Position numbers and translations under genes: made by a program | Part shown: positions 1-64,000 of the stretch, one piece after another | Layout of the letters: each line of letters opens with the position of its first letter | How positions within the stretch are numbered: position 1 is the stretch's first letter | From: Halobacteria archaeon AArc-dxtr1 | Lineage (GTDB): Archaea; Halobacteriota; Halobacteria; Halobacteriales; Natrialbaceae | Assembly: GCA_025517425.1 (NCBI GenBank) | Contig: JAOPJY010000001.1 | Location: 496,001 to 560,000 of the forward strand | Length of the DNA: 64,000 bases | Reading direction: 5' to 3' | Notes under the pieces: model-generated | The model's input: only the letters and a program-made list of their open reading frames with translations | Database searches by the model: none | What the model was told of the DNA's origin: nothing

Positions 1-48
1 CGCCTCGGAACGAACGGGGCGTTACCAAACAATGACGGAGGCGCGTGA
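1..48 (+). CDS. Possible C-terminal end of an upstream gene (partial)
   Basis: Frame 1 is open from the window edge and would end with TGA at 46-48, three bases before the ATG of the signal peptidase gene at 52. If real, these are the last 15 codons of a gene in the same operon. A GGAGG at about 37-41 would then serve as ribosome binding site for the next gene. So short a tail cannot be assigned to any family. Confidence 0.3.
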   Translation, partial: RLGTNGALPNNDGGA

Positions 49-51
49 GTT

Positions 52-603
52 ATGCTCCCGAATCGAACTACCGCGGTGGCCGCCGTTGCGAGTTTCGTCG
101 TCCTGATCAGTCTCGTCCTCGTCAGTATCGTTGCCGCCCCGGGGCTCGTCGGTGGCGACGACGCCTTCGTCGTCACCTCCGGGAGTATGAGCCCAGAGAT
201 CCAAAGTGGTGACGTCATCGTTACCCAAGACGTCCCAGCCGAGTCGATCGAGACCGGAGACGTCGTCACGGTCCGTGCCGAGGATGGGGCAGCCTCCGGA
301 TACGTTACCCACCGCGTCGTGGACATCGAGGTCGACGACGGAGACCGCTACTTCCAACTTCAGGGCGATGCGAATCCCGACCCTGATCCAGGGTACGCCG
401 TCGCGGAGGATATCGTCGGGACGACTCACCTCCATATTCCGTATCTCGGATACATGCTCTTGTTTGCGAGCTCGGATATCGGGCTGTTCGCGCTCGTAAT
501 CGTTCCCGGTGTCCTCCTCGTTGCGTCGGGGAGCTGGCAGCTCCTTCGGGAGTTCGGTTATCTCCCGCTGGATGATGCGGTGGGTGCGGAGGGAGACGAA
601 TGA
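52..603 (+). CDS. Archaeal signal peptidase I (SipW/Sec11-like, S26B)
   Basis: Membrane protease predicted to remove signal peptides outside the membrane. An N-terminal membrane segment (about residues 8-30) is followed by the SGSM motif with the predicted nucleophile Ser45. The general base is His (THRV, His87), as in archaeal and ER-type enzymes, rather than the Lys of bacterial LepB. A GDAN motif with Asp106 follows. A second membrane segment lies near residues 133-167. The 183 residues fit the short archaeal class. Its stop overlaps the start of the next gene by 4 bases (ATGA), so the two are probably translated together. The nearby secreted protein at 1343-2560 carries the SipW-type signal region these peptidases usually serve, which makes it a likely substrate. 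Confidence 0.88.
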   Translation: MLPNRTTAVAAVASFVVLISLVLVSIVAAPGLVGGDDAFVVTSGSMSPEIQSGDVIVTQDVPAESIETGDVVTVRAEDGAASGYVTHRVVDIEVDDGDRYFQLQGDANPDPDPGYAVAEDIVGTTHLHIPYLGYMLLFASSDIGLFALVIVPGVLLVASGSWQLLREFGYLPLDDAVGAEGDE

Positions 604-1004
604 TCCCAACCCGAACGCTCGCAGCCGTCGCCGCGCTCGCGCTCGTTCTCGCGGCAGTGTCGTTTGGGGCAGCCACCGCCATGCTCTCGACAGGCGTGAC
701 GTTCGAGGGCAACCACGTCGGAGCCGCCGACGAATGGGGAGCCGTCGACGTCGAGACGACAGCCACCGAGTCGGTGCTCGACGTGACGGTGACCAACGAC
801 GGCGAGACGACCGCCGTGGCTGACTACGAAATCGCCGTGGACGGAGAACTCCACGACGCCGGAACACTGAATCTCGGTCCCGACGACGAGTGGACCGCCC
901 AGTACGCACCCGGAACTGTGGCTGCGAACGAGACGGACCGCGAGTGGACGGTTTCGGTCGGCGCCGTCACCGAAACCGAGACGGTGCCTTCCGAGGAGAC
1001 GTAG
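600..1004 (+). CDS. Small secreted protein coupled to the signal peptidase
   Basis: Protein of 134 residues with an N-terminal hydrophobic segment (about residues 7-28) followed by an acidic region rich in Thr and Val, which reads like a single beta-sandwich domain. The sequence TGVTFEGNH after the hydrophobic stretch resembles the region after cleavage in SipW-dependent proteins (compare EHFEGNH in the protein at 1343-2560). It starts inside the stop of the signal peptidase gene and is therefore probably co-expressed. The function is unknown; a secreted or anchored partner or substrate of the peptidase is an inference. Confidence 0.7.
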   Translation: MIPTRTLAAVAALALVLAAVSFGAATAMLSTGVTFEGNHVGAADEWGAVDVETTATESVLDVTVTNDGETTAVADYEIAVDGELHDAGTLNLGPDDEWTAQYAPGTVAANETDREWTVSVGAVTETETVPSEET

Positions 1005-1027
1005 CACTCATCCTCTTGCCGAACGGT

Positions 1028-1207
1028 TCAATCGCGGTGATCGAGGATCAACTCGAGTGCCTCGGCCGACTCGTTTCGTGCCAAGAGGCGCTCTGCCTGC
1101 CGTCTGACGTCCGGGGTCACGAGATCTCGCTCGAGAAAGTCTTCAACCACGCTTTCCATCCGATTTTCGAGCCAACGACTGGACTGACGTGGCGGACGAT
1201 GTGACAT
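1028..1207 (-). CDS. Small hypothetical acidic protein (59 aa)
   Basis: A predicted helical protein of 59 residues, with a basic N-terminus and a Leu- and Glu-rich C-terminal half, family not recognised. The ATG at 1207 is preferred over an upstream in-frame TTG at 1258: a good TATA-like stretch (TATATCTTTATC on the minus strand, about 1230-1242) lies about 27-30 nt before it, as expected for a leaderless haloarchaeal transcript. It sits tail to tail with the secreted-protein gene at 600-1004. Confidence 0.55.
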   Translation of the reverse strand: MSHRPPRQSSRWLENRMESVVEDFLERDLVTPDVRRQAERLLARNESAEALELILDHRD

Positions 1208-1342
1208 ACGATACGATCTTTTCGACTCGATAAAGATATATCTATTGGTGAATTCCAATGGTGTTCTATCGCTGGTATCGAACGAGGATAACGGAAATGC
1301 CGAACGACGGTAAGGGAAAGACCGTCCCGCAACCGAGCGTCG

Positions 1343-2560
1343 TCAGTGAGCGAACGGGTTCGTCGGATCGTCGTTGTGTCGGCACTGCTCGGTGTAGAAC
1401 TTCAGGTCGAAGTCGATCGACTCTCCTTGCACCTCGTTGCCGACCTCCTTCGGAAGACACCACTTGAACCCGAGATACTGCGTCGTCGAGTTCGGGACGC
1501 AGACCGGATCGTCCGGCTCTTCGGTGCACTCCCAGAAGGTGATGTTGCTGATTGCGGCCTGGTTTCCAGCCGGGTTGAGCGGCGCGAGAACGTCCGTTCC
1601 CTCCGTGGCGCACTCGTCGTACTCGTACGTCCGCGTCTCACCGCCACCTCCAACGACGATCTTGCAGACGCCGCCGTTCTCGCTCTCCCAGTCGAAGCCG
1701 AACGCCTCGTCGCCATCTTTGATGTCGACGCGCGTCAGGGTGACTTCGAGATCGGAGTCGGGGAACGAGAGGACGTCATCCTCCCGCAAGTCCTGGGGAT
1801 CATCTCTGGATGGGGAACTATTGTCACTGAGGTTGTCGTCATCGAGTGTTGTTAGCTGGGTACATTCCTCAGACGGCTCGACGGCGCCCTCGGTCGGCTC
1901 GCCGTCTAACAGGATTCCCTCGTTCAACGCATCGAGGACGTTTCGGAGCGAACCGCTGACGATGACCGGCTCGCCCTCGTCGAGTTCGTTGTTCCCGTCG
2001 AGGTCGTACCAGAGGGTCGCCTCGATCCGGTCTGCGAGGATCGAGTCGTACTCCTTGTTCTTCGCGCCCAGCCAGAGCCACCCTGGATTGTCACAGAGGT
2101 GGTAGCTGAAGGTGATCTCCCCGCAGTCCCCGGGCTTGATGTCTTTGAGGTCGATCAACGAATCCTGCTTCTTGCCGAAGTAGTAGTCGTCGCCGAGGTC
2201 CTTGCAGTAGTCGATCTCCTCGTCGCCGATGTTTCGGTCGTTGTCTGTGTAGCGGTACGTCTCGCCGTCGACTTCGATCGACTGTTCGCCGTCTTTGTCG
2301 TGGTCCGGGTGGGCGTTAACGAACGGTCGTCCTGCCTTCCCGTAGTCCTGCGGGCGCTCCGCGTCGGAGGCGCCGTAGTAGAACTGCTGCCAGTCGAGTT
2401 TGAGGTCGAGTTCGCCAGCGGTGAGATGGTTCCCCTCGAAGTGTTCTCTGTCGCTGAAGTAGGCACTGGTGCCTGCCCCCACAACCGCGCCACCGACGCC
2501 GACGGCGCCGAGGCCCGCGAGCACGTTTCGCCGTGAAATTGGACTGGTATCCTCTGTCAT
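1343..2560 (-). CDS. Secreted protein with SipW-type/Tat-like signal region
   Basis: Start taken at ATG 2560, preceded by a purine-rich GGGGGGAGAG; the open frame upstream would add 46 residues without signal-peptide character. The N-terminus has a twin-arginine SRRN, a Gly/Ala hydrophobic core and then AYFSD followed by EGNHLTAG, the pattern of SipW-cleaved proteins such as the TasA/CalY group. The mature region is very acidic, with several Cys residues (CKDLGDD, CGEI, CDNPG, then C-terminal CTEEP, CVP, WCLP, CRH) that could form disulfides outside the cell. It contains a Ca-binding-like DLDGNNELDEGE stretch. The length is 405 residues. A role as surface fibre or matrix protein is inferred from the signal class and the adjacent signal peptidase. 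Confidence 0.8.
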   Translation of the reverse strand: MTEDTSPISRRNVLAGLGAVGVGGAVVGAGTSAYFSDREHFEGNHLTAGELDLKLDWQQFYYGASDAERPQDYGKAGRPFVNAHPDHDKDGEQSIEVDGETYRYTDNDRNIGDEEIDYCKDLGDDYYFGKKQDSLIDLKDIKPGDCGEITFSYHLCDNPGWLWLGAKNKEYDSILADRIEATLWYDLDGNNELDEGEPVIVSGSLRNVLDALNEGILLDGEPTEGAVEPSEECTQLTTLDDDNLSDNSSPSRDDPQDLREDDVLSFPDSDLEVTLTRVDIKDGDEAFGFDWESENGGVCKIVVGGGGETRTYEYDECATEGTDVLAPLNPAGNQAAISNITFWECTEEPDDPVCVPNSTTQYLGFKWCLPKEVGNEVQGESIDFDLKFYTEQCRHNDDPTNPFAH

Positions 2561-2639
2561 AGTGTATCTCTCCCCCCAACGGGGAGCGCCCGATACGAAC
2601 ACGACCGTCCGCAGCGGGTGCCAGAACCCACCCCGCGAT

Positions 2640-2660
2640 GGGTGGTATATATACACCGGC
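2640..2660 (-). promoter_or_regulatory. Candidate TATA element for the SipW-type secreted protein
   Basis: The minus strand reads GTATATATACC in an otherwise GC-rich stretch, about 85-95 nt before the chosen ATG at 2560. This would give a leader of about 60 nt containing the purine-rich site next to the start. Confidence 0.45.
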
Positions 2661-2837
2661 GCAAAACCGCTAGACGGAGTCTTGGTGAGGACAGCCACCA
2701 GCTACCGACTGTAGCGGCGTGACGTCTCGACACCGATCGAGGGGCCGGGTGCCCCACTGGCGCCCACGTCCCCGTGCCTGGGAGTCAGCGTTCGATACGC
2801 TGGGCCGATAACGAGGAGTTTCTGCAGAGTACGACTG

Positions 2838-2848
2838 GTATACTAAAC
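2838..2848 (+). promoter_or_regulatory. TATA-like element before the epimerase gene
   Basis: TATACTAAAC lies about 30 nt before the ATG at 2874, the spacing expected for a leaderless haloarchaeal transcript. It supports that ATG over the GTG at 2853. Confidence 0.45.
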
Positions 2849-2873
2849 GTGGGTGGACTGGTTTGTCGAGCCG

Positions 2874-3851
2874 ATGTACGAGCCGTCCATTCGCGACCGT
2901 ACCGTCCTTGTTACCGGCGGCGCCGGCTTCGTCGGGAGCCACCTCGTCGACGCCCTCGCCCCGGAAAACGACGTGCGGGTACTCGATGATCTCTCGACCG
3001 GTCGATCAGGGTTGGTCCACGAGAAGGCGACGCTCGTCGAGGGCGACGTGTGCGAGCCGTCGACGCTCGAGCGGGCGATGGAGGGCGTCGACGTGGTCTT
3101 TCACCAGGCTGCGGTGGTCAGCGTCGAGCGCAGCGTCGAGCGTCCCGTAGCCACCAATCGCACCAATCTCGAGGCGACGCTGGCCTTGCTCGAACAGGCC
3201 AGACGCGCCGACGCGAGGGTCGTGTTGGCCTCGAGTGCCGCACTGTACGGTCACCCAGCCGAGCTCCCGGTTTCGGAGACGACGCCGGCCGAACCGACCT
3301 CTCCGTACGGAATTCAGAAGCTCGCGATCGATCACTACGCACGACGGTACGCCGAGCTGTACGATCTTCCAACCGTCGCGCTGCGATACTTCAATGTCTA
3401 CGGTCCACGCCAGCGAGGTCCCTACAGCGGCGTCCTTTCGACGTTTCTCGAGCAGGCACGAGCAGACGAGCCGCTGACGATACAGGGCGACGGCGAGCAA
3501 ACCCGCGACTTCGTCCACGTCTCGGATGTCGTCCGGGCGAACCTCGCGGCAGCGACGACCGACGAAACCGGCGAGGCCTACAACGTCGGCACCGGTGAGG
3601 CGACATCGATCCGAACGCTTGCGGAGACCGTCCGCCAAGCTGTTGGCTCGTCATCGTCCATCGTCCACGCTCCGCCCCGCGACGGCGACGTTCGCCACAG
3701 TCGGGCCGACGTCTCGAAGGCCAAGCGACACCTGGGGTTCGAGCCTCGTCTCTCGCTAGAAACGGGCGTTCGATCGCTAGTCGACGGAGCGAACACGTCT
3801 GGGGCACTGGGCGAGACCGCATCCCCATCAGAGGGGCAGGCGATGCAGTAA
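2874..3851 (+). CDS. NAD-dependent sugar-nucleotide epimerase/dehydratase (GalE-like SDR)
   Basis: Extended short-chain dehydrogenase expected to act on a UDP- or dTDP-sugar, most likely a 4-epimerase. The Rossmann NAD-binding motif TGGAGFVGSH is near the N-terminus, and the catalytic set is complete: Ser in SSAALYG and YGIQK as the YxxxK pair. RYFNVYGPRQ and the later RDFVHVSDV are typical of UDP-glucose/UDP-GlcNAc 4-epimerases. The ATG at 2874 is preferred over the GTG at 2853 because of the TATA-like element at 2838. It stands alone between unrelated small genes. The substrate cannot be told from sequence. Confidence 0.85.
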   Translation: MYEPSIRDRTVLVTGGAGFVGSHLVDALAPENDVRVLDDLSTGRSGLVHEKATLVEGDVCEPSTLERAMEGVDVVFHQAAVVSVERSVERPVATNRTNLEATLALLEQARRADARVVLASSAALYGHPAELPVSETTPAEPTSPYGIQKLAIDHYARRYAELYDLPTVALRYFNVYGPRQRGPYSGVLSTFLEQARADEPLTIQGDGEQTRDFVHVSDVVRANLAAATTDETGEAYNVGTGEATSIRTLAETVRQAVGSSSSIVHAPPRDGDVRHSRADVSKAKRHLGFEPRLSLETGVRSLVDGANTSGALGETASPSEGQAMQ

Positions 3852-4057
3852 CGTCCGACGACCGGCAGCTCAGTGTAAAAGACGACGATCGTTTCGAGAA
3901 TACGACGACGTTGACGAGGACGTCGGGAGCCGAAATCCGTCCCCGGTGGCGCGCTCGGCCCCGGAATGGCCGAATTAGCCTGTCAACGGACCAGTTTCAT
4001 ACGCCGAGTGCTGTAGGTGGAAGATAACTAACGGTAGCGGTCTCTATTCGGAGGTGT

Positions 4058-4444
4058 ATGTTACCCAGCCAGATCGTGATGCAAGTGGGCACAGCCGAAA
4101 GCCTCATTGTGTTCGTCGTGAGCCTCTTGATCGGTGCACTTGGGATCTACCTGGGTGCGAGGGTTATCGTCGACACGGAAGACTACACCTACGCCATCGT
4201 GACGGCGTTGCTCGGTGCAGTCGTCTGGGCCGTCGTCGGATTCTTCTTTGGGTGGATTCCGCTGCTTGGTCCGTTGCTCGTCCTCGTCGCGTACCTCGCA
4301 GTCGTCAACGCCCGGTACCCTGGCGGATGGGTCCAAGCCGCCGCCATCACGCTCGTCGCGTGGGTCTCGGTCCTTGTGGTCCTCTACGTGCTAGCGCTCG
4401 TCGGCGTCACGGGATTCGAAGCTGCCGGGGTCCCTGGAACGTAA
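4058..4444 (+). CDS. Small polytopic membrane protein
   Basis: Protein of 128 residues with four predicted membrane helices (about 12-34, 44-64, 67-86 and 97-121) and short loops; no charged catalytic motif was seen. A GGAGG at 4050-4054 lies just before the ATG. It resembles the many small haloarchaeal conserved membrane proteins of unknown role. No operon partner is evident. Confidence 0.7.
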   Translation: MLPSQIVMQVGTAESLIVFVVSLLIGALGIYLGARVIVDTEDYTYAIVTALLGAVVWAVVGFFFGWIPLLGPLLVLVAYLAVVNARYPGGWVQAAAITLVAWVSVLVVLYVLALVGVTGFEAAGVPGT

Positions 4445-4645
4445 GTCCGGAGCGGCTCGACCCACGGGCTGCTGTCCCATCCGAATTCTGAACTGAATCA
4501 CCGACGAGTCACTCGCTGTGACTGGATAGACAATACGGTGTGAGTGATAGATAATCCAATAACAGTAGTAAGCTGTAAAAAGTACTTTGGTGACGCCCGT
4601 TGTCGGTTCCGATCGTAGCGGTTCAACAGCTATCTAAGCAGAGAC

Positions 4646-5107
4646 ATGCGTACAGTCCCAATCGCGTTCACGACCGTCGGCGGGCCCCGCGTGAGTACAC
4701 CGTGGAGCGCCCTCGCCGCCATCGTCACTAGCCAGTTGGGTGTAGGGCCACACCTTGCAGCGACGGTTGCGATGGGTGTGGTGGCGCTTCTCGGTGGCGC
4801 ACTCGTCGCGCGGAATCGATTGGATACCGAATCCACACACGCGCCACAGCAGTCCCACGACAGGGACCCTCCAGTAACCGATCGCGACCACGTCTGTGCG
4901 CTGGTGCGAAACAACGGCGGACGGATGAAGCAGTCGGAGATCGTCAATTCGGTCGACTGGTCGAAGGCAAAGGTCAGCCGATTGCTCGCGGATCTCGAGG
5001 ATGACGGTCGGATCACGAAGCTCAGGATCGGCCGAGAGAACCTGATCTGTCTCCCGGGGAACGACCCGACGGCCTCACAGCCACCGGACGCAACAAACGC
5101 GGAGTGA
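4646..5107 (+). CDS. Membrane-anchored winged-helix regulator
   Basis: The N-terminal third has one or two hydrophobic segments (about residues 20-35 and 38-55). The C-terminal half is a MarR/IclR-like winged helix (about 78-140), with helix-turn-helix MKQSEIVNSVDWSKAKVSRLL followed by a wing ending ITKLRIGRENLI. This arrangement is common in haloarchaeal membrane-tethered HTH proteins; the signal is unknown. It converges on the DUF7344-type gene at 5135, with only about 27 bases between the ends. Confidence 0.7.
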   Translation: MRTVPIAFTTVGGPRVSTPWSALAAIVTSQLGVGPHLAATVAMGVVALLGGALVARNRLDTESTHAPQQSHDRDPPVTDRDHVCALVRNNGGRMKQSEIVNSVDWSKAKVSRLLADLEDDGRITKLRIGRENLICLPGNDPTASQPPDATNAE

Positions 5108-5134
5108 GTTCCCGACGTCGCGCCACAGCGTCGC

Positions 5135-5638
5135 TCAATTCAGCAGCTGGTACGTGCTGCTCGCCGCGATGAACAAGAACAAGACGACGCTCACCAGCAC
5201 CGGATCGAGCGCGTTTAGCGCCCCAGTATCGATCCCTCCCAGAGCGATGACCGCGAGTCCGAGCAGTCCGATGGCAAGGTGCCCAGCCAGCAGTGTCCGA
5301 TGATCGTCACCCTCTCCGTCGACGTACTGCAAAACGTCCTCGAAATTCTCCCCGGATTCGATGGTCTTCGCGTCGGAGTCGTACTGAATCACCGCATCCT
5401 CTTCGAGCTGGGGGAGGTGTGTCTGCTGGAGTGAGACGTAGACGCTTTTGTACAGGTTGTTCGGGACCGTCGCCGAGTCGGACTCTCTGTCGGCGATCTC
5501 CGTCGCGACATCGGAGACGTCGACTCTGTCGCCGGCTTCAGCGAGGAGTTGGACGATGGCGCGTCGTCTATCGTTACCGAGAATGTGAAACACGTCGCTT
5601 TCTCCGAGCGGCTCGGATCGTTCCGTCTGGACAGACAT
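5135..5638 (-). CDS. DUF7344-type winged-helix protein with membrane tail
   Basis: Predicted DNA-binding protein of 167 residues. The N-terminal winged helix begins FHILGNDRRRAIVQLLAE and contains the family's signature VYVSLQQTHLPQLEEDAVIQYD. Two hydrophobic helices at about 115-134 and 143-163 would anchor it in the membrane. It is the first of three such proteins in the window (others at 8967-9500 and 36123-36719). Targets are unknown. Confidence 0.75.
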   Translation of the reverse strand: MSVQTERSEPLGESDVFHILGNDRRRAIVQLLAEAGDRVDVSDVATEIADRESDSATVPNNLYKSVYVSLQQTHLPQLEEDAVIQYDSDAKTIESGENFEDVLQYVDGEGDDHRTLLAGHLAIGLLGLAVIALGGIDTGALNALDPVLVSVVLFLFIAASSTYQLLN

Positions 5639-5847
5639 CTGTTAGACCGGGCTCCAATTCGCAACACTCACGAACGCGCCACCATCGACGGTCATAGCTA
5701 TCCTCGTATTCGGTTACGGATAACTTCAACCTGCCGCCTGATAACCAATGGATACGTAATACTGTCGCCAACGGGTAACACGGTGATACCCTGTGTTGGC
5801 TGACGGAACTCGGCCGTTCTCGACGGCGAATGCGACCCCGGACCGCA

Positions 5848-6039
5848 TCACTCTCGTGGAAGATGCCCGCCTGACTGCATCTCCCGATAGGTCGTACACG
5901 ACGGGCAGCCGTGGACGATATCGCCGTTATCGCCGAAAACGCGGGCGAATTGCTGTGTTACGTGGTCGCCGCAGTTACGACAGCGGGCGCCCGCCGTCGA
6001 CGATTCCATCGGATTCCAATCGGTGTGTTGGGAGTTCAT
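5848..6039 (-). CDS. Small zinc-finger protein (DUF7563-like)
   Basis: Protein of 63 residues with two CxxC knuckles (CRNC and CPSC) that could bind one zinc, separated by QQFARVFGDNGDIVHG. This small haloarchaeal family has no known role. A close paralog with the same core (QFARVFGDN) lies at 51643-51852. A shorter start at the Met of MESSTAG is possible. Confidence 0.65.
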   Translation of the reverse strand: MNSQHTDWNPMESSTAGARCRNCGDHVTQQFARVFGDNGDIVHGCPSCTTYREMQSGGHLPRE

Positions 6040-6520
6040 GGGTGATCGGGTTGTCCGTCAGTGGTCGGTCGCGGCCGAGCGCTCGACACGACGGTCGCCG
6101 CTGGCCAGCTACCGATCTCGGTGCACTCGGTCCCGCCGCGGATTCGTCCGACGACGGAATGTGACGGCATGACGGACCGAGCAACACTCTACCGAGGTCG
6201 GCAGTTGCGAATAAAGGACGACGACCGTTCACTGAGGAGGGGTAACCGAATACCGGTAAAAAGACCTTACAGCCTCTGTCGGCGCCGAACACGACGTGGT
6301 CCCCCCTTCACAGCTCTCTCATCGAATCCTGAGAATCGCTCCGAGTTTGCTCGCGTTCGGCCAGACGACGCCACTGTTCGGCTGGGTGCGCGGTCCGAAA
6401 CCAGTCGTTTCCCGAGAGAAACAGTCAATTTCGGTGGAGAATGTTCATGTTTCTCACCCATAAGGGACATCGTTATAAAATACCACTATCGCTTACCGAT
6501 TCGATAGCCAGAATGTGAGG
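6040..6520. other. Intergenic region with one promoter-like element
   Basis: No convincing gene; long reading frames here have strongly basic, low-complexity translations typical of GC-rich non-coding frames. A TATA-like GTTATAAAATA at about 6471-6481 points rightward and could start a transcript carrying the small frame at 6521 and the winged-helix gene at 6643. Confidence 0.5.
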
Positions 6521-6628
6521 ATGACGGATCACGGCGACGATCACATCACTGGTATCGTCCCTCCCGCCCGCCCACACGGGTCAGGGGGTGAACCCACGAG
6601 ACGACCAATCCACGTCGAACCGACGTAA
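6521..6628 (+). CDS. Possible 35-codon small ORF before a winged-helix gene
   Basis: ATG at 6521 is preceded by GTGAGG and lies about 45 nt after the TATA-like element at 6471. The 35-residue product is His-rich at its start (DHGDDH) and Pro/Arg-rich after. It ends 14 bases before the next gene, whose own GAGGTGA ribosome site overlaps the gap, which suggests a leadered transcript carrying both. There is no homology support. Confidence 0.25.
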   Translation: MTDHGDDHITGIVPPARPHGSGGEPTRRPIHVEPT

Positions 6629-6642
6629 GAGGTGACCGAGCG

Positions 6643-6975
6643 ATGGCAACAAAAGCGAGTAACACGAGTGCGGAATCGGGATTCGAATCGACCGCCCAGC
6701 TGAACGTACTGGGCGATGAATGTGCGCGGACGATCCTCGCAGCGACCTGTGAGGAGCCACGCACAGCCAAGGAACTCACCAAACGAACGGAGAGTTCCTC
6801 TGCCACAGTGTATCGGCGAATAAACAACCTCCTCGAAAGTAATCTCGTCGCGGAGTGTATCCGCTTCGAAGAAGACGGCTCACACACGACGGCCTACGAG
6901 GCTACCGTCGAAACGCTCTTCGTCCAGATTGACGCCGACGGGATCGAGGTTTCCGTCGACGAGATGGCCGAGTAA
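6643..6975 (+). CDS. ArsR-like winged-helix regulator
   Basis: Single-domain DNA-binding protein of 110 residues: helices beginning LNVLGDECARTILAAT, recognition region AKELTKRTESSSATVYRRINNLLE, then a wing AECIRFEEDGSHTTAYEA and a short acidic tail. The arrangement matches haloarchaeal ArsR/DUF7342-type HTH proteins. A GAGGTGA lies 7-9 nt before the ATG. Ligand and targets cannot be read from the sequence. Confidence 0.72.
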   Translation: MATKASNTSAESGFESTAQLNVLGDECARTILAATCEEPRTAKELTKRTESSSATVYRRINNLLESNLVAECIRFEEDGSHTTAYEATVETLFVQIDADGIEVSVDEMAE

Positions 6976-7147
6976 GCAACTCCCCCGCTGGCGCGACGAC
7001 GCGTTCCCGAACGGTCGGTTGCACGGCCGAACGCAGTACGGGACAGCTCTCAGCTGTTGTGAACGCGCGCTATTCGCGTACGAAACCAGATCGTTTCAGC
7101 GACAGAAATGATCCCGAAGACTGTCTTGAAACTGCTGTATGATACGG

Positions 7148-7155
7148 ATAACAAA
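7148..7155 (+). promoter_or_regulatory. ATAACAAA motif upstream of the PadR gene
   Basis: Exact octamer ending 35 nt before the PadR ATG. One of seven exact copies in the window. Confidence 0.5.
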
Positions 7156-7190
7156 TATCTACTCAACGGAACGGTCAACGCGATTGAGCA

Positions 7191-7466
7191 ATGCACGACC
7201 TCACAGGCTTCCAGCGCGACCTCCTGTACGTGATCGCCGGTGCCGATCGACCGTCGGGACAGGACGTCAAAGACGAAGTCGAGACGTACTACAGCTCCGA
7301 GATCAATCACGGTCGGCTGTATCCGAACCTCGATACGCTCGTCAACAAGGAGCTCGTCGAGAAGGGACAGCTCGACCGGCGGACCAACTACTACGCGATC
7401 ACCGACGCCGGCAGAGAACGGATCGACGACCGTCGCGAGTGGGAGTCCCAGTACGTCGAGCTCTAG
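7191..7466 (+). CDS. PadR-family transcriptional regulator
   Basis: Short PadR protein (91 residues). It has the N-terminal winged helix with GFQRDLLYVIAGADRPSGQDVKDEVE, then INHGRLYPNLDTLVNKELVEKG and the wing DRRTNYYAITDAGRERI. It lacks the long C-terminal dimer helix of classical PadR, as is usual in haloarchaea. It stands at the left border of the surface-glycan genes and carries one copy of the ATAACAAA motif upstream, so it may belong to, or control, that gene set; this is an inference. Confidence 0.85.
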   Translation: MHDLTGFQRDLLYVIAGADRPSGQDVKDEVETYYSSEINHGRLYPNLDTLVNKELVEKGQLDRRTNYYAITDAGRERIDDRREWESQYVEL

Positions 7467-7551
7467 CCAGCAAGATCGGCCGACGCCCGGTGCGAGCAGA
7501 CACGCGGGGTGATAGCGATCCTTACGCCCAACGACCGATGCATACTGTAGC

Positions 7552-7641
7552 GTCTGCTACTGGCATAGGGTCTACTGCCGACGTGACGTCTACCGCCGAC
7601 CTGACGTCCACTTCTGACGTGGCGTCTGCTGCCGACAGCAT
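7552..7641 (+). repeat. Five degenerate 18-bp tandem repeats
   Basis: Units start at 7552, 7570, 7588, 7606 and 7624, each beginning GTCT or GTCC, with a core close to GCCGACGTGAC in the middle copies. The period of 18 is a multiple of three. Confidence 0.75.
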
Positions 7642-7678
7642 CCCGGCCGTACGCGAGCGGGAAGCCCGTAGCGCGGAC

Positions 7679-7686
7679 ATAACAAA
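7679..7686 (+). promoter_or_regulatory. ATAACAAA motif upstream of the DUF1616 gene
   Basis: Exact octamer in the context CATAACAAAGCC, the same 12 bases as the copy at 46380. It lies 84 nt before the ATG. Confidence 0.5.
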
Positions 7687-7770
7687 GCCACACATAGACT
7701 ACTTCTCGGATGATTCACGCATGGATGAGATGCCGTTCCGACGTTCGTCTCGACTGGTGATTCGCTACCC

Positions 7771-8772
7771 ATGAGTCTCAGAGAACGAACGATTCCCCAC
7801 GTTGGATTCGTGTTTCAGTATCCACTCGATCTGGCACTCGTTTCGCTGGCAACGCTGGCTCTCGCCGCCGCACTCGTCGTGACGACACTGCCGAGTTCGG
7901 TAGCGCTGCTGGTCACCTTGCCGTTTGTCTTCTTCTTGCCAGGCTACGCGCTCGTTTCCGTCCTCTTTCCCGCGCAAGCCCGCCGCGCCAGTCAGGTCAC
8001 GGCGAACGACGCCGAGCGGCGGCCAGGGGGGATCGATACGGTAGAGCGCCTGGCGCTCTCGTTTGCCCTCTCGCTGACGGTCGTGATCGTGGCCGGAATA
8101 GCGCTCCCGGCGACCGAGTGGGGACTGGGGCTGGAACCGATCGTCGCTGCTCTCGGCGGGTTCACGATCGTCTTCGCGCAGCTGGGTGCCATTCGACGCC
8201 TTCGCGTCCCCGCCGCCCAGCGGTACCGCGTTGCCCCACAGGAAGCCGTTCGACGCGCACTCGATTCCCAAGAGGGAACGCTCCATATGGCGTCGTCGAT
8301 CGTCCTCGTCGTGGCGATTCTGGCTGCGGCTGGCGCGTTGCTGTTCGCGTTTGCCGCCCCACTTTCGGGCAGCGAGTTCACCACTCTCGCGACGCTCTCG
8401 GAGGACAACGACGGCGAGCTTGTTGCGGGCGAGCTGCCGGACGAAGTCTTTCCGGGCCAGTCGGTGCCGTTCACCACGGTGATCGAAAACTACGAGGGTG
8501 AGACGACCGACTACGAAGTAGTCGTCCAACAGCAGTACTTCGAGGACGGCGAGATCACTGATCGAGCGGAGTTAACGACCGCCAGTGAAACCGTCGAAGA
8601 CGGCGACGTCGCCGAGATCGATACCGAGATAACGCCGACCGCTGACGACGGCGAAACGGTCAGAGTCAGCGTGTTGCTCTACGAGGACGAGCCACCGGAC
8701 GAACCCACGAACCAGAACGCGATGGAGGACACGTACTTCTGGCTCACCGTCTCGTCGACGCAGTCGGCGTAA
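7771..8772 (+). CDS. DUF1616 membrane protein
   Basis: Protein of 333 residues. Four predicted membrane helices lie in the N-terminal 200 residues (about 17-37, 40-60, 94-114 and 119-139, with a further one near 170-195), with PFVFFLPGYALVSVLFP characteristic of DUF1616. An acidic beta-rich domain follows, probably extracellular (about 200-333; PFTTVIENYEGETTDYEVVVQQQYF). DUF1616 proteins recur in archaeal cell-surface and exopolysaccharide loci, but no biochemical role is known to me. It lies between the PadR gene and the sugar-nucleotide operon and carries an ATAACAAA motif. Confidence 0.85.
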   Translation: MSLRERTIPHVGFVFQYPLDLALVSLATLALAAALVVTTLPSSVALLVTLPFVFFLPGYALVSVLFPAQARRASQVTANDAERRPGGIDTVERLALSFALSLTVVIVAGIALPATEWGLGLEPIVAALGGFTIVFAQLGAIRRLRVPAAQRYRVAPQEAVRRALDSQEGTLHMASSIVLVVAILAAAGALLFAFAAPLSGSEFTTLATLSEDNDGELVAGELPDEVFPGQSVPFTTVIENYEGETTDYEVVVQQQYFEDGEITDRAELTTASETVEDGDVAEIDTEITPTADDGETVRVSVLLYEDEPPDEPTNQNAMEDTYFWLTVSSTQSA

Positions 8773-8966
8773 CGGAACCGATGTTCTTGGCGCTGTGGCG
8801 TTTTCGGCTTCACCGACTAGCGGTCGAGCCTATTTTGCCGTGGGAACTGTGCCGGGAGGGGCCGGCTGGCGTGAGCCGTCGGCAGTTGGAATCGGTGTGG
8901 CGCGAGAAGTTGCGGTGTCGAGTGGTGTGGTCGACCAGCGGTCGATACCGGTTCTGCGGCGATCGA

Positions 8967-9500
8967 TTACTCGATGATCGACGAGCCAAACCGAAGTGAT
9001 CGCGATCGCGATAGGTTCTGTACGACGGCGATCGCGAGAGTGAGCACGCAACAGGCGAACACGACCAGCGGGATCGCCCAGACGCCGAGTGGGCCAATCG
9101 AGAGCCACGAAAAGGCAAGGGCAAGCAACGTGGCTCCGGAGACGGTTGCGTAGAGATACTGCCACTCTCGGGACTCGCCGATGCTTCGGTCCAGGTACGG
9201 CTCGAACGTTTCCTCGTTCGGGAGCAGTTCGATCGCGTGTGTGTTGGGGTCCCAGTCGACAACCCCATGATCTTCGAGCATCGGCAGATGCGTCTGATAC
9301 AGGGAGATGTAGACCCGCCTGCGCTGGGTCCGGGACACCGCATCCGGGTTGAGATCGTTCTCCCAGGCGGCGACGTGTTCGACCAGCGCTGAGAGGTCAC
9401 ACGACCCGCCGGTTTGTTTGAGGTACTCCACGGTTCGTCGTCGCCGGGCGTTGCTGAATACGTCGAACAGCTCGGCTTGTGTGAGTTCGCCGTCAGTCAT
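8967..9500 (-). CDS. DUF7344-type winged-helix protein with membrane tail
   Basis: Start taken at ATG 9500 (MTDGELTQ); an upstream GTG at 9587 would add 29 residues unlike the family. The winged helix starts ELFDVFSNARRRRTVEYL and has the signature RRVYISLYQTHLPMLEDHGVVD. Two membrane helices follow near residues 120-165. The C-terminus is basic (NLSRSRSLRFG). It is divergent to the sugar-nucleotide operon at 9902 and shares with it an upstream region holding an inverted repeat, so it may regulate that operon; this is inferred from position only. Confidence 0.75.
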   Translation of the reverse strand: MTDGELTQAELFDVFSNARRRRTVEYLKQTGGSCDLSALVEHVAAWENDLNPDAVSRTQRRRVYISLYQTHLPMLEDHGVVDWDPNTHAIELLPNEETFEPYLDRSIGESREWQYLYATVSGATLLALAFSWLSIGPLGVWAIPLVVFACCVLTLAIAVVQNLSRSRSLRFGSSIIE

Positions 9501-9697
9501 CGGTATCACCGCTGTGTCGGAGGCGCTCCCGTCGGCACGACGGGCGTGGTCGAGTACGGCACATCGAGTAGTGCGTGTGCGTGACACTTGACTATCACAC
9601 TGCTACCCCTGCTAAACCAGTTTGTACCCATCAGAGCCTGTGAGTGACGCACAATCCGACCGCTCCGTGCATTTCTGTATGTCAAGAGATGAATATT

Positions 9698-9712
9698 CAG
9701 TTCGTTGAACTG
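9698..9712. promoter_or_regulatory. Inverted repeat, possible operator
   Basis: CAGTTC GTT GAACTG is a perfect 6-bp inverted repeat with a 3-base centre. It lies about 200 bases from each of two divergent starts, in an AT-richer patch. Confidence 0.4.
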
Positions 9713-9782
9713 CACGATCTGCCCGTTGTAACCTCATCCCGGCCCGACTGTAGCAGACGGCTACGAGGGCGTCAAGGCGGGG

Positions 9783-9790
9783 ATAACAAA
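9783..9790 (+). promoter_or_regulatory. ATAACAAA motif upstream of the sugar-nucleotide operon
   Basis: Exact octamer in the context GATAACAAAGGCC, 111 nt before the chosen start at 9902 and 36 nt before the alternative ATG at 9827. Confidence 0.5.
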
Positions 9791-9901
9791 GGCCCGATCC
9801 AGGCAGTATCCGGGTAACGGCCCACGATGGGCAGTGAGTACTGTGCAGGAGTATACCACACGTTTCAACGAGACGACTGGGCGAGGCCAGAGAGGGATAG
9901 C

Positions 9902-10480
9902 ATGACCGCGACCTACCGCGGCGAGGAGTGTACGATCGACGAGACGGCTATCGTCGGTTACGGCGAGTTCGACGAGCCGACGCGGATCGGTGACGGTGCG
10001 ACGATCCGGGCCGGGTCGATCGTCTACGGCGACGTGACGATCGGCGACGGGTTCGCCACCGGTCACGACGCGGTGATCAGAGAGGAGACGACGATCGGCG
10101 ACGACGTCCTCGTCGGCACCAAGACGGTGATCGACGGCCAGACGTCGATCGGTTCGCACGTGAGCCTTCAGACCGGCGTCTACGTGCCGACCGATACGAC
10201 GATCGGCGACAACGTCTTCGTCGGGCCTCGCGCCGTCCTGACGAACGACGCGTATCCGGTCCGCACGGACGCGGATCTGGTCGGTCCGACGATCGAGGAC
10301 GGCGCGTCGATCGGTGCCAACGCGACCCTGCTGCCGGGCGTGACGATCGGCGAAAACGCCTTCGTGGCGGCGGGCGCCGTGGTCACCGACGACGTCCCCC
10401 CGAACACGCTCGCGGTGGGATCGCCTGCCCAGACCGAAGTGCTCCCCGGACCCCTGGAGGGGCCGAACCAACTCGCATGA
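9902..10480 (+). CDS. Hexapeptide-repeat N-acetyltransferase (WbpD-like)
   Basis: Left-handed beta-helix acyltransferase of 192 residues, built of repeated [IV]GD/[IV]G hexapeptides (IGDGATIRAG, IGDGFATGH, IGDDVLVG, IGDNVFVGPRAVLTND, IGANATLLPGVTIGENAFVAAGAVVTDDVP). The tail VGSPAQ is typical of sugar N-acetyltransferases that use acetyl-CoA. Its place as first gene before an aminotransferase, a Gfo/Idh/MocA dehydrogenase and a UDP-sugar dehydrogenase fits WbpD, which acetylates the 3-amino group of UDP-GlcNAc(3NH2)A. It overlaps the next gene by 4 bases (ATGA). Confidence 0.85.
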   Translation: MTATYRGEECTIDETAIVGYGEFDEPTRIGDGATIRAGSIVYGDVTIGDGFATGHDAVIREETTIGDDVLVGTKTVIDGQTSIGSHVSLQTGVYVPTDTTIGDNVFVGPRAVLTNDAYPVRTDADLVGPTIEDGASIGANATLLPGVTIGENAFVAAGAVVTDDVPPNTLAVGSPAQTEVLPGPLEGPNQLA

Positions 10481-11586
10481 GCGACGTCCCGATTGCGGAT
10501 CCGGAGGTAGGAGAGGCTGCCGCCGACCGCGTTCACTCGGTGCTCGCGGACGGCCGTCTCGCCGACGGGCCGGAAGTCCGTGCCTTCGAGTCCGAGTTCG
10601 CCGCCTACTGCGACGCAGACCACGGCGTCGCCACGTCGAACGGAACCACCGCCTTGCAGACGGCCCTGGAAGCGCTTGGCGTCTCGCGGGGCGATGCCGT
10701 CATCACGTCGCCCTTTTCGTTCGTCGCGAGTGCGAACGCGATCCGCCACGCTGGCGCCATCCCCGTCTTCGCGGACATCGACCCGGAGACGTACACGATC
10801 GATCCCGAGGCTGTCGCCGAGATCGTCCGGCGTCGTGAGGACGTCGTCGGGCTTCTCCCGGTCCACCTCTACGGGCTGGCAGCCGACATGGACCGCCTCG
10901 GGGAGATCGCCGACGATCACGACCTCTTCGTCGTCGAGGACGCCTGCCAGGCCCACGGCGCGGCGATCGACGGCGAGCGCGTCGGAACGATCGGCGACGC
11001 CGCCTGCTTCTCGTTTTACCCGACCAAGAACATGACGACCGGCGAGGGCGGCATCATCACGACCGACGACGAGCGCCTCGCCGAGCGCGCAGCCGGCTAC
11101 GTCAATCACGGCCGGATCGAGACCGACGGCGGACGGTACGACCACGTCGAGCTGGGGCATAACCACCGGATGACGAGCCTCGCGGCGGCGATCGGCCGCA
11201 CCCAGTTAGAGCGACTCCCCGCGTTCAACGAGGCTCGACGCGAGAACGCCGCCGCCTACGACGAGGCCCTCGCCGAGCTCCCGGTCGAAACCCCGACGGT
11301 ACCCGACGGGTACCGACACGTCTACCACCAGTACACGATCCGGACCGGTGAGCGCGACGGCCTCCAGGAGGCCCTCGCAGAGCGCGGGATCGGCGCGAGC
11401 GTCTACTACGAGACGCCGATCCACCGCCAGCCGGCCTACGAGACCGTAAGCACCGCCGCGACGAGCTGTCCCGAAGCCGATCGCGCTGCCGAGACGGTTC
11501 TCTCGCTGCCGGTCCACCCGAACGTCAGCGACGACGACCGGGACGCCGTCGTTCGGGCGATTTCGGACTACTTCGATCCCTCATGA
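10477..11586 (+). CDS. DegT/DnrJ/EryC1 sugar aminotransferase (WbpE-like)
   Basis: PLP-dependent aminotransferase of 369 residues. VATSNGTTALQTAL binds cofactor phosphate, VEDACQAHGA holds the Asp and Gln that contact the PLP ring, and SFYPTKNMTTGEGG carries the Schiff-base Lys. NHRMTSLAAAIGRTQLERL is also typical. In WbpE the reaction is transfer of an amino group from glutamate to C3 of a UDP-3-keto-GlcNAcA. The flanking WbpD-like and WbpB-like genes support that specificity. Its stop overlaps the next start by 4 bases. Confidence 0.9.
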   Translation: MSDVPIADPEVGEAAADRVHSVLADGRLADGPEVRAFESEFAAYCDADHGVATSNGTTALQTALEALGVSRGDAVITSPFSFVASANAIRHAGAIPVFADIDPETYTIDPEAVAEIVRRREDVVGLLPVHLYGLAADMDRLGEIADDHDLFVVEDACQAHGAAIDGERVGTIGDAACFSFYPTKNMTTGEGGIITTDDERLAERAAGYVNHGRIETDGGRYDHVELGHNHRMTSLAAAIGRTQLERLPAFNEARRENAAAYDEALAELPVETPTVPDGYRHVYHQYTIRTGERDGLQEALAERGIGASVYYETPIHRQPAYETVSTAATSCPEADRAAETVLSLPVHPNVSDDDRDAVVRAISDYFDPS

Positions 11587-12572
11587 CAGACTACCGCCCA
11601 CCACGTAACGACTCGACCCCCCTCCGAATCGGCGTCATCGGCGTCGGCTCGATGGGAGAGAACCACGCCCGCGTCTACGCCGAGCTCCGCGACGTCGAGC
11701 TCGCGGGTGTCACCGACCAGAATCGCGACCTCGCTCGGGAGGTTGCCCACCGGTATGGTACCGAGGCACGCTCATTCGAGGAGCTGCTCTCGGCCTGTGA
11801 CGCCGTCACCGTCGCCGTCCCCACGCACGCCCACGAGGAGGTGGTCTCCGCCTGCCTCGATGCCGGCGTCCACGTTTTGGTCGAGAAACCGATCGCCGAC
11901 TCGGTCGAGGCGGCCCGTCGGCTCGCCGAGCGCGCCCAGCAGGCCGGACTCGTCCTCCAGGTCGGCCACATCGAGCGGTTCAACCCTGCAGTCGGCGCTC
12001 TGGGGGACCTGCTCGACGACCACGAGATCATCGCGGTCGATGCCAATCGCCTCGGACCACCCGTCGACCGGGAGGGGACCGACGGCGTCGTCGCCGATCT
12101 GATGGTCCACGACGTCGACATCGTCGGCTCGATCTTCGGCGGGCGTCCGGACGAGATCACGGCCTCGGCTGCCGAGGACGGCCAGTACGCCACCGCGACG
12201 ATGCGCTTCGACGACGTCGTGGCCTCGCTGACCGCGAGTCGGGTCACCCAGAAGAAGGTCCGCAAGCTCACGGTGACGACCACAGAGTGTCTCATCGAGG
12301 TCGACTACTTGGAGCAGTCGGTGTTGATTCACCGCGACTCCTACCCATCCTACGTCACCGACGACGGCACGAACCGGTACCGCCACGAGAGCGTGGTTGA
12401 ACGTCCCCGAATCGACAACGGAGAACCGCTGCGCCACGAGCTCGAGTCGTTCGTCGAGGCGGTCAAAACCGGCTCGGAGCCCGTGGTGACCGCAGAAGAC
12501 GGCATCCGCGCGCTCCAGACGATAACACGAATCGAGCGCCGGGTCGGCGCCGACGAGGTGGTCGTGCAATGA
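11583..12572 (+). CDS. Gfo/Idh/MocA dehydrogenase (WbpB-like)
   Basis: NAD-dependent sugar dehydrogenase of 329 residues. The N-terminal Rossmann domain has GVIGVGSMGENHARVYAEL, and VEKPIADSVEAARRL carries the EKP motif. LQVGHIERFNPAVGAL starts the substrate domain. In the WbpB reaction UDP-GlcNAcA is oxidised at C3 before amination. The gene overlaps both neighbours by 4 bases, so the operon is translationally coupled. Other family members act on different sugars; the assignment rests on context as much as on sequence. Confidence 0.85.
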   Translation: MTDYRPPRNDSTPLRIGVIGVGSMGENHARVYAELRDVELAGVTDQNRDLAREVAHRYGTEARSFEELLSACDAVTVAVPTHAHEEVVSACLDAGVHVLVEKPIADSVEAARRLAERAQQAGLVLQVGHIERFNPAVGALGDLLDDHEIIAVDANRLGPPVDREGTDGVVADLMVHDVDIVGSIFGGRPDEITASAAEDGQYATATMRFDDVVASLTASRVTQKKVRKLTVTTTECLIEVDYLEQSVLIHRDSYPSYVTDDGTNRYRHESVVERPRIDNGEPLRHELESFVEAVKTGSEPVVTAEDGIRALQTITRIERRVGADEVVVQ

Positions 12573-14035
12573 CGGACGCGATCGAGGTGGCTCCCTACGA
12601 TGCTGACGGCGATGACGACAGAATCAGCGAGGCGTTCGCCGCCGGAGAGATTCCGGTAGCGGTCTACGGACTCGGGAAGATGGGCCTTCCCCTTGCGGCC
12701 GTCTACGCCGAGACGGCGGGGAATGTGACCGGCGTCGACGTCGACCCCGACGTCGTCGGCACCGTCTCCCGCGGCGAGAGCCACGTCGACGGCGAACCCG
12801 GACTCGACGAGCTAGTTGCCGACCAGGTCGACGCCGGACGGCTGACGGCGACGACAGACGGCGCCGCGGCCGCCTCGCAGGCGCGAATCCACGTCATCAT
12901 CGTCCCGACGCTACTCGACGAGAACCAGCAGCCGGACCTCTCGACGATTGAAGCGGTCGTCGACGACATCGCGACCGGTCTCCAGCCCGGCGATCTCGTC
13001 ATCGCCGAGTCGACGCTCCCACCAGGAACCTGCCGGGACGTGATCCGCCCTCACCTCGCCGCCGAGAGCGGAATCTCTGCGGATGCGTTCGGCGTCGCGT
13101 TCTGCCCGGAGCGGACCTCCTCGGGGCGCGCGTTACAGGATATTCGGGGCGCCTACCCCAAGGTCGTCGGCGGCGTCGACGCCGAGAGCACCCGGGCCGC
13201 CGCGCTGGTGTACGACGAACTCTCAGCCAACGAGATACACGCCGTCTCCGACGCCACCACCGCAGAGGCGGTGAAGGTCTTCGAGGGGATCTACCGCGAC
13301 GTCAACATCGGGCTGGCAAACGAGCTCGCCCGCGTCTGCGAGTCCTTTGGTGTCTCCGCGCGCGAGGCGTTCGCGACCGCCAACGACCTCCCGATGTGCC
13401 AGCTCCACGATCCCGGTCCGGGCGTCGGGGGCCACTGCATCCCCTTCTACCCCCACTTCGTGCTCTCGCAGGCCGACGAGATGCCGATCACCCGCGCGGC
13501 TCGCGAGGTCAACGACGGGATGCCGGGCGTGACCGTCGACCACCTCGAAGCCGAACTCGCGGCCGTCGGTACGCCGCTGTCTACCGCACGCGTTGCCGTC
13601 CTCGGGATCACCTACCGCCCCGAAATCGAAGAGACCCGCGCCTCGCCGGGCGTCGACGTGGTCACCGAACTCCGCGAGCGCGGCGCGACCGTCTTCGGCG
13701 CCGATCCGATGGTCGATCCGGCCGAATTTGGAGCCGAACCGGTCCGGATCGACGATCTCACAGAGCACGAGTTGGACGCTGCCGTGCTGGTGACGCCCCA
13801 CGAGGCGTTCGCCGCGATCGACTGGCCGGCGCTCGACCCGATGGTCGTCGTCGACGGCCGCGACGCCCTCGAGTTAGGCGAGACGGACCACCGGGTGTTC
13901 ACGCTCGGCGGCTCGGAGTCCGGGAGCGGTCCGGCCGCCGAGACTGGACGCGCCGACGGTCGAACGCAGCCGGCCGAGCACACGCCGGACAGACGCGTGC
14001 TTACGGCCGATTCGGCCGACGGGGGTGAGGACTGA
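12569..14035 (+). CDS. UDP-sugar 6-dehydrogenase (WbpA/WecC-like)
   Basis: Nucleotide-sugar dehydrogenase that oxidises C6 to a carboxylate in two NAD-dependent steps. It has the NAD-binding VYGLGKMGLPLAAVYAE, ESTLPPGTC, the FCPERTSSG segment, the catalytic Cys in GVGGHCIPFYPHF, and a C-terminal GITYRPEIEETRASPG domain. Length 488 includes an acidic N-terminal extension (about 30 residues) and a disordered C-terminal tail of about 60, longer than bacterial relatives. With the three preceding genes it would form UDP-2,3-diacetamido-2,3-dideoxy-glucuronate from UDP-GlcNAc. The stop TGA shares its A with the next ATG. Confidence 0.9.
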   Translation: MTDAIEVAPYDADGDDDRISEAFAAGEIPVAVYGLGKMGLPLAAVYAETAGNVTGVDVDPDVVGTVSRGESHVDGEPGLDELVADQVDAGRLTATTDGAAAASQARIHVIIVPTLLDENQQPDLSTIEAVVDDIATGLQPGDLVIAESTLPPGTCRDVIRPHLAAESGISADAFGVAFCPERTSSGRALQDIRGAYPKVVGGVDAESTRAAALVYDELSANEIHAVSDATTAEAVKVFEGIYRDVNIGLANELARVCESFGVSAREAFATANDLPMCQLHDPGPGVGGHCIPFYPHFVLSQADEMPITRAAREVNDGMPGVTVDHLEAELAAVGTPLSTARVAVLGITYRPEIEETRASPGVDVVTELRERGATVFGADPMVDPAEFGAEPVRIDDLTEHELDAAVLVTPHEAFAAIDWPALDPMVVVDGRDALELGETDHRVFTLGGSESGSGPAAETGRADGRTQPAEHTPDRRVLTADSADGGED

Positions 14036-15198
14036 TGTACCGCGGTCGGAGCGTCGGCGTCGTCGTGACTGCCTACAACGAGGCGTCGTTCGTCGGCCGC
14101 GTCATCGAGACCGTCCCCGACTTCGTCGACCGCGTCTACGCCGTCGACGACGCTTCGCCCGACGACTCCTGGGACGTGATTCAGGACGTCGCCGAGCGAC
14201 TGAACGGGGGCTCGCGATCCCATCCAGAGCCGGCGATCACTGACGGCGGCGACGACCGGTTCGTCGTCCCGATCCGCCACGACGAGAACCGCGGCTACGG
14301 CGGGGCCGTCAAAACCGGTTACGAGCGCGCCGCAGCCGACGGGATCGACGTCGTCGCGGTGCTGAACGGCGACGGGCAGATGGACCCTGCCATCTTGGAT
14401 CGGATTATCGACCCGGTCGTCTCCGGCGAGGCCGACTACGCGAAGGGCAACCGGCTGCTCGATTCGGACGACCGTGGTGGGATGTCGACGTTCCGGTTCA
14501 TCGGCAACGCAATGCTCTCTGGGCTCTCGAAGTTCGCGGCCGGCTACTGGTCGATTAGCGACCCACAGAACGGGTACACGGCGATCTCCCGGGAGGCGAT
14601 CGAGAGCCTCGACCTTGACGCGATCACGGACAACTACGGCTTTCTCAATCACCTGCTTACCCACTTGAACGTCGAAGGGTTTCGAGTTGCTGACGTACCG
14701 ATGACGGCCGTCTACGGCGACGAGGAGAGCAGTATTCGGTACGTTCCGTTCATCAGATTCGTCTCGTTGCTGTTGCTTCGCAGCTTCCTCTTCCGGCTCC
14801 GACAGCGGTACGTCGTCCAGCAGTTCCACCCCACCGTGGTCTTCTACGGCGCCGGGAGTGCCGGCCTGCTGGCTAGCGTCGGCGGCGCGGTTGCGGCAGG
14901 AAAGCGCGCTATGGGCGACAGCGACGGCGACGGCGTCCTTGCCTCGCTCATCTCGGTGCTTACCCTGCTCGTGGGTGCGGTGGCACTTGGCGCTGCCATC
15001 GCGATGGACGCCGCCGAAAACGCCTCCCTCGAGACGACGGTCGAACGCGAGCGTGCGGCCGGCCCAGAGCCGACTGGCGACGCGGTCGACTCGCCGCGGA
15101 CGAGCGGTGCCGTCGGACCGACTGGCTCCGGCGGGACGGCAGCCGCCGACGGGGGAACCGAACGACCGGCCGCGGAGCGCTCGGAAGGTGCTGATTAA
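14035..15198 (+). CDS. Family 2 glycosyltransferase with membrane tail
   Basis: GT-A type transferase, related to dolichyl-phosphate sugar synthases. VVTAYNEASFVGRVIETVP begins the nucleotide-sugar fold, YAVDDASPDDSWD follows, and NGDGQMDP holds the DxD-like metal site; SDPQNGYTAISREAI is typical of DPM-like enzymes. About residues 270-325 contain two hydrophobic segments that would anchor it, followed by a disordered Gly/Ala/Glu-rich tail. It is coupled to the sugar dehydrogenase gene by stop-start overlap, so it probably transfers the sugar made by that operon to a lipid carrier (inference). Confidence 0.88.
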   Translation: MYRGRSVGVVVTAYNEASFVGRVIETVPDFVDRVYAVDDASPDDSWDVIQDVAERLNGGSRSHPEPAITDGGDDRFVVPIRHDENRGYGGAVKTGYERAAADGIDVVAVLNGDGQMDPAILDRIIDPVVSGEADYAKGNRLLDSDDRGGMSTFRFIGNAMLSGLSKFAAGYWSISDPQNGYTAISREAIESLDLDAITDNYGFLNHLLTHLNVEGFRVADVPMTAVYGDEESSIRYVPFIRFVSLLLLRSFLFRLRQRYVVQQFHPTVVFYGAGSAGLLASVGGAVAAGKRAMGDSDGDGVLASLISVLTLLVGAVALGAAIAMDAAENASLETTVERERAAGPEPTGDAVDSPRTSGAVGPTGSGGTAAADGGTERPAAERSEGAD

Positions 15199-15229
15199 CC
15201 AAGCCCCGCGACGGCACCTACTCTCCTGA

Positions 15230-16147
15230 ATGCGTGTACTCACCCTGACCAACAGCGTCGACGCGCCGTTTCTGACCCAGCAGCTGTCGGCGCTCGAGCG
15301 CCGTGGCGTCTCCTTTACCGTCGAGGCCGTCGACGGCACGGTGACGTCGACGACCTCGCGGGGCCCGGTCGACTACCTGCGATATCTGCCGTCGGTGCTC
15401 CGAGAGTCCCTCGGGGAGTACGATCTGGTCCACGCCCACTACGGCCTCCTGGGACCCGTTGCGCTGGCTCAACTGCGCCGACCGGTCGTCCTCTCGTTGT
15501 GGGGATCGGATCTCTACGGTCCCGTCGAGCCGATCAGCCGGCTCTCGGCGCCGCTCTGCGACGAGGTGGTTGTCATGTCTGAGCAGATGCGGACGGATCT
15601 GGGACGGGAGTGCACCGTCATCCCCGACGGCGTCAACCTCTCCCAGTTCGAACCCGAGCCTCAGGACGAAGCGCGAGAGACCGTGGGATGGGACGCAGAG
15701 GCGGCAAACGTCCTCTTTCCCTACCCGCCGGATCGGGAAGTCAAAAACTATCCGCGCGCCGAGCGGGTCGTCCACGCAGTCGATGACTTGGTCGACCAGC
15801 CAGTCCGCTTGCAGACGATCTCCGGCGTCGACCACGACGACGTCTCGACCTACATGAGCGCGGCCGACGCGCTGATTCTAACCTCTCACAGCGAGGGGTC
15901 GCCGAACTCCGTCAAGGAAGCGATGGCCTGCAACCTCCCCGTGGTTGCCGCCGACGTCGGCGACGTGCGCGAGCGTCTCGACGGCGTGGATCCCTCCGCC
16001 GTCGGTAGTACGGACGCCGAACTGATTGACGGACTGCGGGAAGTCTTAGAGCGCGGCGAGCGCTCGAATGGTCGGGAAGCCGCCCGCGAGGTGAGCGTCG
16101 AGCACACTGCCGAGGCGATGCTCGACGTCTACGAGCGCGTGGCGTGA
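15230..16147 (+). CDS. Family 4 glycosyltransferase
   Basis: GT-B fold transferase of 305 residues. N-terminal domain with HAHYGLLGPVAL and LSLWGSDLYG, and C-terminal domain with the donor-binding HSEGSPNSVKEAMACNLPVV, which includes the conserved Glu-x7-Glu pair, then AADVGDVRERL. It begins 31 bases after the GT2 gene and is probably the last gene of the sugar-nucleotide operon. It is slightly short for the family (usually 350-400), but both domains are recognisable. Confidence 0.85.
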   Translation: MRVLTLTNSVDAPFLTQQLSALERRGVSFTVEAVDGTVTSTTSRGPVDYLRYLPSVLRESLGEYDLVHAHYGLLGPVALAQLRRPVVLSLWGSDLYGPVEPISRLSAPLCDEVVVMSEQMRTDLGRECTVIPDGVNLSQFEPEPQDEARETVGWDAEAANVLFPYPPDREVKNYPRAERVVHAVDDLVDQPVRLQTISGVDHDDVSTYMSAADALILTSHSEGSPNSVKEAMACNLPVVAADVGDVRERLDGVDPSAVGSTDAELIDGLREVLERGERSNGREAAREVSVEHTAEAMLDVYERVA

Positions 16148-16379
16148 GACTGACGTCTATACTGGGTTTGAGATCTACGAGCTTCTCTTGGTTTGCCATG
16201 TGAGCGTGCAAACCGACCCTTTGCTCTGGCTCGAGCAAAAGCACTCCTCGCTCCCGTTGGTCGGTCGGCCCGCTCGCTTCGCCCGTGGTGAGTACAACGT
16301 GACCGCCTCTACTGATCAGGGTGACCTTCCCGAACCCAGTGAAAACAACAGCAGTGATCTGTTTACGATACGTTATTGA

Positions 16380-17093
16380 TCAAAAGCACTGGAGGAGGTC
16401 TCCGTCTTCGACCGGATCGAGCGTCTCGTCGAAGGTGGATTCCCCATTCTCGTCTTCGTCAAATGTGTACTCTGCATCCGACCGGACGATTCCCGTCTCG
16501 TCGATTCCATACACCGACACTTCGCCAAGGTGATCGCTGGCGATTCCTCCTTCTCCGTCCTGATTCCTCGATTCGACACCAAAACCGAACTCGATTTTGA
16601 TTGCGGTGATTTCGTCGTGGTCGAGTACCCGCGTATCGTTTTCGTGAATCCCGAATGAGATCATGACTGCCCTTCTCGGGGACTCGTATCTCGACACAGC
16701 CCAATTGTTCGAATAGGCTCGTTCGTACTCGTACACGTACTCGATCAGTGATTGCTCGTCGAAGGCTGTGGGTGGATCGGGATATGGTTCGATACCGGTA
16801 CTATGGAACTCGTTTATTTCGCCATCTTCGCTTTCTAATTCCACCGTCGTACAGATCTCGCCGGTCGGCTCCGGACGTTCCGCGTTCGCACAGTCGCGGC
16901 GACCAGCGACCGAGTCTGGATCGGGATCTGCCGACCCGGTGGTGATGTCGTCGTTCCACTCCGATCGATGCGTACAGCCCGGGACGCCCTCGTCGCCGCT
17001 ACTCCCGGAAAGCGACTCGAGGTCTGCGAGACAGCCGCTGACACCGAGCACAGCGCCTGCGCTGCTTGCGGCGAGGAGGGATCGGCGGTTCAT
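16380..17093 (-). CDS. Secreted lipoprotein, paralog A
   Basis: Start at ATG 17093 (MNRRSLL). The signal peptide ends in the lipobox VSGC, so the mature protein is predicted to be lipid-anchored outside the cell. The mature region (about 215 residues) is acidic, with paired Cys (PGC, RRDC, ICTT, final QCF). It is clearly paralogous to the protein at 20479-21171: both have NRPEPTG or AERPEPTG, EYERAYS, VYG[IV]DETGIVR and end DP[VI]E[DN]GDLL.C. The two flank the operon at 17234-20347. No known family was recognised. Confidence 0.75.
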   Translation of the reverse strand: MNRRSLLAASSAGAVLGVSGCLADLESLSGSSGDEGVPGCTHRSEWNDDITTGSADPDPDSVAGRRDCANAERPEPTGEICTTVELESEDGEINEFHSTGIEPYPDPPTAFDEQSLIEYVYEYERAYSNNWAVSRYESPRRAVMISFGIHENDTRVLDHDEITAIKIEFGFGVESRNQDGEGGIASDHLGEVSVYGIDETGIVRSDAEYTFDEDENGESTFDETLDPVEDGDLLQCF

Positions 17094-17117
17094 GTCGGAG
17101 AATAAGAGAGATCCGTG

Positions 17118-17128
17118 TAAATAGCTAC
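17118..17128 (-). promoter_or_regulatory. Shared promoter element of the lipoprotein paralogs (A)
   Basis: The plus strand reads TAAATAGCTAC, identical to 21196-21206. In both cases it lies 25 nt before the ATG, and AGAGATC is present between element and start. Confidence 0.55.
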
Positions 17129-17233
17129 TCCAAGGTAAAAGCACGATTGTTCCTATCGCGATCGGTCGCTGTACAACATCTACTGAACGCCAGTGCGTTC
17201 AGGAGCGTGTGGGTCCTCTCCGACTTTCGAACG

Positions 17234-18202
17234 TTACTGCGACCGGTACCACGCCATTGCGTCGGGAACGTGGGCCTCGATCGGCTCGTAGGTGTAGCCG
17301 AGTTTGTCGTGGGCCTTCTCGGAGGTGTAGAAGAGCGGTTCGGTCGACAGCCGAGCCATCTCGCTGTCGAAGGGAAACACCCGGCGACCGGTGGCCGAGC
17401 CAACGACCTCGGCGACCGGCCCGGCCGCGTGGATTGCGGTTGCGGGCACCCGAATCCGAGCCGGCGAGCCGCCGGTCTGGTCGGCGATCCGGGAGACGGC
17501 CCGGTCGAAGCGCAGGTTCTCGCCGCCTAAGATGTAGTGCTCGCCGTTCTCGCCTTCCTCGTACGCTGCGAGAATGCCGTCGACGACGTCCGAGACGCCG
17601 ACGATACTGACGCCGCCGGGAAGATGGATGGGCATCGTCGGCTCGGTCGCCATCGCGAGCAGCCCGCCCGTGAACGTCTCGTCGCCGGGGCCGAAGATCG
17701 AGGTGGGGTGGACCGTGACGGCCTCGCCCGCGGTCTCGGCGTACTCGTCGACGAGCACCTCCGCACGGGCCTTCGAGCGCTGGTAGGCGCCGACCGGCGG
17801 CGCCAGGTCGGTCTCGTCGGCGACGCCGCCCGACTCGCTCGGGCGTCGGGTCCCCGCGGTGCTGGTAAAGACCAGCCGTCCCGCGTCGGCGTCGGCACAG
17901 GCGCCGAGAACGCGTCTGGTCCCCTCGACGTTCACCTGCTCGACGGTTTCGTCGTCGGCGCTCCAGAGGCCGATTCCAGCCAGGTGGAAGACGGCGTCCG
18001 CGCCGTCGACGAGCTCGCGAATCGGCTCGGCGTCGCCCTCGGCGATGTCGCCGACGTGCCACTCGACCGCCTCTCCGAGCGGACTGCGGTCCGAACGCTC
18101 TCGGCAGAGGCCCCGAACCTCCCAGCCGTCTGCGAGCAACTGCTCGCAGAGGGTGGTCCCGAGGAAGCCGGTCGCTCCGGTGACTGCGGCGGTTCGGGTC
18201 AC
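17234..18202 (-). CDS. NAD-dependent epimerase/dehydratase (SDR)
   Basis: Extended SDR with VTGATGFLGTTLCEQL near the N-terminus, FHLAGIGLWSADD, a Ser/Thr site in TSTAGTRR and the catalytic YQRSK (YxxxK). It resembles the dihydroflavonol reductase/hopanoid HpnA-like branch more than GalE. Start taken at GTG 18202, which has GGAGGTG 6 bases upstream; an in-frame GTG at 18223 is possible. It is third gene of the leftward operon with the DUF362 and oxidoreductase genes. The substrate is unknown. Confidence 0.8.
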   Translation of the reverse strand: MTRTAAVTGATGFLGTTLCEQLLADGWEVRGLCRERSDRSPLGEAVEWHVGDIAEGDAEPIRELVDGADAVFHLAGIGLWSADDETVEQVNVEGTRRVLGACADADAGRLVFTSTAGTRRPSESGGVADETDLAPPVGAYQRSKARAEVLVDEYAETAGEAVTVHPTSIFGPGDETFTGGLLAMATEPTMPIHLPGGVSIVGVSDVVDGILAAYEEGENGEHYILGGENLRFDRAVSRIADQTGGSPARIRVPATAIHAAGPVAEVVGSATGRRVFPFDSEMARLSTEPLFYTSEKAHDKLGYTYEPIEAHVPDAMAWYRSQ

Positions 18203-18233
18203 CGTGACACCTCCCGAGTGCACTGGGAGGGGT

Positions 18234-19241
18234 TCATGAAGATCCCTCCGACTCGGCCGTCGTCTCGTCCGCTGTGGTCGTCTCCTGTGCCAGCTGGGGC
18301 GGCACCGCGTCGCCGCTGACCGTCGCGTAGAGTCCGTAAGCGAGACTCACGGCAGGGTGGGTCTCGTCCGCGGGCGGGAGCTCGCCCGACGGGGCGTCGT
18401 CCGACAGCTCCGCGAGGGCACCGCCCTCAACTCGGACGGACACACCGTCCCCGGCGAACGCGGCCGAGAGGGCCCCGTCAGCGCCACTCGACCGGTCGAG
18501 CAGATCGGCGCCGACCGCGTCGACCCCCGCCGGCTCGCCGGCCAGGAGGGCGTCGCCGGCGAACGGTTCGCCGCCGAAGATCGTCGTCGCGTCCAGCAGG
18601 GCGAGCGCGGGAGCTGCCGCCTGCGTGGCCGCGTAGGCCGCCCGGCCGGATTCGGCCTCGCTCTCGACGTGTCGGCCGAGCGCCCGCATCGCGCCGGCGA
18701 CCGGGCCGTCGCGGGTCGGGCGCAGCGTCGGGACGACGACGACAGTCGCTTCGAGCAGCGCCTCGGGAACCGTTATCGCGATCGCGTCCTCGCCGCCCTC
18801 CCCGTCCGGTATCGACACCTCGGCCCACGCGTCCGGTTCGGTCGAGAGGTCGCGCAGCTCTGCACTCCGTCGGTCGCAGACGCTCGTGTAGTCGACGTGT
18901 GCCGCCGTCCGGTCGAACGCGATCCGCTCGTCCGACGAGCCGGCGACCGACAGCGACGCAGCCGTCTCCCGGTCGAGGTGGCCGAGCACGGCGTCGACGA
19001 CTGCGGGGTCGGTGATCATCCCCGAGGAGGGGTGGTAGGGGTAGTGTGCGTCGGGGACGACGACGATCTCCTCGGCCTCGCGAAGCTCGCCGAGTGCGGG
19101 TTCGAGCAACGTTTCGATGGCTGCCTCGAACGTGGCCGACCGAGCGTCGAGCGACGGCTGCCAGCCGCGGCGATCACCGCTTTTTCCGGTCGTCGGGCCG
19201 ACGCGTTCGGCTCGAACGCGACCCGGGGTCTGGGAGCTCAC
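18234..19241 (-). CDS. DUF362-like protein
   Basis: Protein of 335 residues. The segment VVVPDAHYPYHPSSGMITDPAVVDAVL matches the N-terminal part of DUF362 proteins, and VVVPTLRPTRDGPVAGAMRALG the core where the family often has a conserved substrate site. The ferredoxin domain seen in many bacterial DUF362 proteins is absent. Start at GTG 19241, overlapping the stop of the preceding oxidoreductase as GTGA, with GGAGGTG upstream; the frame extends further upstream but only inside that gene. Its role is unknown; position suggests sugar or lipid modification. Confidence 0.7.
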   Translation of the reverse strand: MSSQTPGRVRAERVGPTTGKSGDRRGWQPSLDARSATFEAAIETLLEPALGELREAEEIVVVPDAHYPYHPSSGMITDPAVVDAVLGHLDRETAASLSVAGSSDERIAFDRTAAHVDYTSVCDRRSAELRDLSTEPDAWAEVSIPDGEGGEDAIAITVPEALLEATVVVVPTLRPTRDGPVAGAMRALGRHVESEAESGRAAYAATQAAAPALALLDATTIFGGEPFAGDALLAGEPAGVDAVGADLLDRSSGADGALSAAFAGDGVSVRVEGGALAELSDDAPSGELPPADETHPAVSLAYGLYATVSGDAVPPQLAQETTTADETTAESEGSS

Positions 19242-20347
19242 GGCGACACCTCCATGGCGTCGCGTTCGGGTGCATCCGCCGCGAGCTCGTACACCTGTTC
19301 GGCCAGTTCGAGGGTTCGCAGGCCCTGTGAACCCGAGACAGGCGGCGTCTCGTCGGCTCGCACCGCGTCCACGAAGTCCTCGAGTGCCGCGTAGTGTGCC
19401 CGTAGGAAGAACGTCGGGCCGAACACCTCGGGATCGCGTCGGCGGAGCCGGCTGGCGACGTTCGAAAGCGCCGACCCGGCCGCACTCGCGTAGAAGTTTC
19501 CGGGGAGGTACGTCTCGTTCTCGATCGTCCCCGTGATCCCCTCGAGCTGGAGCCGGGTGTTTACCTCCGGCAGCTCCTCCCACTGGTAGGAGCCACAGTG
19601 CAGCGTGATCGTCGTCTCCGTCTCCGGAGCCCGCATGAGCGCGGTCGCCGCGTCCTCGACGTCCGTCTCGAGCGTCCGGTCGATCGTGGCGTCACGGACC
19701 TCGAGCGGGCCGAAGAGCCACTCCAAGACGTCGAAGCAGTGGACGCCGAGCTCGAGGACGCTGCCGCCGCCGGCAGCCTCCGAATCGAGCGCCCACTCCG
19801 CGGGCGGCTCCGTTGCGGGCGGGCGGCCGAGTGGACCGTCGTTGAGCCGTACCATCGAGGCGTAGGGAACGTGGCCGACGCGACGTTCCTCGAAGGCTTC
19901 CTTGACGCCGACCAGGTCCGGCTGGTACCGGAGCGTGTGGTCGACGCCGACGTGGATGCCGGCCTCGTCGGCGGTCGCGAGCATCGCTTCGGCCTCCTCG
20001 GTCGAGCGTGCGAGGGGTTTCTCGACGAAGACGTCGACACCCCACTCGGCAGCCTGCTCGACGGCGTCGCGGTGGAGAAACGGTGGGAGCGCGACCACCG
20101 CGGCGTCGATCTGCTCACCGTCCGCCTCGAACAGCGCCGTGTAGTCGTCGTAGATCGATTCGACGCCCAGATCGCTCGCCCGCGTGCGATTCTCGGGGAC
20201 CGCATCGGCGACCGCGGCGACGGAGACGCCGTCCATCGCGAGCGCGGCTTTCAGGTGAACACGGCCGATGTTCCCGACGCCGAGGATCGCAAGCGAGAGG
20301 CTGTCAGAATTCTGCCATCGGTTCGAAAGTAACGCGTGCATCTGCAC
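19238..20347 (-). CDS. Gfo/Idh/MocA-family oxidoreductase
   Basis: NAD(P)-dependent sugar oxidoreductase of 369 residues. Rossmann motif ILGVGNIGRVHLKAAL, EKP motif in VFVEKPLARSTEEAEAML, then GVDHTLRYQPDLVGVKEAF opening the second domain; ELGVHCFDVLEWLFG carries the His expected near the substrate. It is the second such enzyme in the window and only distantly like the WbpB-like one. It heads a leftward operon with a DUF362-like protein and an SDR. An exact ATAACAAA lies 21 nt before the ATG. Confidence 0.85.
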   Translation of the reverse strand: MQMHALLSNRWQNSDSLSLAILGVGNIGRVHLKAALAMDGVSVAAVADAVPENRTRASDLGVESIYDDYTALFEADGEQIDAAVVALPPFLHRDAVEQAAEWGVDVFVEKPLARSTEEAEAMLATADEAGIHVGVDHTLRYQPDLVGVKEAFEERRVGHVPYASMVRLNDGPLGRPPATEPPAEWALDSEAAGGGSVLELGVHCFDVLEWLFGPLEVRDATIDRTLETDVEDAATALMRAPETETTITLHCGSYQWEELPEVNTRLQLEGITGTIENETYLPGNFYASAAGSALSNVASRLRRRDPEVFGPTFFLRAHYAALEDFVDAVRADETPPVSGSQGLRTLELAEQVYELAADAPERDAMEVSP

Positions 20348-20368
20348 GAGAGCGAACCGGCTGCGGGC

Positions 20369-20376
20369 TTTGTTAT
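20369..20376 (-). promoter_or_regulatory. ATAACAAA motif upstream of the oxidoreductase operon
   Basis: Exact octamer on the minus strand, context GATAACAAAGCCC. Its centre is about 25 nt before the ATG at 20347, the spacing of a TATA box to a leaderless start. Confidence 0.55.
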
Positions 20377-20478
20377 CGGCGTCATACCCGCGAGCACTGG
20401 CTCATAGGGCATCCCTTCCACTGATCGCGGTGAAACGGGAACGTACAGCTGGCGGACGCTGATCGGACGACGGCTCGG

Positions 20479-21171
20479 CTACAAACACGCGAGCAGGTCG
20501 CCGTTCTCGATCGGGTCGAGTCGGTTCCCTCGCCCGATATCGCCGCGTTCCCCAACCGTGTGTTCGGGAGCAGCGGCCCGAACGATCCCCGTTTCGTCGA
20601 CGCCATAGACCGCGATCGTCTCGACTGGATCCGTCGCACCGAGTCCGCCGCCGGTGACCTCGGTGTGGCCGACGCCGAATTCGAGGCCCACGACGGCGAT
20701 GTCATCGTACCAGTCGAGGGGTTCGGTTTCGTCCTCCTCGAGCATCGCTCCACCCTCGACCACGCGGTCGCCGAATCTGAGAACCAGTTCGTTCTGACTG
20801 TACGCCCGTTCGTACTCCTCGACGAATGCTGCGACCACCTCGTCGTCGAACGAGGACGGTGGGTCCGGATACGACGCGACGCCCAGACTCTCGTAGGTCG
20901 TCGCTCCGTCTGCTGTCTGCACCTCGTGTTCGGCGCACACGTCGCCAGTTGGTTCTGGACGATTCGCGTCCGCGCAGTCCCAGCATCCGGCGATCGAGTC
21001 CGGGGCAGGATCACTGGGTCCTCCTGAACCGTCGTCCCACGACTCCACCTGGGAACAGTCTGAGACACCCTCATCGCCGTTATCGACCAGCGATTCGACG
21101 CCGTCGAGACAGCCACTCGCAGAGAGTACGGCGCCCGTAACGCCTGTGGTGAGAAGCGTCCGCCGTTTCAT
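20479..21171 (-). CDS. Secreted lipoprotein, paralog B
   Basis: Start at ATG 21171 (MKRRTLL), with signal peptide and lipobox SASGC. The mature domain matches paralog A at 16380-17093 through EYERAYSQNE, VYGVDETGIVR and the ending LDPIENGDLL. It is strongly acidic with several Cys. The identical promoter element at the same distance and similar length argue for a duplication that now brackets the three-gene operon and its surroundings. The function is unknown; probably extracellular and lipid-anchored. Confidence 0.75.
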   Translation of the reverse strand: MKRRTLLTTGVTGAVLSASGCLDGVESLVDNGDEGVSDCSQVESWDDGSGGPSDPAPDSIAGCWDCADANRPEPTGDVCAEHEVQTADGATTYESLGVASYPDPPSSFDDEVVAAFVEEYERAYSQNELVLRFGDRVVEGGAMLEEDETEPLDWYDDIAVVGLEFGVGHTEVTGGGLGATDPVETIAVYGVDETGIVRAAAPEHTVGERGDIGRGNRLDPIENGDLLACL

Positions 21172-21187
21172 GACACACTGTGTGTCA
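21171..21187. promoter_or_regulatory. Perfect 17-bp palindrome over a start codon
   Basis: TGACACAC T GTGTGTCA is a perfect 8-bp inverted repeat with one central base. It begins at the last base of the lipoprotein B start codon (minus strand) and lies between that ATG and the TATA-like element, where a repressor would block transcription. Paralog A lacks it. Confidence 0.5.
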
Positions 21188-21195
21188 GAGATCGA

Positions 21196-21206
21196 TAAAT
21201 AGCTAC
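21196..21206 (-). promoter_or_regulatory. Shared promoter element of the lipoprotein paralogs (B)
   Basis: TAAATAGCTAC on the plus strand (GTAGCTATTTA on the coding strand), 25 nt before the ATG, identical to 17118-17128. Confidence 0.55.
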
Positions 21207-21257
21207 GCCAGACCCAAATGGATGTTTCACCCAGCGCATCTCGGTCCCCTTCCCGGC

Positions 21258-22190
21258 TTAACGCGTCTGTGCTGGCTTTGCGTTCCGTACTGAGCACGGA
21301 CGAGCACCCTCGGCGATCGACCGCATCGTCTCGACGGTCACGCTTCCGTCCCGTCGACGCTGGTTGAGGTACTCGAGGATCGTCCGCATGCGGTGATCGT
21401 CGCGCTCGGTTACGAGGTTGTTCGGGTGCAGCCACATGTGGAAGACGGCGTCGTCGTCCGCCTCGGCCGCCTCGTCGATTCCCCGGCGAGCGAGCGCGAC
21501 CATCGGGTCGTCCCAGACCGACTCGGCCACCGAGCGTACCGGCCCCTCACAGCCGAACAGGAACATCGAGGCCGGCACGTTTACCAGTCCGTACTCGTCT
21601 ACGGTCGGCTCGACGAGCAGTGAGCCACCGCGCAAGGCGCGGACAATTCCGCGTGCCCCGTCCGGTGTCGGAGAGCGCCCGCGGTAGGCGCTCACACCGT
21701 GCTCGGCCAGCACGTCGCGGTGACCGACGTCGTTTCTGGGGTAGATAAACGAGTCGATCCGCTGCCCCCAGTCGTCGGCGGCGGCGACGCTGCGTTCGAG
21801 TTCGGTGTCGGCAATCTCCCGCGTGGTCGCCGGATTGCCGAACAGCACGTGGGAAAACGAGTGGCTCGCAAACTCGTGGTCGACCGGCGACTCGAGCAGC
21901 TCGGCGACGAGATCGGTGCCAAAGCGGAGGTCGGGACGGTCCTTCCACGCGCCGCGCTCGCGTTCGAACCAGCCCTCCGGCGTCGGGTGGGCGTCGTGTC
22001 GACCATCACAGGCGTCGAGCAGCAGGTGACCGACGACGGCCCACGTGGCCGGAATTCGAGTCTCCTCTAAGAGGTCGAGCATCGTTCGCCAGCCCCGACG
22101 GCCGGCTTCGACCCGTGCGGGCGGTGGCGATGCCAGGTCGTGAAACCCCCACCCGAGCTCGGCGTCGAGCGAGAGCACTACCCGTCCCAT
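21258..22190 (-). CDS. Polysaccharide-deacetylase-like protein (CE4 fold)
   Basis: Protein of 310 residues. VLSLDAELGWGFHD at the N-terminus carries the Asp and Glu region of NodB-type deacetylases, ATWAVVGHLLLD is the beta strand after the first motif, EFASHSFSHVLFG gives the HxxxH zinc ligands, and YPRNDVGHRDVL is the third motif. The C-terminus has VFHMWLHPNNL, where family members place the His that stabilises the catalytic site. Start at ATG 22190. It probably removes acetyl groups from a glycan. A near-match to the glycan motif (ATAACAAT) lies upstream at 22240-22247. Confidence 0.82.
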   Translation of the reverse strand: MGRVVLSLDAELGWGFHDLASPPPARVEAGRRGWRTMLDLLEETRIPATWAVVGHLLLDACDGRHDAHPTPEGWFERERGAWKDRPDLRFGTDLVAELLESPVDHEFASHSFSHVLFGNPATTREIADTELERSVAAADDWGQRIDSFIYPRNDVGHRDVLAEHGVSAYRGRSPTPDGARGIVRALRGGSLLVEPTVDEYGLVNVPASMFLFGCEGPVRSVAESVWDDPMVALARRGIDEAAEADDDAVFHMWLHPNNLVTERDDHRMRTILEYLNQRRRDGSVTVETMRSIAEGARPCSVRNAKPAQTR

Positions 22191-22239
22191 TCCACCCACC
22201 GTTTCAGTCTCATGCCTGCTCGATGTCCTGCGAAGACCC

Positions 22240-22247
22240 ATTGTTAT
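22240..22247 (-). promoter_or_regulatory. Near-match ATAACAAT upstream of the deacetylase-like gene
   Basis: The minus strand reads CATAACAATGGG, one base from the octamer, about 50 nt before the ATG at 22190. Confidence 0.35.
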
Positions 22248-22420
22248 GCTCGCCTTGCGGGCACCGTCGGTGTCTCGGACGCGGTTGTGGTGGCCGGCTG
22301 CAAACGCCAAAACCGGGTGGCTGCGTCCGAACGAGCGCAATCAGCCCGGTCACTGCTTCGTGACGGTCACGGGCGGCCGACCCTCCCGTGTTCGGATGGA
22401 TTTCTGCCCGCAATACGCGT

Positions 22421-22428
22421 ATAACAAA
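22421..22428 (+). promoter_or_regulatory. ATAACAAA motif upstream of the first phosphodiesterase gene
   Basis: Exact octamer, context TATAACAAAACCGG, 55 nt before the ATG at 22484. Confidence 0.5.
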
Positions 22429-22483
22429 ACCGGTTCCCGCCGACTCTCCGGCGACGAACGAGAATGCGTCTTCCTACAAACAC

Positions 22484-24076
22484 ATGAGCAGAGCTACACA
22501 CGCGTCCGAACGAGCGTTCGTTCTTGGCCTCGACGGGGTACCGTGGCGACTCATCGAACGATGGACTGACGCGGGCGAACTGCCAAACTTCCAGCGACTT
22601 CGGTCCGAGGGTGCGGCGGGCCCCTTAGAAAGTACGACGCCGCCGACGACACCGCTGGCCTGGCCCTCTATTGCGACCGGCGTCTGGCCGGACAAACACG
22701 GGATATACGGCTTCCAGAACCTCTCGTCGGAGTACTCACACGAGATGTACACGAGCCGGGATCTGAGCCAGCCCCCGCTGTGGGAGTTGCTCTCACCAGC
22801 CCACGTCGGCAACGTCCCGATGACGTATCCGGCCAGTGAGATCGACGGGACGATGGTCGCGGGCATGATGACGCCCTCGACCGATCGCGAGTTTACTCAT
22901 CCACCAGATCTGAGTGATGAGATTGCAGAGCGGATTCCCGACTACGAAATCGGGCTTGAGTATCCGGAGTACGCCGACCGGCTCGACGACTTCCAGGTCG
23001 CCGTGGGCGACATCTTGGCGAAGCGTCGTGAGCTGATGCGCCTGCAGATGGAGCAAGCGGGTGATGACTGGTCGCTGTTTTTCTTCGTCTACACCGCGCC
23101 GGACCGCTTCCAGCACCTCGTCTGGGACGAAGACCGCCTGTTAGAGCACTACCGCGAACTCGACGAGATGCTCGGTGAGGTGATCGAGTACACCGACGAG
23201 CACGCGGCCGACCTCTACGTCGTCTCTGACCACGGGTTCGGGCCGATCGACCGGCTGATCTACGTCAACCAGATCTTGGAGGAAAACGGCTTGCTGCACC
23301 GTCGCGAGGACGACGGCGCCCGCAGCGCCTTCTCGAGTCTCGGCATCTCTCGGGGCGTCGTGAGGCGCGCGCTGAACCGGGTTGGAATCTCCGAGGAGCT
23401 ACTCGTGACAACGCTGCCGCGGCGCTTGCTGGACTCGGTCGCCGAGCAGATTCCGGGCGATCACGCCCTCTACGACGTCGACTACGAGCGCACGACCGCG
23501 TTCGTCCACGACGCCGGGAACTGCTACGTCAACGACACCAAGCGCTTCGAGAACGGGATCGTCGAACCGCGAGACGTGCCAGACGTCAAGGCCGAACTCA
23601 CCGACCTCTTCGAGTCCGTCACCGACGACTCCGGACAGTCCGTCCTCAACGTCTTCGACGGCGACGAGCTGTTCCCGAACGATCCCGACTCGCCGGATCT
23701 CGTCGTCAACGGAATCGACGGCTATGAGTCCCGGAACGCGATTACCGACGAACCCTTCGGCGACACCGGTTCGACGACGGCCAGCCACCGCAGTTCGGGG
23801 ATCATGCTCTGTCGCGGTCCCTCGATCGACGCCGGGGCGAGCCTCCGGGGCGCGCGCGTCGTCGACGTCGCGCCGACGCTGCTCCACGGCATCGGCCAAG
23901 CCGTCCCCGCAAACGCCGACGGGCGCGTCCTCTTCGATGCGTTCCGGACGGACGCACCGCCATCCGGAACGAAAGTCGAGCGCCGCGACGTTAGCCGCCT
24001 CGAAGGAGCCGACGACGTCGACGAAGACTTCTCCGACGTCGAGGACCGGTTGAAGGGACTCGGCTATATGGAGTAA
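22484..24076 (+). CDS. Alkaline-phosphatase-superfamily phosphodiesterase (first copy)
   Basis: Predicted metal-dependent phosphodiesterase or phosphotransferase, 530 residues. FVLGLDGVPWRLIERW gives the first metal Asp, TTPPTTPLAWPSIATGVWPDKHGIYGF holds the predicted Thr nucleophile and the usual GxxPxxHG turn, YTAPDRFQHL gives a metal Asp and His, and LYVVSDHGFGPIDRLIYVN the Asp-His pair. It matches the archaeal type I phosphodiesterase/nucleotide pyrophosphatase-like group. A second copy lies at 46413-48029; both end VEDRL..LGY. Neither has a signal peptide, so action is expected inside the cell or at the inner membrane face. The substrate is unknown. Confidence 0.85.
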   Translation: MSRATHASERAFVLGLDGVPWRLIERWTDAGELPNFQRLRSEGAAGPLESTTPPTTPLAWPSIATGVWPDKHGIYGFQNLSSEYSHEMYTSRDLSQPPLWELLSPAHVGNVPMTYPASEIDGTMVAGMMTPSTDREFTHPPDLSDEIAERIPDYEIGLEYPEYADRLDDFQVAVGDILAKRRELMRLQMEQAGDDWSLFFFVYTAPDRFQHLVWDEDRLLEHYRELDEMLGEVIEYTDEHAADLYVVSDHGFGPIDRLIYVNQILEENGLLHRREDDGARSAFSSLGISRGVVRRALNRVGISEELLVTTLPRRLLDSVAEQIPGDHALYDVDYERTTAFVHDAGNCYVNDTKRFENGIVEPRDVPDVKAELTDLFESVTDDSGQSVLNVFDGDELFPNDPDSPDLVVNGIDGYESRNAITDEPFGDTGSTTASHRSSGIMLCRGPSIDAGASLRGARVVDVAPTLLHGIGQAVPANADGRVLFDAFRTDAPPSGTKVERRDVSRLEGADDVDEDFSDVEDRLKGLGYME

Positions 24077-24236
24077 CGGTAGCTCGGCACGAGTTCTTCA
24101 TCCGCGGCTGAGAATGTCACATCGGGCAAGCGACACGGGCGTATTCACCGCTTGGATCCGTCTCAGTCAGGGTCTTCGAAGAGGCAGCTGATTGACCTCC
24201 TCTCCATCCCGATGCGCTGGTTTTGATCTCTCCCGC

Positions 24237-24245
24237 ATATTTATC
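24237..24245 (+). promoter_or_regulatory. TATA-like element of the hybrid kinase gene
   Basis: ATATTTAT lies 20-30 nt before the candidate starts at 24262 and 24274. Confidence 0.4.
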
Positions 24246-24261
24246 CATCTTGTATGCGAAC

Positions 24262-26070
24262 ATGTCCCAAACGATGGCACGAATGTACTCCTCAGATGAA
24301 TCGATCACTGTTCTCCACGTCGATGATGAGGCGGAATTCGCAGAGCTGGCTGCCACCTTTCTCGAACGAGAAGCCGACCAGCTGACCGTCGACACGGCGA
24401 TGAGTGCAACTGAGGGGCTCGAACAGCTTTCTGAGGGCGATTTCGACTGCGTAGTCTCTGATCACGATATGCCTGGCCAGAGCGGCATCGAGTTCCTCAA
24501 AGCCGTCCGCAATACGCATCCTGAGCTTCCGTTTATTCTGTTCACCGGGAAGGGGAGTGAGGAGGTCGCCAGCGACGCGATCTCCGCTGGCGTGACTGAT
24601 TACCTCCAAAAGAAAGGGGGGACGAGCCAGTACGCGGTGCTTGCAAACCGTATCAAAAACGCGGTTGAACGCTACCGGTCACAGCGGGCGGTCCAAGCGG
24701 TCGAACAGAAACTCACACAACTTGCAGAGCGAACTGATCACGTCCTCTTTATGTTCTCCGCTGACTGGAGCGAACTGATCTTCGTCAACTCGGCGTACGA
24801 GGATATCTGGGGACAGTCCGTCGCCGATCTCCGCGAGGATCCGAAGCGATTCTTGACGCAGATCGTTCCGGCGGATCGAGAGACGGTGGCTCGTTCGATG
24901 GAGGAGATCTCTAACGGCGAATCTGACACCGTCGAGTACCGCGTTGAGCGAGCTGACGGCGATCGTCGATGGGTGCGAGCGGAGGCTAAACCGATCTTCG
25001 GAGAGGGAGGAACTGTCGTCCGCATCACCGGCATTGTCCGAGATATCACCGATCGAGTCGAGTACAGACAGCAACTGGAGACGATGCTCGATAACCTCCC
25101 TGGGTACGTCTATCGCCACTGGAACGAACCCGGGTGGCCCTTGGAGTTCGTCAAGGGCTCAGCCGAGGCCGTGACTGGGTACACAGCCGAGGAACTCACA
25201 CAGGAGGTTGGCCTCGCCGAGAAGGTCATCCATCCAGACGACCGAGAGGATGTGCACTCGAGAGTTGAGCACGGGCTCGAGGAGGACGGAAGCTACGAAC
25301 TCACCTATCGAATCATCACGAAGACCGACGAAGAGCGGTGGGTCTGGGAACGCGGGCAGCTCATCGAGGAGCCTCTCAGCGGAGAACTGAAGCTGGAGGG
25401 ATTTATCACCGATGTCACCGACCAGAAAGAGCGGGAGCGAACGCTGCGGCGACAGACGCAACGGTTAGACGAGTTCGCCAGCGTCGTCTCTCACGACCTT
25501 CGGAATCCGTTGAACGTCGCCACGGGCCATCTGGAACTTGTCGAAGAGGACTGCGACAGCGAGCATATCGAACCGGTTGACCAAGCTCTCACACGAATGG
25601 ATGCTCTCGTCGATGATCTCTTAACACTCGCTCGTGAAGGAGATCCGGCACGCGAGCCTGAGCTGATCGATCTCGAGGACGTGTCCAACCAGTGCTGGCG
25701 GAACGTTGAGGACGATGACGCGACGATTCGCGTTCGAACTGATCGAACGATCAAGGCTGACCGCAACCATCTCAGACAACTCTTGGAGAACCTCTATCGG
25801 AACGCCGTGGAACACGGCGGGACGGATGTAACGGTAACAGTTGGTGAACTGGATGATGGGTTCTATGTCGAAGATGACGGCGTTGGCATCCCTGAACACG
25901 AACGCGACAACGTACTAGAAACGGGATACTCAACAGCCGAGACTGGGACTGGCTTTGGACTGACAATCGCCAAGCAGATGGTCAACGCACACGACTGGGA
26001 CATCGGGATAACCGAGGGAGAAAACGGCGGTGTTCGGGTCGAAATTACCGATGTCGATTCGGCTGGATAA
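24262..26070 (+). CDS. Hybrid receiver-PAS-PAS histidine kinase
   Basis: Cytoplasmic signalling protein of 602 residues. Receiver domain (about 10-130) with VVSDHDMPG, phosphoacceptor near Asp67. PAS domain with PAC segment (about 150-270; VEYRVERADGDRRWVRAEAK) and a second PAS (about 275-390; DNLPGYVYRHW). HisKA with FASVVSHDLRNPL, His411, and a HATPase domain (NLYRNAVEHGG, DGVGIPEHERDNVLE, GTGFGLTIAKQMV). No membrane segment is seen. An N-terminal receiver on a kinase is typical of haloarchaea. Start chosen among closely spaced ATGs (24262, 24274, 24283) after a TATA-like element. No partner regulator is adjacent. Confidence 0.88.
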   Translation: MSQTMARMYSSDESITVLHVDDEAEFAELAATFLEREADQLTVDTAMSATEGLEQLSEGDFDCVVSDHDMPGQSGIEFLKAVRNTHPELPFILFTGKGSEEVASDAISAGVTDYLQKKGGTSQYAVLANRIKNAVERYRSQRAVQAVEQKLTQLAERTDHVLFMFSADWSELIFVNSAYEDIWGQSVADLREDPKRFLTQIVPADRETVARSMEEISNGESDTVEYRVERADGDRRWVRAEAKPIFGEGGTVVRITGIVRDITDRVEYRQQLETMLDNLPGYVYRHWNEPGWPLEFVKGSAEAVTGYTAEELTQEVGLAEKVIHPDDREDVHSRVEHGLEEDGSYELTYRIITKTDEERWVWERGQLIEEPLSGELKLEGFITDVTDQKERERTLRRQTQRLDEFASVVSHDLRNPLNVATGHLELVEEDCDSEHIEPVDQALTRMDALVDDLLTLAREGDPAREPELIDLEDVSNQCWRNVEDDDATIRVRTDRTIKADRNHLRQLLENLYRNAVEHGGTDVTVTVGELDDGFYVEDDGVGIPEHERDNVLETGYSTAETGTGFGLTIAKQMVNAHDWDIGITEGENGGVRVEITDVDSAG

Positions 26071-26169
26071 CGACGGTACTCTCAGTTGGCGACCGCCTCG
26101 CAGCCACCCGATCTCATCCTGGCGGCTGTTGTACATCCTGACCTATTCTCTGTCTCGTAGAGGCGTCTC

Positions 26170-27495
26170 CTACCCTCGAACCCGTCCCGCACCTGCCTTC
26201 GCACCGCGCCAGACCGGATACAGCGCGTTGTAAACAGCCGTCGGCGTGTGTCTCGCACCCGCGCGCAAGAGGCGGTGGTGCAGCGGGGAGCCGGACTCAG
26301 AGACCAGTTCGTCCAGGTCGACCTGATCGAGCCAGGCGAAGAACGCGGCTTCATCCGGGCCGTCGGGCTCCGTCTCTCGGATACGGTTGCGAATGTCTTC
26401 CCACATATACCGCTCGTCGTCGCCGAGTTCCCATGCGCTCCGTTCGAACGCGCTCCGGATGTGTTCGTAGTCGTCCGTCTCGAAGGGGTAGCCGTGACGG
26501 TTCGGGTCGAGCCCCGCGAGCCGGAGACCGACGGCCGTCCGGTAGCACTTCTCGCAGGTGCCGCAGTTGCCGTCCAGGCGCGCGTTGCAGGTCTGTAACT
26601 CGAGTTCGTCGCCGGTCTCCTCGACGTAGTCGGCGATCAGGTCGATGCGCTCCTGGCGGGTCAGGTCGTAGCAGTCGTGGTGACACCGGGTGCCGGCCCA
26701 GCGAACCGACTCGTCGATGTCCGGGCGCGAGCCCCACTCTAAGTCGATTCCCTCCCAGTGGGTCGCCGCCACGTAGAGGTCGTCCATTCCACGGGCGTAG
26801 GCCATCGGCGCACAGAGTCCCAGCAGGCCGAGCCCGTGGCCGACGGAGCTGTACCAGGCGCCGTCGACGTAGCGCTTGTAGTGGGCGAGCAACATGGGGT
26901 GGGCCAGAAACGAGAGCATGTTCGACTCGACGAACGCGGTGTCGAGATCGTGTTTGTCCGCGAACCGCTCGGCACGTCCGCGCAGTTGATCCCACTTCTC
27001 GTCGTCGGCCGCATCGGGAGAGACGGTCCAGCCGCGGATGCTGATGAGCGTCGGCGCTTCCTCGCGCCGGCGGACGTACGAGGAGGTCGAGTCGACGCCG
27101 CCGGTAAAGAGCAGGCCGCTCTCACCGGATTCGACCGACGCGTCGCCGCCGTCGGACAACGGCTCCGGATCAATCGTCTCGCGCGCGTAGAGGGTTCCGC
27201 CCTCGAGGAAGTCGTGCATCGAACAGAGCACTTCGTTGACGTCTTCGAGTGCCGCTGCGAACGTCGCGTCGACCTCCTCGACGTAGACGTCGGCGCCGCA
27301 GGCCCAGGCGACCGGACAGACGTGTGCGAGCACCGGGATGACGAGGACGCCGTCGGGAACGTCCTCGATCGAGACGTCGTAGTTGACGCGAAATGGCTCG
27401 TCGGTGATGAACCGCTCGAGATCGCCCGACGCTTGGACCGTACACTCGAGGGTAGACGCTTCGGCCGTGATTTCGTCGACGATGAGTCGTGACAT
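26170..27495 (-). CDS. PP-loop ATP-pyrophosphatase-like protein
   Basis: Protein of 441 residues. LLFTGGVDSTSSY (TGGVDS at 131-136) is the PP-loop that binds ATP in enzymes such as QueC, asparagine synthetase and NAD synthetase. An N-terminal domain of about 120 residues precedes it. After the core come CHHDC and LDGNCGTCEKCYRTAVGL, a Cys cluster likely to bind zinc, as in QueC-type enzymes. It is much longer than QueC (about 220-230), so it is not that enzyme. Such ATPases adenylate a substrate before amide or thio transfer. The neighbours make surface glycans, so a glycan or lipid amidation role is possible; this is inferred. The ATG at 27495 was chosen over an in-frame TTG at 27555. Confidence 0.7.
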   Translation of the reverse strand: MSRLIVDEITAEASTLECTVQASGDLERFITDEPFRVNYDVSIEDVPDGVLVIPVLAHVCPVAWACGADVYVEEVDATFAAALEDVNEVLCSMHDFLEGGTLYARETIDPEPLSDGGDASVESGESGLLFTGGVDSTSSYVRRREEAPTLISIRGWTVSPDAADDEKWDQLRGRAERFADKHDLDTAFVESNMLSFLAHPMLLAHYKRYVDGAWYSSVGHGLGLLGLCAPMAYARGMDDLYVAATHWEGIDLEWGSRPDIDESVRWAGTRCHHDCYDLTRQERIDLIADYVEETGDELELQTCNARLDGNCGTCEKCYRTAVGLRLAGLDPNRHGYPFETDDYEHIRSAFERSAWELGDDERYMWEDIRNRIRETEPDGPDEAAFFAWLDQVDLDELVSESGSPLHHRLLRAGARHTPTAVYNALYPVWRGAKAGAGRVRG

Positions 27496-27723
27496 GCGAA
27501 AGGTAGCGGGCCGGTCGGCCCACGGGGTGTGCGCCAGCACCACGAGTCCGTACAAAAATGGTTCGAACCGTTGACTCTCTGCGCAAACCGAACACGACGC
27601 GTAGCATCCCTCTGCAGTCCGACAGGCGGATGCTACCTGATACGAGTCCGTTCGATAGACCAGTTTGGCCGCGTTTCGTCACCGTCGCTTCGAGGGGACA
27701 GTGGTGGACTGTCTGCTCGTTCT

Positions 27724-27779
27724 TCGAGTGGGGAGACTCTCTCTTCCCTTTTCGAGTGGGACTGCTCTCTCTTCCCTTC
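27724..27779 (+). repeat. Two imperfect 28-bp tandem repeats
   Basis: Copies 27724-27751 and 27752-27779 both begin TTCGAGTGGG and end CTCTCTTCCCTT, differing by a few bases in the middle. Confidence 0.7.
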
Positions 27780-27902
27780 CGCAGTTGACGCTGCCTAACC
27801 GGACGAACTATCTGTGAGAATACGACACACTGGTCGACGACACCACTGACAGGCGCTGCGTACCTCCACGGCCGTCAGCATCGGTTCGGAGGTATGATCT
27901 CT

Positions 27903-27910
27903 ATAACAAA
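27903..27910 (+). promoter_or_regulatory. ATAACAAA motif upstream of the membrane protein gene
   Basis: Exact octamer, context TATAACAAACCGG, 77 nt before the ATG at 27988. Confidence 0.5.
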
Positions 27911-27987
27911 CCGGGTATCGGAGGACTCACCCTCAAGATGGGTATCGAGACTGGAGGATGCATCGACGTCGTCACCGGCGGGGTTCG

Positions 27988-29778
27988 ATGAAACGCGTCG
28001 CTCGTAACCTAGTGTTGGCGGCTGGCTATCTCGCCGTCGCCATGGCAATTCTCGTCGCCAGGGCGAATCCGGCCTCGAACTACGAGATTTCGATGTACGC
28101 GTCGACGCCGACGTTGACGTGGCTCGGAATCGGACTGGCGTTTGCGATCGCCGTCAGCGCCGCATTGCTCTGCCGCGGGCGGGTGCAGGCGGCCGCAATC
28201 GGGCTCGGTGGACTCGCAGTTACGACGATCGTGAGCATGTCGCTCATCAGAAATTACCGGTTCGCCGGGCTGGGTGACGCACTCACTCACCTGGGATGGA
28301 CCCGAGACCTGCTCGATGGTTCGATGGTTCCCCAGGACCTCTTCTACCCCGGCCTTCACACGGCGGCGAGCGTCGTTCACCTCCTCTCTGGGATTCCGGT
28401 CGAGCGGGCGATCCTGTTGCTGGTGGTGGTTCTGTTCGTCCCGTTCTTGCTGTTCGTCCCGCTTACGGTTCGAGACCTTTCGGGAAGCGGGTTGGCGGTC
28501 GGGATCGCAGCGATCGTCTCCTGGTTTCTCCTACCGATCAACAACGTCGGCACACATATGGGGGCACACACGAACTCGAACGCCCTCTTTCTGGTTCCCG
28601 TCGTGCTCTTCGCGGTCGTCGCCTACCTGCACCGCGGCGCCGGGGACGACCGGCTTCCGTTTGGTCTCTCGCCGTTTACTGCCCTGATCCTCGTCAGCGG
28701 GCTGGCGCTGTTGCTCGTCCACCCACAGCAGATGATCAGTCTGGTCGTTCTGCTCGGCGCCATCGCGGCCGTTCAGTACCTGGCGAGCTGGCGCTTTACA
28801 GAGCACCCGATTCTCGAACACCCGACGATGTACGCGCACACGCTCGTCCTCGGTGCTGCCGTCGGGGTCTGGTCGCTTTCCAACGAGCGATTCCGGGGCG
28901 CGATCGAGGGGCTGCTCACCGGTCTGGTCACGGAGGACGTCGGCGGGGGCGCGACCGTCGAGCAGCGTGGCACCTCCCTCACTGAGATCGGCGGGAGCTT
29001 AGGCGAGTTGTTCGTGTTGATGTTCTTGGAGGCCGCGATCATCGGGGCGATCGTCGCGCTGTTTATTCTCGCCGTCTGGCTCGGATTCGCCCGGCCGGAT
29101 CGGCAGCTTCGAGCGTTCACTACCTACTTCGGAATCGCGCTGTTCCCACTCGGGGTGATGTTCGTCGTCTACTTCGCCGGGACGCCGACGATGGCGTTCA
29201 GACAGGTGGGGTTCATCTACGTCCTGCTGACGATCCTCGCAGGGGTCGCGATCGCCCACGCTGCCGGCGGACTGTCGAGGCTGACGACGCCCTCGATTTC
29301 TTCCGCGTTGGTCGCGACGCTGCTTGCGGCGTGTCTCGTCCTCGGCGCGATCACCATCTATGCGTCGCCCATCATCTATCAGCCCAGCCAGCACGTCTCC
29401 GACCAGCAGATGGATGGCTACCAGGCCGGATACGCCTACTCCGACGAGGAGCGCCCACACCTCGGCCTTGGGTTCGATCCCTACCGGTTCGACCACGGCA
29501 TCAACGGCGTCGAAGAAGAGAGTCTGACGACCACCCCGTTCGCCACCGGGACAGTCGATCCAGAGACCTTCGAGGAGGGTAACTACAGCGGCAGCTACGA
29601 GGGCCACAGCTACTACCTCTTCCTCTCCGAGTTCGATACGAGCCGGGAGCTAGACGTCTACCAGGAACTGCACTTCTCGTCTGAGTCGGTCGAGAACGTC
29701 GAGCGAGACCCAGCTGTGAACAAAGCGGTCTCGAACGACGAGTTCCGAATGTACGCGGTGACGGGAAGTGACGTCTGA
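27988..29778 (+). CDS. Large polytopic membrane protein, GT-C-like
   Basis: About 596 residues with roughly ten to twelve predicted membrane helices over the first 470 residues, then an extracellular tail of about 125 (YQAGYAYSDEERPHLGLGFDPYRF). The first large loop contains GDALTHLGWTRDLLDG followed by FYPGLHT, which resembles the acidic loop and substrate site of GT-C transferases and O-antigen-type membrane glycosyltransferases; this likeness is by eye only. Start at ATG 27988 (MKRVARN); an ATG at 27958 would add ten Arg/His-rich residues. It could move or transfer lipid-linked sugars. An ATAACAAA copy lies upstream. Confidence 0.72.
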   Translation: MKRVARNLVLAAGYLAVAMAILVARANPASNYEISMYASTPTLTWLGIGLAFAIAVSAALLCRGRVQAAAIGLGGLAVTTIVSMSLIRNYRFAGLGDALTHLGWTRDLLDGSMVPQDLFYPGLHTAASVVHLLSGIPVERAILLLVVVLFVPFLLFVPLTVRDLSGSGLAVGIAAIVSWFLLPINNVGTHMGAHTNSNALFLVPVVLFAVVAYLHRGAGDDRLPFGLSPFTALILVSGLALLLVHPQQMISLVVLLGAIAAVQYLASWRFTEHPILEHPTMYAHTLVLGAAVGVWSLSNERFRGAIEGLLTGLVTEDVGGGATVEQRGTSLTEIGGSLGELFVLMFLEAAIIGAIVALFILAVWLGFARPDRQLRAFTTYFGIALFPLGVMFVVYFAGTPTMAFRQVGFIYVLLTILAGVAIAHAAGGLSRLTTPSISSALVATLLAACLVLGAITIYASPIIYQPSQHVSDQQMDGYQAGYAYSDEERPHLGLGFDPYRFDHGINGVEEESLTTTPFATGTVDPETFEEGNYSGSYEGHSYYLFLSEFDTSRELDVYQELHFSSESVENVERDPAVNKAVSNDEFRMYAVTGSDV

Positions 29779-30131
29779 TTGTGCGGGTTCGGACAGGCGC
29801 CTGACTCTCACGTCAAGTCGGTCGGGATCCTCCTGAATATATTGACCGTCAATCTGAACCACAACGTCGCCGCTGGCGGTCGCTGGATACTCGACGCACT
29901 CTCGGTACTCAGTGGTTATTCGTTTACAGCGTATGATTGAATCATCGTTTTGGGCACTCAATATCCCCTTTTCTACCAGCAGCAGCCGTCTATAGTGCGA
30001 TTTCGAGCACTCACTCGAACTGTACTGTCGTTACTTCGGAACGGGACTGTCTCGTACAGATATTACTCAGTTAATTTAACTCGCTACGACAAGGAAAAGT
30101 TTATGGCTGTAAGCCCGGGTTTCCCATATGC
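29779..30131. other. Intergenic region with palindrome and promoter
   Basis: No gene seen. AGTTAA T TTAACT, a perfect palindrome, lies at 30069-30081, and a TATA-like AAAGTTTATGG at about 30096-30106, 26-36 nt before the next ATG. Confidence 0.5.
30069..30081. promoter_or_regulatory. 13-bp palindrome upstream of the first beta-helix gene
   Basis: AGTTAA T TTAACT, directly upstream of the TATA-like element at 30096-30106, a position suited to an activator or repressor site. Confidence 0.4.
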
Positions 30132-31073
30132 ATGGCGCAGAACCCCCGTCCTACCGAGGAGGATGCTCCTACCGAAATCGCACGTAATACCGGATTACCC
30201 CGCCGCTCGTACCTCCGCTCGCTCGCGGCGGTCGCGACGGCGACGCTCTCACTGGGCGCAGCCGGCTCGGCCGCGGCCGACGACGACTACGAGGTCATCG
30301 AGGCCGACGGTCAGAACATCGTGATCGACGACGGCGAGACCTGGGAGCACAAGCTCATCGATATGACGAGCGGCGGCGACATCACCGTCACCGCCGAAGG
30401 AACCGACTGGACGATCCGAAACGTCGGTTTCTACGGCGAGAACACCTCCGGGACGGGCTCTGCGACCCTGGCCGTCGCGGACACTGGTGGCGCGACCAGT
30501 ACGATCGAGAACGTCTATCTCGGCGACGGCTCTGACGACCGAAACGGAAGCAGTACCGGGCACGGTCAGACCGCAATCTGGGTCAATCCCGACCATTCGG
30601 GGCACCTGGACATCTCGAACGTAAACATCCAGAACTTCGCGGACAACGCGATCTACGGTTCGGCCCCCGGCGGTTCCGGCGGCGGCACGGTTCACATCGA
30701 CAGCTCCTTCGCCGCGAACTGCTACGTCTCGCACTTCCGCGTCGCGACTGAGGGGAGCGCGATCACGAACTCGAGCGTCTACGTCGACGACGAGGGCTAC
30801 GCCGGACGTGGGATCTGGGCCTGGGCGCCCGGCACGATCGAGGTAGACGGCTGCCAGATCGAGATGAACGGAAACCACACCGCGATCGACGCGGGTGCAA
30901 ACGGCCAGGGAACGACGGTGCAGGTGACAGATACGGACTACGACGAACAGGGTGGGATTACTGAGGAGGGCGGCTCGACGGTCGAACTCGCCGACGATGT
31001 CGGCACCGACCCCGAAGCTATCCGCCCCGATGGTGTGCCCACGTCCGCAGAGGACGCAGCGGCCGGAAACTGA
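30132..31073 (+). CDS. Secreted right-handed beta-helix protein (first copy)
   Basis: Protein of 313 residues with a Tat signal (RRSYLRSLAAVATATL, then a hydrophobic core ending AGSAAA at about residue 50). The mature part has short repeated strands of the pectate-lyase-like beta-helix kind: WTIRNVGFYG, TIENVYLGDG, LDISNVNIQNFADNAIYG, ITNSSVYVDD, IEVDGCQIEMNGNHTAI. It closely resembles the N-terminal half of the protein at 31520 (both contain ENVY[LM]GDG, GHGQ or SHGQ, and NCYVSHFR or NNYVSTYR). It may bind or cleave polysaccharide outside the cell; no catalytic set can be assigned by eye. Confidence 0.8.
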   Translation: MAQNPRPTEEDAPTEIARNTGLPRRSYLRSLAAVATATLSLGAAGSAAADDDYEVIEADGQNIVIDDGETWEHKLIDMTSGGDITVTAEGTDWTIRNVGFYGENTSGTGSATLAVADTGGATSTIENVYLGDGSDDRNGSSTGHGQTAIWVNPDHSGHLDISNVNIQNFADNAIYGSAPGGSGGGTVHIDSSFAANCYVSHFRVATEGSAITNSSVYVDDEGYAGRGIWAWAPGTIEVDGCQIEMNGNHTAIDAGANGQGTTVQVTDTDYDEQGGITEEGGSTVELADDVGTDPEAIRPDGVPTSAEDAAAGN

Positions 31074-31116
31074 CACAGTCTCGACGACAAAACCAGCGGT
31101 CTGCAGCGCCGTCGGT

Positions 31117-31168
31117 CCCCGCTGGCGGCTTTTCGTTCGGATAGCGGCCCTCCCCACGCCGTTTTTTG
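31117..31168 (+). terminator. Possible T-rich terminator after the first beta-helix gene
   Basis: Two T tracts after GC-rich stretches, beginning about 45 bases past the stop codon, in the style of archaeal U-tract terminators. No experimental sign is available. Confidence 0.35.
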
Positions 31169-31338
31169 CGGCTGTCGCTTGCTGATCGAGAAATCACTTC
31201 CGACAGCGCAATCGCGATGCGTTAGCTATGGCTGTCTATCACGTCTGACCGGCTCGGTACCCTCCGACAGTTTGCTTGCAGGTTGACTTCGCCCCACGCG
31301 TGCGTCCAAACCGATCCCGAGTAATTCGTTCTTACGGC

Positions 31339-31355
31339 GGTAATACAGTATTACC
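31339..31355. promoter_or_regulatory. Perfect 17-bp palindrome upstream of the second beta-helix gene
   Basis: GGTAATAC A GTATTACC, followed at once by a second inverted repeat ACCACCG-CTGAGT-CGGTGGT (about 31353-31372) that shares bases with it, so the two hairpins would be mutually exclusive. It lies about 165 bases before the start. Confidence 0.5.
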
Positions 31356-31519
31356 ACCGCTGAGTCGGTGGTATTCAGCAGCCGCCACGAAATATATGAC
31401 TTCCTGAATAGTCTGGGATATTTTTGACCAATTATGTTCTGTAAATCCATACTATCTGTAAATTTTAGCTATGGGGGAGGAGAAAGGTTTATACAGATAT
31501 CGTCTGATTACCTGATTGC

Positions 31520-33625
31520 ATGGCACGCGAACCTTCGGTACTGAACAACGACGAATCGGGCGACATCGGCCACGAGAGAGCCAATACGAGCGGTAATGGT
31601 GGATTACTCCACCGGCGATCGTATCTGAAACTCGCGGGAACCGCGACGGCCGCCGCCGCGGTCGCGAGTGCGGCCGGCTCCGCGGACGAAGACGAGTACG
31701 AGGTCTGGGAGGCAGACAACTCCCGGTACTTCATGGACGAAGGCGAGACGTTAGAGAACGTCATCATCGACTTCTCGAACGGTAACTGGTTCCAGATCCA
31801 GGCGACTGGCGTCTCGAATTTCACGATCCGGAACGTCGCGTTCGTCGGTACGCACCGCCACGACGAGCACGCGATCATCTTCTCGTGTTCGGACGAGGGA
31901 CTCATCGAGAACGTCTACATGGGCGACGGCTGCGTTCGGCCAAGCTCGTACTCCTCGCACGGACAGTGTGGGATCTTCGGCCACAACTCCCACTCCGGAC
32001 ACGTGACGATTCGCAACGTCAACGTCCAGGGCTGGCCCAACAACGGGATGTACACCTCGTCGGTCGCACGCTCGGGCGGCACCGTCTCCATCGAAGAGTG
32101 TTACGGCGCGAACAACTACGTCTCGACGTATCGGATCGCCGACGGCAGTGAGGTCCGCGACTCCGTCGCGTACAACGACGGAGGGCGGTACTCCGGGCGC
32201 TGTCTCTGGGCATACGATCCCGGCACCTCGACCTGTGACGGTTGTAACTTCGACTCCGGGCCGTACAACACCGCGGTCATCGTCCGCGGAAACGCCACGC
32301 TCAACCTCTCGAACACGACCTACGACAGCGCGAGCGGCAACATCAACGGCAACGGCGGGAACAACGCGAACGGCGGCGCCGATCTGACGCCGCCCGAGGG
32401 CGTCCCGATGACCGCCGAGGAAGCCGTCAGCGCCGAGGGCGGCAGCGGCGGTATCACGTCCCCTCGATCGTTCGAAGACGGAGAGGGAGGCGAACCCGAA
32501 GACGATTGGGATCACGTCTACACGATCTACGCCGACGAGGACGTCGACTACTACTTCGAAGCCCAGGGCGACGTCGAATTCCGAACCGGCGGCGGCAACG
32601 GCGTCATCTGGGACGAGGGGCCGTCGAACACGCTCGCGGGAACCATTCCCGCCGGCGAGTTCCACGCAATTCACCACAACGAACTGGTCGCAGACGTCGA
32701 CCTCTTCGGCGAGGCTCACGCCTTTACCGACACGTACAGCTCGGATCTCTCGATTTACCCGCGCGACTTCGCGTCCGATGGGACGTGGAAAGCCGACGTC
32801 GACATCCACGACCACTACGGCGACGAATCCGACCTGGAGAACGTCATCCTCTTCGACGGCGAGGAGTCGGGCGCCACCCGATACGAGTTCGTCGTCGACG
32901 GCGACGTCGAGAAGTCGACCTACGAGGGCGCCTCGATCGACGACGAGGACGTCATCGAGGACGACCTGGTCCACGGTGTCGTCGCCGACTGGCGCGATGC
33001 GTTCCGATTCAGCGGCGATCTCGAGCAGCTGACCGTCGACGGCCCGGGGACGGTAACGGTAAACGGCGAGGAAGTCGATCCATCGGAATACGGCGAAGAT
33101 CTCCCACACGTCCTCACGATCGAGGGGCGTGGCGTCCCAACCAGCTACGAAATCACCGTCGACGGCAGCATCGAGCTCGTCGACGTGGAGAACCCTGAAG
33201 ACGACGCGACGACGGTCTCGGGATCGACCGCCCAGAGCTCGATCACCGACGGCACCCAGGAGTTCCACTTCTCTGGTGCAGTTACCGACGTGACTTTCAG
33301 CGACGGCAAAGCCGCCGTCTTCGTCGACGACGAGGAGGTAGATACCTCAGAGTACGGCGACCACAAGCTGTTGCCCCACGCGATCGTCGTCGACGGCACC
33401 GAGGCCGAGGGCGCCAGCGCGTACTCCTTTAGCACCAGCGGCAAGGTGATCAAGTCCGATCACCTCGATGCGTCGATCGACGACGAGGACATCATCGACG
33501 GGCGAGCCGTCCGCGGTGTCGTCTCCGGCTGGCTCGACGCCTACTGGTTCGACGGCGACGTCGAGGACCTGCTCGTCCTGGGCGACGCATCCGCACACGT
33601 CCTGTACAACGCTCGAGATCAGTAA
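31520..33625 (+). CDS. Secreted beta-helix protein with repeated C-terminal modules (second copy)
   Basis: Protein of 701 residues. A twin-arginine-like signal (RRSYLKLAGTATAAAAVAS) leads to a beta-helix domain (about 60-290) paralogous to the gene before it. After a Gly-rich linker come about four copies of a roughly 90-residue module (about 325-700). Repeated features are YEF.VDG, SIDDEDVI or SIDDEDII, HGVVADW or RGVVSGW, DAF.FSGD or DAYWFDGD, and V[DN]..EVD[PT]SEYG. The last copy ends at the C-terminus. The modules probably bind carbohydrate or the surface. The leader and start context (GCATGGC) match the first copy, which suggests tandem duplication with added modules. Confidence 0.8.
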   Translation: MAREPSVLNNDESGDIGHERANTSGNGGLLHRRSYLKLAGTATAAAAVASAAGSADEDEYEVWEADNSRYFMDEGETLENVIIDFSNGNWFQIQATGVSNFTIRNVAFVGTHRHDEHAIIFSCSDEGLIENVYMGDGCVRPSSYSSHGQCGIFGHNSHSGHVTIRNVNVQGWPNNGMYTSSVARSGGTVSIEECYGANNYVSTYRIADGSEVRDSVAYNDGGRYSGRCLWAYDPGTSTCDGCNFDSGPYNTAVIVRGNATLNLSNTTYDSASGNINGNGGNNANGGADLTPPEGVPMTAEEAVSAEGGSGGITSPRSFEDGEGGEPEDDWDHVYTIYADEDVDYYFEAQGDVEFRTGGGNGVIWDEGPSNTLAGTIPAGEFHAIHHNELVADVDLFGEAHAFTDTYSSDLSIYPRDFASDGTWKADVDIHDHYGDESDLENVILFDGEESGATRYEFVVDGDVEKSTYEGASIDDEDVIEDDLVHGVVADWRDAFRFSGDLEQLTVDGPGTVTVNGEEVDPSEYGEDLPHVLTIEGRGVPTSYEITVDGSIELVDVENPEDDATTVSGSTAQSSITDGTQEFHFSGAVTDVTFSDGKAAVFVDDEEVDTSEYGDHKLLPHAIVVDGTEAEGASAYSFSTSGKVIKSDHLDASIDDEDIIDGRAVRGVVSGWLDAYWFDGDVEDLLVLGDASAHVLYNARDQ

Positions 33626-33710
33626 CTCGGTTTAGATTGGAGCCCTCGAACGGGATCCCGTCGGGGTTCAGAACTCGCGCATATTTGTTTCGTCTTTTGA
33701 CCTACCCTCC
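33626..33710. terminator. Convergent T-rich intergenic stretch
   Basis: ATATTTGTTTCGTCTTTTGACC between two convergent stops is AT-rich and could end transcription from either side; about 33681-33702. Confidence 0.3.
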
Positions 33711-35690
33711 TCACTCGAACAGCGCCGCGTTTCGCTGATTGTAGAGGAACTCGGCGACGTGTGCTCTGTTAGCCATTCGTCCCGAGTAGGTACTGGTCGC
33801 GTCACAGCGCCAGTCTAGACGCAGTCGGTGGAGGTAGACCGCAGGAAGGGAGACGGCGACCGTTCGCAACGGGATGTCGACCGCATCGCAGTAGTGTTCG
33901 AGACAGTCCCGTGCTCGGTCGGCGTGTTCGGTTTCCGCGTGGAGTACCTGCCGAACCCCCGCGTAGAAATCGTCACCGGCTCGCGCGGCCGTATCGAGTA
34001 AGAGAAAGCCTGCGTCGACGACCGGCGACGCCGAGAGCGCGCCGTACTCCCAGTCGATCACGCTTGTCACGGAGTCTCCCTCGACGTAGATATTCTGCGC
34101 GAGAAAGTCGCCGTGGACGGGGGTCTCGAACGTCTCGACCGGCTCGGAGATAGTCGGCGGTTCGAGTCCGGCGGGTGCAAACCGCAGCGATTCCTCGACC
34201 TGTTCGGGAGATCGGGTGATCCGTTCGCCACCGCACGCGTGCTGGAACTCGATGAGCCAGTCGAACCCGATCCGTAACACGCGTTCGAACGCGTCCGGAT
34301 CGCCCCCCATTTGGCCGCCAAGCGATCGCCCAGAGACCGGCTCTTCCCGTCTGCAGGCGCCGAACGACGAGGTGATTTCGACGCCACTGGGGAGTGTGTC
34401 CGCGAACGGCTCGTCCCTCGAGCGCAACTCCTCTAGCACCGCGTTCTCCCGTCGGGAGAGGGGCTCGTGGGCCCGTCGGTTTGGGACTTTCCAGACGGCC
34501 GTCGGACCGTCGTCACCGAGTTCGAGGACCACAGATCGCGACCGGCCACTGATCAACATCGGCCGGGTAAACGTCGGCGACGGCTCTCGTCCCACCGAGT
34601 GGGTCGAAGACGCCGGACTGCGTTGCTCGCGCCCGTCCAGCGCGGCGACATCGTGGGAGTGGGGGTCTTCTCTCCTGTCGTCACCATCCCGCTCGTAGAC
34701 GACCAGATAGCTCGGCAGGCTCCGTTTCAGGAGCCCGCACCGATCCGCCAGCGAGAGGAGCAAGCGACCGGCCGATCCGGTCTGTGACCGGTCGTCGAAC
34801 ACGAACTCCGAAAGTGTCCGGACGGCGTCGGCGTTGTCGACCGCAAACGCGTACAGCGGTCGGGACGCCGACGGAACGAGCGCGTACGTGGTCGTACGCT
34901 CGAAGTCGAATCGCTCGCCGAGCGTCTCGAACCCACTTGGTGTCGTCGGCCGGAGTCCAGTCACCGAGGGCGACGGAGACGTTCCGCCGTCGATCCCAGC
35001 GAGTCGCGGCAGTCCCAGCGTGCGGGGCCAGCCGTCGACCGTCGTCAGGATGGTCCCCCCCTCGGCCAGGTACGGTTCCAGCGCCGAGAGCAAGCCACGA
35101 AGTCCGCGGTCCGTGGCCGTCGCGTCCGCGACGATAGTATCGAACGCGCCGCCGGAGAAGGGGAGTTCGTCGACGGTCGTGTGTACGGGCACGACGTCGC
35201 CTGCGCTCTCGAAGTCGTCACGGGCGGCAGTCACGCGCAGCTTCGAGAGGTTGGGATCGACGGCGTAGACCGTGTCCGCGAGTTCGGCAAGCAGCATCGA
35301 TCGCCGCCCGAACCCGGCAGAGACGTCGAGACAGCGGCCGGTTACCTGCTCGGTGACGAGCATCCGCCAGGCATCACGGCCGGCATCGAACAGCGCCGAC
35401 CGCACGCTTTGTGTGTCAGATCGCCCGTCGTGCCACTCCTCGGCCGCCGCTCGTATGCCGTGTTGTTCGGTGAGCAGCGCGAGCTCTTCGAGTCCGTCCG
35501 TACGGGCGTCTTTCTCCGCCGAGACCGGGACGAACGAGACGATCTCGTCGTGTTGTTGGCCGGACCGCCCGCACCGGGGGCAGCTCAGCGACTGGGGCGT
35601 AAGCGCCACGGAGCAACTCGGACAGGCAAGCAACTCGACGCCGTCTGACAGCGATTCCTGGTAGTCGCGTTTCAGTGTTTGAATGGACAT
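33711..35690 (-). CDS. Zinc-ribbon/SAM-methyltransferase/APH-like kinase fusion
   Basis: Protein of 659 residues that joins three parts. First a zinc ribbon with Cys23, Cys26, Cys37 and Cys40 (CPSC, CPRC). Second a class I SAM-dependent methyltransferase, with motif I LDVSAGFGRR at 121-130, YAVDPN as the acidic end of strand 2 and FDTIVADA as motif IV. Third, from about 370, an aminoglycoside-phosphotransferase/choline-kinase-like domain with the catalytic loop HGDFLAQNI (His526-Asp528) and IDWEYG (Asp546) as metal-binding Asp. It may both phosphorylate and methylate a small glycan or lipid; methyltransferase and kinase can cap polysaccharide chains in O-antigen systems. That comparison is inference. 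Confidence 0.8.
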   Translation of the reverse strand: MSIQTLKRDYQESLSDGVELLACPSCSVALTPQSLSCPRCGRSGQQHDEIVSFVPVSAEKDARTDGLEELALLTEQHGIRAAAEEWHDGRSDTQSVRSALFDAGRDAWRMLVTEQVTGRCLDVSAGFGRRSMLLAELADTVYAVDPNLSKLRVTAARDDFESAGDVVPVHTTVDELPFSGGAFDTIVADATATDRGLRGLLSALEPYLAEGGTILTTVDGWPRTLGLPRLAGIDGGTSPSPSVTGLRPTTPSGFETLGERFDFERTTTYALVPSASRPLYAFAVDNADAVRTLSEFVFDDRSQTGSAGRLLLSLADRCGLLKRSLPSYLVVYERDGDDRREDPHSHDVAALDGREQRSPASSTHSVGREPSPTFTRPMLISGRSRSVVLELGDDGPTAVWKVPNRRAHEPLSRRENAVLEELRSRDEPFADTLPSGVEITSSFGACRREEPVSGRSLGGQMGGDPDAFERVLRIGFDWLIEFQHACGGERITRSPEQVEESLRFAPAGLEPPTISEPVETFETPVHGDFLAQNIYVEGDSVTSVIDWEYGALSASPVVDAGFLLLDTAARAGDDFYAGVRQVLHAETEHADRARDCLEHYCDAVDIPLRTVAVSLPAVYLHRLRLDWRCDATSTYSGRMANRAHVAEFLYNQRNAALFE

Positions 35691-36122
35691 CGTGTAGACT
35701 ACAGCGGCCGGGAAACTGCCGCTCAGTTCGGCTCACCAGCGTACAGCCGGCGAACGTGACGGTCCTAACAGCTAACGTATCCACTCCCGTGGTCCGTTTC
35801 TCGGCGTATCGTTATTATACGCCTACCAGTCCAGGAATCGTGTGGCGGGCAGGCGACGATCGGCGCACGACTCGCCCGATCGGCTCAGAGACGCGTCGCT
35901 CCGAACTGTCAGAGTGGCTCCCGTCGCTGGAACAATTGCTGGCACGCGAACTGCTCCGGTACTGATGACGAGTCGGGAGCCGGTCGACAGTACGTGACCG
36001 GTCCGTAAAAGTGCTTCTCGAGTGCACGTGCTGGGGACTCTCGGACACTGATGCTCGGATCGGCAGAGAGATCTCTGTCGGCAGGCTATGTCAGGGGAAT
36101 GAACGTCACCTCGACGCGTCGA
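35691..36122. other. Intergenic region with shared AT-rich element
   Basis: No strong gene. GTTATTATAC at 35811-35820 could act as promoter leftward or rightward. A possible small frame follows at 35840. Confidence 0.4.
35840..35965 (+). CDS. Possible 41-residue leaderless small ORF
   Basis: GTG at 35840 lies about 25 nt after a TATA-like GTTATTATAC. The product is charged and ends with a helix-like SEWLPSLEQLLARELLRY. It could be chance; no family was recognised. Confidence 0.25.
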   Translation: MWRAGDDRRTTRPIGSETRRSELSEWLPSLEQLLARELLRY

Positions 36123-36719
36123 TTACTCGATCCGGGACAGCAGTCCGTCGATGGACTGCTGTGCGCGGTGATTGAACAGGACATGAGCGAGCGAGAGAGC
36201 ACAGAACGCGACCACGATTGACGCCGCAATCGCGACTGTTGGGGCGATCGAGAACGGCGGGATGCCGAGGAATGCACCGCTTAGAAGGCCGAGACCGATG
36301 ACGCTGAGCCCGACGTAGAATCGGTCCCACCGATCCTGTCGCTGGTTGTCGGTATCGAGATACATCATCAGCAGGTCGGCGTTATCTGAGAGTTCGATCA
36401 ACCCTCGGTCCTGATCGTACTCGACGATCCCTGCGTCGTCCATCTTGGGTAAGTGCGTCTGGTACAGGGCGACGTAGACGCGCTTTCGTTGATCCGAACT
36501 CAACGCGTTGACCTCGGTATCGTTCTCCCAGGCGGCGATCTGTTCGGCCAGCTCGCCGAGGGTTACCGTTCCCTCTGCCTCGAGCAAGTAGACGAGCACT
36601 TCCCGACGGCGCCGATTCTTCAGGAGCTCGAAAATGACGTCCTTCGAGAGCCGTTTTTCGCGATCGGAGTCGGTAACAGTCGCGATCTCCTCGGGGAGAG
36701 ACGCGTCTGCTGAGGCCAT
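36123..36719 (-). CDS. DUF7344-type winged-helix protein with membrane tail
   Basis: Protein of 198 residues. The winged helix starts VIFELLKNRRRREVLVYLLE, with the signature KRVYVALYQTHLPKMDDAGIVEYD. Two membrane helices lie near 130-150 and 155-178. It is the third and longest member of this group here, nearest in sequence to the one at 8967-9500 (both have AWEND and VY[VI][AS]LYQTHLP). Isolated, between the fusion protein gene and TFB. Confidence 0.75.
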   Translation of the reverse strand: MASADASLPEEIATVTDSDREKRLSKDVIFELLKNRRRREVLVYLLEAEGTVTLGELAEQIAAWENDTEVNALSSDQRKRVYVALYQTHLPKMDDAGIVEYDQDRGLIELSDNADLLMMYLDTDNQRQDRWDRFYVGLSVIGLGLLSGAFLGIPPFSIAPTVAIAASIVVAFCALSLAHVLFNHRAQQSIDGLLSRIE

Positions 36720-37444
36720 TATTGGCCGCCTCCACTGGAAGATCGACGAGGGCAGTTGTTCGACCCGACGTTACTCGCATCGATCGGCAACCCGTCCTGG
36801 ATCGATGACCGGGAGATCGCAGTCACAGTTGACTCACCAGTTTGTAGGCCAACGGTGATTCTCTTAAATACGGCCACGTTTCGCAACCGCTGCAACGGGC
36901 GTACGGAGCCGCTTCCACACGGCAGTTCGTCGCCACGGCTGACGGTCGGTCGAGCCGACGTGTGGGGCGATTCGAACATCGACATGCAGGCCGTCCGGCA
37001 GTTTTCTGACCGCCTGCCCGAGATGGGAATAACGGAATAATCTGTGGGGAAGAGGGGCTGAAGCGCCGGAAGTGGTGAGTTCTGCAACACGGCAATCTGC
37101 CGGACGTTCGATGGCGCGAGTATAAACCACCCCGACGGTTCGGCGTCGAAAGGTGTGTTTATGCGTGGAAGACTGGATTTACTCCAGCCAAATCGTAACA
37201 TTCAGCAACCATTTTCTCACCACGAACTGTGTGGGCTGAGCGGTGACAACCGTGGTCGATTGACTGTGGCGAGCCAGCGTTGTGAGGAGACTACTACTGA
37301 AACGCGCTTCCGGTGAAAACGGTTCGCTCACCGCCCCAGTATCGCCCCGAGAACGTGGCTTGTGGGATCTGTCTCAGTAAGTCGCGGTTTCCGCCGAAAC
37401 CATGTGACCCCCTTACAGTGGCGGGATGGCTCTCTCACATACCG
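36720..37444. other. Long intergenic region before the TFB gene
   Basis: 725 bases with no convincing gene. Frames with weak starts at 36756 (94 codons, TTG) and 37161 (52 codons) have no recognisable features. TATA-like GAGTATAAACC at about 37118-37128 reads in both directions. A start upstream of 37445 in the TFB frame is open but has no TFB features. Confidence 0.5.
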
Positions 37445-38410
37445 ATGAGCCGGTCCAGTATCGAATACGCCAGACGAGAGCCAGCGGAGACAGACGCCGA
37501 TTCACGGGAGGAGCGGTGCCCGGATTGCGAGACGGCGACGATTATCCAGGACCCCGATCGCGGTGAGCGCGTCTGCCGGGACTGCGGGCTCGTGTTGAGT
37601 ACCGATCCGATCGATTACGGTCCAGAGTGGCGGGCGTTCACCGCCAAAGAGCACGACGACCTCTCTCGCGTGGGCGCGCCCCTCACGCAGTCGATGCACG
37701 ACAGGGGCCTGACGACCACCATCGACTGGAGGAATCGGGACGCGAACGGCCACACGATGTCTGCGAAGAAACACGGACAGCTCCACCGACTGCGGATCTG
37801 GCAGGAGCGAATCCGGACCAAAAACGCCGGCGAGCGCAATCTGAAGTACGCGCTGTCCGAGATCGACCGCATGGCGAGTGCGCTCGGCGTTCCGAAGCCG
37901 GTCAAAGAGACCGCGAGTGTCATCTATCGTCGAGCGCTCGACTGTGACCTCATTCGGGGGCGCTCCATCGAGGGGGTCGCCACCAGCGCTCTCTACACCG
38001 CTTGCCGGAAGGAGGGCATTCCGCGAAGCTTAGAGGAGGTAACCGGCGTCGCCCGCGTCGATCAACGCGAGATCGGCCGTACCTACCGCTACATCGCCGA
38101 CGAACTCGACATCAACCTAGAGCCGACGAACCCACGGCAGTTCGTCCCTCGATTTTGCTCCGAACTCGACGTTGGCGCTGACGTAGAGGGGCGAGCGATC
38201 GAGATCATCGACGAGACCACAGCCGAGGGGCTTCACTCCGGAAAGTCGCCAACGGGCTTTGCTGCTGCGGCGATCTACGCTGCCGGATTACTCTGTAACG
38301 AAACGATTCCCCAACGCGAAGTCGCAGAGACAGCCCAGACGACCGTCGTCACTGTCAGAAATAGATACCGAGAACAGCTCGAAGCGATCGGTGAGTCACC
38401 GGCCGCCTGA
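37445..38410 (+). CDS. tfb: Transcription initiation factor TFB
   Basis: Archaeal TFIIB, which binds TBP-promoter complexes and recruits RNA polymerase. N-terminal zinc ribbon with Cys25, Cys28, Cys44 and Cys47 (CPDC, CRDC), then a B-finger/linker region (DDLSRVGAPLTQSMHDRGLTTTIDW) and two cyclin-like repeats (about 125-215 and 225-315), with RSIEGVATSALYTACRKEG and KSPTGFAAAAIYAAGLL as the matching helices. Length 321 residues is normal. The upstream open frame (to 37313) does not look like TFB. Haloarchaea carry several TFBs; which paralog this is cannot be told here. Confidence 0.93.
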   Translation: MSRSSIEYARREPAETDADSREERCPDCETATIIQDPDRGERVCRDCGLVLSTDPIDYGPEWRAFTAKEHDDLSRVGAPLTQSMHDRGLTTTIDWRNRDANGHTMSAKKHGQLHRLRIWQERIRTKNAGERNLKYALSEIDRMASALGVPKPVKETASVIYRRALDCDLIRGRSIEGVATSALYTACRKEGIPRSLEEVTGVARVDQREIGRTYRYIADELDINLEPTNPRQFVPRFCSELDVGADVEGRAIEIIDETTAEGLHSGKSPTGFAAAAIYAAGLLCNETIPQREVAETAQTTVVTVRNRYREQLEAIGESPAA

Positions 38411-38445
38411 GCTGGGATCTGGGTGTGCCTGCCGAACCGATCTGG

Positions 38446-38622
38446 TTACATGATCGAGCGCTCGTCCTCGCCGTATACCTCCTCGTTGACCAGCGCGTGG
38501 AGATTTCCGTACGGGACGAACGCGATGAACGCGTCCGACTCGTCGTAAAGTTCGAGCCCCTCCTCGCTCCGCTCGTAGCGCTCGCAGATGATCTGTCCTT
38601 CGGGAAGAATAGCACGGAACAT
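38446..38622 (-). CDS. Small hypothetical protein (58 aa)
   Basis: ATG at 38622 to TAA at 38446. The product has the ordered pattern ILPEGQIICERYERSEEGLELYDESDAFIAFVPYGNLHALVNEE, which reads as alternating beta strands of a small folded acidic protein. Codon usage is like its neighbours, and it sits tail to tail with TFB. I believe small proteins of this type are common in haloarchaea, but I cannot name the family. Confidence 0.6.
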   Translation of the reverse strand: MFRAILPEGQIICERYERSEEGLELYDESDAFIAFVPYGNLHALVNEEVYGEDERSIM

Positions 38623-38679
38623 GCGACTTACCTACGCGCTCCGAGCCTAAATAGACTGGACTCCGTCACTGATGTCGTG

Positions 38680-40410
38680 TCAGTTCGTGACTGTGAACTG
38701 ATCTAGCTGCCCGGTAAGCTCGGTCGCCGTCTGGGAGAGTGACTGGGCTGCATTCGAGATCTCAGCCACCGTCGCCGCCTGCTCCTGGGCGGCTGCGGCA
38801 ACGTTGCTCGTTTCCTGAAGCGTCTGTTCGCTTTGTTCGGTCGCCTCGTCGACCATCGAGACGACTTCCTGACTGGTTCGGGCCTGTTCGTCGGTCGCGT
38901 CGTTGATCGACTGGACGCCGTCGTTTGCCTCCTGAACGCGCTCTGCAATCTCTTTGAGCACCGAGAGACTCTCTTCTATCGTCTCGGCACCGTCGGCGAC
39001 GTCGGCTTGCATCTGACGAATCTCGTCGACAGTTTCTGTCGCAGACGCCTGCACGTCACGAACGATCTCGTCGACTTCCTTGGTCGACTTGCTCGTCTCC
39101 TCAGAGAGCGCTTTGACCTCGTTTGCGACGACGGTAAAGCCACTTCCGTCGACGCCGGCGCGGGCGGCCTCGATCGAGGCGTTGACCGCGAGCAGGTTCG
39201 TTTCCTCGGCGATCTCGTCGATCACGTCGACGATCTCGCTGACCTCGTCCAGTTCGCGCTCGAGGGTCTCGATTCGCCCGACGAGTGACGCTGACTGCTG
39301 CTCGATGCGCTCGAGTTCGGCGACGGCGTCGCTTGCTGTTTCGCGGCCGTTTCGCGCTCGCTCTGAGGCCCGCTGTGAGACCTCCGCGACACCGTCGGCG
39401 GTCGCGGCGATCTCTTCGATCGTCGCCGAGAGGTCGCTCATCTCGCCAAACACCTCCTCGAACCGATCGTTCTGCCGATCGGTGACAGCCGAGATTTGCT
39501 CGGCAGACTGGCTGACTTCCGCGCTTGCGTGTTCCATCTCGGTAACGCTGGTTGAGACCTCGGCGCCGACCTCGTCGACCTCCTCGGCGAGCGTCTGCAC
39601 CTCACGAAGCGTCGCTTCGACGTCGTCGAGCATGGTGTTTACCCCGTCGGCGATTTCGCACATCGCCTCGTGGTCGCTTTCGATCTCGACGCGGTCGGTG
39701 AAGTTGCCGTCGGCACATTGGCGGAGCACGGCTCGGACCCGCTCGGCATCCGCCTCGAGGGCGGCGTTTCGCTGTTCGACAGCTTCGCGCTGGCTGTCGA
39801 TCCGCTGGCGGCTCGTTTCGAGGTCGTCGATTCGCTCCTGTAGTCGGGTCTGCATCCCTGCGAGCGACTCGCCGAACTCACCGGGCACCGGTTCGTCAAG
39901 CACCGATGCCTCGAACTCTTCGCGTGCGAGCGCGTCGGCCTGCCTCGAGACGGTGGTCAGATACTCGTACATCGTGACGAACGAGCGCTCGAGATCGCCG
40001 GTTTCGTCGACCTGGTCGCTTGCATCTGGCCGAGATTCGAGCTGACCGTTCGCGATCATCTCTGCGGTCTCCCGGAGTCCGTCGAGTGGTTCGATGATGT
40101 CCCGTCTCGCGATCAGAATCGTACTTCCGAACGCGATCACCGCGAGAACGAACACGACACCAGTGAGGACGATCTGTGCCGTCGGAAAGACCGAAAACGC
40201 TTCCCTGGGTCCGAGGAAGGCAAGCGGCAACGCAAACACGGCGAGCGTCGCCAGAAACTGGAGCAACACCGCCATCGTCATCTTCCGCTCGACGCTTTCA
40301 CTGACGCCGAGCAGATCCATCGCTCGCCAGAGCGCAGACTCGTACCGACCGCGGATCGATCGCCAACCGACAGTGCCTGACTCGACCTGTCCGGTTGTGT
40401 GTGTAGCCAT
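38680..40410 (-). CDS. Methyl-accepting transducer protein without ectodomain
   Basis: Chemotaxis-type transducer of 576 residues. Two membrane helices (about 44-66 and 76-98) are separated by only about ten residues, so there is no extracellular sensor. A HAMP linker (IIEPLDGLRETAEMIANG) and long coiled coils follow, then the conserved hairpin tip with EIVDVIDEIAEETNLLAVNASIEAARAG. Start at ATG 40410, about 27 nt after a TATA-like ATTTAAGC. It is divergent to the helicase gene. The signal probably comes from inside the membrane or through a partner protein. Confidence 0.92.
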   Translation of the reverse strand: MATHTTGQVESGTVGWRSIRGRYESALWRAMDLLGVSESVERKMTMAVLLQFLATLAVFALPLAFLGPREAFSVFPTAQIVLTGVVFVLAVIAFGSTILIARRDIIEPLDGLRETAEMIANGQLESRPDASDQVDETGDLERSFVTMYEYLTTVSRQADALAREEFEASVLDEPVPGEFGESLAGMQTRLQERIDDLETSRQRIDSQREAVEQRNAALEADAERVRAVLRQCADGNFTDRVEIESDHEAMCEIADGVNTMLDDVEATLREVQTLAEEVDEVGAEVSTSVTEMEHASAEVSQSAEQISAVTDRQNDRFEEVFGEMSDLSATIEEIAATADGVAEVSQRASERARNGRETASDAVAELERIEQQSASLVGRIETLERELDEVSEIVDVIDEIAEETNLLAVNASIEAARAGVDGSGFTVVANEVKALSEETSKSTKEVDEIVRDVQASATETVDEIRQMQADVADGAETIEESLSVLKEIAERVQEANDGVQSINDATDEQARTSQEVVSMVDEATEQSEQTLQETSNVAAAAQEQAATVAEISNAAQSLSQTATELTGQLDQFTVTN

Positions 40411-40565
40411 ACAGAATACGGGTTCCGTCGATCGCTTAAATACGACGGCAGTTCCCACCCGACAAAAGCCACGGGTAGCGATCGTCGCTGTCGTCATCGC
40501 AGGACGGTTCCAGCGGCGATGGACGAGCGTAATCGGTTTACCCGAACCGCCGTTAGCCCCTGTCA

Positions 40566-42464
40566 GTGACCGACGACCGCCCTTCGTCCCCCGTCGAAAA
40601 GACACCATCCAACCCCGACGAACCCACGCCCGACGAATCGGCCCAGGAGGAGCCGCCAGCTGACGCGTTCACCGTCGCCGACTTCCACGACGCGAGCGAG
40701 CACGCGGGACGCCCGGTTCTCACGGCGAGCACCGTCGCCCAGGCCCTCGAGATTCCCCACGAGGCGGCGAGCGACCATCTCGACCGGTTGACACAGCACG
40801 GTGAGCTACAGCGACTCTCGGTCTCGACCGATCCCGTCGTCTGGTACCCGAGCGAACTCGAGGACCTCACCGAGCGCGAGCGGGTCGTCGTCTTTCCGAA
40901 GCGCCGCGAGATCGTTGTCGACCGGCCCGCCCAGTTTACCCGAGCGCAGCTCTCGCAGTTCGCTCACCTCGAAGAGACCAACGGCGAGGACGGGTACCGG
41001 TACGTCGTCCGTCCTGAGGACGTCTGGCAAGCGCCCCACGACGACTTCGAGAGTCTCCTGCGGACGGTTCGACAGGCACTTGGCCAGCGATCGGACGAAC
41101 TCGAGGAGTGGATCGAGAGCCAGTGGGACCGGGCTCGCCAGTTCCGGCTGCTGACCCACTCCGACGGCTACACCGTCCTCGAGGCTCGTAGCCCCGAGAT
41201 CATGGGCAACGTCGCACAGGAAAAACTCGACGAGGAGCACCTCCACGCGCCGATCTCCGAGACCGAAGCCTGGGTCCGCGAGGGGGCAGAAGCCGCGATC
41301 AAGCGCGTGCTCTACGAGGCGGGGTACCCAGTTCGAGACGATCGCGAACTCGAGGGTGGCGAGGAACTGTCGGTCTCTCTGGAAGTCTCCCTGCGGGACT
41401 ACCAGCGAACGTGGGTCGACCGCTTCGCCGAGGCCGGCGAGGGCGTCTTCGTCGGCCCGCCGGGCAGCGGGAAGACGATCGCCGCGATGGGGGCGATCGC
41501 CCACGTCGGCGGCGAAACGCTGATTCTGGTCCCGAGCCGCGATCTGGCCAGACAGTGGAACGAGGAGTTACTCGCCCGAACCAGCCTCGAACCCGAACAG
41601 ATCGGCCAGTACCACGGCGGCCGCAAGGAGGTCCGCCCGGTCACGATCGCGACCTACCAGATTGCCGGGATGGACCGCCACCGCAGTCTCTTCGACGACC
41701 GCGAGTGGGGGCTGGTCGTCTTCGACGAGTGCCAACACGTTCCAAGCGACGTCTACCGACGCAGCACGCACCTCCAGTCCCGGCACCGACTGGGGCTGTC
41801 AGCGAGTCCCATCCGCGAGGATGACCGCGAAGCCGAGATCTTCACGCTCGTCGGCCCGCCGATCGGCACCGACTGGGAGGCGCTGTTCGAGGCCGGCTTC
41901 GTCGCCGAACCCGAACTCGAGATCCGGTACGTGCCGTGGGGTGACGAGGACGAACAGAACGCCTACGGCTCCGCGGAGGGTCGAGAAAAGTACCGAATCG
42001 CTGCCCAGAACCGGGGGAAAATCGACGACGTTCGGTACCTGTTGTCCGCCCACCCCGACTCGCGGGCGCTCGTCTTCGTCGACTACCTCGATCAGGGCCG
42101 AGAGATCGCTGCGGCCCTCGACGCCCCCTTCCTCTCCGGTGAGACGCCCCACCACGAGCGTCGGCGACTGCTCGAGCGGTTCAGACAGGGCGAACTGGAT
42201 CAGCTCGTCGTCTCTCGCGTCGGCGACGAGGGGATCGACCTACCCACTGCCGACCTGGCGATCGTCGCCTCCGGCCTGGGCGGCTCACGTCGGCAGGGCA
42301 CCCAGCGGGCGGGCCGGACGATGCGGCCGGCCGGCGGCGCGCTCGTCTACGTGCTCGCGACGCGGGGGACGCGCGAGGAGGAGTTCGCCCGTCGCCAGCT
42401 CCAACACCTCGGCAGGCAGGGGATCTCAGTGACCGAGCGGACCCTCGACGATCGCGAGGGGTAG
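40566..42464 (+). CDS. XPB/Rad25-like DNA helicase
   Basis: Superfamily 2 helicase of 632 residues. N-terminal winged-helix-like and damage-recognition-like region (1-270), then YQRTWVDRF (Q motif), Walker A GPPGSGKTIAAMG near residue 297, ILVPSRDLARQW (Ia), VVFDECQHV (DECQ box), LGLSASPIR (III), ALVFVDYLDQGREI (IV) and VSRVGDEGIDLP plus QRAGRTMRP (V, VI). The first codon is GTG 40566. In archaea XPB proteins usually pair with the nuclease Bax1; no Bax1 gene is in the window. Likely DNA repair or remodelling. Confidence 0.88.
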   Translation: MTDDRPSSPVEKTPSNPDEPTPDESAQEEPPADAFTVADFHDASEHAGRPVLTASTVAQALEIPHEAASDHLDRLTQHGELQRLSVSTDPVVWYPSELEDLTERERVVVFPKRREIVVDRPAQFTRAQLSQFAHLEETNGEDGYRYVVRPEDVWQAPHDDFESLLRTVRQALGQRSDELEEWIESQWDRARQFRLLTHSDGYTVLEARSPEIMGNVAQEKLDEEHLHAPISETEAWVREGAEAAIKRVLYEAGYPVRDDRELEGGEELSVSLEVSLRDYQRTWVDRFAEAGEGVFVGPPGSGKTIAAMGAIAHVGGETLILVPSRDLARQWNEELLARTSLEPEQIGQYHGGRKEVRPVTIATYQIAGMDRHRSLFDDREWGLVVFDECQHVPSDVYRRSTHLQSRHRLGLSASPIREDDREAEIFTLVGPPIGTDWEALFEAGFVAEPELEIRYVPWGDEDEQNAYGSAEGREKYRIAAQNRGKIDDVRYLLSAHPDSRALVFVDYLDQGREIAAALDAPFLSGETPHHERRRLLERFRQGELDQLVVSRVGDEGIDLPTADLAIVASGLGGSRRQGTQRAGRTMRPAGGALVYVLATRGTREEEFARRQLQHLGRQGISVTERTLDDREG

Positions 42465-42566
42465 CCGGGTCGCTGCTAGGGGATGCTGCCGGGCTCGTCG
42501 CGTCGTCTACTCGCTCACCGCCTCACCTCGACATCCAGCTGGAGGCGAATATTCAAGAGGGCGGAT

Positions 42567-42580
42567 TGTCAGTACTGACA
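42567..42580. promoter_or_regulatory. 14-bp palindrome before the HerA-like gene
   Basis: TGTCAGT ACTGACA, perfect, between an AT-rich AATATTCAA (about 42548-42556) and a short frame at 42583. Confidence 0.45.
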
Positions 42581-42582
42581 CA

Positions 42583-42618
42583 ATGAACGAGCGCACGGGA
42601 GCGGAGGGGCGTCGATGA
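42583..42618 (+). CDS. Possible 11-codon leader ORF before the HerA-like gene
   Basis: ATG at 42583 is about 30 nt after an AATATTCAA element and ends TGA, overlapping the ATG of the ATPase gene (ATGA). It may couple translation; a GGAGGGG inside it could also serve as ribosome site. Evidence is positional only. Confidence 0.3.
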   Translation: MNERTGAEGRR

Positions 42619-45044
42619 GCGACGATCGCGAGATCGTCGTCGGGGAGGCGGCCGACGGCGACGACGTGACCCTTCCGGTCGTCGAACTGCTCACCGGGCG
42701 GGGGTTCGTCACGGGCAAGTCGGGGTCGGGAAAGTCAAACACTGCCTCGGTACTCGCCGAAGAACTGCTGGAGGCGGGCTTTCCCCTCCTGATCGTCGAC
42801 ACCGACGGCGAGTACTACGGCCTGAAAGAGGAGTACGAGATGCTCCACGCGGGCGCAGACGAGGAGTGTGACATCCAGATCGGCCCGGAGCACGCAGAAC
42901 AGATGGCGACGCTCGCCCTCGAGGAGAACGTCCCGATCATCCTCGACGTCTCCGGCTATCTCGACGAGGACGTCGCCGACGAGTTGCTCCGGAAGACGGC
43001 CCGACAGCTGTTCGTCAAGGAGAAGAAGCTAAAGAAGCCGTTCTTACTGGTCGTCGAGGAGGTCCACGAGTACATTCCCGAGGGCGGCGGCGTCGGTGAG
43101 ACGGGCAAGCTACTGATCAAGATCGGCAAGCGCGGGCGCAAGCACGGATTGGGCATTCTAGGCATCAGCCAGCGCCCTGCAGACGTCAAGAAAGACTTCA
43201 TCACGCAGGCGAACTGGCTGGTTTGGCACCGGCTCACCTGGGATAACGACACGAAGGTGGTCGGCCGGATCATCGACACCGAGTACACCGAACGCGTCTC
43301 CGAGCTCGACGACGGTCAGGCGTTCGTCCAGACCGACTGGACCGAGACCGACGTCCGGAAGGTTCAGTTCCGACGCAAGCGCACCTTCGACGCGGGTGCA
43401 ACGCCCGGCTTGGACGACTTCGAGCGCCCCGAGCTCAAATCCGTCTCCGATGCCCTTGTCGGCGAACTGCAGGAAATCTCGGAACGAAAGCAATCCGAAC
43501 AGAGCCGAATCGAGGAGCTCGAATCGGAACTCGAGAAACGCGAGCAGCGCATCGCGACCCTAGAGGACAAACTCGCCGCCGCCCGGGACGTCTCGAACGC
43601 CGCCGAACAGATGGCCCAGGCGCTGCGCCAGCCCGACACGGTCCAGACCCAGCTTCCCGACGTCGACGAGGAACTTCGCCGACTCCACGACGAGGTCGTC
43701 GAACTCGAACGCGAGCGCGACGAGCTCCGCGAGGAGCTGGCCGCGCGTGACGAAGAGATCGAGTCTTTAGAGGAGTCCTTGGAGGAACGAACCAAGATCT
43801 TCGAAGAGGAAAACGCCTCCCTGCGCGTGCACGTCGCCGAGCGCGCCGACATCGAGCGCGAACTCGAAGCGCAGATCGCGGAGCTCGAGGGCAAAATCGA
43901 GACGCTCACCGAAGAAAGCGAGTGGATGGCACAAGCAAGCGCTCACCTCTCCGAGCGACTCGGCCGTCGGCGAGAACGGATCGCAGAACTCGAGTCGGCC
44001 CTCGAGACACAACGCGAGGAGTTCGACGAGGAGCGACGCGAACTCGAGGAGCGAATCGACGCGCTCGAAACGGAGATCGTCACCGATGAGAGCGACGAGC
44101 GCCGCGACGGCGAACCCGACGACAACTCCGAGGACGACTCGATCATCGTCAGCGGTGGCGACGAGGTGGCGTTTGGCTACTCACAGATCGACACCGACGC
44201 CGACGACGATATTCTCGTTCCGACCGACGACGTCGGCAGCGAGGCGGACCGGTCCAGCGGCGGATCGGAGTCCGGGCCGGCATCCGGTCCGACGGTGAGC
44301 ACGGAGCATGCCGACGCCGCCGCCGACCGAGACCAAGACGACGAGTCCGGTGGTGACGGGACCGCTGACCGTCCCGCCGAAATCGCGGCTGCGGACGACG
44401 AGAGTGTCGAGAAGGCGGTTGTGGACGACGGGAGGGCTGTGAAGTCGGCTTCGGATGACGAGAGTGTCGAGAAAGCGACCGTGGACGACGGGAGGGCCGA
44501 AAAAGTGGCTACAGATGAGGAACCTTCCGACGGAGCAATCGGCCCGGGCTCAGTAGACGGTTCGGTGTCGACTGGCGGCTCCGAATCGATCGTCAACTCC
44601 GGGAGACCCACTGGTGCTACCGCCTGGGCGGACGCGATCCTCTCGGACGCAACGGACCGTGGTGAGTTCGAGGACAACGGGGCTGTCGACTCCGAGGCCG
44701 CACCTGATGGGACCCAAGACGGCGAGGACGACTCTGAGGAGACGCCAGTCTCTGACCCGCCTTCCGGCAGCCCGACGCCCTCGGCGCTGGACGACCGGAT
44801 AACCGTTGCGGCCGATGGCTCTCGCTGTGATGTCGACACCGCCTACCAGATCGTCGAAACGCTGCACGAAGATGGCGGGGCATCGGCGGAAGCGCTCGCC
44901 GGCGACGTCAGCCGCTCACCGATCGCGGTCCAGAGTCTGCTTTCGGAGCTTCGGGTGCGCGGCGTCCTCGACCGGACGGCGTCTGGAACGTACAGCTTAG
45001 AAGCCGACGTCCGGGCGTCACTCTCCTCACTACAGGACGACTAA
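42615..45044 (+). CDS. HerA-like ATPase with long coiled coil and C-terminal winged helix
   Basis: Protein of 809 residues. N-terminal HerA/DUF87 ATPase (about 1-270) with Walker A GKSGSGKS (34-41), Walker B LLVVEEVHEYIPEG, and GILGISQRPADV as motif III. Coiled coil of about 285-500, rich in Glu/Arg heptads. A very acidic disordered linker (about 500-735) contains a 60-bp tandem duplication (DDESVEKA units). The C-terminal winged helix (about 745-805) is DTAYQIVETLHEDGGASAEALAGDVSRS, then VQSLLSELRVRGVLDR. HerA usually works with NurA in end resection, but no NurA is nearby and this fusion is unlike classical HerA. The stop overlaps that of the convergent gene. Confidence 0.85.
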   Translation: MSDDREIVVGEAADGDDVTLPVVELLTGRGFVTGKSGSGKSNTASVLAEELLEAGFPLLIVDTDGEYYGLKEEYEMLHAGADEECDIQIGPEHAEQMATLALEENVPIILDVSGYLDEDVADELLRKTARQLFVKEKKLKKPFLLVVEEVHEYIPEGGGVGETGKLLIKIGKRGRKHGLGILGISQRPADVKKDFITQANWLVWHRLTWDNDTKVVGRIIDTEYTERVSELDDGQAFVQTDWTETDVRKVQFRRKRTFDAGATPGLDDFERPELKSVSDALVGELQEISERKQSEQSRIEELESELEKREQRIATLEDKLAAARDVSNAAEQMAQALRQPDTVQTQLPDVDEELRRLHDEVVELERERDELREELAARDEEIESLEESLEERTKIFEEENASLRVHVAERADIERELEAQIAELEGKIETLTEESEWMAQASAHLSERLGRRRERIAELESALETQREEFDEERRELEERIDALETEIVTDESDERRDGEPDDNSEDDSIIVSGGDEVAFGYSQIDTDADDDILVPTDDVGSEADRSSGGSESGPASGPTVSTEHADAAADRDQDDESGGDGTADRPAEIAAADDESVEKAVVDDGRAVKSASDDESVEKATVDDGRAEKVATDEEPSDGAIGPGSVDGSVSTGGSESIVNSGRPTGATAWADAILSDATDRGEFEDNGAVDSEAAPDGTQDGEDDSEETPVSDPPSGSPTPSALDDRITVAADGSRCDVDTAYQIVETLHEDGGASAEALAGDVSRSPIAVQSLLSELRVRGVLDRTASGTYSLEADVRASLSSLQDD
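44401..44520 (+). repeat. 60-bp tandem duplication inside the HerA-like gene
   Basis: Units 44401-44460 and 44461-44520 are largely identical (AGAGTGTCGAGAA and GTGGACGACGGGAGGGC recur exactly 60 bases apart). In frame, in the acidic linker. Confidence 0.85.
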
Positions 45045-46213
45045 CCGCAGAGACGATCGCAGACGGCCTCGATTTCGTCAGGATCGACGTGTTGGTGGAC
45101 AGGAAGCACCACGACCTCCTCGGAGAGTGAATTGGCGACCTCGTACGTCGGATTTCCGTCAACGCGGTTTGAGAGACGTGGCCAGGTGTGTGCGCCGTCG
45201 ACGCCACGTCGCTCGAGTTCGGCGAGTAACGTGGTCACGTCGCGTGCGTAGATCGGAAACACCTGTGGACAGATCCCATCAGGAAGCGACTCGACGACCG
45301 GTTCGACATCGTCTCTCGACGCGGCGAGGCGCTGCCAGCTCTGGAAGTTCCGTCGCCGTCGGTCGCGAATCGAGCGACGATCGGCATCGGCGAGCACCCG
45401 GCGAGTGAGTACCGACATCTGTCGCTTTCCCCCCTCGTACCGGCTGGTGGGCGACGCTGGAACCTCGCCGAGGCCGCTGTCTGCGACGAGCGCGTCGACT
45501 GATCGGCGAACCGACGGGTTGCGCTCGAGGGTGTCCTGGACGACGGATTTGAGGAGGAACCGATAATCGTGAAGTCCGAGGCGGTCGCTGACGCCAGCAA
45601 CCGTCGACGGAGTGAACTGAGCTGCAATCTCGGGGTCGTTTATGTACAGCAGTGCTCCGTTTGGAACCGGCAAGAGCTTCCAGAGACTGGTGATCCCGAG
45701 ATGGCCGTGGGTACCGAGTAGCTGTCCCTCGTGGACACTGATCGGAGCGTGGGCGTTGTCGTCGACGTGGTAGCAGTCGGCGTCGCTGGCGATTTCGGCA
45801 ATCGCGTCCAGTTCGGGTTGTGGGAAGCCAAAGTAGTTCACTGAGAGGATGGCACCCGTCTGATCGTCGATCCGGCTCTCTACGTCTGCGAGGTTTGCCC
45901 CGAAATCGCGGCGGACGGCGTAGTATCGCGGTTCGAGCCCGAGTTCGCGGATCGGCTCGGCAACGGCGTCGGGGATGTACGACGGCAACAACACGTTCTC
46001 GCCACGAGTGGTGACGGTATCGAGCCCATCGCGAAGCGCCACCTTTCCCGAGCCGTAGTAGGTCTTCTCCTCGACGTGGTGGTCGAAAAACGACTCGAAA
46101 CCGGTCGGTTCCGACGCGGCGAGCGACCAGACCGAAAGTGGTGGCGTGTTGGTGATCATCGGAGGTGACGACGAGGCGGGTACGACGATCCGTTCGTCGT
46201 GATCGGACGCCAT
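45041..46213 (-). CDS. DegT/DnrJ/EryC1-like PLP protein
   Basis: About 390 residues with the fold of sugar aminotransferases but a divergent sequence. GSGKVALRDGL marks the phosphate site, AILSVNYFG and YHVDDNAHAP give the PLP-ring Asp (His replaces the usual Gln), and ITSLWKLLPVPNGALL holds the expected Lys but lacks the usual GGxG after it. It may be a true transaminase or a non-amino-transferring relative. Start at ATG 46213. The next rightward genes are glycan-type, so a surface-sugar role fits. A weaker motif-like CTAACAACGG lies about 22 nt upstream. Confidence 0.75.
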   Translation of the reverse strand: MASDHDERIVVPASSSPPMITNTPPLSVWSLAASEPTGFESFFDHHVEEKTYYGSGKVALRDGLDTVTTRGENVLLPSYIPDAVAEPIRELGLEPRYYAVRRDFGANLADVESRIDDQTGAILSVNYFGFPQPELDAIAEIASDADCYHVDDNAHAPISVHEGQLLGTHGHLGITSLWKLLPVPNGALLYINDPEIAAQFTPSTVAGVSDRLGLHDYRFLLKSVVQDTLERNPSVRRSVDALVADSGLGEVPASPTSRYEGGKRQMSVLTRRVLADADRRSIRDRRRRNFQSWQRLAASRDDVEPVVESLPDGICPQVFPIYARDVTTLLAELERRGVDGAHTWPRLSNRVDGNPTYEVANSLSEEVVVLPVHQHVDPDEIEAVCDRLCG

Positions 46214-46379
46214 CGCCACGGATCGTCGATTCGAACCGTTGTTAGGTGGATGGTCCCTTAGTGATGTAGTCGGTACGATCGGTCGAGACTGATAAGGTCG
46301 TGCCTACCGGCTTGACGCCGACCCTGCGATTACGTCGCCTGGCCGAGAAGCCACCCCCTATCGTTGCGAAAGCGGTCGC

Positions 46380-46387
46380 ATAACAAA
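46380..46387 (+). promoter_or_regulatory. ATAACAAA motif upstream of the second phosphodiesterase gene
   Basis: Exact octamer, context CATAACAAAGCC, identical over 12 bases to the copy at 7679. The centre is about 29 nt before the ATG at 46413. Confidence 0.55.
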
Positions 46388-46412
46388 GCCTCGAACGGGC
46401 ATGTCACCGCCC

Positions 46413-48029
46413 ATGGACAGGACCTCCGATTGTCATCTCCTCCTTGTGGGTATCGATGCGGGGTGTCTCCCGGTTCTCGAGCCGCTGTTCGAGTCCGGCG
46501 AGATTCCGACGCTGCAGCGGCTCGTCGAGGACGGGGCAAGTGGCCCCCTCGAATCCCAGATCCCTCCCTGGACGGCCAGCGCGTGGCCATCGATGTACAC
46601 CGGGAAAAATCCCGGCAAGCACGGCGTGTTCGACTTTCTCTCGTTCGACGGCTACGAGTCGGACGTGGTTAACGCGACTCACGTTCGAGAACGTCCAGTC
46701 TGGGAGTTACTCTCCGAGTACGGAATTACGAGTGTCGTGGTAAACGTCCCCGTAACGCACCCTGCACAGTCGTTCGACGGTGCCCTGATTCCCGGGATGA
46801 CGGCTCCAGAAGACCCCGACTGCCACCCCGATGGACTGCTCGACGACGTTCGCGACGCCTGTGGGGAGTACCGCGTCTACCCGCAGTCCGGACCCGAACC
46901 CGAAGCCTCCATCGAGGGCTACGAGCGCACGATCGAACTTCGGGGGTCGGCGTTCCGGTACCTCTGTGATCGCTTTGATCCCGGCTTCGCGTTCGTCCAG
47001 TTCCAGCAGACGGACTCGGTCTTTCACGAGCGTCCGGGCGACAAGGAAGCGATCGAGGCGGTCTACCGAGAAGTCGATCGCCAACTCGAGGAAACGCTCG
47101 AGACCGTCGACCCCGAGAACGTGATGCTGGTCAGCGACCACGGGATCGGCCCGGTCTCCGGCCACGAGTTCCGGGTCAACGAGTTCTTCCGCGAACGCGG
47201 CTACGTAACCGGGCGCAGCGACGGAAACGGCATGCCAGACTGGTCTCAGGCCTGGCGCAACGATCTTCTCGAAGGTGAGGAGGCAAGCGACCAAGAGACA
47301 GGGACACTCGAGCACGCGATGAACGTCGCCGCTCGCTTCGGAATCACGACCCAGCGCGTCGCGACCGTCTTAGATCGCGTCGGGCTCAAGGAACCGATCG
47401 GACGGCGCGTTCCGGACAGCATGGTCCGGGCTGCAAGCGAACAGGTCGACTTCCCCGAGTCATCGGTGTACGTCCGCTCGAAGAGCGAACTCGGCGTCCG
47501 GATCAACCTCGAGGGACGAGAGCCGAACGGACAGGTGCCAGCCGACGAGTACGAGTCGTTCCGCGAAACCGTCATCGAGGAGCTCCGATCCGTCGAGACA
47601 CCTGACGGCGAGCCCATGTTCGAGGCCGTCGAGCCCCGCGAGACGTACTTCGATGGTCCACACCTCGACAACGGCCCCGACATCCTCACCGTGCCGCGGG
47701 CGTTCGATAACGCGATCGTCGCCGATCTCGACGACGCCACGTTCGCCGAGCCGATGGAGCCCTGGAACCACAAGCGAACCGGGATCGTCGCCGCGAGCGG
47801 TCCCGCGGTAGACGAGGCCGCCCCGCTCCAGGAGGCGACGATCTTCGATATCGCTCCGACGATCTGCTCACTGTTCGACGTCCCCATCGACGCCGAGATG
47901 GACGGCGACGTCCTCCCCGTAGCCGACGCCGGCGAGCGGATGCAGTACCCCGCCTACGCACCGGAGCCGGTGACTGCGACGGACTCGCGTACCGTCGAAG
48001 ACCGACTCTCTGATCTCGGGTACCTCTAA
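46413..48029 (+). CDS. Alkaline-phosphatase-superfamily phosphodiesterase (second copy)
   Basis: About 538 residues, paralogous to the protein at 22484. LLLVGIDAGCLPVL gives the first metal Asp, QIPPWTASAWPSMYTGKNPGKHGVFDF the nucleophile region, FQQTDSVFH a metal Asp and His, and MLVSDHGIGPVSGHEFRVNEFF the Asp-His pair; the protein ends VEDRLSDLGYL. No signal peptide is seen. ATG 46413 is preferred over 46401 because the motif upstream lies at leaderless spacing from it. The FemAB-like gene follows after two bases, so the two are co-transcribed. The substrate is unknown. Confidence 0.85.
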   Translation: MDRTSDCHLLLVGIDAGCLPVLEPLFESGEIPTLQRLVEDGASGPLESQIPPWTASAWPSMYTGKNPGKHGVFDFLSFDGYESDVVNATHVRERPVWELLSEYGITSVVVNVPVTHPAQSFDGALIPGMTAPEDPDCHPDGLLDDVRDACGEYRVYPQSGPEPEASIEGYERTIELRGSAFRYLCDRFDPGFAFVQFQQTDSVFHERPGDKEAIEAVYREVDRQLEETLETVDPENVMLVSDHGIGPVSGHEFRVNEFFRERGYVTGRSDGNGMPDWSQAWRNDLLEGEEASDQETGTLEHAMNVAARFGITTQRVATVLDRVGLKEPIGRRVPDSMVRAASEQVDFPESSVYVRSKSELGVRINLEGREPNGQVPADEYESFRETVIEELRSVETPDGEPMFEAVEPRETYFDGPHLDNGPDILTVPRAFDNAIVADLDDATFAEPMEPWNHKRTGIVAASGPAVDEAAPLQEATIFDIAPTICSLFDVPIDAEMDGDVLPVADAGERMQYPAYAPEPVTATDSRTVEDRLSDLGYL

Positions 48030-48031
48030 CG

Positions 48032-49042
48032 ATGAGCATCGAAATCGAGACGCTGGATCCGATCGCCGACGCCGACAGGTGGAACCGGTACGTCGAGCGC
48101 TCGCCCGCGACGAACCCGTTCTTTCGCGCCGAGGCGCTCTCGCTGCAGGCGGAGGACTCGGGGACGACCCCACACCTTCTCGCCGGCTTCAAAGGCCAGG
48201 AGGTCGTGGGGCTGTTCCCGCTGTTCGAGTACTCACGTGGGCCGGTTACCGGCGTCTTCTCGCCGGCGCCGTTCTCGTGGTCGTGTTATCTCGGGCCCGC
48301 AATGGCGAACATCGAGAAGCTGAAGCAGCGAAAAGCCGACCGGCGGACCAAGCGCTTTCTGGAGGGCTGTCACGAGTGGATCGAGACGGAGCTCTCGCCG
48401 ATCTACAGCAAGTTCGTCGCCGCCGAGTTCACCGACGTCAGACCGTTTCGCTGGAACGGGTACAACATCGATCCGGGCTACACGTACATCGTCGACTTAG
48501 CGCCCGACGCCGACGACGTCCTAGACCGATTCAGCGGCGACGCCCGGAACAACATCCGGAACGCACCCGAAGACCGCTACGTCGTCGAGGAGGGAACGCT
48601 CGCCGACGTCGACCGGATTGTCGATCAGGTCAGAGCGCGCTATGAAAGCCAGGGGCGTTCCTACCAGATGAGCAATTACTTCGCCCGATCGATGTACGAG
48701 ACCCTTCCCGAGGGGGCGCTCCGGCCGTACGTCTGCCGGATCGACGGCGAGTTCGCCGGTGGCATCCTCGTCGTCGAGTCCGAGACGACCCGCTACCGGT
48801 GGCAAGGCGGCGTCAAACCCGACGCAGACGTCGACGTTCCGGTCAACGACGTGTTAGACTGGCAGGTGATGGCCGACGGTATCGAGGACGGGATCGAACG
48901 CTACGACCTGGTCGGCGCCGGCGTCCCGAACATCAACCGCTACAAGGCCAAGTTCAACCCGCATCTCGAACATAACTACACGATCACCTCGGGGGAGTTC
49001 GGGCTGAACCTGATGATCGACCGGTACCGCAAGATGCGGTAG
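48032..49042 (+). CDS. FemAB/GNAT-like acyltransferase
   Basis: Protein of 336 residues with two GNAT-like halves. FKGQEVVGLFPLFEY and SWSCYLGPAM fall in the first; DARNNIRNAPEDRYVVEEG, YVCRIDGEFAGGILVV, VNDVLDWQVMADGI and VGAGVPNINRYKAKFNP are features of the FemAB-like exopolysaccharide group. Bacterial relatives transfer amino acids or acyl groups onto envelope polymers. Translationally close to the phosphodiesterase gene (2-base gap), so it probably acts in the same glycan modification step. Confidence 0.8.
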   Translation: MSIEIETLDPIADADRWNRYVERSPATNPFFRAEALSLQAEDSGTTPHLLAGFKGQEVVGLFPLFEYSRGPVTGVFSPAPFSWSCYLGPAMANIEKLKQRKADRRTKRFLEGCHEWIETELSPIYSKFVAAEFTDVRPFRWNGYNIDPGYTYIVDLAPDADDVLDRFSGDARNNIRNAPEDRYVVEEGTLADVDRIVDQVRARYESQGRSYQMSNYFARSMYETLPEGALRPYVCRIDGEFAGGILVVESETTRYRWQGGVKPDADVDVPVNDVLDWQVMADGIEDGIERYDLVGAGVPNINRYKAKFNPHLEHNYTITSGEFGLNLMIDRYRKMR

Positions 49043-49122
49043 CGAGGGTGCGGTTTCGTAACAATAATTGCCGAGAGGAGTGTTCTCACCCACCTCGCTG
49101 TGGTGCGTACGCAGTAGACGAT

Positions 49123-49479
49123 CTACCACGAGCCGCGCAACCCGAGACTATACTCGAGCGCGGTATCGACCTTCTCCATCCGATCATCGGAGATGGATCC
49201 AATGACGGTTTCGATCCGGTGTTCGATCGACACGGTTCGGAGTTGGCTGCACATCGCGACGGAGTCCTCGTGAAGATGACTCTCGTTGGCCGGAACGAGT
49301 ACTTCGAACGGGTACAATTCGTCGTCGAACGACGTCGTAAACGGGACGACGATCGTCGTGGGTGCGTGTTCGTTCCCGACGTTGTTTTGGACGACGAGAC
49401 ACGGTCGGGTCCCTCGCTGCTCCGATCCCTTCGTTGGGTCGAGTTCGACGATCACGATGTCTCCCCGACGTACCGTCAT
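49123..49479 (-). CDS. MazF/PemK-type toxin
   Basis: Endoribonuclease-type toxin of 118 residues. It opens VRRGDIVIVELDPTKGSEQRGTRPCLVVQNN, the conserved MazF core with Arg and Ser/Thr sites, then TTIVVPFTTS and SVAMCSQLRTVS. The ATG (49477-49479) directly follows the antitoxin stop (49480-49482), so the two are coupled. MazF enzymes cut mRNA at short sequences; the cut site here is unknown. Confidence 0.88.
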   Translation of the reverse strand: MTVRRGDIVIVELDPTKGSEQRGTRPCLVVQNNVGNEHAPTTIVVPFTTSFDDELYPFEVLVPANESHLHEDSVAMCSQLRTVSIEHRIETVIGSISDDRMEKVDTALEYSLGLRGSW

Positions 49480-49749
49480 CTAGTCCCACTCCGGGGCGTC
49501 GCCGAGAGACTCGTCGGCCTCCCGTGAAACGCCGTCCATCTCCTCAGAGAGGGCCCGAAGCTGATCGGCCCGCGCGCGGTACCCGTCCGCGAGATCGTCT
49601 CGCGTGATCGGTTTCTCGATGACGATCTTCCCCGATTCTTCGCGGATTTCCACCTCGTCGCCGCCGCCGATGTCGAACGCTTCGCGCAGTTCCTTTGGGA
49701 GCGTGACCTGTCCGCGATCGCCGACACGTCGTTTCGTTACGTCGACCAT
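49480..49749 (-). CDS. AbrB/MazE-type antitoxin
   Basis: DNA-binding antitoxin of 89 residues. A swapped-hairpin AbrB domain covers residues 1-45 (RRVGDRGQVTLPKELREAFDIGGGDEVEIREESGKIVIE), then an acidic tail (about 50-89) that would bind and inhibit the toxin. ATG 49749 is about 27 nt after a TATA-like CTTTTAAG. Two 11-bp direct repeats lie between promoter and start, a likely site for self-repression. Confidence 0.88.
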   Translation of the reverse strand: MVDVTKRRVGDRGQVTLPKELREAFDIGGGDEVEIREESGKIVIEKPITRDDLADGYRARADQLRALSEEMDGVSREADESLGDAPEWD

Positions 49750-49750
49750 A

Positions 49751-49772
49751 CATATTCATACCATATTCATAC
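49751..49772. promoter_or_regulatory. Operator-like direct repeats of the toxin-antitoxin pair
   Basis: CATATTCATAC occurs twice head to tail (49751-49761 and 49762-49772), between the TATA-like element (about 49772-49780) and the antitoxin ATG. An 11-bp period places both on one face of the helix. Confidence 0.6.
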
Positions 49773-49817
49773 TTAAAAGCGTATTGGGCGAGCGGGTCCT
49801 CGTCCGGCTCAGCCCCC

Positions 49818-50069
49818 TCACTCCTCGAGCCGGTACACCGACTGGCGTGCATCTCCCATGTGGACCCGGCTCGTCACCAGATCGACGTCCGCTAACTTTC
49901 CCAGGGCGTACCGGACGGTCCGCGGGCAGAGTCGAGACGCGGCGACGAGTTCCGCTTGAGTCATCTCGCCTTCCTGCTCTAAAACCTTGTAGACCAGCTT
50001 TGGGCTGGGGGAGAGATCGTACACGCGATCCGCCACGGCGTCAGTTGGTTGGGCCATCTCTGAGCTCAT
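49818..50069 (-). CDS. Small winged-helix regulator
   Basis: MarR/IclR-like DNA-binding protein of 83 residues: LSPSPKLVYKVLEQEGEMTQAELVAASRLCPRTVRYALGKLADVDLV forms the helices, then the wing SRVHMGDARQSVYRLEE. It is a known type of small haloarchaeal HTH protein. ATG 50057 is an alternative start. Near the toxin-antitoxin pair but separately promoted. Confidence 0.72.
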   Translation of the reverse strand: MSSEMAQPTDAVADRVYDLSPSPKLVYKVLEQEGEMTQAELVAASRLCPRTVRYALGKLADVDLVTSRVHMGDARQSVYRLEE

Positions 50070-50273
50070 GGGTGGGTCTGTCGGCGCTCCACACGTCGGA
50101 GCCGCCGATTGCTACTGAATTCCATCCAGAGCCGGCGGTAAGTACGGCCGTGTTCGTTCTCACGTACAGGTTGCGCCTACGGTCTACCCACGCAGGGAGT
50201 ACGGCTCACGGCCCTCCGTGTTGCTGGTCAGTAATCCGAACATAGTTACCCCCGTCGGCCGAGAGGATCGGAT

Positions 50274-51590
50274 ATGTTCGGTACCAGCGGTATTCGCGGA
50301 CCCGTCGGGACGGAGGTGACGGCGTCGCTCGCGCTCTCGGTCGGCCGAGCGCTGGGCTCGGAGGGGTACGACCGCGTCGTCGTCGGTCGTGACGTCAGAG
50401 ACAGCGGCGAGATGCTCCTCGACGCGCTCGCGGCTGGCCTCCGGGAGACCGGTGTGGACGTCGTAGACTCCGGTGTGGAGACGACGCCGACGATCGCCCG
50501 GGCAGTCGGCTCGGCCGGGGCGGACGCTGGCGTCGTCGTCACGGCCTCGCACAACCCACCGACCGACAACGGAATCAAGCTCTGGCTGCCTTCAGGGAAG
50601 GCGTTCGGCCCCGAGGAACGAACGGCGATCGCCTCCCGAATCGAAGCCGAGGAGTACGAGCTCGCCGACTGGGATGGGACCGGCGACCGGTCGCCGCTTC
50701 CCGGCGTCCGGGACGATCACGCAGCGGAACTGTCTGGGGCGGTCAGTCTCGACGAGCCACTCGAAGTCGTCGTCGACCTGGGCAACGGGACGGGCCGGAT
50801 CACCGCGACGACGCTCGCCGACCTCGGCTGTACCGTCCGGACGTTAAACGGGCACCGCGACGGGAGCTTCCCGGGACGGCCAAGCGAGCCGAGCGCCGAG
50901 ACGCTGGGTACACTCGAGACCGTCGTCGCAGAGACCGGTGCGGATCTCGGCATCGCTCACGACGGCGACGCGGATCGGATGATGGCCGTCGACGAAACCG
51001 GCACCTTCGTTCCGAAAGACGTGCTCCTCGCACTGTTTGCCCGACATGCAGCCGGCGAGGGCGATCAGGTCGCAGCACCGGTCGACACCAGCCTCGCCGT
51101 CGCCGACGCCCTCGACGCGGTCGGTGCCTCGCTTGTCCGGACGAAGGTGGGCGACGTCTACGTCGCAGAGCGAGCGACCGAGCCGGCAGTCGTCTTCGGC
51201 GGCGAACCCAGCGGTGCCTGGATCTGGCCCGAGGAGACGCTCTGTCCGGACGGACCACTCGCAGCGTGTAAGCTCGTCGAACTTGTCGCCGCGTCGGGAC
51301 CGCTATCGGATCTCGTCGACGGCGTCGAGACGTACCCGATCCGACGCGACGCACTCGAGGTTGCGGACAAAACCGCCGCCCTCGCCGCGGTCGAGGAGAC
51401 GGTTCGAGCCAAGTACGAGTCGATCGACGCCCGCGACGGTGTCCGCGTCGAAACCGACGACGGGTGGTTCCTGATCCGGGCCAGCGGAACACAGCCACTG
51501 GTTCGGCTGACCGCGGAGGCCCGCGACGACACCCGCGCGGACGCGCTACTGGCAGACGCGCGGTCGATCGTTGCCGCTGCTCTCGAGTAA
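50274..51590 (+). CDS. glmM: Phosphoglucosamine mutase (GlmM-like)
   Basis: Hexose-phosphate mutase of 438 residues. FGTSGIRGPVG at the start, VVTASHNPPTDNGIK with the phosphoserine Ser92, AHDGDADRMMAVD for the metal Asp set, FGGEPSGAW for sugar binding and RASGTQPLVRLTAE for the phosphate clamp. Archaeal GlmM and phosphomannomutase-like paralogs are hard to separate; phosphoglucosamine mutase is preferred because glmS follows nearby and the surface operon needs UDP-GlcNAc. Confidence 0.85.
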   Translation: MFGTSGIRGPVGTEVTASLALSVGRALGSEGYDRVVVGRDVRDSGEMLLDALAAGLRETGVDVVDSGVETTPTIARAVGSAGADAGVVVTASHNPPTDNGIKLWLPSGKAFGPEERTAIASRIEAEEYELADWDGTGDRSPLPGVRDDHAAELSGAVSLDEPLEVVVDLGNGTGRITATTLADLGCTVRTLNGHRDGSFPGRPSEPSAETLGTLETVVAETGADLGIAHDGDADRMMAVDETGTFVPKDVLLALFARHAAGEGDQVAAPVDTSLAVADALDAVGASLVRTKVGDVYVAERATEPAVVFGGEPSGAWIWPEETLCPDGPLAACKLVELVAASGPLSDLVDGVETYPIRRDALEVADKTAALAAVEETVRAKYESIDARDGVRVETDDGWFLIRASGTQPLVRLTAEARDDTRADALLADARSIVAAALE

Positions 51591-51642
51591 GGAACTCGTC
51601 GATTTCGAGTAACCAACGACGCTAATTGAGAGAACTGGCCCG

Positions 51643-51852
51643 CTACCGACAGTCTTCAGGAATGTAGTCAGAGGTCTTCATCTCTCGGTACGTCGAGCAC
51701 TCGGGACAGGCGTGGACGACGTTTCGGTTGTCGCCGAAGACGCGGGCGAACTGCTTGGTGACTTGATTGTCGCAGGTGATACAACGGGGGGAAGCGGTCT
51801 GTCGGCGAGACGAAATCGGCGTCCACTTCTGGTCGGATGATTCGGTCGACAT
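51643..51852 (-). CDS. Small zinc-finger protein (DUF7563-like)
   Basis: Protein of 69 residues from ATG 51852, with CITC and CPEC knuckles around KQFARVFGDNRNVVHA. It is the paralog of the protein at 5848-6039, sharing VT[QK]QFARVFGDN and TYREM. It lies downstream of glmM, on the opposite strand. The role is unknown. Confidence 0.65.
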   Translation of the reverse strand: MSTESSDQKWTPISSRRQTASPRCITCDNQVTKQFARVFGDNRNVVHACPECSTYREMKTSDYIPEDCR

Positions 51853-52031
51853 TACACCCCGAATTGCCACAGTGGACTATTTACTATAGGCTGCATAATC
51901 GTCCGTACTGACTCGTTTCGTGACGGTCGTCAGCGCGTCTGCAGTTCTCGAAACTCTCTCGAAATCGAAGGCGTCAGTTCTGCTAGTCGTCGAAATATCA
52001 TATTTCGTGACCGTAATCGATCGTTTCGACC

Positions 52032-53846
52032 CTATTCGACGGTCACGCTCTTGGCGAGATTTCGCGGCTTGTCGATCGACCGGCCGAGGAGGTCCGCCGC
52101 GTAGTAGGAGACGAGCTGGAGCTGGACGTTTGCGAGCAACCCGGCGACCGTCGGCTCCGTCTCGGGGATCTCGAGGTGGGCATCGGCGACCGCCGTCGCC
52201 TCGTGGCCAGGCGGACAGACCGCGATCACGGGAGCACCCCGCGTCTGCGCTTCCTCGGCGTTTTTCAGCGTCTTCTCGTCTTCGACGCCGGTAAAGACCG
52301 CAAACACCGGCGTCTCTGGCGTGACCAGCGCCAGCGGTCCGTGTTTGAGCTCACCCGACGCGAAGCCCTCGGCGTGCTCGTAGGTGATCTCTTTGAACTT
52401 CAGCGCCCCCTCGAGCGCGACGGGGTAGCCCAGTCCACGACCGATAAAGAAGTACGAACGGCTGTCGTGGTACTGTCGGGCGATCGACTCCGCCTCCGAT
52501 CGGTCGAGCAGCGCCGAGAGCTGGTCGGGCATCGCAGCGAGCGCTGCGAGCGTCGCCTCGCGCTCGGCGCTTGGCTCGCCCGTCACGTCCGTCTGGATGC
52601 GTTCGGCGAGCAGCGAGAGCGCGACCGCCTGCGAGGAGAACGTCTTGGTGGCGGCGACGCCGATCTCCGGCCCGGCTCGGATGAGCAACTGCGCGTCGGC
52701 TTTGCGCGTGGCACTCGAGCCAACCACGTTGGTGACGGTCAGCGTCGACGCGCCGGCGTCGTTGGCGCTACGTAGCGCCGAGAGGGTGTCTGCGGTCTCG
52801 CCGCTCTGGGTAACAGCGATCACCAGCGTCCCGTCGTCGACGGGCGGAGCGGCGACGGAGTACTCGTTTGCCAGCAGCGCCGTCGCCTTCACGCCGGCCC
52901 GGTTGAGCGCGACCGCACCGTAGTAGGCCGCGTGATACGAGGTTCCGCAGGCGACGAGCTGAACGTCCGTGACGTCGGCGAACGCACCTGGCTCGAACCC
53001 CTCGAGGGAGATGCCGCCGGTCTCTGGGTTGATTCGGCCTTCGATCGCCTGTGCGATCGACGTCGGCTGTTCTTCGATCTCCTTTCGCATGAAGTGGTCG
53101 TAGGCACCCTTCCCGGCCTGTTCGGGGTCCCACTCGACGGTCTCACGCTCTCGGGAGATCTGATTCCCCCCGAGGTCGGTGAACTCGACGCCGTCGGGTT
53201 CGACGATGGCGACGTCGCCGTCCTCCAGGTAGACGACGGTGTCCGTGTACTCGAGAAACGCCGGCACGTCGCTGGCCAGGAAGTACTCGCCGTTCTCGAT
53301 GCCGACGACCAGCGGCGAGCCCTGCCGGGCAGCGTACAGCGTGTGCTCGCCCGAGCGCATCGCCGCGACCGCGTAGTTTCCGTCGAGCTCGTCGACCGCC
53401 TTACGGAAGGCCGACTCGGTGTCGAGGCCGGCGTCGACGTAGTGCTGGATGAGGTGGGGGATGACTTCGGTGTCGGTATCGCTCGTGAACTCGTGGCCGA
53501 CCTCGCGGAGGCGGGATTTGAGGGCGGCGTAGTTCTCGACGATGCCGTTGTGAACCACCGCGATGTCCTCGGTGTGGTCGGTGTGTGGGTGGGCGTTCTC
53601 GTCTGTCGGCGGCCCGTGCGTGCTCCAGCGGGTGTGGCCGATGCCGACGGTGCCGTCGAACGGGCTCGTATCGAGCGCTTGCCGGAGCTCCGAGACTTGC
53701 CCCGAGCGCTTCTCGACGTCGATTCCGGAGCCGTTCTGGATCGCGACGCCGGCCGAGTCGTAGCCGCGGTACTCGAGGTTTTCGAGGCCGGTCAAAAGCG
53801 GCTCGAGTGCGCTTCCGTCACCGACGCGGCCGATAATCCCACACAT
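52032..53846 (-). CDS. glmS: Glutamine--fructose-6-phosphate aminotransferase
   Basis: Makes glucosamine-6-phosphate, the first step to UDP-GlcNAc. 604 residues. It begins MCGIIGRVGDG: the catalytic Cys must follow the initiator Met, so ATG 53846 is certain. Glutaminase motifs GIGHTRWSTHG and GNYAVAAM, then two SIS domains with ACGTSYHAAY, VAVTQSGETADT-like residues and GRGLGYPVALEGALKFKEI, and the C-terminal LAKSVTVE. The frame upstream (to 53945) is not part of the protein. See the leader ORF at 53846-53941. Confidence 0.96.
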   Translation of the reverse strand: MCGIIGRVGDGSALEPLLTGLENLEYRGYDSAGVAIQNGSGIDVEKRSGQVSELRQALDTSPFDGTVGIGHTRWSTHGPPTDENAHPHTDHTEDIAVVHNGIVENYAALKSRLREVGHEFTSDTDTEVIPHLIQHYVDAGLDTESAFRKAVDELDGNYAVAAMRSGEHTLYAARQGSPLVVGIENGEYFLASDVPAFLEYTDTVVYLEDGDVAIVEPDGVEFTDLGGNQISRERETVEWDPEQAGKGAYDHFMRKEIEEQPTSIAQAIEGRINPETGGISLEGFEPGAFADVTDVQLVACGTSYHAAYYGAVALNRAGVKATALLANEYSVAAPPVDDGTLVIAVTQSGETADTLSALRSANDAGASTLTVTNVVGSSATRKADAQLLIRAGPEIGVAATKTFSSQAVALSLLAERIQTDVTGEPSAEREATLAALAAMPDQLSALLDRSEAESIARQYHDSRSYFFIGRGLGYPVALEGALKFKEITYEHAEGFASGELKHGPLALVTPETPVFAVFTGVEDEKTLKNAEEAQTRGAPVIAVCPPGHEATAVADAHLEIPETEPTVAGLLANVQLQLVSYYAADLLGRSIDKPRNLAKSVTVE

Positions 53847-53941
53847 CAGCTGCTCACCTCGCCGAAGGCAGAGTCGTTCGCGACCGCGTTCGAGCGGTCG
53901 CGCCAGCGGAACGAAGGGCCGAGTGAGCCGTACTCGATCAT
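53846..53941 (-). CDS. Possible 31-codon leader ORF before glmS
   Basis: ATG 53941 lies about 28 nt after a TATA-like CTATAGTAATAG (about 53964-53976 on the minus strand), so transcription would start at this ATG. The frame (MIEYGSLGPSFRWRD...) ends TGA, sharing its A with the glmS ATG. A hairpin (CGACCGC-GTTCGA-GCGGTCG, 53881-53900) lies within it. It may be a coupled leader peptide. Confidence 0.4.
   Translation of the reverse strand: MIEYGSLGPSFRWRDRSNAVANDSAFGEVSS
53881..53900 (-). promoter_or_regulatory. Hairpin in the glmS leader
   Basis: Seven perfect GC-rich pairs (CGACCGC with GCGGTCG) around a six-base loop GTTCGA, inside the possible leader ORF. Confidence 0.5.
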
Positions 53942-54289
53942 GCACCCATCGAGTCCGGCACAGCCTATTACTATAGATCCGTTACTGGACCGTGTAGCAC
54001 TTGGCTACTGACCAGTCGACTACCGGCACGAACAACACCCGCCGACGTCGCGTCCGTAGGTCCGCTTTCGGAATGGACGGGCTACAGCTGATCTCCACTC
54101 GTCAACAGTAGGCCCCGAGTTCGTCCGCAGGGAACAACGGCGGTCGATGGCGTTGACCGACATCCGACGACTTATTACGACGCCGTTCATCGTTCCAAGC
54201 GAGACCGTCCGTTTCCACAACACGACACATGTGTCGATCGATTTCCGGACGATCGCGATACTAAACGGCCGCCGCAGTACCACCAATTA
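53942..54289. other. Divergent intergenic region
   Basis: Carries the leftward glmS promoter (about 53964-53976) and a rightward TACTAAACGG (about 54259-54268) before the antiporter gene. No gene is supported; an 88-codon minus-strand frame at 54020-54286 has no protein-like features. Confidence 0.5.
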
Positions 54290-56377
54290 ATGACGACTGT
54301 AGACCTGACATACTCGATCGTCTCCGCCCTCTCATCCGACGGGTTTCGACAACTGCTCGAAGAGCCCGTCCTCGTCTTTACGATCGCGATGGCCGTCTTT
54401 CTCGTCGGGCCGTTGCTGGTCAAGCGCCTCGGTCAGCCCGGCATCGTCGGCCCGGTCATCCTCGGGGCTATCATCGGCCCCGGCGCGCTCGGCATCATCG
54501 AACACTCCGAGGCGATTATCCTGCTTGGCGAGGTCGGCCTGATCTACCTCCTGTTTACCGTCGGTCTCGACCTCGATTTACAGGGCTTTCTCGAGGCGCC
54601 CGAAAACGCCGCCCTGTTCGGGTTGGTCAGCTTCTTTCTCCCGTTTATCGTCGGGACGATCACGCTGATTACGATTCTCGGACTCGAGCCACTCGCAGCA
54701 CTGTTACTCTCGTCGGTGTTTGCCTCGCATACGCTGCTTGCCTACCCAGTCGTCAATCGGCTGAGCGTCACGAAGAATCGAGCCGTAACCGCCGTCTTCG
54801 GCGGCATTCTCTTTACCGACACGCTCGCGTTGGTCGTACTCGCAGTCGTCACCGGCGCGATCGAAGACGGACTCTCGCTGTGGCTGTTCGGGAGTATCGT
54901 CGCCTCCCTGGTGATCCTGTTCGGCCTAGCCTGGTTCGTGATCCCGCCGATTTCGCGGTGGTTCTTCCAGAACTTCAGCCAGGAGAGCTACTTCGAGTTC
55001 CTGTTCGTGATGGTCGCGATCTTCGCGGCTGCGAGCCTCGCCGAACTGCTCGATATCTCGCCGATTCTCGGCGCCTTCGTCGCCGGAATCGCCCTGAATC
55101 GCCAGATCCCGGCGGGTGGAACCCTGATGAATCGGATCGAGTTCGTCGGCAACGCGCTGTTTATCCCCTTCTTCCTGTTGCACGTCGGGATGCAGGTCGA
55201 TCTCGGCGTCGTCTTCGATGGGGTCCGGACGATCGAGGTTGCTGTCGTCATCATCGCCGTGATGATCCTGACCAAAGGAGCCGCAGCCTGGATCGTCTCC
55301 CGGATTCAGGGATACGACGACAACGAGCGTGGCGTCATCTTCGGGCTCTCGACCGGCCAGGCGGCGGCCGCGCTCGCAATCACGCTCATCGGTTTCGACC
55401 TCGGGCTGTTCGGCGAGGCGATCCTCAACGCCGTCGTGCTGATGGTGCTGGTGACCGCGCTAGTCAGCTCCTGGCTCACCGAGCGGGCTGCAACCCAACT
55501 CGCTTTAGAGCGCGATCCGGGCGACGACGACGGCGGCATTACGGATCCGAGCATTCTGCTACCGCTGTCACACAACGCCGAACTTCAGCGTCGGCTCCTC
55601 GAGATGGCGTTCGTGATCAAAGGCGACCGTGGAACCGAGCCGGTCCACGTCCTGACCGTCGTCCAGCCAGACTCGAGTACGCCGACCGAAGAACAGGTCG
55701 CATCGGTTCGAGCCGAACTCGACGACGCCGCCGAGACGGGCGACGCCGCCGAGATTCCGGTAGAGACCGAGACCCGCGTCAATCACAACGTCGCCTCCGG
55801 TATCGTTCAGGGCTCGATCGAGGTTCAGGCCGACCAAATCATCATGGGCTGGGACGCGACCCAGACGTTCCGCCACCGGATCTTCGGGAGCATCATCGAT
55901 CAGGTTCTAGAGCGGACGGCGCTGCCCGTGCTCGTCTCTCGGCTCGGCCACCCGATCAACACCACCGAGCGGATCCACGTGGTCGTCCCGATGGGTGCCG
56001 ACCACCACGAGGGCTTTTACGAATCCGTCCACTTGGTCAAGCGCCTCGCAACCAACATCGGAATTCCGATCACTGTCCACGTCGTCGAGGGCGAGACTCA
56101 CCAGTTCGAGCGTCTCTTCGGGCTGGTCGAGGAGGACGTCTCGGCCGAGTTCACCCGCGTCGACAACTGGGGAAGCCTGCTGCCAACCCTCGAACAGCGC
56201 GCCGACGAGAACGATCTCATCGTCACGATTTCGCCGCGTCGCGGCGACGTGGGCTGGAACGCTGCTCTGGAGGATCTTCCGAGCCGACTCGTCGAACTCC
56301 CGCCGGCGTCGTTCATCACGATTCACCCGCGACAGGGCGAACCGGAGTACGACCGGCAGTATCTCCGGATCAAGTAA
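54290..56377 (+). CDS. CPA2 cation/H+ antiporter with tandem Usp domains
   Basis: Membrane antiporter of 695 residues. About twelve helices in residues 1-395, with GQPGIVGPVILGAIIGP and LLFTVGLDLDL typical of the CPA2/KefB-like group, and GILFTDTLALVVLAV plus ILGAFVAGIALNRQIP in the transport core. The C-terminal 280 residues are cytoplasmic and read as two universal-stress-protein-like domains, each ending with an HxxxGS/Q-like segment (GWDATQTFRHRIFGSIIDQVLER in the first). They may sense nucleotides and gate the transporter. Probably Na+ or K+ homeostasis. Confidence 0.87.
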   Translation: MTTVDLTYSIVSALSSDGFRQLLEEPVLVFTIAMAVFLVGPLLVKRLGQPGIVGPVILGAIIGPGALGIIEHSEAIILLGEVGLIYLLFTVGLDLDLQGFLEAPENAALFGLVSFFLPFIVGTITLITILGLEPLAALLLSSVFASHTLLAYPVVNRLSVTKNRAVTAVFGGILFTDTLALVVLAVVTGAIEDGLSLWLFGSIVASLVILFGLAWFVIPPISRWFFQNFSQESYFEFLFVMVAIFAAASLAELLDISPILGAFVAGIALNRQIPAGGTLMNRIEFVGNALFIPFFLLHVGMQVDLGVVFDGVRTIEVAVVIIAVMILTKGAAAWIVSRIQGYDDNERGVIFGLSTGQAAAALAITLIGFDLGLFGEAILNAVVLMVLVTALVSSWLTERAATQLALERDPGDDDGGITDPSILLPLSHNAELQRRLLEMAFVIKGDRGTEPVHVLTVVQPDSSTPTEEQVASVRAELDDAAETGDAAEIPVETETRVNHNVASGIVQGSIEVQADQIIMGWDATQTFRHRIFGSIIDQVLERTALPVLVSRLGHPINTTERIHVVVPMGADHHEGFYESVHLVKRLATNIGIPITVHVVEGETHQFERLFGLVEEDVSAEFTRVDNWGSLLPTLEQRADENDLIVTISPRRGDVGWNAALEDLPSRLVELPPASFITIHPRQGEPEYDRQYLRIK

Positions 56378-56391
56378 GCGATGGACTCGTC

Positions 56392-57108
56392 TCAGGGGGA
56401 CGAGCCGTCGTCTGTCGTCACGAGCGACGACGAGCAAAGCTGCCCCAACGCGCGCCGAAGTCGCTGGGAGACGGCCGACTTCGAGACGTCGAGTCGGGCC
56501 GCCAGTTCGTCCTGGGAGATTCCTCGGGGGACCTCGAAGTATCCCTCCTCGTACGCGATCGAAAGCAACTCCTCTTGTTTTTGGGTCAGTGCAAGGACAC
56601 CCTCTTCACCGTCGTCAGAAAGGCGGAGATACGACACTGAGACGGAGATATCACGCTCGGAGCAGCGCTCGTTGAACGCTGCGAGGGCGTCCCGGTCGGG
56701 GAGGTGCAACTGGAAGAGCCAGCCGCTACGAGAGCACGAGCGGTCGAGGACGCGTGCATCGACGGCGGCGGTCAGCGGGAGAAGCTGGGTCGTTTCGGTG
56801 GTCACGACGACACGGTACACACGGCGGTCTGCGTACCGGTCGACCAGTTCGGGCTCGGCAACGGTCGGATCCACTTCCAGCGCCGTCTCGAACGCTTCGA
56901 ACCCAGACCCGTAGGCGGTGACGTAGGCGACAGGTCGCCCGCCGGGAGTTAACGTCGTATACTCCGGGCTCACGCTCACGTCGGGTGCGCGGCGAAGGGA
57001 GGGTGTGAGCAGCAACGAGTCGTGATCGAGTTCGAGTTCGGCGACGAGACCGCCCTCAGCGCGACGTACCAGACCGCGTCGTTCGACCTCTGCGACGTCC
57101 GTGCTCAC
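56392..57108 (-). CDS. HTH_10 regulator (bacterio-opsin activator type)
   Basis: Protein of 238 residues. The N-terminal part (1-170) resembles the Bat sensor-like beta-rich domain (TLTPGGRPVAYVTAYGSGFEAFETAL). The C-terminus is an HTH_10 domain: LTQKQEELLSIAYEEGYFEVPRGISQDELAARLDVSKSAVSQRLRRAL. GTG 57108 is chosen because a TATA-like element lies about 30 nt upstream. Its stop almost touches that of the antiporter gene (convergent). Confidence 0.8.
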   Translation of the reverse strand: MSTDVAEVERRGLVRRAEGGLVAELELDHDSLLLTPSLRRAPDVSVSPEYTTLTPGGRPVAYVTAYGSGFEAFETALEVDPTVAEPELVDRYADRRVYRVVVTTETTQLLPLTAAVDARVLDRSCSRSGWLFQLHLPDRDALAAFNERCSERDISVSVSYLRLSDDGEEGVLALTQKQEELLSIAYEEGYFEVPRGISQDELAARLDVSKSAVSQRLRRALGQLCSSSLVTTDDGSSP

Positions 57109-57380
57109 GAGCCGATCACCTGGCAGACCCGGGTGTAATCGATACTTACCGATGGCGTTGGCATCGATTCGACCATGTGACCGGGCCCGCATCAACGGAG
57201 ACGCTATTCCTATGTTGCCACCGACTCGGAAGCCGAATACCTATTCATCTTCGTTCATTCCGAACGGTATCCTCGCCGAGGAAACACTGCCTTACTGCGA
57301 CAACGTTCGGTCTAGTTTTGCCAGCGGCAGGGACGGCCCGCCGAATGCGTTAGTAATTCACACTGGAAACTCGGCTTGGA

Positions 57381-60300
57381 TCAGTCGAAACGATTGTCTT
57401 CACGCCCCCCGAATAGCTCGGCAAAGAGGTTGCGTTCGGCCGCCCGAAAGTGTCTATTAAACGTCGGTTGGGAGACGCCAAGCAGGGAGGCGACTTCCTC
57501 GCCTGTCCGCTCGCGGGGCCACTCGAAGTAGCCTGCGTGGTACGCCGCTGCCAGCGTCTGTCGCTGGCTCTCTGTGAGGGTGTTCTCGGGAGTCGCCTGC
57601 CCGCTTTGCGGTGGCATCTCACCGAGTTCGCGTCGGCGGCGAACGCGTGGGTCGAACGTGCCGAAGGTGGGTTCGAGTCCCGATAGAACCGCGCGAATGT
57701 TACCGTCTCGTGGGAGGTCGAACGTGAGTCGGACCCCGCCAGCGCCCGGGCTGACGTGTCGGAGCCGCCCCCCGTGGTCGGTAAGTGCGTCGGCGATCGT
57801 CCGCTCCCCCGTGGTTACCACGATCTGCCCGGTCGTTCCACCTCCGCGCGCTTCGATCGACTCGACGCCGCCGACGATGTCGGATGCACCCGTGATCGCA
57901 TCGTCGAGTGCGTCCGCGCCGATTCCCTCGACCACACAGAAGATCGTCGCGCCGCCGTCTCGACGAGGAGCGGTCGCCTCGATTCGGACGGCAGCGTCGA
58001 GTTCGACCGCGACGGCCGTGAGAGGATCCGCGTCGTTGGCAACCAGGGCTTCGATCTCCGTGGCGACGTCGGCAGCGAGCGCGTCCCGCACGTCGAGCGT
58101 TGCCAGTGCGTACGCGCCGACAGCTGCGAGAAGTTCACACGCGCGCTTGTCCGCGGTATCGAACGCGTTCGTCTCTCCCGCATACGCCGTGACCGTCCCG
58201 TAGAGGACCGATTCGTGGAGCAGCGGAACGCTCAGTGCTGATCGAAGGCCGTGTTCTCGCGCAACGCTCGACCAGGTTCCAGCTGCTCCCTCGGCGCCGA
58301 GGTCCGGAATCGTCACCGTCGCCTCCTCGCGCACCGCTTGACCGGTCGGTTCCGCAGCGTCGACCGTAATCGACGTCGACTCCAGATACGCCTCGTCGCC
58401 GACGACCGAGCGAGGAGTAATCGTCCCCGTCGACAGATCGATTGAGCCGGTCCAGGCCAGAGTAACGCCCGTCAGCGCACCCAGCGATGCTGCCAGCTCT
58501 GCCTCGACTTCCGCCTGCGTACTCGCGGCGAGTAGGCCGTCGACGCCCTGACCAACCACTGCGAGCCGGGCTGTCGCCGCGTCGTGACGGGCGAGCGCCC
58601 GGTCGCGATCGCGTTCGGCAGCCCGGCGGTCGGACCGGGCTGTAACGGCGTCGAACGCGAGATCGACGTGTACCGCGAACGCCGCCATCGCCGCGAGCGA
58701 GCTGGCAGTTACCGCTTCGTCGCCACGCTCGCCGAGCGTCGCCGCGACGAGCCCTCGATCGCCTACCGGCACCACGACCGAGACGCCCGTCTCGAGGGTC
58801 GTCTCCGCGACGCCACCGGGGTCGAGGACGGTCGGCGTTCCCGACTCGAGCACCTCGTGTAGCCGAGACGCGTCGTGCGCCGTCGCGGCGTCATCGATCC
58901 GAGCCGCGCCCTCGAACGACGGTTCGTGGTCGTTGCGCTCCGTGGCGACCTCCACGGACCGAAAGCCGTCATCGGTGGGAGACAGCCAGCGAGCCGTCCC
59001 GAAGTCGAAGGCCGTGACGAACGCGGTCACCGTGGTCTCACGGAGCGTTGTGATCGATCCCGCAGTGTCGAGCTGTCCGACAGCACGGTCGAGGGCGTCG
59101 AACTGCGCCGACGGCGAGCGCTTTTCGGGACGGAAGAGACAGACGGTCCGGTGCGAGGAAAGCGGCGTGACGAACACGTCGAACCGACGCGAACGCGGCT
59201 CGTCGTCGTGAACGTACGCGAGTGGGTCCAGCCACCGCAGGGGCGGCGTCGCCCGTTTACGGACCGCTGTCGCGAGCGCGTCGTCAGTCACGTCCGCGAG
59301 TGCCCGTCCGTCGAGCGTCTCTACTGAGAGGTGGGCCAACAGCGCCGCGTTCGCGTACGTGATCTGACCGTCCTCCAGCACACAGAGCCCGTCCTCTAAG
59401 GACTCGAGAACTGGCTCGAGGTCTGGATCCCTCTCCACGCCCGCCGCGTCCGCGCTCTCTCGATCCGAGACGTCGATCATGACCACGACCCCGTCTACCG
59501 TCGGGGTAGCGATCAGTCCGAGGTCGCGGTCCAGCGCGTCGACGGGAACGGTGAACTCGACGGGCGAGTCGGTCCGCCGCGCCTCGCGAAGCCGTTCGGA
59601 GACGGTACTTACCGTCGCGTCCGGGAGGATATCCCAGAGCACGCTCCCGGTCTCGGGCGGCCGCGCGAAGAGCGGTCTCGTGGAGTCACTGGCGTACCGA
59701 AGCTCCCACTGGTCTCCGACCGCGAACAGCGCCAGCCCGGCTGCCTCGATCGCGCTCGCGAGGTCGTCGACGCCGGCTGTACGGCTGTCGCCGTGTTCGA
59801 CCGTTAGCACGAGGCCACCGACGGCAGGATCGTCGAGCCGGTTCGTGACCGTTATTCGGTGACTGTACCGGATGCCGTCGCCGTGGCGAAATCGGATCGA
59901 CGCGTGCTCGCTGGCGCCGAGGCCGGCGTCGGCGACCGAGCGGCGAAGCTCGGCCAGTTCGGTTCTGTCGCTGGGATGGGTGAACTGTGAGAGGGCCCGT
60001 CCCTCGAGTTCATCGGCAGTGTAGTCGAGGACGGCCTCTGCAGCCGGTGAGGCGGCCGTCACCGTCCCGTCGGGACTGACGACCGCCACGAGGGAAGCGG
60101 CCCCGTCGAGCATGCCACGTGGCCCGGGATCGTCAGCCGCAGTCTCCAGCCGGTACCGATGGGCGGCGTTCGACACCCGTCTGGCGATGGCTGCGTCCGG
60201 GTCGTCGGGGCGAATACAGCCGTCTGCACCGGCCTCGAGCGCGGTCTCAGTTTCCGCTGGCTCGCCGACGATGAACATCGGGAGGCGCTCGTCGAAGCCA

Positions 60301-60536
60301 CGCTCTGCGTCGGCGAGCACCCCTCCGAGCGCGTGTTCAGGAAGACAGACGACGCCGTGAATCCGTTCGGACGCAACCCGGTCCAGCGCCGCCGTGACCG
60401 TCTGATAGCGCGAGACGGCGACGGATCCGTCCTCGCGGATCGCGTCTACGGCCCGGTCGAGCGCGGGAGATTCGCCGATTGCCGCCACTCGAACGACGGC
60501 GTGTCTCGCAGTCGAACTCGACGGCTCTCCGGACAT
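57381..60536 (-). CDS. Large PAS/GAF/HTH_10 regulator (Bat-like)
   Basis: Protein of 1051 residues. The first part (about 15-130) looks like a receiver domain without the phosphoacceptor Asp (GVVCLPEHALGG). Two or three PAS domains follow (about 140-260, 275-360, 385-450), then a Bat-type linker, a GAF domain (about 690-835; LRSALSVPLLHESVLYGTVTAYA), a bacterio-opsin-activator domain (about 850-960) and the C-terminal HTH_10 (LTESQRQTLAAAYHAGYFEWPRERTGEEVASLLGVSQPTFNRHFRAAERNL). A multi-input sensor that binds DNA directly; targets and ligands are unknown. Confidence 0.85.
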   Translation of the reverse strand: MSGEPSSSTARHAVVRVAAIGESPALDRAVDAIREDGSVAVSRYQTVTAALDRVASERIHGVVCLPEHALGGVLADAERGFDERLPMFIVGEPAETETALEAGADGCIRPDDPDAAIARRVSNAAHRYRLETAADDPGPRGMLDGAASLVAVVSPDGTVTAASPAAEAVLDYTADELEGRALSQFTHPSDRTELAELRRSVADAGLGASEHASIRFRHGDGIRYSHRITVTNRLDDPAVGGLVLTVEHGDSRTAGVDDLASAIEAAGLALFAVGDQWELRYASDSTRPLFARPPETGSVLWDILPDATVSTVSERLREARRTDSPVEFTVPVDALDRDLGLIATPTVDGVVVMIDVSDRESADAAGVERDPDLEPVLESLEDGLCVLEDGQITYANAALLAHLSVETLDGRALADVTDDALATAVRKRATPPLRWLDPLAYVHDDEPRSRRFDVFVTPLSSHRTVCLFRPEKRSPSAQFDALDRAVGQLDTAGSITTLRETTVTAFVTAFDFGTARWLSPTDDGFRSVEVATERNDHEPSFEGAARIDDAATAHDASRLHEVLESGTPTVLDPGGVAETTLETGVSVVVPVGDRGLVAATLGERGDEAVTASSLAAMAAFAVHVDLAFDAVTARSDRRAAERDRDRALARHDAATARLAVVGQGVDGLLAASTQAEVEAELAASLGALTGVTLAWTGSIDLSTGTITPRSVVGDEAYLESTSITVDAAEPTGQAVREEATVTIPDLGAEGAAGTWSSVAREHGLRSALSVPLLHESVLYGTVTAYAGETNAFDTADKRACELLAAVGAYALATLDVRDALAADVATEIEALVANDADPLTAVAVELDAAVRIEATAPRRDGGATIFCVVEGIGADALDDAITGASDIVGGVESIEARGGGTTGQIVVTTGERTIADALTDHGGRLRHVSPGAGGVRLTFDLPRDGNIRAVLSGLEPTFGTFDPRVRRRRELGEMPPQSGQATPENTLTESQRQTLAAAYHAGYFEWPRERTGEEVASLLGVSQPTFNRHFRAAERNLFAELFGGREDNRFD

Positions 60537-60706
60537 GGTGGTGGGTCGGTGTCCACGGCAGCGGAGTCTGGAGGTGAGTTCGTGCCGGACGGACCCGACG
60601 TGCTACGGCCAGGTTCCTCCTCGAGGGGGTTAATTATCAACGTCGTACCGCCGGTAATCCAGTGTTGGAACGCACACAACGCGGTCGCCTCTGTCGCTAC
60701 CTGGTC

Positions 60707-61381
60707 TCAGGCCGCCGTGGTCACGAACAGTGCGAGGTATAGTTGGCCAACGCCCGCGACGATCATCACTGCGCCGGCCAGTCGCTCGATCGTCCCGCTG
60801 TGGGCGGCCAGACGGCCGCCGCCGGCAACCAATCCCATCCCCGTTGCGACCGTCACGGAGACCATGAGTACGGTGACAGTGCCGATGTAGGTTCCGAGCA
60901 CTACCAGTCCGGATACTGCAGGGAGCGAGACTGCGAGGGAGACCACTGCGAGGACGACGGCAAAGACACAGCCCGCGGCCGCAAGCGCGTAGCCGGCCCC
61001 GAAGATCCAAAATCCCAGCACGCCCGACCGGCGCTTGGGAAGCGCGACCGAGAGCGAGGGTGCCCGCCCGACGACGACGAGCACGCCGAAGACGATCAGG
61101 ACGATCCCGACGATCGGCTCGAGGACGGTAACGTGAGCGAGCGTCTCCTGTCCTACCGTGAAGGCGACGCCGAACAGCGCGACGAAGACGGTGAGTACGC
61201 CAGCGCCAGCGACGAGGCCGCGAGCGAGCGCACCGCCGAGGCTGGGATCGCGGCTTTCGGTCTGGCTCACGTAGAAGCCGACGTAGCCCGGCAATAGGGG
61301 GTACGCACAGGGTGAGAAGAACGTCGCCAGGCCGGCCAGGAGTGCGAATCCGAGAGTCGGCGCCAGCGCGGCGTCGAACAT
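60707..61381 (-). CDS. ccdA: CcdA-type thiol transporter
   Basis: Membrane protein of 224 residues with six predicted helices. It opens ALLAGLATFFSPCAYPLLPGYVGFY, the first conserved Cys-Pro site of CcdA/DsbD, and GAGYALAAAGCVFAVVLAV gives the second Cys. It moves electrons from cytoplasm to outside for cytochrome c maturation and thiol reduction. Start at ATG 61381, two bases after the preceding gene's stop. Third gene of the SCO-TlpA-CcdA operon. Confidence 0.85.
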   Translation of the reverse strand: MFDAALAPTLGFALLAGLATFFSPCAYPLLPGYVGFYVSQTESRDPSLGGALARGLVAGAGVLTVFVALFGVAFTVGQETLAHVTVLEPIVGIVLIVFGVLVVVGRAPSLSVALPKRRSGVLGFWIFGAGYALAAAGCVFAVVLAVVSLAVSLPAVSGLVVLGTYIGTVTVLMVSVTVATGMGLVAGGGRLAAHSGTIERLAGAVMIVAGVGQLYLALFVTTAA

Positions 61382-61383
61382 GG

Positions 61384-61926
61384 CTACAGGAACCCGTCGT
61401 CCTGGACGCGTTCGATCTGTTCGACGACCTCGTCTGCAGTCTTCGCACCGCCTTCCTCCCAGTGGACGCGTCCCGCTTCGTCGAAGACGATTCCCCGCGG
61501 TGTTCCGGCGCCGTAGTGGACGACGACGTCCGAGGTCGGATCGCGGGCGACCGTCCAGGCCCCGCCGTGGTCGTCCCACCACTCGGCGACGCGGTCGTCG
61601 TCGGCCACGTTTTCGCTCTCGTTGGTAATCGAGACGAAGGCGACGTCGTCGTCGACGCGTTCGCTCGCCTCGCGGAGGTCCGACATCTGTCCCTCACAAA
61701 TCGTACAGGTCGTCGCGAAGAGATCGACGAACGTCACCTGCCCCTCGACGGGGACGGTCACCTCGCCGGCTTCGCTGCCGGGGGCGTCGATCGTCGAGAG
61801 TGTCACCGGATCGTGACGGTGCTCGCCGTCGTCAGAGAGCCACGGCACGCCGAACGCCGCGGCTGCACCGGCGGTCCCGAGTACACCCAGACTCGCCGCA
61901 CCAGCGAGCGCCTCGCGACGTCGCAT
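61384..61926 (-). CDS. TlpA-like thioredoxin-fold protein
   Basis: Secreted redox protein of 180 residues. Signal region RRREALAGAASLGVLGTAGAAAAFG, then a thioredoxin fold with the active site CTIC (Cys74, Cys77) in VDLFATTCTICEGQMSDLREA, and GTPRGIVFDEAGRVHWEEGG, where the cis-Pro is expected in TPRG. It probably receives electrons from CcdA. Its ATG is three bases after the SCO-like gene stop. Confidence 0.85.
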   Translation of the reverse strand: MRRREALAGAASLGVLGTAGAAAAFGVPWLSDDGEHRHDPVTLSTIDAPGSEAGEVTVPVEGQVTFVDLFATTCTICEGQMSDLREASERVDDDVAFVSITNESENVADDDRVAEWWDDHGGAWTVARDPTSDVVVHYGAGTPRGIVFDEAGRVHWEEGGAKTADEVVEQIERVQDDGFL

Positions 61927-61929
61927 CCG

Positions 61930-62715
61930 TTACTCCACCACCGTCCGAACGTCTTCGATGAGGTCCATGCTCGGCATGTCGAGGACGATATGTGAGGGGT
62001 ACGATCGCTCGACCACGCCGTCTTGGTTGACCAGGAAGATGATGTAGTAGTGAAACGTCCCTGACTCGCCATCGTCGTCTCCGTGGTCGTGACCGTCTCC
62101 GTGAGCTCCGTGGTCGTGACCGTCTCCGTGAGCTCCGTGGTCGTGACCGTCTCCGTGAGCTCCGTGGTCGTGTTCTGATGGCGACTGAACGTCGGCCGGC
62201 GATCCGAACGTGTCGTTGACCAGCGAGAGCGCCTCGTCTTCCGTTTCAGGGCGGAGGAAGTGCCAGTTCCCCGCGTCGAGATCGACGTCGTACTGGTCGC
62301 CGTACTCTCGGAGCGTGTCTTCGTCGTCCGTCTCCGGGTCGAACGTCATCGCCAGCAGAGCGATGTCGTCTGCATACCCCTCTTCGGCGGCGTCGCGCTG
62401 GACCTGCCGCAAGTGCTGGACCAACGTGCCACACTCGTCGGTACAGGAGGTGAAAATGAACGTCATGAGGAAGGCGCGGTCGCCGACGATGTCCGCGGAT
62501 GCGACGTCCGTTTCGGCGAGTGGATCCGGGATCGTAAACGACGGGAAGTCGTCGCCGTAGGTCGGGTGGGTCGGATCACCACGGGTCTGGGACGGCGGCC
62601 CGAGGACCGCACCTTCTGCTGGCTCCATCCCGTCGTCGGAGAAGAAATCGAGACAGCCGGCCGCGCCGACCAGTCCTGCACCCGCGAGCGAACCGAGATA
62701 GGTACGTCGCTGCAT
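61930..62715 (-). CDS. SCO1/SenC-like copper lipoprotein with His-rich repeats
   Basis: Protein of 261 residues. Lipobox GAAGC (Cys21), then an SCO domain with IFTSCTDECG (copper Cys91 and Cys95) and a later His region. SCO proteins deliver copper to cytochrome oxidase. Inserted before the last conserved region is a block of about three HGDGHDHGA repeats (about residues 182-215), encoded by 27-bp DNA repeats; family members usually have one His only. These could hold extra copper or zinc. First gene of the redox operon. Confidence 0.88.
   Translation of the reverse strand: MQRRTYLGSLAGAGLVGAAGCLDFFSDDGMEPAEGAVLGPPSQTRGDPTHPTYGDDFPSFTIPDPLAETDVASADIVGDRAFLMTFIFTSCTDECGTLVQHLRQVQRDAAEEGYADDIALLAMTFDPETDDEDTLREYGDQYDVDLDAGNWHFLRPETEDEALSLVNDTFGSPADVQSPSEHDHGAHGDGHDHGAHGDGHDHGAHGDGHDHGDDDGESGTFHYYIIFLVNQDGVVERSYPSHIVLDMPSMDLIEDVRTVVE
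62081..62172. repeat. 27-bp tandem repeats in the SCO-like gene
   Basis: Three copies starting at 62081, 62108 and 62135 and a partial fourth (62162-62172), identical or nearly so, coding for HGDGHDHGA units. Confidence 0.9.
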
Positions 62716-62864
62716 ACTCGATCGGTAGGAGCGCGTGATCAAATGTTCGTTGGTTCGGTTCGCGAAAGCGACGGGTGAGAAAGCCAGTATTACGACAGAT
62801 TTGGTGCAATCGCAGCCACCGTACGGTTCGAATAACTATTGGTGGGTATCGACTCCGACCAACT

Positions 62865-63047
62865 ATGTCGAGTTCGAATGCGAACCGAGTGAGCGTCGGA
62901 TGTCCCACCTGTGATGCGACGGTCGGCGCTGCTGTTCCACGACAGACAGAGGAGCGTTCGCAGCCGGTCGTCGAGTCGGAGCCGCTGCGCGGTGTCGAGC
63001 GAACCTGCCGGAGCTGCGGTCACGAGCTCGGGTTTTACTACTACTGA
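62865..63047 (+). CDS. Small zinc-ribbon protein
   Basis: Protein of 60 residues, with CPTC and CRSC knuckles about 35 residues apart and an ending HELGFYYY. ATG 62865 is about 30 nt after the AT-rich AATAACTATT, which fits a leaderless transcript. The role is unknown; similar small zinc proteins are frequent in haloarchaea. Confidence 0.65.
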   Translation: MSSSNANRVSVGCPTCDATVGAAVPRQTEERSQPVVESEPLRGVERTCRSCGHELGFYYY

Positions 63048-63192
63048 TGGAGGGTGTGCGACCCGCCGTCGATACGTTCGATCTGCCAGCCACCGAACCC
63101 GTCAGCGACGGTGGGGGTTAGCCATCACCAGTAAATACCCATGCACATGCAGGGCGGTATCCAACGTGGCGTGGAAGATTGGTCATCAGCGA

Positions 63193-64000
63193 ATGCGAAA
63201 TCGCGAAAGACACCGATCTGTGAGTGAGTTACGCGGCAACTACCAGGATCGGTCGACGGGCGAGTCACGCGATCGAGATGCGACCGCCGACCAGCGCGCC
63301 GGGCCGGGCACCGACCCTGAATCACTGCTCGTCGTTTCCAACCGACAGCCGTACCGTCACAAGTACGCTGGGGCGGACGGGACGGACCGGTCGGACAACA
63401 TTACGGTCGATGAACCGACTGGCGGCCTGACTGCGGGGCTCGATCCGGTGCTCCAGCGGACCAACGGGACCTGGATCGCGTGGGGCGACGGCGAGGCAGA
63501 CCGGGAGGTCACCGACCAAAACGACTGCGTCACGGTTCCACCTGATGACGATGCGTACACGCTGCGCCGGCTCTGGCTCTCCGAGGCCGCGGTCGAGGGT
63601 TACTACTACGGTTTTAGCAACCGCGTCCTCTGGCCCCTGTGTCACGGACTGACCGATCTGGTCGAGTCCAACTCGTCGTACATGGGCTGGTACCGCCGGA
63701 TCAACGAGCGCTTTGCGGATGCCGTCGTTGAGCACGCCGACGCCGATACGGCGGTCTGGATTCAGGACTACCACTTCGGGCTCGCGCCATCGCTGATCCG
63801 CGACCAGCTCCCGGAGTCGGTTCCGATTGCCCAGTTCTGGCACATCCCCTGGCCGCGTGCGGACATCTTCGAGGCGTGTCCCGGCGGCGACCACCTCCTG
63901 GCCGGGTTACTCGGCAACGATCTGCTCACGTTTCACGTCGATCGGTACGTCTCGCGGTTCATGGATTGCGTCGAGCGGTTCCTTCCCGACGCAGCCGTCG
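63193..64000 (+). CDS. otsA: Trehalose-6-phosphate synthase, OtsA-like (partial at right edge)
   Basis: Open from ATG 63193 to the window end, 269 codons seen of an expected 480 or more. Family 20 glycosyltransferase (GT-B) joining UDP- or other NDP-glucose to glucose-6-phosphate. Motifs: LLVVSNRQPYRHK, TGGLTAGLDPVL, WIAWGDGEAD, YYYGFSNRVLWPL, VWIQDYHFGL and AQFWHIPWPRADIF, the last a hallmark of the family. The N-terminal 45 residues are disordered. GTG 63220 is an alternative start. Trehalose would serve as compatible solute. The acceptor and donor sites beyond 64000 are not visible. Confidence 0.88.
   Translation, partial: MRNRERHRSVSELRGNYQDRSTGESRDRDATADQRAGPGTDPESLLVVSNRQPYRHKYAGADGTDRSDNITVDEPTGGLTAGLDPVLQRTNGTWIAWGDGEADREVTDQNDCVTVPPDDDAYTLRRLWLSEAAVEGYYYGFSNRVLWPLCHGLTDLVESNSSYMGWYRRINERFADAVVEHADADTAVWIQDYHFGLAPSLIRDQLPESVPIAQFWHIPWPRADIFEACPGGDHLLAGLLGNDLLTFHVDRYVSRFMDCVERFLPDAAV

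What the first reader, a model, noticed from the sequence alone, without database searches (positions are those of the whole stretch)
33711..35690. Fusion of zinc ribbon, methyltransferase and APH-like kinase in one protein
HGDFLAQNI and IDWEYG of the kinase and LDVSAGFGRR of the methyltransferase lie in one 659-residue chain with a CPSC/CPRC ribbon. Methyltransferase-kinase pairs cap glycan chains in some bacterial O-antigen systems; a fused archaeal version next to beta-helix proteins would be a new arrangement.
Basis: partly seen in the sequence, partly recalled or inferred. Interest (0 to 1): 0.68.

Follow-up and report, generated by a model that had tools for sequence, protein, structure and literature searches.

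The report
Archaeal fused methyltransferase-kinase for surface glycans
A salt-loving archaeon carries one protein that joins a methyl-adding enzyme to a sugar-kinase-like enzyme; relatives are made together with a sugar-chain flippase, which suggests it puts a phosphate and methyl mark on surface sugar chains before they leave the cell.

Summary
In detail: window 33711-35690, MINUS strand, is one intact 659-residue ORF with a CPSC/CPRC ribbon (C23, C26, C37, C40), a class I SAM methyltransferase (MTase) and an APH-fold kinase. It is not a joining error. The same order recurs in 26 other haloarchaeal genomes (25-47% identity). The kinase residues (K401, HGDxxxxN, DWE, D559) are invariant in 30/30 aligned copies. 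MTase motif I is degenerate in 8/30, and the ribbon is absent in about half. In two genomes of another family the ribbon-MTase and the kinase are separate genes overlapping by ATGA, beside a beta-helix protein and a polysaccharide lyase. The strongest functional clue was not in the finding: a Wzx-like flippase gene lies within 2 kb in 19/31 loci (0.3 expected), usually upstream with start/stop codons overlapping or touching. The window's own locus has lost that flippase. Best reading: a glycan-modifying enzyme that phosphorylates a lipid-linked glycan and, in MTase-intact copies, methylates it before flipping. This works like the Klebsiella O7 ORF6 and E. coli WbdD terminators. It is not shown to belong to either: no coiled-coil ruler, no ABC-transporter context, no detectable WbdD match. 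New variant of a known kind; substrate and product unproven.

The parts
33711..35690 (-). Fused ribbon-MTase-kinase gene, 659 aa, ATG at 35690, stop at 33713-33711
   Evidence: full-length homologs; AlphaFold2 pTM 0.87
35568..35627 (-). Putative zinc ribbon, residues 22-41, C23-x2-C26...C37-x2-C40
   Evidence: sequence; weak Pfam DZR/Zn_ribbon_3 hits; cysteine pattern in about half of 30 homologs
34677..35354 (-). Class I SAM methyltransferase plus family-specific C-terminal part, residues 113-338; motif I LDVSAGFGRR intact
   Evidence: Pfam; PDB profile hits 3dlc, 2avn, 1xxl; C-terminal part conserved in split relative
33714..34589 (-). APH-fold kinase, residues 368-659; K401, H526-G-D528, N533, D546-W-E548, D559 invariant in 30/30
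31520..33625 (+). Tat-signal beta-helix-type secreted protein, convergent with the kinase gene; family linked in 15 of 31 genome loci
   Evidence: RR motif in sequence; linkage; relatives annotated 'right-handed parallel beta-helix'
30132..31073 (+). Second member of the same secreted beta-helix family
36123..36719 (-). DUF7344 (winged-helix-like) regulator gene directly upstream; relatives have the flippase between it and the fused gene
   Evidence: PF24035 E 1e-34; gene order in L021, L043, L052
37313..38410 (+). TFB (transcription initiation factor IIB) gene, conserved cluster neighbour
27958..29778 (+). Large probable membrane protein of the family PGAP calls DUF6541 in Halomontanus; conserved cluster neighbour
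   Evidence: no Pfam hit of its own
26170..27555 (-). Conserved hypothetical protein (461 aa), cluster neighbour in L043, L052, L060, L079
22388..24076 (+). Alkaline-phosphatase-superfamily phosphodiesterase (PF01663); an alkaline phosphatase family protein is also near in Halomontanus
9827..16147 (+). Nucleotide-sugar and glycosyltransferase genes: NeuD-like acetyltransferase, PseC/LegC-like aminotransferase, Gfo-type oxidoreductase, NDP-sugar dehydrogenase, AglJ-like GT2, GT4

Best explanation
The protein is a cytoplasmic, bifunctional enzyme that decorates a surface glycan while it is still on its lipid carrier. The APH-fold kinase phosphorylates a sugar hydroxyl of the lipid-linked glycan with ATP. 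The MTase then transfers a methyl group from SAM, most simply onto that phosphate (a methylphosphate cap, as in bacterial O7 and O9a) or onto a sugar nearby. The product is handed to a Wzx-like flippase for export and acts in a layer that also receives Tat-exported beta-helix proteins. Shown: the fusion, its conservation, the invariant kinase site, the operonic coupling to flippases in relatives, and the split pair. Inferred: substrate, order of reactions, methylphosphate product, and that the flippase-less copy in this genome still serves a glycan exported by another flippase.
For: Kinase catalytic residues invariant in 30/30, with APH fold. MTase motif I intact in the window and in most of its clade. 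Wzx-like flippase within 2 kb in 19 of 31 loci against 0.3 expected. Flippase stop and enzyme start overlap as ATGA in L051, L054, L056, L058, L060 and L062 and lie 3-6 bases apart in L021, L052 and L079. Of 104 proteins within 2.5 kb of the homologs, 18 are flippases, about 10 GT4 glycosyltransferases and 3 initiating sugar transferases PF02397. Split pair: ribbon-MTase and kinase as two ATGA-overlapping genes beside PF13229 beta-helix, PF21294 polysaccharide lyase and a FemAB-like GNAT. The window lies in a surface-glycan island. Precedent: K. pneumoniae O7 ORF6 joins an MTase to an AmiN-like (APH-type) kinase and makes the methylphosphate end in vitro (PMC11231755); AmiN 6sum is among the window kinase's fold matches (rank 42).
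Against: No chemistry was tested. MTase motif I is lost in 8 of 30, so methylation cannot be the universal job. No flippase next to the gene in this genome; nearest is about 149 kb away. No C-terminal coiled coil, so a chain-length ruler is unlikely. No archaeal methylphosphate glycan turned up in the literature searches.
Confidence: 0.52

Rival explanations
1. The two domains act on the same glycan but independently: the kinase makes a phosphosugar and the MTase methylates a different hydroxyl or a carboxylate. The fusion only keeps two tailoring enzymes together; there is no methylphosphate cap.
For: Kinase site invariant while MTase decays in two branches of the tree, so the kinase product is useful without methylation; glycan context as for the best explanation.
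Against: Fusion in some lineages and ATGA-coupled split genes in another suggest sequential steps; both characterised MTase-kinases act sequentially.
Confidence: 0.28
2. Mainly a kinase: the MTase part is a scaffold or SAM sensor, active only in some branches. The protein phosphorylates a glycan, nucleotide-sugar precursor or lipid carrier.
For: Kinase residues 30/30; motif I degenerate in L042, L045, L047 (two copies), L050, L051, L062, L070.
Against: Motif I and the acidic residue after strand 2 are intact in the window protein and most of its clade.
Confidence: 0.1
3. It modifies a lipid or small molecule, for example the methyl ester of phosphatidylglycerophosphate of haloarchaeal membranes, or an antibiotic.
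For: APH fold is typical of antibiotic kinases; haloarchaeal PGP-Me carries a methylated phosphate (background knowledge).
Against: The family is in only 27 of 391 genomes of the class whereas PGP-Me is general in haloarchaea (background knowledge); neighbours are glycan genes.
Confidence: 0.06

Closest known systems
K. pneumoniae O7 ORF6 N-terminal MTase-kinase terminator (PMC11231755)
   Same: N-terminal SAM MTase followed by an APH-type (AmiN-like) kinase in one chain; glycan context; weak sequence similarity of the kinase to known families.
   Different: ORF6 adds a CBM-like domain, a coiled-coil ruler and GT2 modules, and works with an ABC transporter; the archaeal family has an optional N-terminal ribbon, no coiled coil, and is coupled to a Wzx-like flippase.
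E. coli O9a / K. pneumoniae O3 WbdD (PMC3482155)
   Same: MTase (1-210) then kinase (211-459) in one chain; phosphorylates and methylates a glycan end.
   Different: WbdD's kinase resembles eukaryotic protein kinases and needs a C-terminal coiled coil; ABC-transporter pathway. WbdD was not among PDB sequence hits of our kinase or MTase profiles nor in the top 50 fold matches.
Aminoglycoside/macrolide phosphotransferases (PF01636; APH(2''), Mph, AmiN)
   Same: Kinase fold and catalytic HGDxxxxN / D-W-E motifs.
   Different: Stand-alone resistance enzymes; 10-17% identity in fold alignments; no fused MTase.
PGAP 'phosphotransferase' WP_276257008.1, Halomontanus rarus plasmid NZ_CP119800.1
   Same: Same family, 44.9% identity over 99%; same gene order flippase-enzyme-beta-helix as other relatives.
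   Different: Annotated only as phosphotransferase; keeps the flippase that the window has lost.

Membership tests
WbdD / ORF6-type MTase-kinase chain terminators | MTase followed by kinase in one polypeptide | tested here: met
WbdD / ORF6-type MTase-kinase chain terminators | C-terminal coiled-coil molecular ruler | tested here: not met
   chain ends with the kinase C-lobe helix 637-658 in the model; homologs have only short tails
WbdD / ORF6-type MTase-kinase chain terminators | Encoded with an ABC transporter (Wzm/Wzt) for the glycan | tested here: not met
   neighbours are Wzx-like flippases; no ABC family among the 25 commonest neighbour families (rarer ones not shown)
WbdD / ORF6-type MTase-kinase chain terminators | Phosphorylates and methylates the non-reducing glycan end | not testable with these tools
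   needs biochemistry
WbdD proper | Sequence or fold match of the kinase to WbdD | tested here: not met
   absent from profile hits and top 50 fold matches, which are APH enzymes and relatives
APH phosphotransferase superfamily (PF01636) | APH fold with HGDxxxxN and DxD/DWE catalytic motifs | tested here: met
   26/30 homologs match PF01636; window above cut-off; fold; residues 30/30
Class I SAM methyltransferases | Rossmann fold with glycine-rich motif I and acidic residue after strand 2 | tested here: met
   window: LDVSAGFGRR and AVDP; Pfam; fold hits; not met in 8 of 30 homologs
Zinc ribbon | Two CxxC knuckles binding one zinc | tested here: inconclusive
   four cysteines present; profile hits below cut-off; absent in about half of the homologs

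The most novel reading that the evidence does not exclude
Archaea have their own MTase-kinase glycan capping enzymes that make a methylphosphate (or phosphate alone, where the MTase has decayed) on lipid-linked glycans and hand them to a Wzx-type flippase: an end-capping strategy known so far for ABC-transporter glycans, here evolved in flippase-dependent export without a coiled-coil ruler.
Probability: 0.3. Interest if true: 0.7.

Novelty: new variant of a known kind. Interest (0 to 1): 0.52.

Why it matters
Phosphorylated or methylphosphate-capped surface glycans would be a new chemistry for haloarchaea as far as the held literature shows. The frequent operonic coupling to a flippase gives a concrete, testable prediction about which glycan is modified. 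The family also shows the MTase decaying while the kinase is kept, which separates the two activities genetically. In annotation it is hidden as 'phosphotransferase', a label that suggests drug resistance.

Tried and rejected
Sequencing or assembly error joining two genes: rejected, same fusion in 26 other genomes. Phage origin: no match in phage records. RNA elements: none in the window. Flippase remnant in the 433-bp gap upstream of the gene: only chance-level hits. Membership of WbdD: no sequence or top-50 fold match. PGP-Me lipid methylation: the sporadic distribution argues against it. Neighbour family 6 from the first ORF call was an antisense artefact of the flippase, recognised. A patterned scan of named genomes gave only one close relative. 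Literature searches for archaeal methylphosphate or phosphorylated glycans gave nothing relevant.

Full report
Check of the observation. The reading frame is real and lies on the minus strand: ATG at 35690, stop at 33711, 659 residues. Pfam finds the MTase (residues 121-212) and weak ribbon hits. The kinase is recognised through the family: 26 of 30 homologs match PF01636, and the window copy itself passes the APH cut-off in the genome search. The AlphaFold2 model built from 30 homologs has pLDDT 86.9 and pTM 0.87. Its MTase part matches class I SAM enzymes. The kinase alone (pLDDT 93.8, pTM 0.91) matches APH(2''), macrolide kinases and amicoumacin kinase, with TM-scores of about 0.4-0.6 at 10-17% identity.

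Not an error. Homologs with the same domain order occur in 27 of 391 sampled genomes of the class, the window's included, mostly in the window's own family and in two other families of the order. Several genomes hold two or three paralogs (G014, G230, G376). Pairwise identity to the window protein is 25-47%. One named relative is on a Halomontanus rarus plasmid, annotated only 'phosphotransferase'; another is in Natronolimnohabitans innermongolicus.

What is conserved. K401, H526-G527-D528, N533, D546-W547-E548 and D559 are invariant in all 30 aligned copies. MTase motif I is clearly degenerate in eight copies: L042, L045, L047 (two copies), L050, L051, L062 and L070; parsimony on the kinase tree gives two changes. 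The ribbon cysteines are present in about half, with seven changes on the tree. So the kinase is the fixed core, the MTase is usually but not always intact, and the ribbon is optional. The window copy has all three intact.

Split relatives. In G073 and G074, of another haloarchaeal family, the ribbon-MTase (347 aa) and the kinase (325 and 320 aa) are separate genes whose stop and start overlap as ATGA. For G073 the kinase aligns to the window's at 27% identity (E 9e-13) and the MTase at 29% (E 7e-12), including the family-specific stretch behind the MTase core. In G073 (L080) their neighbours are a PF13229 beta-helix protein, a polysaccharide lyase 14 protein and a FemAB-like acyltransferase. 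Fused in some lineages and translationally coupled in another, the two activities most likely work on one pathway.

Surroundings. A Wzx-like flippase (PF01943) lies within 2 kb of the gene in 19 of 31 loci, against 0.3 expected under uniform placement (uniform placement ignores that glycan genes cluster). In six loci the flippase stop overlaps the enzyme start as ATGA; in three more they lie 3-6 bases apart. Of 104 proteins within 2.5 kb of the homologs, 18 are flippases, about ten GT4 glycosyltransferases and three PF02397 initiating sugar transferases. Beta-helix proteins of one family occur within 10 kb in 15 of the 31 genome loci, and also on the Halomontanus plasmid. All 11 members of the window's own well-supported clade (98/96) have one.

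The window locus itself. Relatives L021, L043 and L052 have the order TFB, DUF7344 regulator, flippase, enzyme, beta-helix. The window has TFB, regulator, enzyme, beta-helix: the flippase is missing, with no remnant in the 433-bp gap, and the nearest flippase is about 149 kb away. Elsewhere in the window are nucleotide-sugar and glycosyltransferase genes (AglJ-like GT2, NDP-sugar dehydrogenase, PseC/LegC-like aminotransferase, NeuD-like acetyltransferase).

Mechanism. The best-supported reading is a cytoplasmic tailoring enzyme of a lipid-linked surface glycan, with phosphorylation by the APH-fold kinase and, in MTase-intact copies, methylation, followed by export through a Wzx-like flippase. 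Bacterial precedent exists: K. pneumoniae O7 ORF6 (MTase plus AmiN-like kinase, methylphosphate product shown in vitro, PMC11231755) and WbdD (PMC3482155). Fold, residues and linkage are shown here; the substrate, the order of reactions, the methylphosphate product and any chain-ending role are inferred. A chain-length ruler is unlikely because there is no coiled coil and the context is a flippase rather than an ABC transporter. It works like an MTase-kinase glycan modifier; it is not filed as a WbdD or ORF6 family member, because two defining features were tested and not met.

Novelty. A fused MTase-kinase is not new in bacteria. New here are the archaeal family, the optional ribbon, the coupling to flippases and the repeated decay of the MTase beside an invariant kinase. 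I rate it a new variant of a known kind.

Noticed in passing
window 35691-36122: The Wzx-like flippase found between regulator and enzyme in close relatives is absent here, with no remnant; this genome holds only three PF01943 genes, against 2-11 in the other 26 genomes searched.
   Followed up: partly
L042:9099-10919, L045:9048-10925, L047:3019-4755 and 15679-17565, L070:8931-11078: A subfamily with degenerate MTase motif I sits next to GT4 glycosyltransferases and has no flippase within 2 kb: MTase loss and flippase loss go together in this branch.
   Followed up: partly
L080:5280-7297 and L081:5598-7600: Split ribbon-MTase and kinase genes overlapping by ATGA; in L080 next to a polysaccharide lyase 14 protein and a beta-helix protein.
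   Followed up: yes
window 36123-38410; L021, L043, L052, L079: A TFB gene and a DUF7344 regulator are conserved partners of these glycan loci, which suggests a dedicated basal factor and regulator for a surface-glycan island.
   Followed up: no
window 22388-24076 and 46401-48029: Two PF01663 (alkaline phosphatase superfamily) phosphodiesterase-like proteins flank the region; the Halomontanus cluster also has an alkaline phosphatase family protein. They might act on phosphorylated glycans.
   Followed up: no
window 49123-49749: A small MazF/PemK-like protein next to an AbrB-like protein looks like a toxin-antitoxin pair (sequence resemblance only).
   Followed up: no
neighbour set A4 (loci within 2.5 kb of homologs): Two neighbours match Pfam Thymidylate_kin (PF02223), an unexpected second kinase type in such loci.
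   Followed up: no
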